A stretch of 64,000 nt of DNA from Endocalyx cinctus (lineage: Eukaryota; Ascomycota; Sordariomycetes; Amphisphaeriales; Apiosporaceae), in contig BCKC01000007.1 in assembly GCA_001600455.1 (NCBI GenBank), positions 1,738,019-1,802,018 of the forward strand, read 5' to 3'. The position numbers and the translations under genes were made by a program. Shown here one piece after another: positions 1 to 64,000 of the stretch (positions are counted from its first letter, which is position 1; each line of letters opens with the position of its first letter). Below the pieces are notes generated by a model. It saw only the letters and a program-made list of their open reading frames with translations. It was not told where the DNA came from and did no database searches.

Positions 1-1578
1 CCCATAGCCTTGATCTTTCTCGATAGCAGATACATAGGCGTCGAGGCCCGAATCGTGGTCACGTCATACGACTCAAGATGGTAGATTACGTCGGACAGCG
101 CGTTGAGACCGTCTTCTATTGTGAAGGTCATGACGTGATGCTTTGTGCCGAGGAACTTGGCCACCTTCAGGGCAGCCTCGTTATCGGGAGAACCGGGTAG
201 ACCGATGGAGAAGGAGTTGAGTTGCGGAAGATAGGTAACGGTCGAGAGCTTGTTGTCATCGTCGATACCTACCAAACCTTCACCCTTGTCAGGGTCTTCG
301 CTGGATTCAGCTGCGCTGTTGGCAGCTAGGGCCGCTTTTTTGAGGCGTAGGGTTTCCCGTTGGGCAATCGACGCGACTAAGCTTGAATCTAGACCACCTG
401 ATAGCAACACACCGTAAGGGACTTCGGCCATAAGTCGTTTTCTCACAGACTTCTCTAGAGTCTCTCGGACAAGCGTCAGGTCGAGTGGTGTTTCTGGCAC
501 TCTCGCGCCGTCCCACCATGTTGGCTGGAAGTATCGAGTAGTCTCTCCAGTCTTGGTATCGTAAACGTGACCGGGGGGGAACGAGCGAATCTTGTCGCAG
601 ACGGTATGTAAGCATTTCAGCTCAGAGGCAAAATAAGTCGCGTTGCCCTCTTTGGAAGACCAGCCCTGGTAAAATGTGGTGATACCGATGGGGTCGCGAG
701 CGCAGATTGTTCGATCGAGCTTCTTGTCGTACAGGACGAAAGAGAACATGCCGTCGAGATACTTTGGCGCGTCGAGTCCATACTCCATATACTACCGACT
801 GGGTTAGTAGGTCTACACTATATGCCACAAAGAGTGGTGTCGCATGCGTACCAAGGGAATGATAACTTCGCAGTCTGATGTTGTCTTGAAATGATAGGGC
901 GTCTTGAGGTTCTTTCGGATTAACCGATGGTTGTAGATCTCACCATTGACGGCGAGAATGATAGTCTCATCCTCATTGGTCAGGGGCTGAGCACCGGACT
1001 CTACCATCTTGTGAGTAAACAGACCTCCTATTAGATTCAGAGCTAGGGAAACGTTAAAACCTACCGACACCGACGATACTCAATCTCTCATGGCACAGAA
1101 CTATACGTTCGTGTTAGTCATGAACAGTTAACGTTGCTCAAATTGTAGGTTATCCAAAGCTTACTGGTGTTGTTACAAATGACGCTTCCGCCTATAGTAA
1201 GGTTAATAATTAAGTATTCTGTGTAGCATCATACCGTTAAAGGTGACTCACTCCAATCAGGGCCTCTATGCCGAATTCTGTAACAACGCGTCAATTAAAA
1301 ACCACAAGCTAAAAGATTAATATTACTGACTGTTTAGCAAGCTTCAAAGCCGTTGGCTTGAATTTGAGGACGTCGGGATGACTATGCCCGAGCGTGTTAG
1401 TTAAATATCGTAGAATAGTGGGATGGATATATTTGATTTTATTTGATTTTCGTAGTGGGGTGATTGGAAGACTAGAATTGCCCCTCCATTGACCATTGAC
1501 TGATCGAGGGTAAACATATAGCCAGGGAGGACAATGTTTACATAAAACTTACCAGTGACAAGCAAATATTCCACACAT
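1..1578 (-). CDS. Asparagine synthetase (glutamine-hydrolysing), 5' part, 3' end outside window
   Basis: Makes asparagine from aspartate, glutamine and ATP in the cytosol. The first seven exons can be read: 1553-1578, 1331-1381, 1252-1277, 1165-1191, 1065-1100, 852-1000 and 791 to the window edge. The spliced start is [13 protein letters not shown], giving the catalytic N-terminal Cys2 of the glutaminase domain, followed by [23 protein letters not shown] and NGEIYNH. The synthetase domain shows the ATP PP-loop SGGLDSS near 395-415 and continues into YLLSRKIK at the edge. Every junction keeps frame. The C-terminal part lies beyond base 1. An intron-rich 5' end with tiny first exons is the unusual feature. 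The family call is very secure; which paralogue it is cannot be told. Confidence 0.97.
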
Positions 1579-2354
1579 CTTGAACTCTCAATTCTCGTGG
1601 CGCGTCGGGACAATTTTATGGAGAATATACGTAGATATGTATTTGGAATGATGTGAAATGTATGGGCTGCTACTGGATGACTAGCTCGAATAATGGGGTA
1701 TCAGAGAGGAACAAAGTGTTAGATCTGACCACGCAAACCAGGAGTTGAAGAAAAATGGAGAGTTAAAAGAAGAAGGAAGAAGAAGTTACGAAGGAAATCT
1801 AAATATCAAATCAAGAAAAGAAAAAGGCCAGAGAGAAGATCTTGCGAAGAGTCACCAGTTACAATTCCTATATCGCCTTATCAAGGATCCTCTAAAGAAA
1901 AAAAAAAAGAAAAAAGAAACTGTGTGCGAAGCTAGCTCTTCGATAGCTATGATAGTGCAGTCTCATTTCATCTATCAAGAAACCGGACCAAAAGCCGATC
2001 TCGGCGGATACATGGTTGATAGACGTCAACTGTATGACTGACATAGTGTATGGCACTAATTATCTGATACTAGCTTGTCTCAGACCCATCATAATCTCAG
2101 ATTCGTGGGATTACCCGGGCACGAGGAAATATCATAGCGGATGAGTTCACGGTAAAATTTGATCGATCGCGACAGCACATACGATATATCAAGAAAATGC
2201 TCAAAATAATCATTGTAGTTATCGCGGATCCTAAAGCTAGAAAAAAATAAAATACTTGGAAGTACTGGATACCAAGGCTTTTGAGTTGTGCATCAGGCGT
2301 CATCAACCAACAGCTGGTCCCACCTGCACACCTGCACACATCATCCCATGCACC

Positions 2355-2379
2355 ATGCCATGCCGTGCCATGCCATGCC
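2355..2379. repeat. ATGCC pentanucleotide microsatellite
   Basis: Five consecutive ATGCC-type units, the third being GTGCC. They lie just after a short CACACCTGCACA stretch. No gene is associated with it. Confidence 0.85.
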
Positions 2380-5040
2380 ACGGCAGCATTTTATACTATA
2401 GGTATGCTGAAATAAGAAATGATAAAATCGTAAAATTGGTGAAGATGAAGATGTACGAATGATTCTATAGACCAGAGTCATTCCCAGGTAAGCAGGCAGG
2501 TAGGATGGTCAGCACACAGATATTACACCCACCGGTTTAAGGCCAGTTTACGGCTGTTATGGCTTCCACCATCTATTATAATTAGTTGCTTGATTGATTA
2601 GAAAATACTTATTATAGATGTTTTGTCACTCAAGGGGAAGATCGCGACGGCAACAGCGCAAATAAAGGCACAAGCTTAACTTTATCCAAGTATTACAAGC
2701 GTCTACAGAGTCTTAGGTTTTGTGCACCCTTTTGTGTAACTAAGGGGCACATTTTCTGTGACGCTGATGATATTAATGACTGTGTCACATTACGTATACC
2801 CTCCCGATATGCTACTTGCAATATTTTCGGCCAGAGAGTCTATCAAGCTAATCTGAGCATGCTTGTCGAGAGAGAGAGAGAGAGAAAAAAGAGCAATCGA
2901 TAATCCTATGAAGCCTGGAAGTATGGAAATGCTTAACTACACACTGTCGGTTGGATATGCTCAGGAGGTAGCAGAGGGAATGCTCAATCATACACCACCC
3001 TTGATCCACCAACATTGTAAACTCTCCTCTGAGAATCAGCAACCGGATTGGAACGTCAATGTTCCCCACGGAACAAGTACTTCAGCCATAATAAACAGCC
3101 ATGAAGCTTCGTCGAATAGCAGCTTCTGCCGGCTCCAAGTCATCGCTCAGGGCCAGTTTCCTCGCTAATTAGCAGTAAAATTCTGCATCGAACTCGTATT
3201 CTAGAGTTCGCAGACACTCCTGAAACCTGCTATGGCGACTTCCGTATCAGCTCTTTCGGTACTTTAGAAAACGGGAATCGATCATAGGCGTAACAGTAGC
3301 GTCAGGGGGGGTAACATGGATCTAACCGTGCAATTTGGGACCCGTAAAAGCCGTATCGACTGTCGAATACTGGATGCCATCGTATGGATCAGTAGGTAAA
3401 TATGGGTACCCTTACACTACTGAAGTAGACGGAAAACGTAATGTACTCGGCATCAGACCAATACTGGGGAAAATATCCAGGTAATCAATGGCTTTAGTAC
3501 TAAGCGAGTCACATGCCATACCGTCGAGCTTCTCCCAAGCGATCATACCGACTGAAGAAATTGAAAGTAATCCATTTGCTTCATAATTAGCTGAAGAGTT
3601 GGTTCTGTTCCACAAAGGATATAAGATTTCCGAGAGCAGGAATCGCTCTGCATCAGTAGCCCCAGTTACCATAGAATCTGCGGTGCGTGTCTACATAACT
3701 ACGCTATCCTACACTCCAGCGTACCCCGATTCTCTCACAGTAGCCGTAGGCAAGCGGTTAAAGCTACGAAATAAACCAGTATCCCTGACAATTTGAATAT
3801 ATATTTTGTAACTATATCAGAGCTAGTAGCGACGCTCCTAAGAGGTCTCAATGTCAAAGAGAGACAGATTGAAAAATCTTCGAAAAAAGAGGTTTCGAAA
3901 ATAGACCAGTCGTATGTATATACGTGTGGTAAAAGAAATGAGGCAAATAGAGAGGCTAGTGCACCGGATAACCTGATAGACCATTTGATCAGCGTGAACA
4001 GATCTAAGTGGCCACGAATGCTAACGAGTTCTTGAACAAGAAACGTTGATAAGTAATGTGTAAGTGGGTTAGAATATCGGTACCATGATTGAGGTAGTCA
4101 ACGGTTACGTGGTTATAGGGTAAATGTCACGGTTCTGCTTGAGGTACTTGAGACTATGGTATAATTAGGGAATGTTAGATAAGTAGGAAATGAGAATAAC
4201 AGTGTTAAAAACTATGATGGAAGAGCTTTTGCATCTCAAAAGCCTTGCAGGACCGTTTCATGGTCACCGTATCGATATATATCCTCGGGTGAGCCTAATG
4301 TCTCGCCGGAAGAAATAGTTAGCATATCCTACCGATAGTCACTATGCGGGTCGGATCACTCCTATTTGATTCAATATGCTTACTACCTATAAGTAGTTTG
4401 TAGTATCTTAACTTATTCTGAAATTGAGTTGACGTAGCCAATATAGTTAGAGCTGCAAGCTCCATCTTACCCAGCAAACCCATAAACTATGACTTACATA
4501 GATTTTATATGATGTCGGTCAATAATAAGAAGTAAACGATTTTCCCTTTTACATAATTTCTAAGGGCAGCCGTTGAGCTTAAGCTAGCATACATGCCTAA
4601 CGTACCTTTGAATCTTGGCCAGGTGTAGATAGTTTTACCAGAGACATAATAAAATAATTAGGAGCATCTTTTTCTTTAAAAAAAAAAAAAAAAAAAAATC
4701 TATATATATATACACCTTCCCCAAGGTCGGCAATTGTCGCGAGATGCTATTACCTGTGATGCTGCGCTAGGAGCAAGAGGAGGGGATACCGGGCTGGTGG
4801 CTCTGGGTGCTGAAAGGGTGCCGTTTATTGCCCCGAAGTGTGCTATTTTTCTACGTGAAAACAAAACGGATTCGGCCTTGATAGCTTGGATTAAGCCATT
4901 ATTCCTATATGCAGAATACTAGAAACATTTATTTTTCAGAAAACCGTTTATAGACAGTTCTATTTCTACGTCTCGACCCGAAAGTCGATATCTCTATATG
5001 TTTACTATAAATTACGGCCAACGCCAACAGCGTCGGAAGA

Positions 5041-5130
5041 ATAACACCCCCTTATACATGAGCTCCACTCAGCTGGAAATATGTTGTTCCGCGCAGTGTT
5101 TTTCTCATCCTTGTTCAGCTGGTGACCCAG
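5041..5130. repeat. Decayed dispersed repeat, copy related to 43.15 kb
   Basis: The bases resemble those at 43145-43230: both contain AGCTGGAA, then GTTGTTCCGC with a CAGTG, then a TTGTTCAG or TGGTTCAG block in the same order and spacing. Identity by eye is about 70 percent, so these look like old copies of one transposon family. The family is not identified. Confidence 0.5.
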
Positions 5131-5635
5131 CAAAGACTCATTTCTATCTTCTCTGTTTGGACCAATACGATCAAAAAGGGTATTTATGGATACACGGACC
5201 AAGAATACCGGATCGTTTTGATGTACGTAGTACTACTTGTACTACTTACCTGGTAATAGTAATACATGATGATGCTGAGGCTCATCAGCAATGCTACATA
5301 TCTAGGTATTTGACGTGTTACATGTAGACGCCCGTTTCAAAAGTAAATTGCGCATGAAGCATCAATATCAATAAAAATTCCAGTGCCCTCATTCTAAGGT
5401 AAAATTCGAGAGGAAAGCGTTTGTCTGAGACGGCCGCCTTCAAGTTCGCATTACACCCTAACTAACGATATAAAAATGCAAACGCCCTTATGTGGTATCC
5501 CTGCCCTTTAACTCCAAACCCGAAAGTCTACCTTGCCATGCATTTGGTCAGCTCTGATGCCGACTTTTACCTAACCTAGATATTCTGGCCATGTGTCCTG
5601 ACTCCGTTGGCCCGGTCGTAGATAGTCCTTTGTTT

Positions 5636-6379
5636 TTAGTTTGCCGCGTTGTCTTTCACCGTGCGCTTAACTCGTCTCTCGTACTCGACTCGGTCTCTCT
5701 TGAACAGGTTATATGCTTCAGCTTGAGCAGGCGAGTCCGGGTTCGGGTTGTCGAGCAGATCCTGAACACCTAGAGCGATCTGCTTAACCGTGATGGCTGG
5801 TTTCCACCCTTCTTCTTCGTTCAAAATCGACAGGCAGACGGTGCCGGATGGATAGACGTTGGGGTGGAATAGCGGAGGTGTGAATTTGCCTGAGTTACAC
5901 AATTTCTGTTAATTTTGCGACTTTTCCCGTTTTATCTTAACACGCGAAAACGTGCGAAGTAGAGATAAGACTTACACTTAGGAGGCTTGGTCGGATATTC
6001 TAGAATATTGACCCATTTTATTAACACCCTATACACGAAACTAAATTGCTGATTATTGGAACCTACCATCGGGAAATGTCATGGTCATCTTGAAAAGCCC
6101 GCCTTCCCAGATAGTCTTCTCTTTTCCGGGAATACCGCATTCCCACGTCTTCAGATCGAGAACGCCGGCAGCATTCTTAACAGGTCTCGCCCAGAAGCCA
6201 AAAGGATGGTCTTTCCTCCATTGCTTACTATCGTCACGTAAATACCGCATTAGTCGTTGAGAGCTTCCAGCATTGATATATAGTATGATTGGTGAATCTT
6301 CACAGAAAAGAATGCGATGATAAAAGATAGTCCATGATACGTACCGCTCCTCTCCAAGGCGTAAATTGCAGAGAGACAT
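5636..6379 (-). CDS. ubc9: SUMO-conjugating enzyme UBC9
   Basis: E2 enzyme that accepts SUMO from the Aos1/Uba2 E1 and passes it to lysines, often in nuclear proteins. Four exons (6345-6379, 6067-6227, 5976-5999, 5636-5889) join in frame to 157 residues, the normal family length. Visible family features are [11 protein letters not shown] near the N terminus, WECGIPGK (where the SUMO-specific E2 binds), MTFPDEYP, the HPN motif at residues 82-84 and the active-site Cys92 in GTVCLSIL. The C terminus [13 protein letters not shown] is typical. It is intact and diverges from PEX19 across about 1 kb. Confidence 0.97.
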
Positions 6380-7359
6380 GATGACTTGTGGAAAAGTTTG
6401 AAGTCGAAATTAAGGTGGCGATTAAGGAATTGATGATGGTGAACGAGAAATCGCAATTTCGTATGGTTGATCAAGTTGTGAGGAGTAAGGCTGAAGCTGT
6501 CGTCGCAACGGAAGGAGAAAAAGTAGTTGAGTGGGGACGAAGTTCAAACTTAGTGAATGGTAGGTGCAGTGCTCCTTGTATCAAGACTAAAAAAAAAGAT
6601 ATGAAATGGGTGGGTTCTTGCACAATTAGTAAAGTGACAATTCAAACAAAGAGTACAAGTAAGAAATAAAAGAGTGTATGATGATAATTGACAGGAAAGA
6701 GAGATTAGGCAATAGACCTTACAGAGGTTAGAATTATATTTATATTTGTACTTAGTAGTAGGTAGTAGTAGTTATGTACGTGTGAATGGAATGAAATCCT
6801 TTGGGGATTCAATATCGCGGGGTTGTTTATTGTATTGCTTCAAGTAAGTTTGGGGAATAAATACTAATTGCGATACATCCACTATCCACTACTGTCTGTC
6901 ACCCTGTTCTGCATGTCTGCCTGTCTAGCTGTCTGACTGTATACTGTAATATAGAAGGGGTGCTATATCGGAATAGCGGGGTTGCCTGGCTGGTTCACTA
7001 CTAAAAGTACAAAGTTACAAATGGGACTCTACATCCATATTGGTCTCCAAGGCCTCGGTACCTTAAAACTGTAATTCTCGTCGCATTAAAGGTTTTTTTT
7101 ACCCTATTTAATGAACACTTATTTTTTCTCTCATCTTAATCACTGTTTATAGACAAAATTATTTTTCATTGGCAGACACGCCCTTGACTTGAATACAAAG
7201 CGAACTATTCATAGAGTCTACTTATTGCAATCTGACAACTCCGATGCGGGGCTCGCCTGGCATTTGCATGTGAATCAACACGGTAGACTAGTAGTAGCAG
7301 CTCGAGAAACACGCAATAAATTGAGACATACCGGGACATCACATCACATCTAATGAACA
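6380..7359. other. Divergent promoter region of UBC9 and PEX19
   Basis: Intergenic. It contains a degenerate CTGT/CTGC tetranucleotide run near 6890-6945 and the presumed 5' leaders of both flanking genes. A plus-strand open frame at 6388-6669 has no family support and lies in the UBC9 leader, so it is not called. Confidence 0.6.
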
Positions 7360-8516
7360 ATGGCTGAACCAAGCCAACAGACAACGCTATCTAAAGAAGC
7401 GGAAGAGAAGGTGTCCGCGACCACGATAGGAGCGAATCCTACGGTTGAAGATGATGCGGCTGACCCCGATGAAGACGACTTGGATGATTTGGATGACATG
7501 TTAGATGAATTCTCATCTGTGAAAATAAATCCGAGGCAACCAGCAGCGACAACCGCAACATCAGCTTCGGGTCCCGGACGACCAACTGTGGCCGATCCAA
7601 CATCGACGACGTCGGCGCCAACATCAAGCACGGATATTCCCGCCGGTCTCGATGACATCTCACCCGAGGATTTTGAGAAGCAGCTACAGGCTGGCATGGC
7701 CGAATTAATGAGCGAACTTGATAAATCGGTTCGTGGCCTGACCTAGATCTTTTTCCCTCCCCCACTGCTCTTAGGTTGCTAACGCGATTCGTAGCCGGAT
7801 ATGCAAGCGCAATTCGAAAACATATTTAAGGGACTTGAGGACACCTCGGCATCTGGATCGGGAGATGATCGGGGTAAGGTTCCGGGGTCGGTCGAGAAGG
7901 CCGCCGAGGATCTCAGCCACGAAAAAAACTTCCAGGACACGATACGGCGCACCATGGCCCGGATGCAGGAATCGGGAGACCAAGCTACCGCCGCAGCCGC
8001 CGCCGGCAGCTCGGAGGACGACTTCATCGCCGAGATGATGAAGGCCATGAAGGACCTGCCGGAAGGAGGAGAGGGCGGCGAGGAAGACTTCTCCAAGATG
8101 CTCATGAACATGATGGAGCAGCTCACGAACAAGGAGATCCTCTACGAGCCGATGAAGGAGTTGAACGACAAGTTCCCGGACTGGATGGCTAAGAATAAGG
8201 CTACCCTCTCGAAAGAAGACTTGAAGAGATACGAGGAACAGATGACGTTGGTTGCGGAGATGGTAGCTAAGTTTGAGGAACCTAAATACGCCGATTCCAA
8301 CGCTGCCGACCGCGAATACATTGTGGACAGGATGCAGAAAGTATGTGTCACGTGTGATTCCCTAGCAGTTTCGACACAATTTTTATATGCTTAGTCAAAC
8401 ACTAACTCGCGATCTAGATGCAAGCGGCAGGCTCGCCGCCCCCTGATTTAGTCGGGGACATGCCATCTGCGAAAGAAGTACTCGATGGACCTGATGATTC
8501 GTGCGCGCCGCAGTAG
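7360..8516 (+). CDS. pex19: Peroxisomal biogenesis factor 19 (PEX19)
   Basis: Farnesylated chaperone and import receptor for peroxisomal membrane proteins; it binds them in the cytosol and docks on PEX3. Three exons (7360-7728, 7795-8340, 8418-8516) join in frame to 337 residues. The N-terminal half is acidic and disordered (DEDDLDDLDDMLDEF, which matches the PEX3-binding segment). The C-terminal half has the helical cargo domain with KEILYEPMKELNDKFPDW and ends in the CaaX box CAPQ. The last exon, too short to stand alone, supplies that prenylation motif, which confirms the third exon. The start at 7360 gives MAEPSQQ. Confidence 0.96.
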
Positions 8517-8791
8517 GGTTGCGTTTAGAGATGATTTCAAGCTTTTATCAGGGTTACACTGATTTAATATAGCTATCTCATTTGTAATTATGCATTACAT
8601 GGAGCCTTTGATATATACCGCGCCGTAAATAAAAAGGGCCAGGCTCTTGGAAGGCCTGTTCTACCTCCTAAACGCCACAAAATGACTAAACCGAATAACT
8701 CCTTGACATGTCCGAATGATAACAAAATGTGAAACAGAACACCGATGAATGCATACCCTTATTACTCGACGATCAGTTAACAATCGTTCCC

Positions 8792-9634
8792 TCATGACAA
8801 ATCCATTTGGCCGGAGGAGGATACGAAATCCTGTTGAGGATTGCTGCCATTCTGCTGGTTGGAAAGTAAATCCATAAATAAGCTGTCGTAATCCTCATCA
8901 TCTTCTAACGTAGACGAAGGCGAGTGAGGTCTGGCCATGGGTGCTTGTGATTGAGGTGGTGGGAAAGATGTAGAGCGCGCCTCTCCAAGCATGGATAGTA
9001 TAGCATCCATCTCAGCTTCTTCTTCCTGGGCGATCGCATCGACCATCATCTCGTCAAACCGGTCCGGGCCGTCGAACTGAGGCATCATCTGCTGCTCGTC
9101 GATCTCATCCTCAAACAAGAAACCGTCCAAATCATTATTCATACGGTCTTGCCGTAGCTTGTCCAGCATCATCCACTCTAGTTTCAATGCCTATTTACTA
9201 CTAGTCAGCGTTCTGTTCGCGTCTCAAGTCGTAATAGAATAAGATAAATAAGTGAAGAACAAAAGAAAGAATTGTCTTACCTCCTGATCACCGCCCCGAC
9301 GTTCCCAATTCCGGTCGTCAGCCCTCTGCCGCACGTTCTTGAGGAAAAGCTTCCTCCGGCTCTCTTGCGCGTTCTCGCGACTTTGTCTAAGAGGGTTGGG
9401 CTTGGCGTCGCGCGACGCGAATCTGTATTTTATCGAGGTAGGCGGACCCCGCGTAGGCGAAGATAGAGTTTCCCTTCGAGGTAGTTGCAGCGAGTTAGAG
9501 TCGCGCGGTGAGAGCGGCGAAGACTGAGAAGGTCTGAGAGGCGAAGAGGAGAGGGGAGAAGAGACAGCCGGCCGATGTGGCGACGAGAAATCGAGGTTGA
9601 ATATGGGTTGTGGGTGCGACATGGCGGCCAACAT
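8792..9634 (-). CDS. Conserved fungal protein of unknown function
   Basis: Two exons (9281-9634 and 8792-9190) join in frame to 250 residues, with GT-AG sites and phase 0. The N-terminal part is Ser/Pro-rich (SSPLSSSPLRPSQSSPLSP). The middle is a basic, probably helical block (RFASRDAKPNPLRQSRENAQ, then RRKLFLKNVRQR). The C-terminal third is acidic (EEEAEMDAILSML, EDDEDYDSLFMDLL). There is no signal peptide or membrane segment. The charge pattern suggests a nuclear or adaptor-type protein, but I do not recognise the family. The start may be Met1 (9634) or the Met four residues later (9622). Confidence 0.8.
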
Positions 9635-10362
9635 CTCGTGTATTATCGTCCGTGAAAATCTGTTTGGCAATTTAGAAAAACAAGAGACAAGATTAGGTAG
9701 ACAAGGAGCAATAAGTTTTGGAAGATTAGAGTTAATGATGCTATGGGTGGTTTATTGATGAAGAATAATATAGCAGAAAGTAAGAAAGACGCGAATTAAT
9801 CAATTAAGCTAGTTGATTTGTCGTTATATGTATCAAAGCGGGGACTTAAGACGCGTAAAGAGCTTGACATTCCGTACTTGGTAGAATTATTGACGCTAGG
9901 TATTTAAAGGGGTAGCTTACTAACTTTACCTAGTAGGTCTACCTAACTATCTTTCTAGTTATGTCATAATCAATCATGTAAATTCAAGCCACACTTCCTG
10001 TATACACCAGCCTCATTTCAATTTAAATACTGGAACATTCTTAGCCCCTTGTAAACTATGACGCCGAGGTAGTCGGGATTGTTACAGGGGTTAAAAAGAT
10101 TAGCAGGCCTATACTGTGTGTACAGTGTCCTTAGTAAACTGAATTTTTTTTTTTAATATATTTATATATTTCTCATTATGGAGCAGAAGACTTCCCAACA
10201 GATTTTGAGGATTTGAATCATGTGTTCAAATCACCTTTGAATTCCTCCTTTTGATGACGCTTAGACGATAAAATTTATACGATGATTATGAAGACATGAT
10301 CTATTACAAGTTCGGATGTTTTACTCTTATGTTAATCTCGCTTTAAAGACTTCGATTTATGA
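9635..10362. other. Divergent intergenic region
   Basis: Lies between the unknown protein and the ABC1-type gene, which face away from each other. It is AT-rich, with a T run near 10145-10154. No gene is seen. Confidence 0.6.
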
Positions 10363-12334
10363 ATGAACGCACGCATGCTACCCTCGTCGTCTTACATCAT
10401 GAGCTCGACTTCTTCCATATCGATTCGCTCTTTTAGTCGACTCACCAACAATTATGCTTCTTGGACATGTACCAATTGCCGCACTCAATTGATCACCCGT
10501 GCTAAGATTACAACACGACGTCAATCGTACCGATCGCGACAATACAGCTCCAAGTCTTGGTCTTCATCAAGACAAATACCAAAGAGGCCGTATGGCACCG
10601 TCGGCCTGTATGCCAGTGCAACAGGTGCGGCGGGGGCTGGCGTGTTAGCTTTTACCGATGACATCAAATATTCGTATGATGCGACCGAAAGGACAGGTCG
10701 GGTGGCCACAGCCCTAATAATATGTATCAATGAGTGAGCTTCCTGACCAGTTAGCTACAATCCGATGTTGGAGAGTTGCTAATTAGATATTGTAAAGCTA
10801 CCGAACGTCGTTGAAACAGAGGGATAATACAGAAGATTCTGAAGAGAAGGATATAATATTAAAAGAGTGTCATAAACGGTGTGCTGAAAGAACGTTAACG
10901 GTCCTCGAAAAGAACGGAGGGATCTTCATCAAGCTGGGACAGCACTTGGTACGTTAAGAAACGGAGGGTTAATCTTGTTTTTATTTACAACTACTAATAC
11001 TCTGCCAGAGTGCTATGACGTATCTTCTTCCATACGAGTGGACTAGCACCTTTATACCCCTTCAAGACAAATGTCCAGTATCATCTTACGAGTCGATCCG
11101 AGAAATGTTCAGATCAGATACGGGCGAGGAACTTGAGGACTACTTCTCCGAATTTTCAGAAACGCCTATAGGAGCTGCCTCTCTCGCACAAGTTCATTTA
11201 GCGACTATTAAGGAGAGCGGTCAGAAAGTAGCAGTCAAAGTTCAGCATCCCGGGTTGGCGCAGTGGGCTACTCTCGATCTGGCATTGACAAAATACACCT
11301 TCTCCACTCTCAAACGTTTCTTCCCTGAATATGATCTTGAGTGGCTGTCTTCCGAGATGGAGGTCTCTCTGCCGCAGGAACTAGACTTCCAGCGTGAGGC
11401 TGCAAACGCCATCCGTACAAAAGAGCATTTTGCCCAGCTCCCCGAACTACCGCTGCTCATCCCAGACGTACTGTGGGCCAAGAAGCGGATCCTAGTTATG
11501 GCCAACGAATCGGGTGCCCGCCTCGACGACCTCGATTATTTAGACTCGAACGGAATTGACCGCGACGAGGTCTCCGCCACCCTGGCACGCATCTTCAACG
11601 AGATGATTTTCGGCAAGAACGCGACCTTACATTGCGATCCCCACGGCGGGAACATCGCAATTCGCAAGACCCCGAATAGGCGCCGAAGAGGTCCTAACTT
11701 CGAGGTTATCCTGTATGATCACGGGCTCTACCGTGAGATCCCCGAACATTTACAGCGGTCTTACGCCAAGATGTGGCTGGCTGTCATTGACGGGGACATG
11801 GAAGCGATGAAGAAGTACTCGCATGAGGTGGCTGGTATCACAGAAGAACAGTTTCCCCTCTTCGCGAGCGCGATCACGGGCCGAGACTATACAGTTGTAT
11901 CAACATCAATAATGAAGTCAAGAAGCGAAGAGGAGAAGAAGACGATGGGAGATGCTCTGCAAGAGGGCCTACTGTCGGACCTTGTTACCATGCTTGGTCA
12001 GGTGCCTCGAATCATCCTTCTCATACTCAAGACCAACGATCTCACCCGCAGTTTGGATGAGAATCTGCACACACGCGAGGGCCCAATGCGTAATTTCATG
12101 ATCCTCGCTCGCTACTGCGCTCGCACCGTCCTCCGCGAACAAGTCCAGGAGGTGCGCGACCAGCCAGGCAGCCTTCTCCGCCCCAGCAACGCTCTGAGAT
12201 TCATCTCTGCCTGGATGAGCTACCTGAGGGTTGAGATTAAGCTTGAGGTCTTTGAAGTCTGGCTTAACATCAAGAGACTGGCCGGCGTGAATACCGCACT
12301 CTACGCACCTACGCCCGGTGCCGCCATAATGTAA
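10363..12334 (+). CDS. ABC1/ADCK (UbiB) family atypical kinase, mitochondrial
   Basis: Member of the ABC1/COQ8/ADCK family of ATP-binding kinase-like proteins linked to mitochondrial lipid and coenzyme Q metabolism. Three exons (10363-10733, 10798-10948, 11009-12334) join in frame to 615 residues. The N terminus is basic and Ser-rich, as in mitochondrial presequences. Family marks are the KxGQ motif (FIKLGQHLSAM, residues about 167-178), GAASLAQVH, the ATP lysine in VAVKVQHPG, LDFQREAAN, HCDPHGGN near residue 383 and the metal-binding DHG that follows. The second exon was found only by family alignment from memory. The pattern is closest to yeast Mcp2/Cqd2 and animal ADCK1, which is an inference. 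Start could also be Met at 10375 or 10399. Confidence 0.92.
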
Positions 12335-12791
12335 ATAATTAAATATTCGGATTCTTTCCTATGGGGGCTTGGTTATGGGCGCATAGGTTTAGAACCAGAT
12401 GGACGGAGTTTTTAACACAACTATGTTATACTATGGATACATACTCCTATACACGTGCATAAATAGAAATAGACGGGTCCATTGGTTATTAGGCTCGGAC
12501 CCCCTGTAGCGATTACCTGTCATACACAGTTCATAGTCGTTAATGTGAAAAATATATAGACATCCCTTATTATGATGATTCGCGTTTTTCACTAATGCTA
12601 TGATTCTGAGTTAAATGACACGTTCAATTTAAGTGGACAATACAGAAAGTATTTATTAAGACAGGGAGTTCCCGCATCTCCGTACGTCTTCATGCCGCTT
12701 AAATAATTTCATCTTAATTCTCGACTAATTAATCAAAAACAACACGTACTGAGCTCATTGTATGTACATATACTTGGTTGAAATACGCAAC
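12335..12791. other. Convergent 3' intergenic region
   Basis: Terminators and 3' UTRs of the ABC1-type gene and the UstYa-type gene are expected here. It is AT-rich and no coding signal is seen. Confidence 0.6.
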
Positions 12792-13511
12792 TTAAATATT
12801 GTAGTCATCCGATTCCTCCCCGTGAGAGGGGTGACGGTTAGGGATGTCCGTATGCAAGATTTCGTAAAATCCGTCCGGCTGTCTCAACTCCTTAGCTCCG
12901 ACGGGCTTGTGAATTGTATTTTTCCACTTATCGAGGTCGAGCGTATTCTCGAGTCGCCACCGAGTCAAGCGTTCGAAATCGACGCACTGCCGATTAACGC
13001 TCATATCCGGAAACGGGTAATCCTCGTACTCGATCCAATGCATAGTGACGAGGTTGAGATTTCCGCCGCAGGTGATCGCCTGCAGCAGTATGTCGACGCA
13101 ATGGCCCATGTGGGCCTCGAACATGGCCTCCGGGTCGGACGCCCCGCGCCACGCGTGCGGAGGGTAGTAGTTCGGGTAGATCAGCTTTCGGAGCGTGTTC
13201 AGGCAGTGCAGTTGGTGGTACACGTCCAAGATGGACGCGTATGCGTCGTCGCCTAGACCCCAGATCGAGTCCTCGAGCTTCGCTGCTGTAGAAGGATCCT
13301 TTCCCATCGCGAGGATCTGTGCCGACGATACGGCGAATACCCGCGTTAGCTCCCACTCGTCCCAGATCGCGTCTACTTCGGGGCTGGGAGGTCGGCGCGC
13401 GAGCGGGACGTCTTTTTTAGGCGGATATAACGTGCCGTTTATTTTTCGGACTCGCATGTCCATGTCAACCAGGTCGAGTAGAGGAGCTGATATTACGTTA
13501 ACGGCGTGCCA

Positions 13512-13545
<34 letters not shown>

Positions 13546-13796
13546 AACGGCTGGATTTGACGCATAGGAAAATTTCACTCACTGTAGCTCGATGCTTGAC
13601 GGAGTTTTGGGTTCAGCTTAAAATACGTTTCATTGACGTATACCAAGAAAAGGGTTAACGAGAGCACGAAAAAAAGAGCATTGCATGTGGTCAACGCTAT
13701 TATGCCGCTCCGGCGTCTGTGAACGGGGTTTCGGGCTCTAGCCTCCAAGAAAGCTTCTGTTTCCGGCTGATCATCGTCGAGATAGGGGGACATCAT
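12792..13796 (-). CDS. UstYa/DUF3328 family oxidase
   Basis: UstYa-type proteins catalyse oxidative ring closure in fungal ribosomal peptides (ustiloxin, asperipin, phomopsin) and also act in other pathways. Two exons (13583-13796 and 12792-13486) join in frame to 302 residues. Residues 1-25 are cytosolic, followed by one membrane segment (about 29-50), then a lumenal domain. The two diagnostic HxxHC motifs are present: HQLHC at 162-166 and HMGHC at 197-201, with a conserved ITCGGN after the second. The first exon was assigned because it supplies the membrane anchor and fits the phase. The intron carries a run of about 27 T on the coding strand. It faces away from the peptide precursor gene across 952 bases, which suggests shared control and substrate. 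Confidence 0.92.
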
Positions 13797-14748
13797 TTTT
13801 CAGATGTTACAAGAAAGGGGAGAAGAATGTCACTCTTCAATTTCATACTTTGAAAATTAAGTGAGTTGTTTAAGATGATTTACGATATTGGAAATGGCGG
13901 GCATTGAAATCTCAACACAACCTTTACAACTTGCGAAAATCATTTGTCACGACAACACGTAATGATGCCGCCTCTTTTTCTTATCTTCTTCATTTGTTTG
14001 AATTATTATTATCCGTTTTTTCTGTTCGATTCTGGTATGAAGCTCACCTTCCCGAAATCCAGCTTATATATTCCCGGTATAGCTTGCTGAAAATCATAGG
14101 TTGACGAGAAGGTACTTTTGCTCGTAATATGATTAACGAAATAAAAAGAAATGGAAAGGATCGATATGCCTTTATAGAATACGCGAGATTCGCCGAACCT
14201 AGCATAGCTGTAGTAATTGACAAGGGTGGTAGGGTTGATTCTACCGGGTTAGCTTGGCGGCACAGCTGTTCAAGTGCAAGGTAGTTACAGCGCATCTCAC
14301 GACTATTGCAGCAAGAAATTTGAGAAACACTCGTAGCAATTACCGCATAGAGCTGGGTTCGATCTACGGAGTAGGTATATACACGGAAAAATATTGTCGA
14401 TACAATCGCACGGTCTTATTTGAACCGGAGACGCCGGCTGCTTCTGATAAGACGGGTGGAGCCAAGACGGAGCTCGAAGGAATTCAAGCATGTATGTATG
14501 TAGAGAATCGGTCACCGGTCACCGTTATAGGAAAGAAGTCATTTCAAGAAATAGCTTGTTTTGACATTGACATTAGGTAACTAGTTAAGGAGTGGGGGAA
14601 GTCTTGTAGAACAACATTGAAATATATAAAGCGAATATCTTCCATAGCCAACCTGATGGATCTACCTTCCACCGCAGACACAAATCTCACGCTTCTCCTC
14701 AACCTCACATTTCACTTCTCACCCGATATCATCATAAATCTGGTCAAG
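13797..14748. other. Shared divergent promoter of the UstYa-type gene and the peptide precursor
   Basis: Intergenic. Overlapping open frames at 14254-14580 (plus) and 14044-14295 (minus) have no family support. The bidirectional arrangement would allow co-expression of enzyme and substrate. Confidence 0.6.
14623..14630 (+). promoter_or_regulatory. Probable TATA box of the peptide precursor gene
   Basis: TATATAAA lies 119 bases before the precursor ATG, a reasonable distance for a short 5' leader. It is the best TATA match in the divergent region. Functional use is inferred. Confidence 0.5.
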
Positions 14749-15056
14749 ATGCGCAGCACGCTCCTTATCTCCGCCCTCGCGAGTATTAGCTCACTCGTGC
14801 TCGCTGCCCCCATCGCCGTAAGTAATTAATGAAGAAACCGCGCTTTAAGCCAGCATAGGTGAAGAAGAAGTTCTTATCGCTGACATCTAAACCCCCCAAA
14901 AAGGAGCAAGATAAGCACGAAGCTCTCCCGGCCGAGGCTGCTGCGCTTGAGCCCACCTATATTCGCACCTATCTTGGCGGCAAGCGAGAGGCTGCCCCGG
15001 AGGAAGCTTCTGAACTCGAGCCTACCTACATTCGTATGTATCTCGGCGGAAAGTAG
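14749..15056 (+). CDS. Secreted repeat-peptide precursor, candidate dikaritin-type RiPP
   Basis: Two exons (14749-14817 and 14859-15056) give 88 residues. Exon 1 encodes a signal peptide (MRSTLLISALASISSLVLA, then API). The 41-base intron removes an in-frame stop. After a Lys-rich linker come two copies of LEPTYIR(T/M)YLGGK, at residues 53-65 and 76-88; the first is followed by Arg, making a Lys-Arg Kex2 site, and then EAAPEE. A signal peptide, repeated Tyr-containing cores and KR sites define UstA-like precursors, and a UstYa-type enzyme lies divergently next to it. Most codon differences between the two copies are synonymous, so the peptide itself is under selection. The final product is unknown. 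A secreted signalling peptide is the alternative. Confidence 0.75.
14946..15053 (+). repeat. Two-copy core peptide repeat inside the precursor
   Basis: Copies are at 14946-14984 and 15015-15053, with a period of 69 bases (23 codons). Of 13 aligned codons, one differs in meaning (Thr versus Met) and about six differ only at the third base. Confidence 0.9.
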
Positions 15057-15416
15057 ACTTCTGTGTGGTTGAGTACTTTGGTTCGAGGAAAACCTGAGAA
15101 TTCAAGAGGCATGACTGTTTTCTGATTTACGCCATGGAGTCGACGAGAGAAACAAGGGGCTTGGAACAGGGAGAGTGACATAGCCTGCTGTAGAAATGAT
15201 ATGAATAAATTGTTTAGAATGTATAGATGATAAATGCCTTTATCAACTCATCATATATCATAAGAGGGGCTGAAGCACAAGTTTTTGAAGTCTACTTTCA
15301 ACTGGGTCATATTATCTTCGCGAGATGATCGAAGAGAGAGAGAGAGAAAGAGACAAAAAAATGGAGGAAAATATAATAATCTCTTCATTTTTCATATTCG
15401 TGTCATAGTATCTGAA
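15057..15416. other. Short intergenic region
   Basis: Holds the 3' ends of the precursor and the CaaX protein gene, which converge. A GA-rich simple repeat lies near 15333-15352. Nothing else is seen. Confidence 0.6.
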
Positions 15417-15929
15417 TCATAGGATGACACAGCAACCCGCCGAATCATGTCCTCGCCTATACCCTCGGGCATACCCATGAAACCTTCCACCAGAAAAGCC
15501 ATCTACGTAGCCTCGGTAATAACTCTCCTCGACCCCCTCAAGTAAACCCTCCCGCAAACCCTCCATAAAGCCAGGTTCAAAGCAAATTCTCCCGCCTTCA
15601 CGACGTCCACGGCGCAACCCCTCGCTCTGGCCATCATTGAGCGAGCTCTGTACTTGGCTGATAAGCATCCCAGCCTGGCTCGATGAGGGGATGTTGAAAT
15701 TGTTATTTCTGCGGATATTGACGACGGTTGAGGATGGGGTAACGGTTCTAATATAGCAACGCTCTCGCATGGCGGTACGCGATCGACGACGGGATCGGGG
15801 TACGAGTCTTAGTTCGATAGCTTGCGTGGTTTGATTTGATGATCTGCTTCTGTGACTACTAACTTCCTCTGATTCGTAGAGAGGGGGGTCGTCGGGGTAG
15901 ACACGAGCTGCAGGTACTCTGGAAGTCAT
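15417..15929 (-). CDS. Small protein with GX3 repeats and a CaaX prenylation tail
   Basis: Single exon, 170 residues, starting MTSRVPAARV. The frame stays open upstream to 16001 but without another ATG. The first 60 residues are Ser/Arg-rich. The last 55 residues place Gly at nearly every fourth position over eleven positions (GFMEGLREGLLEG through GYARGYRRG), with one Ser substitution; this resembles the deca-GX3 motif of Yae1-type proteins. The chain ends CCVIL, whose last four residues CVIL form a CaaX box; a final Leu favours geranylgeranyl transfer, and the extra Cys could be palmitoylated. Function is unknown; a membrane-tethered role is inferred. Its promoter lies in a transposon relic. 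Confidence 0.75.
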   Translation of the reverse strand: MTSRVPAARVYPDDPPLYESEEVSSHRSRSSNQTTQAIELRLVPRSRRRSRTAMRERCYIRTVTPSSTVVNIRRNNNFNIPSSSQAGMLISQVQSSLNDGQSEGLRRGRREGGRICFEPGFMEGLREGLLEGVEESYYRGYVDGFSGGRFHGYARGYRRGHDSAGCCVIL

Positions 15930-17173
15930 GCTGCAATTATCAACCGTATATTCCTTTCTGTAAGAGTGGAAGGCAGGTAGAAGTATATTCGTAAGATCCA
16001 AGTGTTGATAAAATTAATTATTGAACGCGGCTGGAGCCTCTACTTATATAGACAGTACTTTACTTAGGCTACCCCGAGGGTAGCTACAGGTACGCCGGTA
16101 GTACAGGTACCTGATACTAGTGTCCTTGATGTTTACGTGTTATTGTGAGAGTGTTCATGCGAGAAGCATACTATCTTTACGAGAGATATATGAGGCTCAT
16201 ACACGTATATGGTATGGTAGATGGCCTTTACAGTGCGCTTCGCGTGACGTAGAAGAAAAGTTTAGAGGCCGATTATCTTGGTACGAAAGCCGTCCACCGT
16301 GAAAGGGTGCTTATTTCTAACAGCTATTAGACAAGTGAGTCGGGAGATTTAAGCGCTGGTCTGACTTCTCTGATGTTTCCGATGCTCTGTGTTTCTACCC
16401 ATGATATGGATTCGGTAACAAATCATTGGATCTTGGAGAATATCAATGATTACTTGTGTTGCTGCTGTTCCGAAATTAGGGATGTCAGATTTGTTCACGT
16501 GTATGATTTTGCTGTTATCATATCATAAATGTAAACACTCGTTCACGTGAAAATGATCACGGTAAGTTTTCGTAAAGAGTAACATAGCAACCACCTGTAA
16601 CAGCATTGGATGTGGGACAGATCATACAATATGAGTTCATATGATTCTAGGTGTTATACTTGTCAAGCACAGGACGATATTCCGAAGTGGGGATTTAAAA
16701 GTGATCAATATGACAGTCTCATCAAAACAACACGACTGTTATAGTGCGGTACTTTGAGACCCGTGAAACAAACAGAGAAGGTAAACACGAAATGGACAAA
16801 GTTTACCCGCCAATTGAAGACGATGTGAGTTTCTCGACTTCTCTGAAACACTCTGGAATATTAGGCGAGAAAAGCGATTTATGCTCGTCTAAGTTCTGAG
16901 CTGGATGGACTACTAATACGCTCCCCCTTTACCACTTTTCTATTTGAGATGGTATTTGTAAATATACAGGGTGGTCTTTCAAAGACTTTCATCCTCGTTG
17001 GCTACCAGTGTAATGAAGGTATTAATCATAACCCTGTAAACTCCCTGAACATCTTTTTATGCGAACAGTATTCCGGCACTTGCGATTTATATACTCTATT
17101 TTGAGAAACTAATACCAGTCTATGCTTAACACTCTATAACCCGTACTGCTGCGACAGGTAGTAACCCAAAGAT
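15930..17173. other. Intergenic region with a repeat relic
   Basis: Besides the LTR-like relic at 15990-16133, no gene is supported. A 60-residue frame at 16120-16302 is not convincing. Confidence 0.6.
15990..16133. repeat. LTR-like relic related to 43.65-43.80 kb
   Basis: Shares with 43660-43802 the ordered blocks AATTAATT/TTATTAATT, GAGCCTCTACTTATATAGAC or GGCCTCTCCTTATATAGAC, TAGGCTACCCCGAGGGTA or GGGCTACCCGGAGGGTA, and a TGTCC(TTGAT) end. The TATATAGA block looks like a promoter TATA box of an LTR. Identity by eye is about 70 percent. Confidence 0.5.
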
Positions 17174-18786
17174 TTAAATAACAGTACCAGTGATGTGAAG
17201 GGTTTTAAGATTTTCGACTCTTCTCTTTCGTTCGTTAACCCCTTCCAGATATTGCGGAGTCCACGCTTCCTGCCACTCAGTTAGTTCTAGTTGAGGTCCT
17301 TCTGTATCTTTGATGATAGAGTAGAGCTGGTTGAGAAACGCCACACTATTGGGATACTTGTTATAGTGAAACAGAGACGTCTTGTGGTCCACTTCTGCAA
17401 GGCGTGACTCTTCCCATTCTTTCATTTCCACTATTGGCGGCAACTCGACTCGTCCGGCTAGATACGCCGCTATCACGGCCGCCTGGTACTCAAATACTCG
17501 AAATGATACGCTATTCTGGATTAACCCGACAAATGACAGCGTCGGGTCGTCCCGCCAAAAAGTGTGAAGGTATGTGCCTGGTACCCAGTCCGGGATAAAG
17601 CTTCGCGAGTGATTATGGTGCGCGTAAGGCGGCTCTAAAAAGGGGAAAGAAATATGATATCCAGTGGCGAATATGATCGAATCTGGGAAGATCGTAGACC
17701 CGCCGTCTTTGAAATGGAAGTGACCTGTAGTTGGATCGATGCGACTTAACTCCGATCTCACCGAGATGCTAGGAACACCTTCGAGTGATGTTGGATACAT
17801 CCAACTGGCCGTGCGATGGGACACTGTAAGTTCAGATGCCACCGGTATGAGGTCGCGGATGAGATCAAGGGCAGTGATCCCATTACCTACGATGAGAACA
17901 GACTAATTAAAAGAAGGGGAAAAAATTAGCTAAGTTCTTTGGCATCTCAGGTTCCTATTAAGGCGGTAAATCGACTAACCTTGTTCTCGAAAGGTCGCGT
18001 CGAGCGGAAGTATTTGGAGTGAAGAGCGCGGCCTGGAAAGGCTCTGTTGTACTCGGTCAAACCTGACACAGCAGGTATTTTCGGTACAGAATATAGGCCC
18101 GTGGCAACGATAACGGCATCAAAAGTCTCTCGATACCAGTAATCATCAGTATGGGAGCTCGATTGTCTCATAGTTAGATGCCACTCAGAGCCATTCTTTA
18201 TCGCTTTCTCGACAGTCGTGTTCAACACCAACTTATCGGCATGTCTTGAATGTAGCGCCTGGATGTATTTTAGAACGCGCCCTGCCGATGGAAACATCGG
18301 ATCTGAACTCTCGGTGGAAGGCGTCTTGTCAATCTCTGAGAAGTGAACGTAGGTGTATGACATGATATCCTTCGAATCGTCAACGGCGGTTTCCGAGAGA
18401 TTAACTCAAGTGCACGTACAATATTAACATTGGTGGTGAGATTTTCATACACTGGTGCTGTGATCCACCGCTCTCGCTCATTATCGCTGGGGGTGGTGCT
18501 TGGCAGATCTTCAGGTATATTCGAAGGTTTGTCTTCTATACTTGGATGGACTACAGGGTCCGCGGGCGGGATGTAGGGCTCAGGATCAAAGTTCCTATCA
18601 GAACATCAGCGAGTCGCCTTAAGCTTAGGGTTTCCCTACCGGTTAATACCATGCACCGCCAACCTCACCTCGGCGCTCGAAGACTCGTATGACGTCGAAG
18701 CATCCTGTTTGTTGGACTGCTTCGGCCGCGGCAGCACCTGATGGACCGGCACCGATAATAGCGACGCGTTTAATGGAATTTGACAT
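17174..18786 (-). CDS. Flavin-containing monooxygenase (FMO/Baeyer-Villiger type)
   Basis: FAD- and NADPH-dependent oxygenase of the FMO superfamily. Four exons (18650-18786, 18420-18594, 17980-18369, 17174-17902) join in frame to 476 residues. The FAD fold is GAGPSG near residue 12, followed by the family GGAWNF segment. The second nucleotide fold is VGNGITALD at the start of exon 4. ATGYHISFPFL is the usual FMO ATG motif. No signal peptide is seen. It lies between the ribosomal-peptide pair and the polyketide cluster. Ustiloxin-type clusters also include such oxygenases, so either pathway may own it. Substrate is unknown. Confidence 0.9.
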
Positions 18787-19560
18787 GTTACACTAGCACT
18801 CTAGTGATAAGCACGGAGAGACGCTACGGCCTTTTAAACGCGCCAGACTTTGATATTCAATATCATCCGTTCCCTTTATAATGCAGCATAAAGATGATGT
18901 TATTTTCAGCCCCTTAGATATCTCATCTGGTACGCGATAGAGACCGGGAGGAATCGCGAGCGATTACTAAACTACCAGCCAATAGCTAAGTTAAGTATGG
19001 GGCCGAGGCGGGGTAAGGTGGTGTCTTCCGCCAGTCAGTTAGACCGGGCATATCCCTGAGTAGTTGAGTAAACACTTATTGGAAGATCCGGACTAACTTC
19101 TACTATTTAAGATATAAGCGATATCGGGCTGATCGGGAAACCTATAAGTATGCCATTCACGATGTGTCTGACGCCATAAGTGCAATCTACTTCCGAGATA
19201 CATGAATCTGATAAACTACGAAATTTATTTGGATAAATAATCTCAAGCAAAAGTGAGTCTAATTTGATTTGTAAGTATTCACTTGTACACTTAATCATCA
19301 TTGGTATTCCCGTCTTTTCACCGCGGACGTTGACTATATTAGAAAAATATGACTGGAATAGATTATAGCCGGACTATTCACGCACTATGAACGTGGACTT
19401 CTATGGGATGCGGTGTTTCACTACTACATACGAAATGTTTAAGCGGGTCTTAAGTGTTTTCATGTTCCGAAGTTGATCGAATTGAGTAGATTAAAGAGTG
19501 TGCTCTACCGTAATCAATTGGTTTGGTTTCGGGTTGTTGCTCTGAACATATTCGCATAAT
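18787..19560. other. Intergenic region
   Basis: Promoter of the monooxygenase gene and 3' region of the transporter. No coding signal is seen. Confidence 0.6.
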
Positions 19561-21344
19561 CTAGGCTTTCGTGTCTTCAAGAACTCCGCAACTCTCATCA
19601 ACACCGACAGATCGCTGTCTCTTCTGGTCCCTTAGACTGAAATATAATACAGCTAATAATGAGACAAACTGTGCAATTGTAGTGACCAACACAGAAATGA
19701 AACCAGCTCGGAAGTTGGGCCCACCGCTGGCGGGGAACTGAACTACTTGGGTCCCTGCCGTGATGGCTTGTCCAATGGCATTCATGCTGGCCGTGACCAC
19801 AGCACGTTCTTCGGCATCGCCTGCCATGACTATCGAGGCCCAACCCATAGTCAATAGGGAGCAAGCTAATTTGATGGTGTATCATTAGTCGATAGACTCC
19901 TGGAATTTCATACATGCACAAATTAAGTTACTTACCAGACTCGAAACCCGTAAGTATAAATCCGGCTAAACGACCACTTTCACCTACATCCCAAGCCACT
20001 AAAATACACATTCCAATTAGCATAGGAAATGTGACTGCGATGGCTGGGACCCAGGAACGACTAATCCTATCGGCGGCGATGCCGGAGGCGAGAGCCACCA
20101 CAATGCTCACAGCCGTGGCAATGGTCGGAATAGTGTTAATCTGTACTATGCTGTACATGTCGCTCTTCGCCTTGAGATAGAGCGAAAAGGGTTGTCCTGG
20201 AGGTAAAAAGTTCTGATCCATCAAGGCCCATTGCAACACAAATAGGTACCAATGCCATCGGGTGAACACGCGCTTGAAGATGCTGCGAGAGAGTTTTAAC
20301 TGAGGCGGAGCCGTAAGGTTCTCGATTCGCTTTTGTGCTAAGGCGTGCTCTGCTGATGTTAGGAGACGCGACTTTTTCCGTGATGGGACGTCAGGGAAGA
20401 CGAAAAATCCACTGGGTTACTGTTAGGTACTTCATATTTGCCATATTTCTAGACAACATTTCTCTTTTACAAAAGATGAATTACTGAGATCAAATGGACA
20501 GCTCGGGCCAACTTATAAGACTGCAATACCAAGCGTGATCATTGCATCGACGATAAAGAGCCACCTGTTCCACTTCCGAGTCAATGCGGGACCAATATAA
20601 TCACAAATCTAAGGAGTTACTCACCTCCAACCAGCCAAACAATGGACCTGGTTCAAATTCGTATATGCCGCCGCTTGTAGGTAACCGGCAAACATTGTTC
20701 CTAAGGGGCTAGCTATGAAAAATAAGGATACGCGGCGGCCGATCTCACTTGGCTTGTACCAAGAACCTATGATGTATATGGTCCCGGTGAATGAGCAACA
20801 TTCGAAGACGCCGGTGAAAAAGCGCATGGCATATAGTGTTTCGACATTTCGTGCCCAGGCCAGACCAAATGTCGATAGTCCCCAACCAAGCTCGAGAGTC
20901 GGCAGAACTACATTGGCGGGATAATGCGTAAGGTAATAACAAGCCGGGATCATGAAAGTGCAGTATGAAGCCCAAAAGGTTGCCGTTATGTAGTTGAACT
21001 CATCTCCTTGCATGTTGAGGTCTTCTTTCATGCCGCTATTAAACCATTAGCTTGTTAATCTTAGATTCGAATAATATCTATACTATGGCATACCTGACAT
21101 AGGCGTTGGTAATAGATTGCTGGTCCAGGTACTTCGTGAAGAATGACAAGCATCCGAATATAAGAATGCTCAAATCAAGCTTCAGTATCAACACCTTCTC
21201 TTCTGTTGGCATATCTTTTGGATACCAGTGCAGCCGTGTCATAAAATCGACACAGACTAAGTCTGAGCCCTTCGGTGGCTTTGTATCATGAGGACTGTCC
21301 TGATGTACTATCGGTGAGGTAGTGGCCTTCCTAGGTGGCGCCAT
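19561..21344 (-). CDS. Dal5/Liz1-type major facilitator transporter with a mutated splice donor
   Basis: Anion:cation symporter branch of the major facilitator superfamily, which includes allantoate, nicotinate and pantothenate carriers. Five exons (21094-21344, 20625-21035, 20517-20564, 19936-20411, 19561-19865) sum to 1491 bases, 496 residues, with family segments FTKYLDQQSITNAYV, ATFWASYC, MRFFTGVFE, IGSWYKPSEIGRR, SPLGTMFAGYLQAAAYTN and FTRWHWYLFVLQWALMDQNF. The third intron (20412-20516) begins ATAAGT instead of GTAAGT; only this non-canonical junction keeps the frame. If it is not spliced, translation stops at the next codon, near residue 238. The gene may therefore be non-functional or rely on a weak site. 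It diverges from the luciferase-like gene. Confidence 0.85.
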
Positions 21345-22090
21345 TGTTATGTATAAATATCTGAGATATCTCAATGTTCGTACAACTAGTCACTTTATGA
21401 GCCCCTTCTTTTTTCATTTAGATTAATCGTAAATATAAATATCAATGTTAAGGGCGAGACCTAGGCGAAGTGGGAATATGTTTCTGATATATTCATCGCC
21501 ATCTGCTTCTCGCATATTTATAAGCAGAATGAAAAGGGCTTAAAAAGGAGATTAATATAAGTACAAGAATCATCACATATTCAAATTAATTATGGTATTC
21601 TATGCTATACGATTGGAATTATGGTGCAAGTCCGTCTATGATAAAAGGAGAGGGACGGTGGGGAATAACGTCAAGATGCCCTGGAATGGCGTTACATGCA
21701 GGCATCGGACATTGCAGATTGGCATGCGATTATGCTTCTTCAGATCCGCTACCATTTATATAGGTTGAGAAGTACGGTGTTACTGATATCGGGGTCATTT
21801 CGAATATCTTGTATTTATGGAGTCGATAAGTATGATATCAAGATCCGGGAATGTGACGTGATGAAATACCCTGCAGTCGCCAATGCAGCCAACCCCCGAC
21901 CGACCGGCGCTACTGTAATAGACATCACAACCAATCGAGACGGGAAGTAATGAATATAAACAAACCAAGGTGGAAGAAACATAATTTTAATCATGGGTCG
22001 AATATGGTAAATAACTTATTGAACATCTTCTTGACCCTCGAGTATGCTTGTTTGAGCCGTACACACCTTCAGATATCATAAAAAGACATT
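21345..22090. other. Divergent promoter region
   Basis: Lies between the transporter and the luciferase-like monooxygenase. An 84-residue frame at 21696-21950 has no family support. Confidence 0.6.
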
Positions 22091-23923
22091 ATGAATTTTC
22101 AAGGTTGGAAATGTTTTAAGTTGTTACATTCGCTCCATAGTAAACGGCGATCTAAAAGAGCTACCGAAGTTCAATCAGATGATAAGAGGGACTCAACTAC
22201 CCAGGGAAGTGAGACTGTTAGCCCACACGAGATGGATAAGGGAAAGAAGCACATACTTCTCAATGCCTTCGATATGGCAACAGTAGGTCACCTCTCGCCG
22301 GGCCAATGGAAAGTGAGTAATCCTGAAATTTGATAAAATACCCGTATGAAAGCGTTAAGGCGATAGGGGTGGACGAATATCAACCTATTATCTGGGACGG
22401 AGTATTTAAAGTCAGTGCTAATATGGGACTCGATAATAGCGAGCTGGCGACCAAGGTGCAAATAAAAGGGACTTGGAATATTGGATCGAACTGGCCAAGA
22501 TATTAAAGCGCGGGAATTTCAATACTCTCTTCCTCGCTGATATATATGGTGGCTATGATACGTACGAGCAATCGTTGGACAGCTGCATTAGACGCGCTGC
22601 ACAATGGCCCATGTTGGACCCGACTATTGTGAGTCGACCAGTTCACCGGGCTGATCTAAGAAAAACCTCAGGAGCATCATTAACGAGAACTTCAGCCCAT
22701 TTCAGCAATGGCCGCGGTCACCAAACACCTAGCTTTTGGAATTACTGCCTCGACCTCGTTCGAACCACCGTTTCTAATGGCTAAGAGGTTCTCTACTCTG
22801 GATCATATGACCAAGGAAAGAATCGGTTGGAATATCGTAAGCTATTTTCTTTACTTTCGGAATTCGTTGGTTATATGTCTTGTTCGTGATTGATTTCTAA
22901 TCACACATGGAATTTATGGGCATACAGGTGACATCGTGGAAAAAGGGGGCGTTCAAAGCGATAGGTATCGATACTCCCATTGAGCATGACGAGAGATATA
23001 TGCAAGCCGATGAATATCTTCGCGTCATGTATAAGTAAGTTCTCTCCTCCGGTCAATTGGGCTACATATTTTAGCTCTACACAGAGCATTTTGAAACAAG
23101 AAAGGCGTGGTTTCTAACGATTCTACTTAGACTATGGGAAGCTTCCTGGGCCGATGATGCTGTCAACCCGAAACCAGCGGAAGAAATATATCAGGACCCA
23201 AACAAGATCCGTAACATCACTCACCAAGGGAAGTATTTCTGCCTTGATACACGTCATATAGTGGATCCCTCACCTCAGAGAACACCGTTCCTCTTCCAGG
23301 CCGGTACCTCATCTGCTGGGATTGATTTCGCTTCAACGCACGCCGAGGCGATATTCCTAGGGGGCCAAACACCAGCTTCCGTTGAACCTAAGGTCGCCAG
23401 AATCAGGGCGGCGGCCGCCACCAAGGGGCGGGACCCGCGGAGTCTCAAAATTTTCGTCACGATTACGCCGATCCTGGGCCAGACCGACGAAGAGGCGCAG
23501 AAGAAGCACGAGGAGTATCTCAAATACGCTAGCACGATCGGTGGATTAGTCTTGGTCTCAGGACTGACAGGTATCGACGTCTCAAAGGTGCCCCTAGACG
23601 AAGAGCTTAGTGCTGCGCACAGCACCGAGGCTAACAAGGTGCATAGCCACTTGGCAACTTTTATGGAAGGAAACCAGAAGTGGACGCCGCGCACCCTAGC
23701 GAAGAGGGTGGCGATCGGTGGATTCGGGCCTCTCGTGGTTGGAAGCCCCGCGACAGTTGCGGACGAGCTAGAGAGATGGGTGAAGGAAGGGGATGTAGAT
23801 GGGTTTAACATCGTTCATGTGACTACACCGGGCTCGTTTGAAGACGTCGCTGATCTGTTGGTACCGGAGCTTTGCCGTCGGGGCTTATACCCGGAGCCTT
23901 ACGATGAGAATGAAGATCGCTAG
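22091..23923 (+). CDS. Luciferase-like FMN-dependent monooxygenase (NtaA/SnaA/DszA family)
   Basis: Family members use reduced FMN supplied by a partner reductase to oxidise small molecules. Five exons (22091-22312, 22440-22628, 22696-22836, 22928-23034, 23131-23923) join in frame to 483 residues. Family blocks are LLNAFDMATVGHLSPGQW, DLEYWIELAKILKRG, LFLADIYGGYDTY, ISAMAAVTKHLAFGITAST, FSTLDHMTKERIGWNIVTSW, DERYMQADEYLRVMYKLW, FLFQAGTSSAG and GFNIVHVTTPGSFED. The N terminus has about 50 extra basic, Ser-rich residues; Met49 could be the alternative start. It sits between the transporter and the synthase, so a tailoring role is inferred. The substrate is not predictable. Confidence 0.92.
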
Positions 23924-24334
23924 ACAGCGCGAGAGAAAGTCTACGGAAGGGGCCAGAAACACTTGAGAGATGATCATATTGGTAGCAGATACAAATATGA
24001 CGTATACCAATAGAATATTGCTGACGAAGAAAAAGCTTAAATAGTTTAAAGAAAAAAAAAGTCACATTAAGCCGGGTTTCTTAAGTCGTTCTACCTAGTC
24101 AAACAAAGAGCAGACATACTAGTAATAAGCCTCCTGATTATCTGATACTTCATCACACGAACCTTTCCCCTCCAACTTCAAAGTGGCATATTATCCCGCG
24201 CTCCCCTTTTCACCTTATAATCGCGCGATTATACAGCGATCTCGCAACTAAGTAGCAGTTTTATATACCCTGGCCCTATTACTTTTGTTATTCTTATAAG
24301 AAACTGGTTACTCCTAATTAAAAACTCCAATGAA
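23924..24334. other. Convergent 3' intergenic region
   Basis: Lies between the luciferase-like gene and the 3' end of the polyketide synthase. No gene is seen. Confidence 0.6.
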
Positions 24335-27300
24335 CTAGGCACCATCTTCTTTCCCATCACGAAATCTCGTCCGTTTTGCTGCCTCATGGCAAAGTTCCAA
24401 CATGCTAGAAGTGCCTAGTAGCTCAAAAATGGTAATTTTAGCACCTAATTCGCGCTCAAACCAATTCCTTAAGTCCATGCTCAAAAGCGAGTCCACCCCG
24501 TAAGAAGTAAGAGGTCTAGTCATATCCATCTCACTTGAACTTAGTCGTAGGATATGGGCTACTTTTTCGCCGAACCACTTAATTATATTTGCCGCCACTT
24601 CATCCATAGACGCAGCCGCTGAGATGATCGAAACGTAATCTATGTAATCAGCTTGAGCCCGCGAGTTTTCGTTCTCGTCGCTGGCTGACTCGATGTGATG
24701 AAAGTGGCGGAAATGTGGGCGTGTTAGGTAGTTAGGCACGTTCTGTCCCTTCTTACTTATCACCGAGGGAAGTTCCACGCCGAAGATGGTTTGTCGACGC
24801 TCCACGTCCGTATCGCTAACCCAATTTTCAGGGCTACAGTGGTATTCCAAGAGTGAAAACATTTCTTCTTGTGAAATCTCCATCATCTGTCCCATTTCTC
24901 GGAGGGAGGTAAGCAGGCCTTTGGTTTCGGCCACGACGCCCTCGGATACTAGCATCCCGAGATTTACGACGCTTGCCGGCTCGCCCATCTCCGTGCGGTA
25001 TTGGCATAGAGCGTCTTTGTACGAGTTTCCAGCTGCGTAGTTAGCTTGACTGAGTCCGCCAAGGATGGATGATACGGAAGAAAGGAGGAGGAAGAAGTCC
25101 AGTCTTTTGGGCATCGCCATATGCAGGTTCCACGATCCTGAGACTTTAGGTCGAATGCTTTGAGCCCAGTCCTCCCAGGTCATATTATCAAAAATTGCAT
25201 CCTATTTGTTAAGAAGGTTATTATTTTCTCTGTACGTTTAAAAGTATGTGTAGCAAATTGAATGGGAAGTTAAAAGAGACGCAGGGGCAACAAACCCTGA
25301 GTAACATGGCCGATTGAATACACCCACGAATCGGTGGCATTTCCTTGGAAGCTTCTTCGATAACTCCTCGGAGTCGGTTTATATCGGCTATATCGCAGGA
25401 CGGAGCTGAGGCGCGAGCTCCTAAATCAGCTAGGTCTTTGATCAGAGATTGTGCGTGTATGTTCCTCATGCCCCTCCTTGATAGTAGCAGTAAGTATCGT
25501 GCTCCCCTCTCTACCATCCAGTGTGCAATGCTACGACCCAGGCCGCCAAGCCCGCCTGCTATGACATAAGTGCCATTGCTGTCAAAGCTGTAGAGCGGTT
25601 TTGTCCGGATTATCATCTGTCACATTATTAGCCGTAAACATTTTTGGATATACTGTTTTTCTTTTTTTCTTTTTTTTTTTTTTTGCATACGCACCTTTGG
25701 TACACTATCTGGGGCCAGTTCGATAGTGCTACTTCCAGACTTATGTCCATCACGAAAGAAACAGAGCGCTTCTTCGACATCTTCCGGCTGATAAACCTCT
25801 ATACCCAACGGGGGAAGAAGTTGTTTTGCTCGTAACTGAGTGCCAACGGCCGCTAGAATAGTGTATATAAGTTCCTGTCGTTTTTTCAGAATATCGGAGA
25901 AGTTTACTCGCGAAAAGGACTGATTGGAAGTTCTAAGCTTTGATTGAGGAATTGTAATTCCCTCTTCGCCAACTTGTATAAAACGACCGAATTCAGATAA
26001 AGAGTTCCATAAGCTCTCAGTCTCTGACTCCTTAGGTGATGCATTAACGACGACGTCGATTCCCCGGTCATTGGCGGCATTGAAGAGCACATCTCGCGAT
26101 AACTTTTCGATGTTCATTACTATGTTTTCCTCAGGAATAGTGTGATCTGATAAGAGCAGATCGCGTTGAGTATGGTTCCGAACAGTAGTGAAGACTCGGG
26201 CTCCCGAATTTAACGCTACTTGTATGAAAAACTGGCCTAGTGTGGTGACTGCGTCGTGAATTAATATGTTTTCACCCTTCTCAAGATGGGCTACATGAAT
26301 CAAACTGTATACTGCAATCACAGCGGCCACGGGAATTGTCGCAGCCTGGGTATGGGAGATATCAGCAGGGATGGCGACCACGCTCTTCGTGGGGCAGCGT
26401 AAGATGCTCTGGAAAGCGGTTGGTTTCAAGACGCAGACACGATCTCCGACTCTCAGGCCAGAGAGCTTGCCTGCAGCCTCTACTACCCCTGAACATTGTG
26501 TTCCAATCCCATTTTCGTTGGGAAGACCTGAAGCGATCGTATAGTCTCGCGGCGTTAAACCTAACGCGTGCACTCGGACTATAACTTCGTTCTCGGCCAG
26601 ACTTTCGGTAGAAATGTCGATTTCATGAAAACGAGCCGTATGTAACAAACCGGGTGAATCAATGCGCAACTCAACAGGAGGAGAATCGCCAAGTCTTTCT
26701 TCAATCATATGGTGTGACTTGCTTCTAACAGCAATTATTTCGTTCAGGTGTCTGGAATGAATGACTCGATTTACGTTGAGTAGACCTTCCCTTTCTCGAT
26801 ATTCAAACTCCGTTTCGCTGTCTTCGCTCGATAGCATCTGGTCAAATACATCGATAATCGTTTCTCCAAGCTTCCCTGGCGACTTTTTACCTCCCGGTTC
26901 TAAGGACAGTGTTACCAGTCTTCGAAGCGGATATTCGGCACGGATCACACGAGCAAACCCGTCAATCATACCGTAATCAGGGGGTATGGGGGTATCCTTA
27001 GCGCGAGATACCCACAAGATTGGCTTGGAAGAGCTGCTTATGATACCTTTAAGTCGATTAAACGCATCTTGATTCATCCTCGCTAGAAAGGGTTCGTCGA
27101 CTTCCAGCAGAGAAATATAAAGGATCTCACTCTCTTCTTCTAGAGCCTGTGAATAAAAGTTCACGATATTGCATGTGGCTCCGATATTCCTAAAGTGACC
27201 CACGATAAACTCAGCAAGTTCATACTGAGTCACGGAATCAAATTTGGCCAAGATTGTGATGGAACTGGTCGAGTCAAATGTCTTGGCAAATGGCAATGAG

Positions 27301-30300
27301 GGCGTCGCGACGAGTATAGATTGCTCGCTGACGTCAGGATCTTCAAAATCTTTAAGGACCAAATCAAGGCCCTTAAATCCTGTATCTTTTAATGTCTTAT
27401 TCCAGGAATCCACAGAGAGCAGAGGTGTGTGCTTTTCGGGGTCCTTGATACTATTCCACCAGCCTTTTAATACACCTCCGTAGAGACCAGCCCTTATTGT
27501 TTCAGGAGAAGTCGTCTCAAATAATATCAATTTCCCCCTCCTGAATGTATCTCTTTTTTAGTCTAGGATCTAGAAATGCTAGAGCGTGGGGATGAAGACT
27601 TACTGTTTCATAAGTTTTCTGATATTACGGAGAGCTGCCGGTAGATCTTTGAGAGCATGTAAAACCTATGAATGATTTAGTCAGTGTTATTCATTCTTGT
27701 TTTTCTTTCCCAATGATGAAGCTAAATCACATACGTTTCCCGCAACTACGAGGTCATATTGGGCTTCCTCAAACCCTTGATCCAGGAGATTGCCGCCGGC
27801 ATCCAAAACTCGAAAACGCATGCGGGAAGTAAAAGTGGAGAACTTTTCTTGTGCTTGCGAAAAGAAACTCGGAGAGATATCTGTGTAGTCGTAGCGAGCC
27901 CATCGCGGCTGTCCTTGCTCTAATAAAGCCGAGGTAATCGCCTGTGTGGAGCTACCCGTGCCGGCTCCGATTTCGACAATGTTCATGTTTGGGTTTTTAT
28001 GACCCATCAAATCTAAATACCTAGTTAAAGCAGGGATTTGCGTTCCATGCGTCATGAGCTGCTGATAATAATCACTTGCGAGGGAGCCTTCAAATAGAAG
28101 CGGGATAGGATCAATTTCTCCTCGAATGATTTGGTAAACTGCCTCGCTCAGAGTGACTAGTACCTTGCCTTCGGCGCTGTGGTTTCTTGCGTATTCAATC
28201 TTGGCTTTCCGGAAATTATTGTTTTGTATCATGTCAATTTCGCAATCTTGGGAGCCGTATTTCGGCCCGCGCATTTGATATCTAGCCCATTTTATGAGAT
28301 TTTGCGAATGGTCACTGAATACTTCCTTTTTATTGGCACCCTCCAGGCGATTTAGGGCGTCAAAAAGGAAATATTTGATGACAAGGTGAAGATCGTGATA
28401 GAAATCTAGAAATATATCGGTTTCTATCACGGGAAATTTCGCGGAGCTTACAAAATTCTGCAGCTGTAGTGGAGATAACATGTCTACGTCGGGACGCCAA
28501 CGCATCGTCGCACAAAGTTTTCTCACGTAAGAGTCGCTAGAATCGCCGCTGCCGCTCTGTGATATGATAGTAGTCTCGAAATTATCCATGTCGATCAGGG
28601 GCAAGCCCGTATCGCTCGCAGAGGCTCTCGCGCGTGCATTCGTTTTACGATAGCCCTGGAGGAAACACTCCGCGATCACTTTGACTTTATTATTGCTAAG
28701 CTCTCTCAATGCACTAGCATTTACCCAAAGTCGTTGTATACGACTAGGAACAAGAGTCTTCTTTTCGTTGCTTTTTGAGTCATAAGCCGGGAATACAAGT
28801 TGAAATATGCCGTCGACAGTAGCTGGATGAAGAAAATGCGGAGATATATAACTATCACCATAGGTAGCCGCCCACTTTTTCGTATCAACGGTACCTAGTG
28901 CATATCCGTCTTCTTCGCATACCGAGACATTTTCCAACGTCTGAAAAGCCGGACCGTAATCAGCATCAAAGACTGCTCGCAGACGACTGTATATTTCCTC
29001 GGAGCATAATTCCCGTCTAGTTCTATGAAGCCGGCTTTCGAATGATTCTGTGTCCCATCGCTGTAAATATCTGGTTGCATCGTTTGTCTCTTCATCGTAA
29101 TGAGCTCGGATCTCACCGCAGCAAATTTCACTCCATGATCCATCTTGATGGATAAAAAGTTGAAAAAGCTTCCAGGTAGGATTTTCGGGCAGAGGCAACA
29201 CGGTGAATCTAGTTTCGACAGAGTTACCTTGCTGTAAAGTTTTAAACGCCTTCAAAAATCGAACATCTCGAAATTCATAGCTGGAAGGTACCTGGGAGAG
29301 ATATGACAGTTGTTCCATGGCTTCTATAGCCATCACTATCATTCCGCCACCCGGGTAAAGGTACGCTCCCCCTAGCTTATGGTCTCGAAGCCATGGTAAT
29401 CGCACTTCATCTATCAAGGCTCTCCACTGCGGTTGTAGTGGGTTCCAATCCGAGCTCTTAACTCCGAGAAAGTCATGATAGGGGGTATCTCTGAGCCGGT
29501 AGTCTCTTCCGATCCGACTTTCTCGCCAATATTTCTGCTTGTGGTTGTATGAGTATTCCGGGAGGTCGGTACGAATAGTTCGGGCAATGTCTGGGATATT
29601 ATTCGTGGCAAGAAGATCCACTGCGTAACCTAACGTGAAGAACTGCCCTGCGAGGCTGGAAATGTCCTCGAAAGCTGAAGGAGAATTTCGGGACAACGAT
29701 TTATGGTAAGTGACATCGCTGCTCTTTCTCAGTGCTTGTAACGACTCTCGAATCGGCCCACGAAGGGCATGATGCGAGCCAATTTCGACTATATCCGTTA
29801 TAGCAATAGATTTGCGATTCTTAGAACCAAGAACTTTACGCTGCCTTCCAAAGTTAGAACTTAGCTTTTTCATGGCATCGAAAAATTTGACAGTGTTCGT
29901 CATGTTTTTTATCCAGTAAGCTGCGTCTCTCAACTGGGATAGGCTTATGAAGTCTCCGGTTACGGAAGAAACAACGAGAACTTCACAGCCCGGCTGTACC
30001 GGATACCCCGATAAATCATTCAGGCAAGTTAGATATTCATCAGCAATGAGTTTCATATAACGTGAGTGATATGCAATATTGATCTGTAGCTTTCGGGCAA
30101 ACTGTTGTTTGGCTACTATCAAGTCTTCGAGATAATCGAGTTGTGTTAAATCTCCCGAAAGTGTGATATTCTTATCGCTATTAACACATGCGATATCAAC
30201 TTTATTGTCGCCGAACATCCTTTTCAACTCATCGAGATAATGGAGAGCTTCTTCACAGCTCATACCGGCAGCCATCATGGATAGCTTTTGTTTTGTCGCT

Positions 30301-32829
30301 TGTAGGAATTTTGAGGCAAGACGACCCCTATGAAAAGCAACTCTCATTGCACTTTCTTGGGTAAGTGATCCGGCGCAGTACCTAAAATGGGGCATTAGGG
30401 AAGGTTCGTACATGAAAGGAAAACAGTACCGAGAGAGAGATATACAGAAAATAAGATGAAAAGACTTACGCCGCAGCTATCTCGCCCGAAGAATGGCCAA
30501 GCACAACTTTCGGCCTGATGCCAAGTTTTGTTAAAAGGTCGACTAGCGCAATCTGCAGAGCTGTGCAAAGAGGCTGACTATACTCAGGCTCGTTTATCAG
30601 ACCGGCGTCCTTATCGGCGAACATACAATCAAGCAGCCGCCATCCGCAACCTACGGAGTCAAGCGATATTTGGCTGCGAGACAAGCTTTCTCTAAAGGTC
30701 TGAAATGCCATCAAGGCTTTACCCATTCCAGCGTACTGAGATCCCTGACCTGTAAAGATAAAGGCCGAACTGCGCGCCTGCGACGCCTTGACGCTGGGTA
30801 ACGCTTGGGTAAGCTTTTGACGCAAATCCGAAGGATTAGAAAAAGTTATAAAACTTCTCCAAGAAAGTCTGGTACGCTTCACTGCGAGAGTGTATACTAT
30901 ATCTCTCATATCATCGTCCGTCAAACCGGTTTCGTGACGCTCGAAAAAATCCAACAGTTTTGATTGCATGCGTTTGATGCCATTTTCATCAGCACTGGAC
31001 CACACCAATAAACCCGGGCTGAATTGGCGTTTTATCGTTGAATCTCCATCATTGTGAATTTGCAACTCCCAATAGGCTGGGGGCTCTACTCTCGTCCGAT
31101 GGCGAGTCATGGATCCTTTCTGGCGTGGATAATGATAAGCATCATCAAGAATTACCACACCATTAGATCCACCGAAGCCGAACGAGTTGATCTGCAGTGT
31201 GACATATAATATTTAGTAAATAATTTCATACAGGCTAACATATTTATCTGGTATAAAAACTCACACAAACTCTCCGCAAACCGTTTGTTGGCCACGGCCG
31301 CGCGTCGGTAGGAATCTGTGTAATTATCGATTAGATTTCACCTGAAGACTATTTTATATATGTGTTTATCATTTTAAAAGGTTTTGGGTAATTACCGCCA
31401 AGTGGTATCGATCTGCTTCAATCTTCGGATTCAGTTTTTCGAACCCCGCATTGGGTGGGATGATGCCATTTTCAAGTACGAGGATAGACTTGAAGATACC
31501 CGCCATACCGCTGCCTGCTTCTAGGTGACCTATATTCGACTTCACAGCTCCGACCCAAAGTGGGTCAGAAGTCGATCGAATGTCGCAAAAGGTCTCTCCA
31601 ATTGCATTTGCTTCTATCGGATCACCGGTCTGAGTGCCGGTGGAGTGAGCTTCGAAAAAGCGAGTCGGTTCCATGTCGATATTCGCTTTGGCGTAAGTCT
31701 CACGTATCAGCGTCTTTTGCGCCTCACCACTTGGTACCGTGATCCCTGGAGTTCTTCCGTCTTGGTTTAATCCTGTAGCACGTATGATCGCCCTCACAGT
31801 GTCGCCATCCCTCACAGCATCCGAGAGTCTCTTGATCACAAGCATGCCAAAGCCCTCACCGCGAGAATAGCCGTTGGCCTTCGAGTCTAAGCTCCAGCTC
31901 CTGCTATCGGGTGATAGAAAGCCCATATTACTCATTATTTTCATGTAATCAGGATGGTAGAAAAGATTACAACCGCCGACCAGTCCCTAAGCAGGCACGC
32001 AAGTTAGTAAGACTATATCTTTTTTTTTTTTTTTTTTTTTTGATATTGGGAAAATTTGATATCATTGTCTAATTACCATATTTGTGGCTCCACTTCGTAA
32101 ATCCTCGCATGCCAAGTGTAGGCAAGTTATACTCGAAGAACAGGCTGTGTCAAGGTTCATGCTAGGACCTTTCAGATTGAAGAACCAGCTGATGCGGTTC
32201 GCCAACATTGACGAAGATAACCCACTTGCCGCATACGTATGCCCGTCTAATGGGTCTTGGAACAGAACGCTTCGATAGTCATCTGTAAAACTGCCGGTGT
32301 GTACAGAAGTCCTGGTGCCAGAACATTGATCCAAAGGTATCCCCGCTGTGATAGTTGGGAATTAAGTCAGATAATGGAGAATTTTCAATTATTTTGTATT
32401 TTGTATTTCACTTCCTACCATTCTCTAGAGCTCTGTAAGCAGTCTCGAGGATCCCACGCTGCTGTGGTTCCATACACTCGGCCTCGGCCGGCGTGATCGA
32501 GAAGAAAGGGGCATCGAACACGTCTATCGGTTCTTGTATGAAATTTCCGCCCCTAACCGGCAACTGAAATAAGATAGGTTACAAGTTTTAACCAGCATAT
32601 CATAGAAGAAAAGCAAAGAGCGAAGTTATCATACCTGGTCTAGCCGAGACGAGTCAGGATGATAATGGCCACGGATGTTAATCCGTTCAGGTGGGAATTC
32701 AGTCATGGCTGATCTCTTATGAAGTAACATGTCCCAGAAGGCGACTGTAGAGCTTGCATCTCCAGGAAACTTGAGAGAAAACCCGATTATTGCGATTGGC
32801 TCTGTGGTATCCTCATTTCTTGCCTCCAT
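24335..32829 (-). CDS. Highly reducing type I polyketide synthase (KS-AT-DH-MT-ER0-KR-ACP)
   Basis: Iterative synthase that builds a reduced polyketide from malonyl-CoA. Eleven exons join in frame to 2571 residues: 32635-32829, 32419-32563, 32077-32345, 31396-31986, 31265-31315, 30470-31191, 27735-30381, 27604-27665, 25695-27540, 25296-25616, 24335-25201. KS: Cys182 in DTACSSS, EAHSTGT (Ser where Gly is usual) and [20 protein letters not shown] near 650. [13 protein letters not shown] and [11 protein letters not shown]-methyltransferase: [10 protein letters not shown], then [20 protein letters not shown]: the cofactor loop reads HDAVTTLGQ instead of the usual AAAGGVGQ. KR: GGLGGLG and the Ser and Tyr of LLSSVSS and [21 protein letters not shown]. 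No release domain follows. Confidence 0.96.
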
Positions 32830-33752
32830 TTTAGCCTTAGAATAGGGGGAACAAGGCTCGGTGCTTGTACTATCGTGGTTCGCAGACGCCGCGGAGAAAA
32901 AGACAGTAAAAGTTAATTCGGGTCGTAGAGAGGCTATCAGTTCAAGTTGCCATAGATGGAAAATACGAGAAAATAGAAAGAAGTTTAATATCAAATGAAA
33001 AGTGAGGCTCTTTGGTGAATTGACATGCTGAAATCTAGCCACAATCAAGCTTACATCGCACAATGTATATGAATACGGTAATCAATCTGACAAACCCGCA
33101 GTGGTAAGAGTCGATATTACATACATGTTAAACAAGTACACGGCAAGGCAAGAATATGTCGATAAAGAAAAGAGATTGCGTCTAAATCCTTTCTGTGATG
33201 TCTATTGCGCTCCGACCTACCTAATACAGGCATGTTTTTCTACTGTTGCTTGTAAATGTGGATGAAATGTATCATTTGCATGTATATCAACATTGCAAAT
33301 AGTAATTAGGGTATCAATCAAGTTCTAAGGATCCTTTTACCTCGCATGCTAGTTTGATGTATTCTGGTCAAGCGGGATCGGATTGGATCATGAGTATACT
33401 GTAACACACGAAAATCAATGCGTCAATAAAGAAGAGGTATGGGATATGTGAGAGGAGATAATGCAGTGACGTGGCATTCATGCGCAGTCTATTGACTCCT
33501 ATAATTGACTGCATTTGTGACATCTCCGCTTCTTCATGACTGAGATGGAACCAGATCAATTGAAAAGAAGCGGAGTGAAAGTGTGAATTTAAAAAGTATA
33601 TACAGATGAGAATCATATAGCGATAATTTGTATGCTTCTTCTCCAATTTATATGCACCACAAAAGGCCATACTTTACTGGAACATTAATCGCTTTCACTC
33701 GATCGATCGATTCCCCCCAAATCCCGAGTTTCGATTTTAGGATTCAACGAAA
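32830..33752. other. Divergent promoter of synthase and hydrolase
   Basis: The synthase frame stays open upstream to 33063, but the only Met giving a family-like N terminus is at 32829. No further gene is seen. Divergence suggests joint regulation of synthase and hydrolase. Confidence 0.6.
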
Positions 33753-34591
33753 ATGCGCTTCTTGTGTTTGCATGGCATAGGATCCAACGCAGCTGTATGT
33801 TTGTGTTTAATAATCTCACGCTTGAATGATATGGATGCTCAGTCGGTAACATCTAACATCGATCATTATTCCATCATGATTAGATTATGGAGGCTCAATT
33901 AGGTAAACTACTCATATAACTTCCTCTGAGATAAAATATATTTCGTCATGTTAACTTCGACATAAAAGCTGCGCTCCGTTATAAACTTGGGAATGACAAC
34001 GATTATGAGTTTGTTGAAGGTGCAGTGCACTGGCCTCCCGATAAGGGCATTGAGAAAATATTTGGCAAGCAAGACGAGTGCTATGCATACTTTGAGCCTT
34101 CAAGATCCGGAATCCTCCAAGCTGTGAACGATCTGGTTGAGTTTCTCGATAGCGAGGACGCGTTTGATGGCGTTATTGGATTTTCTCAGGGTGGTGCTTT
34201 GGCAGCGACTCTTATCGCGGCTGAGGAGCGTGGGCTGCTCCCCACGCCATCTGGCTCGGCGCCACCTCGCCGTTTTAAATGCGCCATCCTCCTGTCATGT
34301 GGGCTGCCGTGGGATTTCGGGGCTTTGCAGGCTGGTCATACACGCCGTCTTACTTCGGACCAAGACGGATGCTGCATTCGCATCCCAACGTCGCATTTTT
34401 GGGGCGAAAATGATAATGAGGGGTTTCCAGGCAACCATGACGTAACGCTGTTGTGCGACGTGAGAAACCGGTCAGAGTTCGTGCATACGGCTGGTCATGG
34501 CATCCCCTCAGGTTCGAGAGCACAAGAACTTGAGGCGATGGTTTCAACCATCAAATTGATGATGCAGAAAGTTAGTTACTTAGAACTGTGA
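33753..34591 (+). CDS. FSH1-family serine hydrolase, probable trans-acting polyketide release enzyme
   Basis: Alpha/beta hydrolase of the FSH1 family, the group that contains LovG, which releases the lovastatin nonaketide. Three exons (33753-33794, a 19-base exon 33884-33902, 33969-34591) join in frame to 227 residues. Marks are MRFLCLHGIGSNA, the nucleophile Ser93 in GFSQGG, an acid in HFWGENDNEGFPG and the catalytic His in TAGHGIP. The microexon is needed for IMEAQLA and for the phase. The adjacent synthase has no thioesterase, so product release is the likely job. That is inferred from context and the LovB/LovG precedent. Confidence 0.93.
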
Positions 34592-35331
34592 AATGTCTCA
34601 TCTTTTTGTATGTAACGTTGCCATTAATTTCATTATCGAATAGTCAGTAATAGTAGTGCAGTCCGTGATATGATAAACCATGTCGATCTATCTCAAATAG
34701 GAAAAAAGAAAACGCGATGGCGGGCACACAGCCCTCCCAACCATTATTTAATACAAAGGAACACGGGTAAAAGTACCGTGCAGCAAGACACGACAAGTCT
34801 CACTGTTGAATTACTCCCGATGTAATTATGGATACTATTACGCTGCAACCACTGATTACGGAAGATTCTCTTGATCCAGTGAAACCAAAGTATCTTCGAA
34901 TCCTTTCAGAGCATTGATATCTTACTTCTCATACTACTTTCTTAATGAACTTTCATTTTGTTAGCTTCTATACCAACGTGTTTGCCCACTAACCCGACGC
35001 CACCGACTGAATTACTCCAACTATGTCCCAGTAGGATGGATGAATAATACCAACTGCGTCTCTCGTATTGCCTGTTTACTTCAGCATTTCGAGCCCTTAC
35101 TTTATGAATAGTTTTCAAAGAGTACTTGAGTAACACAAAAAAGTCACTGATTGGTAGAAACGTACGCTGCCCTTGGCTTATTAGTATATAAATATGAATA
35201 GGTTTAGTTATATCTGTTTCCGAATATTCCAGTCACTTTAATCTAGCTATTTGTCCGTATCTAAATTAAGTAAAATTCCGCGCGTATTTCAGTGATTACA
35301 TATTCAATAGCGCAAAAGAAAACCAGTCGCT
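34592..35331. other. Intergenic region
   Basis: Lies between hydrolase and methyltransferase. It is AT-rich and no coding signal is seen. Confidence 0.6.
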
Positions 35332-36469
35332 ATGGCTTCCGGCCCCGACTACGTCTTCACTCGCGATTTCATAGACAACAATCGGTCGGTAGTCTGTTTT
35401 TTTTTTTTTTTATAAAAATAAAAAAAGTAACTCAAGTGACTTGGGATTGCTAACATATCATCTACCACTTCTTTAGTATTAATCTACAGCATTATCTATG
35501 GTGTGAGCTGTTTGGGTATCGTATTCACCCCCAAATCCCCGTGGTAGATGCCAATCTGAAGATAGCAGATGTTGGTACAGGCACTGGGTAAGCATGCAGT
35601 TCATTCATTCCCGAGGGAAAGAAGACGAAAAAAAAAAAAAAAACATCATACTTACAGGCCCACAGAATCTGGTTAAGAGATGTTGCGGCGCGTCTACCGA
35701 AGTCGGTGCAGGTAGATGGTCTTGATGTCTCATTCGATGCTGCTCCACCACCGGAATGGCTGCAACCAAATGTCAAGTTTCGACGATGGGATGTCAAAGA
35801 ACCGGTGCCAGAAGACCTTTTAGGTACTTATGATATAGTACATATCCGAACCTTTGCATTCGTACTCATGGACGATGAGATTGAGCCGATTTTGAAACGG
35901 TTAATTCAATTGACGAGTAAGTCAAAATTTCGAATTTCTTGATAATAAGAACTTTTTCTTCTTCATTTAGGAATATGATACGATGGTTACCGAATCTGGA
36001 TAACACACACAAAAAAGAAGGTAAAAGAAAAGTAAAGCTAATCAGCCAATCAATTGATCAAACAGAGCCGGGCGGGTATCTTCAATGGGGAGAACCCGAC
36101 ATGACATCGTTCCGCATCGAGAAAATCTCACCTAGTAAGAAAAGCGATGCACTAGAGAAATTACTGGAAGCGACGGTATCACAAGATCCGCGACTGAAAC
36201 CCACCTGGGTGTCGAGGCTTCCGCAAACTTTCCAGCGGTGTGGCCTAACAAACGTCGAATCCGACGTTCGCGACGCGCCGCCCGACCTCGCCTTAGCCAT
36301 GCACGATTGTAACCTGATTCTGCATGAGCTCATCTCTCGCCAAACTCAGAATACCGACGTGTCACGAAAAGTGCGCGAGCTATTGCCTGAGGTCTGTAGG
36401 GAGACTAGAGACGGTGCTTGCTATGCGTTCACTCGCTGGACTGTTATAGGGAGACGAGCTGTTGAGTAG
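35332..36469 (+). CDS. SAM-dependent methyltransferase (LaeA/UMTA-like class I)
   Basis: Transfers a methyl group from S-adenosylmethionine; substrate unknown. Four exons (35332-35384, 35477-35587, 35666-35916, 36066-36469) join in frame to 272 residues. The SAM motif ADVGTGTG is at residues 48-55 and continues into IWLRDVAARLP. VDGLDVS is the acidic strand that follows, and KPGGYLQWGEPD is the usual late motif. Introns 1 and 2 contain long T or A runs. Its position next to the hydrolase and synthase suggests O- or N-methylation of the cluster product. LaeA-like regulators share this fold, but those are usually longer. Confidence 0.88.
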
Positions 36470-37181
36470 GTATGTCAGCCAAGTATTTCTTGGTGTGTCA
36501 GCCCGTCAGCGTACTCCATACGCGGTACGGAATCATCGAAGGATTGGAGAAAACTGGGGCATTAAATGCAAGCCTTCCTTTAAGCTTCTTTTTTTTTTTT
36601 TTTTCGTCGTGTCGGGTTCTCGGGGGGCGGGTGTTTCCGTATTATCTGCTTAAGCACTCGAGTATCTCTGTTGTCAGCCCGCTGTAAATGCAATGCAACT
36701 ATAATTTGAAATTAAGCATGTGATATGAGCCGTGAATGGCGCATTTTTCTCGTATAGCTGATCCTTCAGGATACGCTGTAGGATGAACTATTGAGTACTT
36801 AAGTACTCTGCATTCTTGGATGGTGTCGTTATACGTCTTATTTCTTACGATGTAACCCAAGTACCGAAACGATTGGTTTAAAACGTATTTCTACACCAAC
36901 ATCCCTAAATCCTTCCGCATTTTAGAAGTACAGAGTATATACTCTCTAATTGATTTGGCATCCGTATACTTTTTTTTATCAGTCCCAGAAGTACTTGTTT
37001 GTCTAGGTAGCAGTGATACAGACAGAGTAGGATATGAGATACTAGGTTACAATTTTCTTCAGCAATCTGTGTCGAACTCCTTTTTCTTTTCCTTTTCCAA
37101 ACTACTACAGAACAAAAAAAAAAAAAAAACCTACCAAATGCAAAATTGTCTTTTATTAACACTTGATTGAATTTGATATCT
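36470..37181. other. Intergenic region
   Basis: Contains a T run near 36589-36604 and an A run near 37114-37129. No gene is seen. Confidence 0.6.
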
Positions 37182-38578
37182 ATGGATTTCATCGAAATCC
37201 CCGTGACCCCATTTTGCAGGAGGCTCCTCATTGCTTCGTCCGTAACTCATGGGCTGATGCTCATCGTTCTTGGGTTCCGATATGTGTCTCGAGCAATAAC
37301 GAAAATACCATTTGGATTTGAAGACATCTTCATAGCTATCGCTGCTGTATTATCTACTACAATTTTTGCCTTATTTACTTTCTGTATGTTCAATCATTCG
37401 TTACTTTATTCAAGATCTGATTCCTTTTTTTTCTTTTCTCAACTATTAACTCGTACTGACTGGAACTTGGTGTAGTGGTAAGAAGCGGCATTGATCATCC
37501 AGACCTGGACCCGGTCGTGAACTATACTTTCAATGGGAAGGTACGGTTTTTTTCTTGTTGTTATTATCTTATGTCGGGGAGAAATAATGATATATCGATC
37601 GGAGTCATATATAGCATCTAATCATTCAACCAATTTCCTAGCTCAATCTCATCAACGAAATATTATATGTGATTGGAATCGCATGCGCTCGAATCGGCGT
37701 GATACTGTTCTATATTCGCGTTTTCGCCTCACACAGTCTGCAAGTTGGATTTAAAACCTTTATGTTGATTACAACGACCGCTCTGTTCGCTTTTCTCCTT
37801 TGGGATATATTCACGTGCCGACCTGTGTCGAAGAATTGGGACCTCGAGGTCGAAGGGACTTGCGGGGATCGTCGACCTCCTTATTATTCGGCTGCCATAC
37901 TTAGTATCGCCACAGACCTCATAGCTCTTGCGTTGCCTTTACCATTGATCTGGCGTCTTAACACGACCAGAGGAAATAAAGTTAGCCTGACTGCGCTGTT
38001 TGCCGCCGGCACTAGGTATCTCCTTCCCTCTCTTGACAATAAGTAATCTTCAATTAGTTCATAGCTCTGACTATACATAGCACAGTCGGTGCAGCTGCTT
38101 GGCGTCTCGCTTCCTTGCAAAAGTAAGAAGACCTTTTTTTTTCATTCATATGAATAAAAAACATCTCGAGGTCGTGTAGTGACTCAACTAACTTTACAAT
38201 CCCAGTACTTTCGAAGATGCGAGGCCCGTGGTAATCTTCACCGCGATCTTGGAGATAGACCTAGTGATTATTTGCTCTAGCATACCGATCATATACCCCC
38301 TAGTATTATTATGGCGACAACGATGGAAATCGCACGGCTCTAACACTTACATCACGACCAAAGCCAAACAGGTTGCTAAGGCGGTACATTCTATCAGCTC
38401 CACCAAACCATGGAAGAACTCCAGGAACTTTGATCAGCTACACGACGAAAACAACCTTCATAACAGTATCGAAAGAGATGATATCTTACTCCGCCCTTAT
38501 CAGGGCTCGGCCGCCAGCGGTACCACAACACATTTCACTTCTGAATCGTACTATGACTCGAGACAGGTTGGGCGATAA
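37182..38578 (+). CDS. Fungal rhodopsin-like seven-helix membrane protein
   Basis: Belongs to the fungal integral membrane protein family with a rhodopsin-like domain (Pth11-related group), often found near secondary metabolite genes. Five exons (37182-37383, 37476-37540, 37642-38015, 38081-38122, 38206-38578) join in frame to 351 residues. Hydrophobic segments include LLIASSVTHGLMLIVLGF, IFIAIAAVLSTTIFALFTF, FMLITTTALFAFLLWDIF and the stretch ending IIYPLVLLW. DIFTCRPVSKNWD and GTCGD are typical family segments. The C-terminal tail of about 95 residues is Ser-rich and cytosolic. There is no CFEM domain. Its role is unknown; sensing or membrane anchoring are possibilities. Confidence 0.88.
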
Positions 38579-38940
38579 AAGATTTTGCATCAAGATGCCG
38601 TAGAAAGTGAAACTAAATAACAATCAAAAACATATCAAGATAAAAAGCACTTAGCCATATTGTATTTTAACAGATATTCGAAGTAGAGTAACATATATTA
38701 GAACTTGTATTAATAACCACAAATCAGTAAAACATATTTGCGTGTATCTTGTAATTGAAGAAAGTAACAAGTCGTACGTAGAGAAGCAAGGAAAAGGGGG
38801 TTTTCCATAGAGCTTACTGAAGGAAGGTGGGGCCCACAGATCCTCACTTCCATACACAAACGCTCTGCATTGGAAGAAACTTTTGAGTTACATCCTCATC
38901 TTCGCTAACAACTTGCTTCACACAATCGCTGCCATTTTCA
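38579..38940. other. Convergent 3' intergenic region
   Basis: Separates the rhodopsin-like gene and the CorA-like gene. No coding signal is seen. Confidence 0.55.
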
Positions 38941-40721
38941 TTAATCAAAGACGAGTCTGTCATTATTTATAGGTACTATTCGAAGATGATTAAGTCAAAT
39001 ATCATGAGATACCTTTTATCATCGAAATATTAATCGCGCCAACAATATTAACCGAGGCCTCTCTTATCATCCTTTCCCCAATGTGTGCCATAGATAGTGG
39101 CTAGCCATCAAACCTTACCTGAGCGTGTCCGTAGTTGTGCAACGATCACCAAGTAGACAGTTATGAGTACTATTGCTAGTGGGATGGTTACACCACGGTA
39201 CAGCGATGTATACCTGGACTCTAAATCGATGATAGCCTTGGCGAAGGTCGTCTAGGTCCGACTAGTTAGTCTTGGGCATACAATGCCATTTGTAGTAAAA
39301 TCAACTTACAGCAACAGATACGGAAGGCAGTAAAACCATGGTGATAATTGCGATTAATTTCATCTGCTTCCCGTCACTGATAATTTTATGTGCGATTGCC
39401 TATTTTTATTCCCAGTAAGCTTGGTGTAATTAGAAGACTTCTGAGCCAAGTCGTTATCACTTACCAAGTTGGTAGACGTGGTCATTCCGTCCAAAATCAT
39501 GTCGCAGTCTCTGATTAATCCTTGATACTCAAAGTGTATCTCTTTTAGTCGATCTTCGATCAGCTCACTCGTACTCCCGAACTCGTCCATTTGGTTAAAA
39601 TAGAAGCTGTCTCGATCCCCATCCGCGAACTGGACCGTACGTTCACCCAGCTCGTCGATATGTTCGATCATCTTTGATAACAGCGTTACCCACGACTCGA
39701 GTCCGTTCTTGATCGCGTATACGTCGAGCCGAAAGCTGGAGTTAGAGCTCGACTTTGAGATCGCATTGTATCCGTTCATTTGAATCGAACCGATACTGTC
39801 TTGCAGGGTAGTCTTGGCTTTTGACACAAGCTCACGCATCCTTTCTCGGTCTATTTCTACTAAAATGCTGACGAGAAGCATTGGGTGCCAAAATGCGTTT
39901 TCTGAGCTCTTGATTAACCTATCCGTAATCTTTGTCATGGCCGTCTTTCTAGCCGATTTATCGTTGCAGCCGTAATAGATGCCGTAGATTGATCTAGTGT
40001 GCGGGAAATACGTTATAGACAGCGCTAGATCGTCTTCCCAGTGAGTCGATGACCGGCAGTTATATACTGATTTAGATTAGCTGTGCTGATTGGTAGTAAG
40101 TACTGGAAGAGTTCTGATATGGATATATGTACCTATTGCAGTCTCGGTCAGACTATTCAAGTTGAGGTAGATCCGAGAAAATGCGGCAGAATCATTTCGG
40201 AAAAGTGTTCTTGAGATTGAGTGGTGAACGTGAAATCGCTTAATGATACGCTCAAAGGTAAGTCTCGAAAATGGAAGATAGGGCAAACCCTGGTCCGAGT
40301 TTGATGCACGGCTTCCTAAACTAAGGTAAGGTGAGAATATGATATAAATGATTATAGCGAATGACACTACACTCACATGACATATGTTTTAGGACCATGG
40401 ACAGACTCTCGAATGTTTTCTTCCTGGTAGAATTTTAGTAATGGAGTTTTTAGAAGATATGAAAATCCATCTTGAAGTTCTCAGCCTACAGTTTGGTACC
40501 ACTTGTCCCACTCCTCCTCCTTCGTCTTCTCTGAAGATTCGACAGCAAAATTGTCCTATAAATTATCATACAGTCAGTTTAATCCCATCGCGCACAAAAT
40601 TTTATTCAGAGGCATGCACCTTATCGTAGAATAAGCGTATCACCTTGCATTTCTGTTCCGCGTATTCGAAACCGTCAAGGTCATTTTTGGACAGATTCCA
40701 TTGTTTGCGAATCCAATCCAT
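38941..40721 (-). CDS. CorA-like fungal membrane protein, one splice junction unresolved
   Basis: Member of a fungal family with a long N-terminal domain and a CorA-like C-terminal pair of helices. The N terminus is MDWIRKQWNLSKNDLDGFEY; later exons give SRLTFERIIKRFHVHHSISR, VYNCRSSTHWEDDLALSIT, YFPHTRSIYGIYYG and the helical stretch from 39938 down to 39465. Two C-terminal helices follow (AIITMVLLPSVSV and VTIPLAIVLITVYLVIVAQL), with a short tail ending at 38941. About seven exons are needed. At one junction near 40372/40310 the best donor and acceptor create TGA across the splice; a weaker donor (GTCATG) would restore the frame. The gene may be intact or recently broken. Transport activity is not proven, since no GMN motif was seen. 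Confidence 0.7.
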
Positions 40722-43140
40722 GGTGGTAAAGTCGGTACGGTTTAGTATCGAAGGAAAGAAAGTGGTGAAAATGGTGATTATAATTATAAGACGATAATAC
40801 AACCTGGGTATGAAGTACCTAATAACGAACTCGTTTTTATCTCGTGATTGATCATGCAAAAGCAGGAGTTAGAATTATTCTGCCAACCTTGGAAGTTAAC
40901 CAGAATCATTCGAAAGTAAGGAACGGTAACGTTGGAAGGAACGGTACCCTTGGAAGTGGCTCATATGAATCCCCTCAGTCCCTTAACGCCGAGCTCGACG
41001 CCGCCACTACACTAGTCCACTTTAAGCTATACTCGACAGGCGTCAGCTGCCAGCCAGACCACCGATAATAAGGAATACATGATCGTGGGGTTAGTGAGTA
41101 TACGCCCTATAAATTTACGAATAAGCCTTATAACAGCGGTATGTAGCGGCGATATTAACAACAAGCACTCAGGCAGTACCAGCAAATACATTTTACCGAA
41201 TTAAACTTACAAAGAAACTGCAAAAGTTAAGGTACAGCTAAGTTCGAAAAATAAATCAAGATCTAGAGTAAACCTGATCTATTTAAATACGTTTAGAGCA
41301 AAAAGTTTCGCCTTTCAGTCTGAATACCAATCACTTTTTTCCTCAAGTTCAAGGACTTTTCCAGGCGAGTCAACATCCTTCACAGAAAAGCATCATTATC
41401 TGATTCACGGGCGCTCCTGGCACCCTACGTGACAGCGTGAGTACCAGCTCCGCGACCCGCAGAACGAGGCCTTGTGCGGGTGGAAACGAGAAGACTCGGC
41501 TTAGGCAACCAGCACGCGGTCAAGACTTTAACGGGTGATGTAGCGAGTGGTGCGAGTAATTACTAATTACTGCGAATCTGTGTTTAGTATTTACCGTCGA
41601 TAATCGCCAAAGTAGCGTTGAATCATCCGAATGAGTCTCGATTCCTCAACGGAACTGGTATTGAGTGGCTTCTGTCCCAATCCTGGTGTCTTGCGTGACA
41701 CGCGCGGTGTTTAGCTCGGGCAGATGCTTTAGAAAGCTCAACCCTGATGTTTTCGATAGAACCTCGGTAGATTCAGGCATTTATATTCATTTGATACCAA
41801 GTCCTAATCGTGTTCTAGCTGGTTTCAATGAGTCTCGATTGCTATGTGTATTTTTTTCTAATAGCCCGTTTGCTATAGCGTGTCCCATCATCCTCCTCGT
41901 TGTCGTAACCGTCGCCACCAGTGTCTCTCTCTTCGGTGATAAGCGATTCTGGCTCCTAGCATCCGTCTGCCGCTACTATGATGGATCTGGTTCGTGACTG
42001 GCCATCCCGCTGGAGCTGATCACGAATATCGATTGGAAAGTTGTTGATACACTGCTTGTACGGATGGGTATCGGCAAGCATAGAGGGCATTTTAATTTGT
42101 CGGTACCACGTCTCACCTTCTTCCAATCGCGTTTCTACAAATACATAATAAAACAAATATCCTTACTTATAATTGAAACGCATCGATGCGGTGTGTTTCC
42201 AATCGGCGGTCAAACAACTCAATATATCTCTGTGGCTGATGCGATGAGTGGAACAAGTCTCCATTATGACGACTAATGATAACAAGCATCTATCATACGT
42301 CTCACCGTTATCATAAAGTCAATTGTCGTATATTAGTTAATGAGCTTCTTTTCATTAAAATACGTGCTTCATATGGCTTATTGCATTTTGGTTGGGTTAC
42401 ATCCTGATAACGCCAGCAAGAAAAAGCAGATGTATCCGCCGCTCATACGCCTGTAAGTAAACTGTAACATCGCCGCGGACCACCGGCAAGGATGCTAACT
42501 AGGTAGCCGCCTCACATCCGGGACTGATGCCGCTGACTTGTCGTTGAGTCCTGGCTGAACACCAGGGGTATACTATAGCATCATCTGCATTAGCCTTGTT
42601 GCTAGTATAGGGGACCTCAAGAAACATAATTTTAAGGTCACCTAATAGTCGACAAATAAAGTCCAATAATATAAATTCAATGTTGCTATCAAGTTACACG
42701 ATAATCTATAGCATGACGTGCTTATTTTTGATGATGACGTAGATAAGGTTTTCGCTCCGTGTGATTGATGGACATCATCTAGAATACTACAGGATATGTG
42801 GCCATCGTACGACGCTGGCGCACATGCATAATATCCCTTCATATGAATAGGGTGGGTAGCCCATTGAATACGGCGATCTAGTTTGAAATAATCATACAGC
42901 GCTGCTTTAACGTTAGCTTTCTATCCGGGCCAGTTATTTATTCGAGACGCCACACCCTTAATCTTATAGTATGCGAATTTGTCCTATAATAACTTCAGGC
43001 TTGATGAAGACCTGGTCTGTACTTTCATTCTTAATACTCATAATCGGCAAACTTCTCACGCAACATCTAGACAAGTAACGGTGGAGGTATGTCATCCCGT
43101 TGATTGCTCAATAATATAATATGATCCATTCTTTTCAGCA
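40722..43140. other. Gene-poor interval with decayed sequence
   Basis: No gene could be supported. On the minus strand, 42156-41842 reads as one long frame interrupted by a single TAG near 41956, ending in an acidic segment (EERDTGGDGYDNEEDDG); it may be a relic of an unknown gene. A GC-richer patch at 41400-41540 is unexplained. Confidence 0.5.
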
Positions 43141-43802
43141 GCTTACTCCTATATACCTGAGCACTACCCAGCTGGAATTACGTTGTTCCGCACAGTGGTG
43201 TTCTAGTCCTGGTTCAGTATTCAAGGTTCTAGTTAACGAAAGGTCTCCCTAAAGAGGCTGCGCAGCAGCTGATTCCCCAGGAGGAGTTTATGAGGGTGGC
43301 AGCGGGTAAAATAGGAACGCTACGGTGTTTATAAGGATAATTGGTATATTATTAAACCTTGAGCTTTTGGAAATTATATTCGGGAAGAGAGAGGGGTCAT
43401 ATCTAGCCCAATTCGGTCTCCAATACCAGTCTATTACATCATAAACTACCTAACGGTAGCACAGCTGGAGGCTGTTGTCAGACCGAGCTACGTAGCCTTC
43501 GGCTCCAACTTTACAGATTTATACAGCCCCCATGGAAAGACAATAGGTTTCCAAAACCTCTAGAGGACCGTGAGCAATTGGGGTACCTTATAGTGTAGGG
43601 TCGCGAAGTTACGTAGCACAGCTTAGCAGTAGGGTAGTAGTGTGATTTTAAGAGCCTAATAGAGAATTTTATTAATTCTTGACCTATTTACCTTACATGA
43701 GAGGTGGAGGCCTCTCCTTATATAGACCGATCCTACTTGGGCTACCCGGAGGGTACCTATAGCCACGCTGCTAACTATATGTCCCAGTCTAATATCCCTG
43801 AC
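43141..43802. repeat. Decayed LTR-like repeat
   Basis: Its left part matches 5041-5130 and its right part matches 15990-16133, so at least two other relics of the family are in this window. The right end has CCTTATATAGACC and finishes at CCCTGACA, a typical LTR end. A clear left terminus and target duplication were not found. Confidence 0.5.
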
Positions 43803-43992
43803 AAGGCCTCCTATGAGGACATGGGGGCTTGGTGTGGGATGGGGGTAATAGAGCGCTGGCTTAGATGCTGAACTTATTTAATGGAATACCCCTTTGTCTG
43901 TGCATTAATGATTTTATCTTGACATATATAACCCAAAGTGGGAACAAAGGAGTAGGTAAGCGCCGATGAAAAAGTTTCATACGTTGCCTGCC

Positions 43993-46391
43993 ATGGCCGA
44001 ACTTGTTGGCCTTGTTGCAAGCAGCATCACCCTTGCCGAGGTCGCGGTAAAGGTCTTCGTATGCATAAAATCATTAAGAAATATGATCAAAGAGTTCGAG
44101 AACGCTCCGGATAGGCTTGCTCGACTGATTTTGGAAATCGAGGTCCTGGAGCCCGTGATTGGTGCCAGTAAGTGCTTTGTTCAATTGTTTTATAAACCTA
44201 TCCTTCTTGGTCCATCATAGCGAATGCGCATAGTGGGATAAACTGCTGAGTCACACTTAGCAATCAATTTGACAATTATCGACTTGTATGTGCTGACAAG
44301 AGAAACTGTAGTGACAGAAGAGTTCGCTGACAATGAAGTAACAAATTGGAATGAAGGCGCGGCTCGATTAAGCATAGACTATTGCCGGACAGCCCTCCGC
44401 CACTTAACAATACTTGTGGAGGATCTATCCCAAGATATCACCTCCTCTCGGAAGTCTACCAGATACAAGGGCAGAGTAAAGATAATGCTCAAGAGGGAAG
44501 CACTGGAAAGATGCTGTCACCACCTACAGTCTGCCGTACGCCTCTTAGGCCTGACACAGCAGTGGTACTTAATGTAGGGCCACAATCCAAAATGAGCCGA
44601 TTTGAGGATACGTCATTAACTAAAATTGATTTCAAAGTGCGTTGTTGAAATTTCAGCCCGCCGCTTTAACTAAGCATTTATCATTGCAAGGCTTCATTCA
44701 GCGAGACCCGAGAGAAACATGTAAGGCCGATGGCATACCTTTGTACCAATCTCGGGAAAATGAACACCCTGGGCTTTTACGAGGCACCGCTAGGCCAGCC
44801 TATCATCGCAGGTATGATAGAGCAAGTAGTGTAGGTACCGAATACACCAATTTGTGGAACTTTGGGCGATTCGGGCACATTTCTTGGCGAGTATACCAGG
44901 AGAGGGATGAATATGACCAGAACCGGTTCGGTATGGATACTGCAATTCTCAAGCTTCGTCTCATACACTGACCAGTAGCACCAGACTTGTACATACGGGT
45001 ACACCCAGGCTATTGGGTGTCAAGCCGAGTGTGGGACCTTCAAGTTTCGAGAGCGACGACAGGATGGACCATCAAACTGAGCCCATATTGTATACAGCCA
45101 GAGAACTCTCCTATCTTTTGCTGCGCTCGCAGCGGCGACATAAATGGCGTCGTACAACTTATCGATGAAAGACAGGCGTCACTTCAAGACCATACAACTA
45201 ACGGAGAAAGCTTGATGCATGTAAGTATTATACTTCTACGGTCTGATCTTGAAAAAAAAAAAAACAATAATAATAAAGAAAAATAAATAAACTGACATAT
45301 GTTTTCATTTCTTCGTTGTCCAGCTTGCAGCAGCGTACGGTCATCTCGACCTCATGAAAGTCTTGGCAATTCGAGGCTTAGACTTGAAGGAGAGAGAGGA
45401 TACCCTGAAGTCAAATACATTTGAAATTGGTTTGTTTAAAGGATCCAAACAAGGACTCGATCTCGCGGCGCTGCACCTACTAATGGTCGAATATGACGTA
45501 TATGTTGAAGATGGTATTTTAGTCACCCCAACGCAAACCGTCTTCTTCTATGAAGTGGTTGGCATCCTCAATCCCTCACTATTCCTAACCGTCTCTCGGG
45601 CTGCTTTCTCCGATACTTTTTACGACTGGGATATCTGCGATCGCGTCAAATATTATCAGTTTGAGAACGACGATGTGGATCCCACCACACTTGGCGTTCT
45701 CCTGCACCCAGAAGGCGTTATACATCAAGAGAATATAAATCATCTTCAACAACGGAATATATGCCTCCTTAACCTCATGACCTTACGCTATGGGCCTATG
45801 GCGCAAAGAGAAGTCCATTCTACGGCGTATCAATGGCGCAGTATTGTGCGGCATACGATTGCTATGACGGAGGATCTAAACTTCCAGAATCCCAGTTTGG
45901 ATCCCAATTTTCAGACTTATCAATTCATTAACAAAGGCCGTACAGCCAATCCGGCGTTGGAGTTTCTCCACTCCAACCCGCCGATGACGGCATTGTTCAT
46001 AGCCCTCTCTTATTTTCGCTCACATCCACAGCAGGCAGCTCGATATCCTACCTGTGCTCGGGACTTGAGAAGGATAATGGAGAGGATGCTCCAGTGGTGG
46101 CTACATGACTTGTATGCCTGCCAGGTGAAGCTGAGTAATTACGGGAGGAGGGAAAGACGGTTATTTCTACTAAGAGAAGAGATAAGGGGGATGTGGTACC
46201 AAATTTCCGAGGCCGCGGAGCCGGACAGTTTCAGAGATATGCTTCACTTAGTCGACTTTCAATATGGACCCAAACCATCTAATTGGACTTTTCATTGGGA
46301 TATTGAGGCTGAAAGATTTGTTGAAGACTTTTGGGGGCTTATCGAAACCCAAGCACCTTGCATGCCCGGGAGTTGGATTGATGATATATAA
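43993..46391 (+). CDS. Fungal ankyrin-type protein, structure doubtful, possible pseudogene
   Basis: The N-terminal part (MAELVGLVASSITLAEVAVK) is of the type that opens many fungal NACHT/ankyrin proteins. Exons 43993-44167 and 44261 onward join in frame; ERCCHHLQSAVRLLGLTQQ follows. The next coding block (from about 44655, QPAALTKHLSL) does not fit in phase with any good donor. A TGA at 44972-44974 interrupts the frame unless a 45-base intron (near 44931-44975, GTATGG to CAG) is used. Further on come WVSSRVWDLQ, RSGDINGVVQLIDERQASLQ and an ankyrin unit (HLAAAYGHLDLMKVLAIRG), then a 345-residue exon to 46391 of unknown fold. An alternative start is 43966. It is either a divergent gene or one decaying in a repeat-rich area. 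Confidence 0.5.
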
Positions 46392-47630
46392 TTACACAGT
46401 TTGATATATTTGTCAGTAGATTTTGGATGTCCGTTTCCCAGGTTTTGCTGTTTACTTAGTTAATATCTAAAATAGGTATTTTGGATTGCAATAGATAAAT
46501 CATGAAAGTTGTTCCAATCTTGAAGACTGACTGCACGTTTCTTCTCGCCCTGTTCCTTAGTGCTATCCATTTCGGCTCTCGTCTATTGCGTACCGATATT
46601 ACCTACCGCGGGTGATAATACAGGTTTATGTAGATACTCGGCGGTGGCTTCCACTGTGTAGGTTTTTCCAGCAGGTGGTGGTCTGTAAATTGGCGTCGGC
46701 TAATACCGGATGCGCGGTCTCTCTTTAATAATGGATAATCCATGTTGTAGTAGCAACTTCTTCCGTTCCCTCCCTCTAGATAAATTTTGTAGCCTAGGTC
46801 TGTCTCTTGCTGTTCAGGCGAGTTGAAGTAGCTAGTAATTATCATCTTGACCGCCGATTCTCCCAGCACCAAATTGGCAAAACTTTCGGTCAATGGTAAT
46901 TACCAGCTCGGTCAGATAATCCGCTTGTATAAATACTTCTATTTAGAGTTACGGTTAGCTAGGCAAGCTTCGCTTTCCATGGTGATACTTATGCCACTGT
47001 TTGGTATTCAGAGCAAAGGCCCAGACGTAAGGGGAAATCAGTAATAACTGGTGCCCGCTAAGCTGACGTGGTTTACCGTCGACTGCCGTGCTATAATTTA
47101 GTGTTCTACTTCCCACGATGTGAAATGGTTATTTGTAAGAATTATTTCCTTTGGTATTAGTGATTCATCAACCATTATTCATGTTTCAAAGTTTATCCTT
47201 TTAAGCCGTTGAAACCCACTAATGGTTGAAAATTCCAGCGTCTACTGACCTCTAACTATCATTTTATAGATTTTTCAAAAAAAAAAAAAAAAAAAAAACT
47301 ATTTCACAACCTCTGCGTGGCCCAGTATGGAATAGTCTGATATTCGACAGCAAAGTCGAGTTAGCCGTGATCGGGTCCGACTAACCGACCGGCCCAATTG
47401 ACTTTTTTTTTTTTTGAAAAATCGGGGATAGCGCATTTGCCGCTTTTGCTCAGGCTCGACTCAGTCACTAATCAGTCAAGTCCAGTTCAAGTGTCCTGAG
47501 CAGTTGTATTTATGCATACTTATGAATAAATTATGCGAAAAAAACGGATCTAAAAGAAAACGGATTTTAAAGGAAAACGGTAAAGTCGAACACTACAAGT
47601 GTGGCTTGTTAAAAAGATATAACTAATTTT

Positions 47631-47727
47631 AGACACTTCTGGCTTTAAAGGTTAGACATTTTCGGCTTTGAAGGTTGTTCATTTCTGGCTTCAAGATTTT
47701 TGGAGGGTTGGACATTTCTAGCTCAAC
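47631..47727. repeat. Imperfect 23-base tandem repeat, about four units
   Basis: Units share the pattern (T)AGACATTTCTGGCTTTAAAG with scattered substitutions. The first two units are clearest; the last two are shortened. It is not in a recognised gene. Confidence 0.65.
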
Positions 47728-50157
47728 TAATTTATTATAAGCCGAATCTAGCTTTCGCCACATCTAAATTTATCTTTATTATATTAAATTTATTCTTGGC
47801 TATACTTATTAGGAATGCATGCTGGGTTTCGCACCCAGGAATAATATGGTACTTATCACGAATGGCGTATATGCATGTGAACTTTCGTGCCTAGGGTTTC
47901 GCATGCATGTCCCCCTATGGACTATGCATATCATCTTGTCTATATGGGATCTATCTTTTATTTCCACGTAGCTATGACCACATTGGACCCAATCAGAGTA
48001 CGTATAAGCAATACATCTGAACATGATTCCGGGCGATCAGTGAATATGTTTGAAACAGCTGCTTATAGAGTTCTAGTTTCCTTGTATGCGATATACTTAT
48101 GTTACTAATGTTGTGGTAGGATGATGACGTTCGATACAGGTTCTATTGATACTTTCAAGTGGTCAGCAGGTGCAACTTATTTTCTTTTCTCATATTCTTT
48201 TTCTCGACATGAATTTCAAATGGAATGGGGTTGTCACTGTATAGCATCTTATGGGCATACTTTGATGAGGAGCTGGTATGTAAAAATAAATCTAGCCAAC
48301 AAGCGGTGTGATAATTGGATATAAACTTCATTAATCTGCGGATCAATTACGCCTTCTGTTAAACGTATATATGAACTTAGCCCGCAAGATAAGCGGGGAG
48401 ATCTCCTTTTGCGCAACACCTTTTCAGTTTCTAAGCCATTCACCGGTGAAAATTCCTTTTTCAAATGTAAGTATAACTCACTGACACTCCATGATCGCCT
48501 TTTTTCCTCCCTTTCGGCTACCGACACAATACTTGAATGCCTCCTATGATAAGGACGCAATGTGATCGATGGCATTTTATGATACTGTGACAAATCACTT
48601 TTTCTTAAGAGGTTTCTCGGGAGCTAGTTGATATCTTCCGGATGGGACATGTCGCACCTGTACAGACTACTTGGATTATATGCAAGAGGTCCCTGAATTT
48701 CACCCTCGATCAATCGAAAGACCACTCCTTCCTCTTCGTTGCATCGCCATTCAGAAATCTGCAAGACCTGCATGATGACCAGTTACATGGTAAGAGACTG
48801 GATGATGTGCTTTTCGTTGCTTATGATAAAATTTCCCATGCTATTGCCCCTGATTAATACAGGTTCCATGAGAGATAAACGTGAAAGTATTTAATTTGTT
48901 GCCTAGTCTCAAACCAATATCTGAACATGAAGGATGACGAACTCTGAAGTACCATCATGTAAGATACCTCGCGAGGGTCGTGTTAGGGTGTAGGTATATA
49001 CTATACTAACGTGATCGTCGACCGGAACAGACAGGGTACCAGCATCATATTACATGCGTCGGTTCTCTCTGGCCTAAGATCCTTGGTTTGCTGCATACGG
49101 AAGGGCACCTATTGGACTATGATACGACGGTCCAGAACTTAAAGTCGCAAATGTTTTGGATCTTGGCTGGATAGTCTGGTGTGAGCTTATAGTTGCTTTG
49201 TCTTTTTATAAGTATAAAGACTTCAATCCTCAGATCCTGTGAAAGTTGACAACAGCATCCTACTATCACTATAAAATCAGATTTTCTTAATCAATAATAT
49301 CCGTAAATTGAAACTCTGCACTCATGAGTTCAAATTAATTAAGTCAGACAGCACCATGATCCAATTCACTTGCTATCAATGTTATTGCGGACCTTGTTGG
49401 CTTATTTATGAGTGCTGGTATTGTAAATTCAAAATATGCAGAGCTTGCTTTAAGTATGCTTAGTTCGAAAAAAGCTTTAGTTCTTCTGGCACTTTGGATA
49501 CAACTCACTAATCTTAGAGATGGGATCTAGTTGCGATAACCGACCCTTCCATTAGGAGGAGTACGTGAGTTTGAAGATAAATCTAAGTAGAATATGACGG
49601 GGATGAACATCTAGAGTTCAGTATACCAACCATTCAATTGCCATAACAGACCATTATACTAAGAAAATCTGGCGGTTCCACAATTCGTTTCCGGATTGGA
49701 ACCTGAGCAACCTGCTGCTTTAAGGTAGGGCCTCAGGGAGCAGGCTGAGCTGGCCTGAGCCGTCCCTGAGTCGCCACTGAGTCGATGAGCCGAGCTCCGC
49801 GAACGGAGACGGCATGTCCTAAACTGGATGTACTTCATAGTTATGAGCCAATTTTGTCATATATTATGATGCCCAATATAGGTTTATGCTTTACCAAGTT
49901 CGAGATGTGAAAGCTGTAGCTTGTTAGGTGATGGTTATGTCATCATTCTGGGCATATATAGATAGCTTAGATCTGTTATTACAACTGGTATTCTATTGAT
50001 GGTTGTAAATGCGTAAGTTGGGTGGAAAATCTAATTACAAAATGGTTGGTGGGAGTTCGATTAATTACTACCCAATCGGTTATTCAGTATCACTTGTGGA
50101 ATACTAGAACAGAATGGGTATAGATTTATTACTGATCGGAGATCAATAATTCCCCGA

Positions 50158-50343
50158 GTGCCTGAGGCACCTAACAGAGTCTGTTGGGTTAAAATCATAA
50201 GATTTTATTGTTACGAATGCAGTTATTATTGATGTTAATGATGTATGTGAAATAATCTTGCTAGTCAGAATTATTTCGAGTGTAAGTGAGCTGGCGCACA
50301 GGCCAGCTCCGCACCGGCCACATGCACCAGCCTGAGGCTGGTG
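50158..50343. repeat. Hairpin-forming GC-rich segment
   Basis: Contains two perfect palindromes, GTGCCTGAGGCAC (50158-50170) and CACCAGCCTGAGGCTGGTG (50325-50343). Both have CTGAG centres, and further GGCCAG/CTGGCC blocks lie between. This could be a transposon end or an RNA structure. Confidence 0.5.
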
Positions 50344-50528
50344 ATGTGGTTGGTGTGGCTTATATTCCAATTAGCTACCAATAATCAATAGAGTCCCACT
50401 GCTTTTGTGACTGGAACTCCTACTAACCCATCTACTGTCGAATTACTTTAAGAATTTCCAATGGCTAGTCCGTGTACCCACTCCGATTAGTTAAAAAAGC
50501 TATTTAAGTGGAGAGGTGGTTGAGTTGG

Positions 50529-51035
50529 TGTTACAAACCCGCCAATACGTCTGACAATACTGGTCTAGCTGACTCTGTCTGATTGGTCGGTTCGTGGTGG
50601 ATCTTGATTTGAAGGTAACAATAGATCAAGAAGTCTTGTCAAGTAAGGTTCACGATGTTTGTAAAAGAGGTTTCAGGGGACTCTATACCAATAGTCTATA
50701 TTGATAGTTGGAAGCTAAAGAGCTAAGGTAAAGACTGACTAGGTACAGTAGGAAATTCATCATTAAATATTCGTACACTTCTGGCATGTTGGTATGCCAA
50801 GACTGGTGATGATCTGAATGATCTGAGTGATCTATTCAGATCATTTAGATCAATATGTCACGTGACCCTTCCTTACATAAGGGGAGCGTGGAACTTCCCA
50901 TGTCATCTAAAGTGGTCCGAGCTCTTACTTCCTAGGCCTGTTGAATGGGCCAACTTCTGATTTCGTAACAGTTGGCACTTGAGGGGATGATATGGGACTC
51001 CCCCCCTATCACTTTCCATCAGTTGGTTCGTAACA
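50529..51035. mobile_element. Solo LTR, about 507 bases
   Basis: Starts TGTTACAAACC and ends GGTTCGTAACA, which are inverted copies of each other at 10 of 11 positions and have TG and CA termini. The flanking five bases are GTTGG on the left and GTTAG on the right, a 4 of 5 target duplication differing by a G-to-A change. No internal domain follows, so this is a solo LTR. It contains a 9-base stem (GATCTGAAT and ATTCAGATC). Confidence 0.7.
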
Positions 51036-52107
51036 GTTAGTTAGATTTTATCTTCTAGACCTGGTCGGTAAAAAACATCTAAAAAACGTGTATTAACAGC
51101 TTGTTCTTTCATCTAACATACACGAAATATATAAGACTTCAGCTACTCCTTGGTAGTAAATTATTGCGGTGCTAATATGAGCCAACATTACACGAGGGAG
51201 TTGGCAGTTACTTCGAAATCATTTCACGCAACCTTGTCTCCATAATGCATCAGCTGTTCTAATATACATATCTAATTTTAACTACACCCAATTATTCATA
51301 TCAGTATACTACGCTTTATGTTATAAACTCGAGTAGGTCTTTGCTTTTTCTTCTTTTTTATTATTATGGATATATAAAGAAGTTCATAAGGGATACTTAG
51401 AGTGACAAGGGACATATGTATATAGCTAATTTAAAGTATAAGCCTTTACCTCCATAGTAATAGTATGTTTAGAGACCCTTATGCTATAAGGACTATGCAG
51501 AGCACATGTATATTCTGTATTGTGTTATGTAACCCTAACATACATCACTGTTACATGTTGGACTAAAGGGTTTGATAAGTTGGCTCACGCTATGTTTGGC
51601 TCCCAAGGGGTAGGTTTGGCTCCCAAGGGGTAATTTGACCAATGCTTTCTTTTCTTCTCTAGTTGGATATTTCACGATAGCCGGAAAACAACATTAGATA
51701 GGCATTTGGCCAACCTGGGTTGGCCAAAAAAGAGAACAACGCCGGTCTATGTTATTCCAAAGTCCAACTGATGAGCCTAATCTAGTTGTACCAACATAGA
51801 GGACGATAAGATCTAGGACAATGTAGAGGAGCAAACAAGTATATAAGTCTGAGCTGCTTTGCTCAAAATCATAGTATTTAAATCAGAATATCATCATCAT
51901 TCACAACATTCGGCTTTCAACGATCGTCTCTAGAATTGCCAGACAGTTATATTGAACGTCAAACTCAATATCTTTTCCTAAGTCTTTCGGGATTGAAAAT
52001 AATACCAGGACCTTTTTTACCAGACAGCTCTAACTAAGCCCAAGTAAGTGCATGAGGACACCGTCGTGGTATAATACTGCTGAACCTGACATTGACCGAC
52101 CTATCTC
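51036..52107. other. Repeat-derived interval
   Basis: Contains an exact 19-base direct repeat at 51594-51632. No gene is supported. Confidence 0.5.
51594..51632. repeat. Exact 19-base direct repeat
   Basis: GTTTGGCTCCCAAGGGGTA occurs at 51594-51612 and again at 51614-51632, separated by one G. Confidence 0.95.
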
Positions 52108-53002
52108 TCAGTTTATTAAGCCATCGAAATATGTTTGCAGTGGGAGTGGGTTTATACCTGTAAGTCCCCCCCCCTAATAACGCGCCATCCTGGTAACGCG
52201 CCACCTCTACTAACTTATATTTAACACGCGTTTATAAGCGAATTCTTAATACTCCCATTATTTATTTTTTTTTTAACAATAATATTTTAATTAATATAAT
52301 ATTTATATCATTTAAATCGCATTTTTAAGATTTTTCTAACCATAACAACTATTTTATGAGAATATTGCGTTATTTGTGCGATATGGGATTATAAACTTAA
52401 AAAATACAATTTATATACTACTTATATTAAATAAAATATTAAACATACTTACGTATAACGTCGTATAAATAGTATATTAGTTAAAAAAGTTATTTTTAAA
52501 GATTTTTAAGCCTTTTTTTCTACTTAAAAGCATATATTAACTAACTAAACTATTAAATAAACCTAATTAAAGTATATTTTAACTTATTTAAAGTTTTATA
52601 TAATAATTTAATATATACTAATTATTTTCGGGAGCTTTTATTAACTAAAAAAAAGGGTAATATTATCGCTTTTTGGCTAAAAATCTTAATATTAAATATA
52701 CTAAGTTTAAGGTTATTAATTATTTAAAGGTTAATAAAATAATAAAAATTAATATTAACGTTTTTTTTAACCGATTAAATATTTTAAAAATAATTATTAT
52801 TTTACGTACGCGTTAATATAATATTAATAAAATAAGTATCGGTTAGGGTATAAGAGGTAATCATTTTATAATAATTAAAACCTTTAATTATATTATTTTA
52901 AAAAAAAAGGTCGAAAAAGGCGAATAAATTATTTCTTTAAAATATATTAATAATTTTAAGGAAGTTTTTCCCCTATTAGTAATATATAAAAGTGTTAACG
53001 TA

Positions 53003-53267
53003 TGTAAGGCTGGGAGCTAAGGCTTAGCCTGACAACCGGCCATTGGCCGCACTTCGGTCAGGTGACCAGGAGTTTAGCGAGCTTGTCAGGTGACTAAGAG
53101 CCACACATTCTGTAATTATAATCGGGCACGAATAGGGCCCGATACTAATGTGATATATATCGGTGTAAGGCCCGATAATAACTTCATATTCCTTAAGGAT
53201 TAATCAAGTTATATTTCTACCTATAAGCTTTCCTAGCGTCCCTATCTCGTAACCTGATAACCTTATA
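53003..53267. mobile_element. Solo LTR of 265 bases nested in the mariner element
   Basis: A GC-richer island begins TGTAAGG and ends CCTTATA, inverted at 6 of 7 positions; the expected final CA has become TA. It is flanked on both sides by the 5-base duplication ACGTA (52998-53002 and 53268-53272). Confidence 0.8.
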
Positions 53268-53894
53268 ACGTATAATAATAATAGTTTTTAAACTTTAAAA
53301 CGTATTTTTAGGACTAATAATTATTTATAATATCGGATAATAAATAAATTATAAATTATATTATATTAATATAGTTAAAAAAGTTATTTATATTTTATAT
53401 TTAAGTTTTATATAGAAATTTATGAGTAATTTTAATACTTAACGGGTACGAAAATTATATTAATAATAATTTTTTTTAATATTATTTTATTAATAAAATA
53501 TAGTTAATTTTTTATAAATTATATTATAATTATATTATATAATTATTAAACATTAAAATATTTAATATATTAAAAAAAAATCTTCGAAAATATCTCCGTA
53601 ATAGCCCAAACGTATAATTTAGGCTTAAGTTTTTTAAAGTAAATTATTTTAAAGTTTTAAAAAAAGTTAAGATTAAAATAATAATTTTTTAAAAAATTAA
53701 TAATATTTAAAAATTATATAGGATATACCCGAAAAATCGAAATAAAGTATTAAGTTTAAAATATATTATATTATAAAAAAAAAGAATTATTCGGGAGTTT
53801 TAACTGGTACTTTAAACCTTTATATGGCCCTTAATACCGAATTTTTTAAAAAAAATAACCTTAATACTTATTTAAATACTATCCGGAGGTTAAA

Positions 53895-54337
53895 TGTCAC
53901 GATCCGTACTACCTAACTGGTAATATGGGCCAATGGGGTTGGTGTTCTTAAAGTAAGTAAGTGAAAAACTAATAAGCAGTATGGTATTGGTAAACGTGTG
54001 AAGATTTACTTGTGACTTCAATCAACCTTGTTTAAGGGTTGTACTTAGATTGATAACTGTAGAAGTAATGACTGACTATTTACATAGGAAATGTCCATCC
54101 TTATATATCCATTCATTCCTTCTACCAACTTGTTGGGTCGCCTTGCCCTTCGTGACGTTCACGGTGTCGTTGGTGACAGTCACGACTTCGACCGTGATTC
54201 TCATTCTTGGCATAGTGATGCTGGTCACGTGATCTTCGGCCCGTGGTTCTTCCGTTGGGTCCCGCCGATTAGGTTTACTAACTGGCCTTCTTTTCCCTGG
54301 CCTGCTTTCCTGGCTTTTCGTTTGTTGGTACGTAACA
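53895..54337. mobile_element. Solo LTR of 443 bases nested in the mariner element
   Basis: Begins TGTCACGATCC and ends GGTACGTAACA, inverted at 9 of 11 positions, flanked by the perfect 5-base duplication TTAAA (53890-53894 and 54338-54342). The internal CCTTATATATCC is a likely LTR TATA box. Its base composition is close to normal, so it inserted after the host element had decayed. Confidence 0.88.
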
Positions 54338-55027
54338 TTAAACTCTTCGGAGAAATAATTAATAATTAATTATTATTAAATCTTTATTTAAATTATTAAT
54401 TTTAAAATTTTTTATTAAAAAATATAAAAAAATTTTCGATATCGTTATTAATTAAATTATATTTCTTTAAATTTAAAATAAACTCCTTAGTTAATAAATA
54501 AAAAATTTAATTTTAAAAACGTAAAAAAAGGTTAAATTAGTTTTTAATAAAAACTTTATAATTATAATAACTATTAAGAAGGTTAAAAAATAACTTAGGA
54601 ATAAAATAATATACGTTAATAGAACTAACGATAAATAAATACCTCGGGAGCGTATAAAAGCTGTTAAAAATATATTATTATCGGATATTAAGGTTAAAAA
54701 TTATATTAAAGTTTAAAAATACTAAAAATAACGATATTATAGCATTTTTTTTTATATAAATAGCTTTATTTTCAGTTAATATGGTGGTTGGCCAAGTGGC
54801 GCGTTACCAGGGTGGCGCGTTACCAGGGGGGGGGACTTAACTGCTACTCTCACACCGAGATCATCATTTAGCACAACTCGATATGCGATGGTGGATTTGA
54901 TGTGGTCGTCAAAATACTCGGTAGGCCATGCTTTGAGCACACTACGCCACCTCCGTAAAGTCCAAGGGTCGGACAGAAAGATAATTGGGAAGAGAGCCAT
55001 CTGGGACAAGCCCTCTTTTTTTCCCAC

Positions 55028-55744
55028 TTGCGGTTACAAGACAGATGGAATGTCTTAGGCTTCTTGTCATAGGCATATCCAAACTTGGATAGGAAGGAGA
55101 GTTGAACAGAAAGGGAATCGGAGCTTGGCCGGCTAGGAGAATATTCCCAGAGTTCACTTGAGTCACTCGTTTAGTTTTGACAGGGTTTAGAAACTCAGGT
55201 ATTTCTTTTGTTTACTTCCTCCTTGATCGAGGTTTTACAATCTTCTACACAAGTCTTATTCGACTCGAAGGATCGGAATAGTCACTCTTTTAAAATATAC
55301 AATCTCATTTAAAACATACATATTTGACATTATTCGAGTCAATGATCCTCTTAGCGCTCTACTACTAAAACATTTCGACACGGGGAGATTGGCGTGGCGT
55401 AAGCCTACTTTTTATCAAGTTCTGGTACTGCTGTCCCGATCCAGCCGATCTTTAACCGCCTTGTTGTCTCTTCTGTGTTGGATTCGACAATTCTTCCGGT
55501 GTTTAGTTTGTCAGATAGTACCAGAGATCTAGCGGGACATTCATCAGGTAGGCTTTCTGGTGAGGATGACCAGATCCCCGAAGCATTCGTGATCGGGGAA
55601 CTTGGTTTCGACATATTCGTTCTCGACCATCGCTGTTACCCTCGGACTATATATAAAGTAGTAATAATGTTAGATTCTAAATTATAATATGACGGCATGG
55701 GCCTGAGGAACATGGTATCTAAATGCACGGGAAGACGTCTAGGC
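55028..55744. other. Intergenic region
   Basis: A 69-residue minus-strand frame (55405-55614) overlaps a plus-strand frame and has no recognisable family, so it is not called. Nothing else is seen. Confidence 0.5.
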
Positions 55745-56724
55745 TTACGTTATAGTAGGAGAAAGACCTTGCTTCCTGTTCCAAATGATCAGAGCTGGAC
55801 GGCATAAGTCGGCCACCATGTCGGCAATCGGAAGGTTGGTGTTGATGCATACGAGCACGCTGGAGTTATCCAGTTCCAGCCACGCCTCCGGATCTTCTAA
55901 GACGGTAAATTTAACAGAGCGTAAAATATCTTTGTCCCGCGGCGTGTAGGCTGGGTCCTGGACGTATAGCTTAGTAGACGATGCTGCGGGAAGAAAAAGG
56001 CCGCGTCGAAGTAGAGTTAAGTAAAGGTCGGAAACGAGCGCGTGATGAAGAACCCGCCGCTTAATTATTTGCGAGTCGAATATAAGTTCGCCCGAAGAAA
56101 CGCCGATTGTCTTTGTTAAAGAGCAGGGTATCTCGACGTTAGTTAATACGTTTTGAAGTTGGGTGTAGTGTTCGCTCGTTTTCCACTGTCGCTCAATGGC
56201 CCGGTAAGCGTCCATATCCTCTTCCGGTGCTATACGCGGCTGTTTCTGTAATTGACTGTCGTCTATATCCCCCCATCGAAGCCTTATGGCCTGATTAATT
56301 CTCATAGGGAGATAAGCCGACTGGCGATCGAACATGTCTATATCCGGATGCTTAAAGGTGGTAAGAAGTTCGAGGTCGTAGTAACAAATAATCCTTAACT
56401 TAAAATTTTAGAAAATATACAGGGTAGCTTTCGGAAAGCATTTTCTTACCAACTCGAGCCGCCGAGAACCTCGTTCTTCCTTGGAGGTCGGCGAGGTGGA
56501 GGCCAAATATATACTTCATGATCGACTCCATCGACCCCCCTCAGCGTAACGTTTCCACTGTTTCGCTCGCCACTTTGAAAACGGCGCACTTCTTCACCGG
56601 CTTGACGTATGCTATCTTTTGTGAAAATCGGGGTACCAGCATCATAAATGTCTCGGATCTCGCGAAAGATTGCCTCCATTTTAGCACGTTTTTCCTCGTC
56701 ACTTGGCGTAGTTTTAGGCGCCAT
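55745..56724 (-). CDS. SRR1-like domain protein
   Basis: Two exons (56450-56724 and 55745-56393) join in frame to 307 residues. The N-terminal 90 residues are charged (MAPKTTPSDEEKRAKMEAIF). The C-terminal half fits the SRR1-like domain found in many fungal proteins: LHHALVSDLYLTLLRR, YVQDPAYTPRDKDILRS, VLEDPEAWLELD, LVCINTNLPIADMVADLCRP and ALIIWNR. SRR1 domains occur in plant light-signalling and fungal proteins of unclear biochemistry. Start at 56724 is preferred because it gives a compact N terminus. No signal peptide is present. The family assignment is by memory of the motif pattern. Confidence 0.8.
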
Positions 56725-57392
56725 AATACTGTCACTAAAATGCAAAGAGCCTACGACTAGAGTCGCATATATATTTATATTATCGTAAAGCAAGTGTTGG
56801 GTCAAATGTAAAGAAAAGTAAGAACGATATATCGTACGTAAAAAGGTGATAGATTAGTGATGATGTTCGACTCTGGGCAACAGAATCAATCATCAGCTAA
56901 ATAGTAGTGGGTGTAAATGCAGTTGGTTGCAGATGCGGTGTATAATGCCGATAGACCGATTTGTATCCCGTCTGCCCGTATGATTTCCCGACTAAGCCCT
57001 AGAAGTACACATTTACTGTCAGCTATTACGTTAAAAGTTATTTACGGAGAAATGATTTATGCAAATTCCTATTTTTACGGCGTGTCCAGTTCCGGACATA
57101 ACTCGGGCTAGGCTCAGGCTAGAATCCGGATTAAAGCAGCGTGGCTCAGGTACCTATTGAGCACCTAATCCCTGCTGTAAAACCTACTATCCGGAGCCAC
57201 GATAGGCTTAGGCAGGATTTCGGCACCGCTAGCATAATTATCTCCGTCTTACACTGTCGGGAAAATAAATTCAAATGACATTTTCGTGCTTGTTTTCTTC
57301 ATCTCTTTTCTAATCCTATTCTTACCTTATATCTTTCTTCTCTCAATACGATATTCAAAGAATATAAGAAGAAGAACAAAAAACCAGTTACG
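56725..57392. other. Divergent intergenic region
   Basis: Lies between the SRR1-like and PEBP genes. No gene is seen. Confidence 0.6.
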
Positions 57393-58062
57393 ATGCGGCA
57401 TTCTAACACCATCAAAGAGGCCATGTCGGTCATCGAGAAGGACAAATCTAAAGTATTAGGTTTGACTATTGGACCGCATTCCAAGTTTGAACCTGGCCAC
57501 CACATCCCCAAAGCTGGTAAGTTGTAACGATATATCATTAGAAGTATTAAGAAATCATCGAGAAGCGAGGAGAAAGAAAACAAGTAAAGCTAATCCTGCA
57601 ATTACCTCTTTTTTCTTTCTTACCTACTTATCAGAAGCCCAATCCACTCCGGTACTTCACATAACATCTCCGCCAGTCTCGGCAGAAAAAACCTATATAA
57701 TCATCTCCGTGGATTTAGATGCGCCCTTCCAGTCATTCAGCCCCTTAGCTCCCATCCTACACTGGCTCCAGTCGGGACTAAAGCCAACCCCGGGCGCGTC
57801 CGGTGACTACACGCTCGAGGTGGATGGCCAGACCCCGTTTATCACGAATTGGGCCGGACCGGGCCCGCCTCCCCCGAGCGGTCCGCACCGCTATCTGTTC
57901 CTGCTGTACGAGCAGCCGGAAGGGTTCGACGTGAAGAAATGGGCCTCCGCCGACGGTAAAGAGGTCGGTATCCCGGCTAGAGTCAGATATAATCTTGACA
58001 AGTGGGTCGAGGATCTTGGGTTAGGCAAATTCGTGGCCGGGAATTGGTTCGCGAGTAATTAA
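57393..58062 (+). CDS. Phosphatidylethanolamine-binding protein family member
   Basis: PEBP fold, the family of yeast carboxypeptidase Y inhibitor Tfs1 and animal RKIP. Two exons (57393-57516 and 57635-58062) join in frame to 183 residues. The ligand-pocket motif appears as VDLDAP (usually D-P-D-A-P), followed by PILHWLQSG, and the second motif GPHRYLFLLYEQP is canonical. No signal peptide is seen, so it is probably cytosolic. It could bind lipids or inhibit proteases; the sequence does not say which. Confidence 0.93.
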
Positions 58063-58541
58063 ATCCGTCGAGTTTGATGAAGCCGTTCGCCGATAGAGAT
58101 ATATGTGGGGAATGAAGCAGGCGTTTGTTTGAAGGAGGAGCCGCTGACACTTGTTATTGGCGTCGAGGAGGGTGGACGATCATGCTATTCTAGTTCCAAT
58201 GTTATTATAAATTAGTCATCGACGATACCATCAATTTTATTTTTTCTCCACCTCAAGTGAAAAAAATAGGAAAGAATATGAGAGTAGTAGGGTAATGAGA
58301 AGATATAGTCATATGTAGTTATAAAGATTGCTAGTAGGTAAGGAAACATATATCCATCAATCGCTTCCTAATTTCCCACATTTAATTAATTACCACTTAA
58401 TGATGTACTTCTCTAACTTGAACGCCATTCTCATAGAATAATCACATCAGTTATTGTTCAACCATACAATTATTATACTATAACCATGTCCTCATACGAC
58501 CGCGAAGCCACTGCTTCTCCCATATTAACCTTGAGTTCCCC
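58063..58541. other. Convergent 3' intergenic region
   Basis: 3' ends of the PEBP and hydrolase genes. No coding signal is seen. Confidence 0.6.
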
Positions 58542-59890
58542 TCAAAGTTCTTCAATCCACTCCGCTACAACCTGCTGAATTTCCTGACTATTATCCTCCA
58601 TAAAGAACATGTGTCCATTTCCGTGGATCCCGATATCATCTAGCCTCAGATGCTTCGTTCGGAGACAGCCCGCCTGCTTCAGATACCGTGCGTTGCAGTG
58701 ATCGTACGTCGCGTGATATGATGCCTCAGTTGTGACGATCAGGATATCCAGTTCCTTCAATGCGCTTAGCTGCCGCGGCGGCGGATCTCCCTCGGCTTCC
58801 TTTTGCAGCGTACAGGAAACGAGACCCTCCTTCTCATCGCCTGGATAAACCTGCTGCACAAGCTCCGACGCCGGATCCGTCACAGGCGGCGCGTACGTCA
58901 GGGGGATATCGGCGAGACCCCACGCTCGCGCCGATTGATTGTTAAAAACGGCTTCGTGGAAGGGCGGGCCACCCGGCTCCAGCAGGATAAGCCCGTCGAT
59001 TAGCTGGGGCCGCGCGTCGGCGATTATCGTCGCCATGGTGCCCCCTTGGCTGTGGCCGAAGAGGATTACGGGTCTGGCTATGAAATCGAGGAGCTGCGCA
59101 CCAGCTCTTTGGACTGTGGCTTGTTGGTACGTCGAGTTGGGCACGAACGGCACGTTGGAGCTGTAGTACGCGTCAAAAACTGGGTCTCCCATCCTGCCGG
59201 TGCCGGGCCAGCGCGTATGCTCAGCTGCTTGGGGCCAGAGGCCGTAATCCCTGGTTCATGGTTAGGAGCTGTCATACTCGCTGATACGAGATGGTACAAA
59301 GGACCGAATCCGATGATAGTCTCTTTCCAAAAATAGGTTGCTACGCGCACTTACTCTGTTGCGGTGAACCGTTGCTGTATAATCTCGGCCGAGTATGATG
59401 TTAATACGACGTCATCGCGTCCAGGTTGCCACGGTGATCGGCCACGGTCAGTCTGGTCTATAATATACACCTCGTAACCTTGCTCTATGAAATCAGAAGC
59501 CCATCCCCGGCCGCCGTCTGGTTTATTTAGGAAGTTCTTCGGATCGTCGTCATTAGTCATAGGTATTTTGAGTTTATGATATGGTGCGTAACGCATTTAT
59601 TGCGTAATCTATCGGCAATTTTGACCTACCGTCCCGGTTTGTGCGTTCCCATGGACGAAGACGAGCGGGGGTTTCTGAGCTCCCGTCGTCGCATCGACCG
59701 GCGCCATTTTTTCGACATACATCTGGTTTCGGAAAATGTGACCGCCAGCTCCGTCATCAACGTATTCTCCGCCTACGTAGAAATACGACCGGATATACGG
59801 GACTTCTGAAGTTAAGCTCCGGGGCTCGCGTCCGAATCCTCGGCTTAGCAGCCAGGCGGTCATTAGCATAAGAGAACTGACATTAAACAT
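58542..59890 (-). CDS. Secreted alpha/beta hydrolase (esterase-like)
   Basis: Three exons (59630-59890, 59355-59536, 58542-59250) join in frame to 383 residues. An N-terminal signal peptide ([20 protein letters not shown]) predicts secretion. [10 protein letters not shown] supplies the oxyanion region, [14 protein letters not shown] the next strand, GHSQGG the nucleophile elbow and [15 protein letters not shown] the catalytic His. The overall pattern matches fungal secreted hydrolases of unknown substrate. The short middle exon was placed by phase and by the [12 protein letters not shown] block. No lipase lid or carbohydrate module is visible. Confidence 0.9.
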
Positions 59891-60920
59891 TGTTTCAGTG
59901 TATATCTAAAGAATGTTCTCTAGATAGAGAAGTCCGGCTGGTCTCATCATCATATAATATGTTTCGAGGCATCCATCCGGTCCCTCCCGAGGTTAGTATT
60001 GTGCGGGGTACAAGTGCTTACCCCGGAGGAATATTTGCATTAGTGCAATATACTGTAGTTCTAGCGTTTCTGTTTCCATAGGCAGTTAGAGTCAATTAGC
60101 ATAATTCAAGGTATTCCATGGTTTTTTTCTTGTCGCATCAATGACCCCCAGTCCGCCGCCATTATTTCCGATGCAATTGCTCCTGCGTTTCAGTTCATTG
60201 TATAGTTGACAGGAAAAATAAAATAAAATTACAGAGTCAGAGATACTTCTGTACCTCCCGTTAGCGAGCGCAAATATCGTTTTCTCCTCCATCCTCTGAC
60301 GTTGGGTGAAGGGGAAGAGAAACTGATAAATAATGCTCAACATTGGACTTCCTAATTGGGAATAACAGCTAGTTAATCGATACGAGTTATAATAGGGGAG
60401 ACTATAAGAGACAATAATGAATTTTCGGATGAATTCTGCGATTTGTTGAGATCTAATATGAATATTGTTTAGAACTGGTGCAACCTACACCAACAAGTTT
60501 GCAATTTGGTCACCTAAGGGAGAGGCGCGAGGTGGTTTGATTAACAAGGGATGATGAAAAAGGTCACCGTCGCGGTTAATCTCAATCGGTAGCCAATCAC
60601 GCGTGTTTACAGGTACCAACCGTTGAAAATATTCGAGCTTATTATAGTAGATCCACGCGATCGTGTAACACTCACTCCCTGTCATCTTGTGCCTTAAAAC
60701 ATGATGAACAGGGCTATGTAGTTAGAAAAACTGAACAGTTGTGGTATTAGCTTTAGTAAGTAACATAATATTCCTTTAGTTGAAAGTACTATATTTATGT
60801 ACTCTAAGCTAGTTTGGAATAATGATTGATGATATTATTTCTCCTTTTTAAATACAAGAAAATCAAGGACTTATATAATACCTATTAAAATATTAGGCTG
60901 CCTTGTTTCTCTAGGCAGTT
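59891..60920. other. Intergenic region
   Basis: A 66-residue minus frame at 60485-60685 reads fairly well but has no family support and contains a donor-like GTGAGT near its start. It is not called. Confidence 0.5.
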
Positions 60921-60996
60921 GAGCTCACCTAGAAGTATCTTCCAACTTCTAGGGTCCTCACAGTAAGAGTGAGGCGTCCAACTACGCCAAGAGCTC
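60921..60996 (-). other. tRNA-like 76-mer, probable tRNA pseudogene or SINE head
   Basis: On the minus strand the ends pair as a 6-bp acceptor stem (GAGCTC with GAGCTC). The next 4-bp D stem (GGCG/CGCC) has an A-box matching TGGCGTAGTTGG, then a 5-bp anticodon stem (CTCAC/GTGAG) with a 7-base loop. The third arm has CCTAG/CTAGG but a 16-base loop instead of the usual T loop, and the base expected to be U33 is C. It has the shape and length of a tRNA but is not a functional one. A tRNA-derived repeat or pseudogene is inferred. Confidence 0.4.
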
Positions 60997-61535
60997 TTCT
61001 ATCTGCCTTAAACTAGGTGAAAAAAAAATAATATGTACGACACTATCGTATAAATAACTAACATGTTTCTATTATTATTTCGTAGATCTACCAACACGAC
61101 ACACTCGCAGCTTCTCGATCCTCCCTACAGTCCCGTCTATATAAGGGAGCTTCACTACTTTTAGAAAGTAGTTTGCTTGGATACTCGATTGCTAATTCAA
61201 ACTAACATCAGTCAAACCCTAAAAGCCGATAAATAAGATTACTCATACCTGGATAATACTGAATGCGGATGACGTAGTTCATTATCTATCAGGTGGTCAT
61301 AAAGAGCTCTTTGTCAGAAACCATAGGTGAGAGGTTATGATGCATCTATGAATCTTTTTCAGATAAAGGACACTTTAGTCCGTGATTATCGTCCCAAGTA
61401 CAAAGACCTAATATATTACTAGGCAGATAAAAAGTACTTCCACCTCTTATCTATTACTATCGAAGGTCAACTTATTTCCCTCCTCTCCTATCTATCATAA
61501 TTGATAACATTACCTCATATCTCATCAACATCACC
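60997..61535. other. Intergenic region
   Basis: Promoter side of the small two-exon gene. Nothing further is seen. Confidence 0.55.
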
Positions 61536-61959
61536 ATGGCTGTCACTTATGTTACTGGGAGTCCGATCACGGTTGTACCGCGTTCAGCCAGAGCGATTGG
61601 GTTCGAAACAACACGTCCCGACATTAGCACCGATATCCTTAACGCCTTTGTGCTCGCTGTTGAAAAGTCTTTCCATATTTTAAGGGATGACACGACCTCT
61701 GTGGTTCTAGTGTAAGTTATTTTGTCTAGCTATAGTTATGCTTTCACTATTCCATGATAAACAATTATTAACCTTTCTTCGCTACAATAATAGAGAGAAC
61801 GAGGGGGATGTGGAAACAAACAAAATAGGAGACCTCCCCAAGTTTACTGTTCTAGAGGTGGATGGTAACAAGAAGGTCACAACTTCCCACGAACTTGCGA
61901 GAAACTGGATATTGTCCAGCCGGGTATTGGGCTTGGGAGACTACCACTCTGTGTTGTAG
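61536..61959 (+). CDS. Small two-exon protein of unknown function
   Basis: The ATG sits in a good context (CACCATGGC). Exon 1 ends near 61711 at GTAAGT and exon 2 begins near 61795 after AATAG; the join gives about 113 residues in frame. The protein has no Cys, no signal peptide and no membrane segment. It reads MAVTYVTGSPITVVPRSARA, later LPKFTVLEVDGNKKVTTSHE and ends GLGDYHSVL. Codon use and the clean splice sites support a real gene. I do not recognise the family. Confidence 0.6.
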
Positions 61960-62136
61960 TTAGATCAATATCAGCTAGCGATGCAAGCTAATTACTAAAT
62001 AATGGTTTAAGTAGTCACTTTAGTGGTCAGAATAAAAGTTGTAGTCAAGAGGATTTATTATTATCACTTATCTATAAATCAATACCCACCATATATATGC
62101 TTAAGTGGGCCGCCGAGCCCACTAACTATTTCGTTC

Positions 62137-62356
62137 TCAGTACGCCGAGTAATTGTGCTTGCACGCAGTGTCCCTGCCCACTGCCTTCCATTCGTCAATG
62201 GCTGCCTGGCACGTGGGGTAGCAGATATCCGGCAAGAACGAAGCGCCTCTGTCGACGAGATCAGAGCCGATGGTAGTGGGGGGGTGGGGGCGTTGCTAGG
62301 GCAGTGCCGCTCATTAGGGCTACGATGCTGATGACGGCGGTTTGGAGGAAATACAT
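62137..62356 (-). pseudogene. Small secreted cysteine-containing protein with a one-base frameshift
   Basis: Begins with a clear signal peptide (MYFLQTAVIS, then SGTALA), followed by a Pro run and, in the neighbouring frame, GSDLVDRGASFLPDICYPTC, then DEWKAVGRDTACKHNYSAY and a stop. The two frames meet in a 7-base C run (plus-strand G at 62278-62284) that is one base out. No intron explains the shift. This is either a genuine frameshift or a homopolymer sequencing error. Function is unknown. Confidence 0.6.
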
Positions 62357-64000
62357 TTTTGCTGAAGGTAGGTGGATGAATGGGCAGGTATACTATCAGG
62401 TGGTATTATGTAGGGGTTGTAGGATTGATTGTTGTAGTTGCCTGAAAACGGCTGGTATAGAAGCGAGTGAGTGATTGATCAAGCGAGTGTAGATACTCAG
62501 GAAGCAAGCTGGGTTCGAAACCGCTCTTCAAAGCCTGTCCGAGGGCGACTCATTATATACCTAAATGTCATCGTCTCCGACTGGAATGAACCATAATCTC
62601 GCAGCTCAATGCAACTGCTGACAGCAGAGACGCTTTCAAGTTATTATTGTCTCTGTACACGAAATCTTCAGCATTTGCTAGGTTGTCGCGAAAACTTTCC
62701 TAATCTCATATTGTGCGCAAGATTGGAATGTACATCTGTCTACATGGTGCACGATCTTTAAGCCTAATAAGACTCCTCTCGTCGCCTTTGAGGCGTGCTC
62801 GGTTCACATCATTCGCGATGTTCGAGATGAGATATCTAAACATTGTGATCTCCTCTCGCAATACTGTTTTGGCTATGATACTGTCGTATTCATGCCAATT
62901 GCTTGATGTGAAACTCAATTCCCATTATTTACCTGGTCTGGTAGGCCCTCACATCTCTAGTGTTTGTCGCATACTACCTGCCGCTATGTCAGGACGAACC
63001 GTACAGCCAGAGACAACGAGCATCGACTCAACAAAGATGCACGCAGACGAGCCACAAGTAATATTCAACGAGTCGCACTTTCGTTCGGTTGTGCCGGCCG
63101 ACATTTATCGCTGACAGGAAGAGCCGTAACCCACCAACTACACTATTGATGTGTAATTATATCTCGGACGCTTTCTGTAGGTACCTAGGTAAGGTAAGTA
63201 AGTACCTCGCATTTCGGGGTCAAATGACAGTGAAACTTGGGTCTGAAATCAACCAGTAAGACTTGAGAATATTTCTTCAACTTGCAAGACACTTCTAATA
63301 CCCAGACTATCAACGGAGACGCCTCTTGGTATCTATATAATCTATCTTATCTCGCTATCTATCCACCTCTTTGCACACCTCCAAACTACTTAAGATATGC
63401 GTGATGCATGCAGAACATTCTCTAACGAATGATAAACATACATGTATTTATACTCACTCATACCAATCAAACGCTGCTAAAACTTCTATTAAGCAGCAGC
63501 ATCGATATAATACAAGATAATACGATAGATGGCGCTTGATCAGGGCAATCAAATGATCCAAAAAAGTTTTTAAACTCGGGCATTTTCAATTTGGAATAGT
63601 TGTAGTCAAAGTGGTGAAAGGTGGCATCAACCCGCTTTTACACAACTTTCAATCCTTACTTAGTACATAATTATTTCCCTAGTGAAGTCAAAAATAATTT
63701 TACTCGGATAAGCTTTTGCTTAAGCATCTTAAGCGTAGAGGGCTATTTTAGGTCCGAGTGAAGTTAATGATTGGAACAGTCCGGATAAGTCGGGACAGAG
63801 AACTTAAGTAAATAGATAAATCAGGAGATTTGACTCAAATAATAATTTAGTTGGTATATATGTAATAACATATCATTTTACGACTTCTATTCAATTATCT
63901 GCTTGTAATGATTCTGTAACCTCAAACCCCTCTCATAGGACGATTCTGAGCAGTCTGTTCCAAGGGGGTAAAGACTTGATGAAGTTTATATTCCGCGCCA
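62357..64000. other. Intergenic region to the window edge
   Basis: Frames at 62713-63114 (plus, 133 residues) and 62706-62918 (minus, 70 residues) overlap, and neither carries a recognised motif or clear splice structure. The last 700 bases are AT-rich with no coding signal. Confidence 0.5.

Follow-up and report, generated by a model that had tools for sequence, protein, structure and literature searches.

A gene for a UstYa-type oxidase (DUF3328) and a gene for a small secreted repeat protein lie head to head in a fungal genome (44.76 Mb in 15 contigs as analysed here), which raises the question whether the two form a small dikaritin-type RiPP locus, in which the UstYa protein acts on the peptide released from its neighbour, and which oxidation it would then perform. 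The preliminary description had proposed such an arrangement, with a UstYa/DUF3328 gene opposite a secreted precursor of two repeats and Kex2-type processing, and its parts (a PF11807 match, the repeat and the Lys-Arg site) were all recovered. We place the probability of this reading at roughly 0.74; the anatomy and the setting support it well, and its chemistry is argued by analogy. It draws on the strong PF11807 match with both HxxHC motifs, the close adjacency of the genes, a constrained Tyr-containing repeat, six further precursors among the 31 UstYa loci of the genome, five of them modelled with the same exon layout, and the presence of a kexin. Counting against it are the presence of only two repeat copies, a precursor without detected homologues, and the lack of a recognised reductase or of a tyrosinase nearby. 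The layout below refers to the window, that is, the whole 64 kb stretch of DNA that was analysed.

12792-15056, both strands: the whole pair, UstYa gene (minus) and precursor gene (plus), divergent, with 952 bases between them
12792-13486, minus strand: UstYa exon 2, encoding the catalytic domain and its HQLHC and HMGHC motifs; stop codon at 12792-12794
13487-13582, minus strand: 96-base UstYa intron (GTGAGT...ATCAG) containing a long T-run; position backed by alignment
13583-13796, minus strand: UstYa exon 1, N-terminus and a hydrophobic stretch at about residues 31-54, probably membrane-spanning (sequence and alignment)
13797-14748, no strand: region between both start codons, 952 bases
14623-14631, 5' of the precursor: TATA-like element TATATAAAG, read from the sequence, with a putative promoter role

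The start codons, re-read from the sequence and from the ORF translations at 13796 (minus strand) for UstYa and at 14749 (plus strand) for the precursor, agree with the coordinates and the separation first given for the pair. A scan of the intergenic region for bacterial-type promoters was set aside as inapplicable to a fungus. The UstYa gene is complete and encodes 302 residues in two exons (12792-13796, minus strand) with a single 96-base intron, and a 33-sequence alignment spans the splice junction, which reads SSY-T-P here and (S/T)Y-S-P in many homologues. Against PF11807, exon 2 reaches 149 bits (Pfam cut-off 25). The locus is the best of the 48 UstYa exon matches across the genome, and both of the HxxHC motifs claimed for it are present; in the alignment H162, H165, C166, H200 and C201 are invariant and H197 is conserved in at least 90% of the sequences. 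The locus thus holds a UstYa/DUF3328 protein with two HxxHC motifs, as expected of a dikaritin locus. An AlphaFold2 model of exon 2 reached a mean pLDDT of 77.9; the best Foldseek match of this model in the PDB had E 1.9, and a PDB sequence search gave no match at E ≤ 1 with the single UstYa protein and a best E of 0.076 with a profile.

Of 594 candidates in a protein search with UstYa, 126 reached E ≤ 0.001. Among the 120 of these 126 matches that were listed, the top one is an environmental protein with 54% identity, the leading named relatives come from Microdochium (58% over 80% of the query) and Kalmusia (51%), and further ones come from Apiospora (46-50%) and Bisporella (50%), with Microdochium, Kalmusia and Bisporella belonging to three different classes of Ascomycota. 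No relatives were found at E ≤ 1e-3 in genome-contig and viral-contig DNA collections. Since relatives are up to 58% identical across ascomycetes and the best-scoring paralogues within its own genome only about 31%, the UstYa protein is part of a widely shared subfamily, whereas the precursor is without detectable relatives. A conserved enzyme with a fast-changing precursor would give this pattern, and a precursor that became its partner recently may equally be expected to do so. The precursor gene is laid out as follows.

14749-14817, plus strand: precursor exon 1, signal-peptide-like MRSTLLISALASISSLVLAAPIA; a similar layout is modelled at five other UstYa-linked precursors
14818-14903, plus strand: precursor intron, preferred 86-base form; in-frame acceptors, branch point read from the sequence
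14818-14858, plus strand: alternative 41-base intron, the form given in the preliminary description
14904-15056, plus strand: precursor exon 2, both repeats; stop codon TAG at 15054-15056
14946-14984, plus strand: core copy 1, LEPTYIRTYLGGK (repeat finder)
14982-14987, plus strand: putative Kex2 site (Lys-Arg), with EAAP after it (from the sequence and a kexin-type P domain in the genome)
15015-15053, plus strand: core copy 2, LEPTYIRMYLGGK, with the stop codon directly after (repeat finder)

The N-terminus resembles a signal peptide, as had been proposed and as a dikaritin precursor should have, with a peak mean hydropathy of 2.35 over 10 residues. The 41-base intron originally assigned was probably misplaced: that form is possible, but no good branch point is seen inside it, and in-frame acceptors also permit introns of 47, 50, 53, 86, 89, 98 bases and longer. 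The choice among them followed the rule that a branch point precedes the first AG after it. We prefer the 86-base form, which is in frame and runs from the donor at 14818 to an acceptor AG whose last base is 14903: it offers the better branch point, a consensus-like GCTGAC that precedes the first AG downstream of it. This intron removes VKKKFLSLTSKPPKK and leaves a precursor of 73 residues, as against 88 for the 41-base form; the cores and the Lys-Arg are identical whichever intron applies. The introns at the five other UstYa-linked precursors measure about 55-77 bases in the shortest plausible models (the gene-model script offered several alternative introns per locus, and the shorter ones were taken), which lies between 41 and 86, so that length does not decide between the two. 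The same script gave no model for the window precursor, in which the hydrophobic peak starts one residue past the filter.

As first described, the precursor carries two copies of LEPTYIR(T/M)YLGGK, in which residues 5 and 9 are Tyr. A single Lys-Arg separates the copies; it closes the first, and the second ends in GGK followed by the stop codon. The 13-residue repeat itself stands, and the repeated unit proved longer than stated, extending over 22 residues of which 17/22 are identical (EALPAEAAALEPTYIRTYLGGK and EAAPEEASELEPTYIRMYLGGK). Repeated cores separated by a Kex2 site, another hallmark of dikaritin precursors, are therefore present here as two copies and one Lys-Arg, and the genome has a kexin-type P domain (two adjacent matches, consistent with one gene). 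The core copies differ at 8 of 39 bases, seven of them at third-codon positions, and of the seven codons that changed, six still encode the same residue, the seventh giving the Thr/Met exchange; both Tyr residues are retained in both copies, and one residue between them varies. When eight random substitutions were drawn 200,000 times, one amino-acid change or fewer resulted in 54 trials (0.027%, P = 0.00027). The repeat is under protein-level constraint, with copies that stay alike in protein while third positions drift. Applied to 2.56 Mb of dinucleotide-shuffled sequence (40 shuffles of the window), the repeat finder had no match, and in the real 64 kb it found this repeat only.

By analogy with characterised pathways, the signal peptide would take the precursor into the secretory pathway, where Kex2 would cleave after the single Lys-Arg, as reported for ustiloxin, and Kex1-type trimming would strip the basic ends to leave ...TYIRTYLGG and ...TYIRMYLGG, both ending in Gly-Gly. 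The EA and AP that follow Lys-Arg would let STE13-type trimming, described as removing XA and XP dipeptides (PMC6339444), shorten the N-terminus of the second copy. A membrane-anchored UstYa protein, probably facing the lumen, would then oxidise the freed peptide, and the most likely reaction is the bridging of a Tyr side chain within Y-x3-Y; the two kept Tyr residues are the likeliest bridging site by analogy with asperipin-2a. The two genes may also be regulated jointly.

The four-gene asperipin-2a locus of Aspergillus flavus (aprA/aprY/aprT/aprR, core FYYTGY), as described in PMC6514808, combines a ribosomal precursor with Tyr in its core, one UstYa homologue and no tyrosinase, and the window locus shares these features. 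It differs in having another core, two copies and an MFS gene as the only transporter, and in that no asperipin-type, isoflavone-reductase-like gene was recognised near the pair. Kex2-separated cores and UstYa proteins are likewise shared with the ustiloxin and phomopsin loci (PMC7329392, PMC10512285, PMC6514808), but the ustiloxin precursor is reported to have 16 copies (PMC10512285) against two here, and the tyrosinase reported as required for ustiloxin and phomopsin (PMC7329392) has no match in the 64 kb window, the nearest on the contig being more than 1.3 Mb away. The ustiloxin locus is also described with a methyltransferase (PMC6514808), whereas the only such domain in the window lies inside a polyketide synthase (PKS), according to a Pfam scan (E 0.001) of 40 of the 45 window ORFs of at least 120 residues from stop to stop, in which the five remaining ORFs overlap scanned ones and exons below 120 residues fall outside the scan. 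The window thus departs from the original five-gene dikaritin form, which includes both a tyrosinase and a methyltransferase (Ding, quoted in PMC12048977), and as a tyrosinase is absent nearby, an asperipin-like route fits better than a ustiloxin-like one.

We set the odds of Tyr bridging by this UstYa protein at about even, since UstYa proteins also carry out other oxidations. Homologues are reported to desaturate, hydroxylate and chlorinate in the phomopsin and cyclochlorotine pathways (PMC12048977, PMC10512285), and the window enzyme might do any of these to a RiPP precursor instead of bridging its tyrosines, an account that overlaps with the dikaritin-type reading and departs from it in the last step. 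We consider this possible, and on balance rather unlikely, in view of the two Tyr residues that are kept in both copies around a varying one and of the reported enrichment of Tyr in DUF3328-linked repeats (65.6% of the repeated sequences with DUF3328 neighbours, compared with 38.2% of the others; PMC7329392).

A different fate for the precursor would be the release of linear secreted signalling peptides, as from a pheromone-like repeat precursor (KEP), with the UstYa protein working on something else. The EA/AP after Lys-Arg resembles STE13-trimmed precursors, and a low repeat number is known in some alpha-pheromone precursors, which are reported to carry fewer repeats than usual (PMC6339444). 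Database searches brought up a further point of this kind. With the 88-residue precursor, a search of 5.8 billion proteins, which had been proposed as a check, yielded seven candidates and none at E ≤ 1, in keeping with the novelty that had been claimed. An eight-copy query, built to reach longer precursors, gave a single match at E ≤ 10 among its 7991 best candidates (E 2.2e-4), the environmental protein P0121, a secreted repeat precursor of 133 residues with four copies and the core RPYGLP(I/V)GG. It was rejected as an orthologue because the similarity is mainly confined to GGKREAAPE and the cores are different (RPYGLPIGG in P0121); the two precursors have in common GGKREAAP around the Kex2 site (IGGKREAAP in P0121) and not the core, so that this weak match contains the same processing stretch. 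On the other side, the precursor has no MF_alpha match, and its residues 1-28 match MF_alpha_N only at E 0.39, with 11.1 bits where the cut-off is 22, so that neither Pfam family of the alpha mating factors is represented. The alpha-pheromones of filamentous ascomycetes have a Trp-Cys...Cys form, which is not seen in the core; a search with a W-C...G...C pheromone pattern was uninformative, with 77 matches and 88 in the control. In addition, pheromone-type KEP genes are described as almost all lacking DUF3328 neighbours, with three exceptions (PMC7329392). Linear signalling peptides therefore seem improbable to us as the product of this gene.

Within its own genome, the precursor found only its own locus at E ≤ 10, and a four-copy query added one match, antisense over the same place (E 0.05). 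A degenerate core pattern had two matches in the genome, both at the precursor, and one in the reversed control. No paper with the core string was found in the open-licence PMC literature (supplementary tables outside the search), which agrees with the earlier statement that the core matches no named product; strings like those of P0121 were likewise not found there.

The surroundings of the pair have to be considered as well.

7.8-8.4 kb, on the UstYa side: Pex19 gene (Pfam)
11.0-12.3 kb, on the UstYa side: ABC1-type kinase (Pfam)
beyond the precursor: an ORF of unknown function, then genes for an FMO, an MFS transporter, a luciferase-like monooxygenase and a highly reducing PKS

At 17174-33081, the FMO-like, MFS and luciferase-like monooxygenase genes adjoin the PKS, which has a methyltransferase domain and lies at 24-33 kb; the MFS gene, the only transporter seen, is about 5 kb past the precursor. 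Judged from its gene content, this stretch is probably a separate biosynthetic cluster, and on the simpler view the FMO, MFS and luciferase-like genes may belong to the PKS. The UstYa gene could serve that cluster together with them, the small repeat protein being incidental: the PKS is 9-18 kb past the precursor with oxidases between, and DUF3328 enzymes are reported from non-RiPP clusters (PMC12048977). Given that the precursor and one further ORF stand between UstYa and those genes, and that the repeat is constrained at the protein level, we regard this as quite improbable. That the repeat ORF is a chance or decayed gene we dismiss as barely credible. No homologue was found in the 5.8-billion-protein collection, but the shuffles of the window (2.56 Mb) gave no match, so small a number of amino-acid changes has P = 0.00027, and a signal-peptide-like start, splice sites and a TATA-like element are all in order. 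Beside the precursor, at 15417-15929 on the minus strand, lies a 170-residue ORF in which Gly recurs at intervals of four over a stretch, with a weak Yae1_N match (E 0.041, below the cut-off) and no second copy found in the genome; it ends in CCVIL, which looks like a CaaX prenylation end.

The dikaritin-type reading gains context from the other UstYa loci of the genome, where the 48 exon matches resolve into 38 gene-like units at 31 loci. A dibasic-spaced repeat precursor was found at 7/31 loci, the window locus included, and none at the remaining 24/31, in flanks of about 0.8 to 5 kb per side (the whole window for the window locus); thus a UstYa gene alone does not imply a precursor. The figure of seven is a lower bound, given the limited flanks and a repeat finder that requires KR or RR and ungapped repeats, for which the shuffles and the remainder of the window served as non-UstYa controls. 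The six further precursors are listed by locus.

L036, 7000-7182, plus strand: DGTTEFDPDTAF, two clear copies, perhaps a degenerate third
L038, 2820-2990, minus strand: DGDTPLNVDVDYKI, two clear copies
L041, 7184-7354, plus strand: DGTT(K/G)(I/M)DPDEGF, two clear copies
L044 (G000:C2:5574000-5583000), precursor exon 8224-8637: EPDTIYYQKYI, six copies
L050, 5093-5317, plus strand: (E/D)IDVADAF, five copies
L052, 3298-3813, plus strand: VNFPAPHNSY, six copies

About two copies are thus seen in four of the seven precursors (the window precursor, L036, L038 and L041). L036, L038, L041, L044 and L050 were modelled like the window precursor, with a short intron that separates the signal-peptide exon from the exon holding the repeats, and the L052 precursor is a single exon that reads through. 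The repeats of L036, L038 and L041 are of an RDG(T/D)T type and apparently represent one family of Asp-rich low-copy precursors. L044, which has three UstYa genes and a tyrosinase match (G000:C2:5587074-5587809) about 4 kb past its stretch, looks like a fuller cluster of the ustiloxin/phomopsin type. Its precursor resembles that of the window in the Glu-Pro lead-in and a Y-x3-Y-(I/L) motif, but Lys-Arg follows the motif directly in L044 and only after Gly-Gly in the window; the window also differs in its single UstYa gene without a tyrosinase, and the best-matching L044 UstYa is about 30% identical to the window protein.

In a survey of 7878 KEPs, DUF3328 genes were reported as the commonest directly beside them, with 1758 repeat precursors (22% of the Umemura 2020 set) having such neighbours (PMC7329392). 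The window precursor resembles the KEPs of Umemura 2020 and Le Marquer 2019 in its signal peptide, its dibasic-separated repeats and its DUF3328 neighbour, the last as in 22% of the Umemura set. Umemura 2020 asked for at least three tandem repeats of at least 8 residues between Kex2 sites (PMC7329392), and Le Marquer 2019 also sets three repeats as the minimum (PMC6339444), so that a precursor with two copies lies outside both lists and should not appear in the published KEP tables; a study in Venturia accepted one repeat or more (PMC9632046). The earlier remark that a low copy number makes such genes easy to miss is borne out by these rules; judging by the two-copy precursors at UstYa loci of this genome, a requirement for three copies seems to leave some members of the class unseen. 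The novelty is nevertheless smaller than first implied, with 1758 such KEPs in one survey and six more loci in this genome; very probably, what is new is the core sequence and the low copy number, and the class of ribosomal cyclic peptides is already known. Five dikaritins had been reported by 2022 (PMC10512285), as against 1758 predicted KEP-DUF3328 pairs (PMC7329392), and one UstYa gene beside one precursor offers a clean test of the action of a single enzyme. A wider suggestion, tentative and in our view unlikely, is that the UstYa subfamily whose named relatives (about 50-58% identical) come from Xylariales, Pleosporales and Helotiales serves a class of low-copy precursors invisible to repeat-based mining, here for Tyr-bridged peptides with a diglycine end, perhaps from a two-gene locus without a tyrosinase. 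A tRNA scan of the 64 kb window found none; within the window, positions 52001-54000 are AT-rich, their GC content being 24% where the adjoining 2 kb to either side has about 39%.
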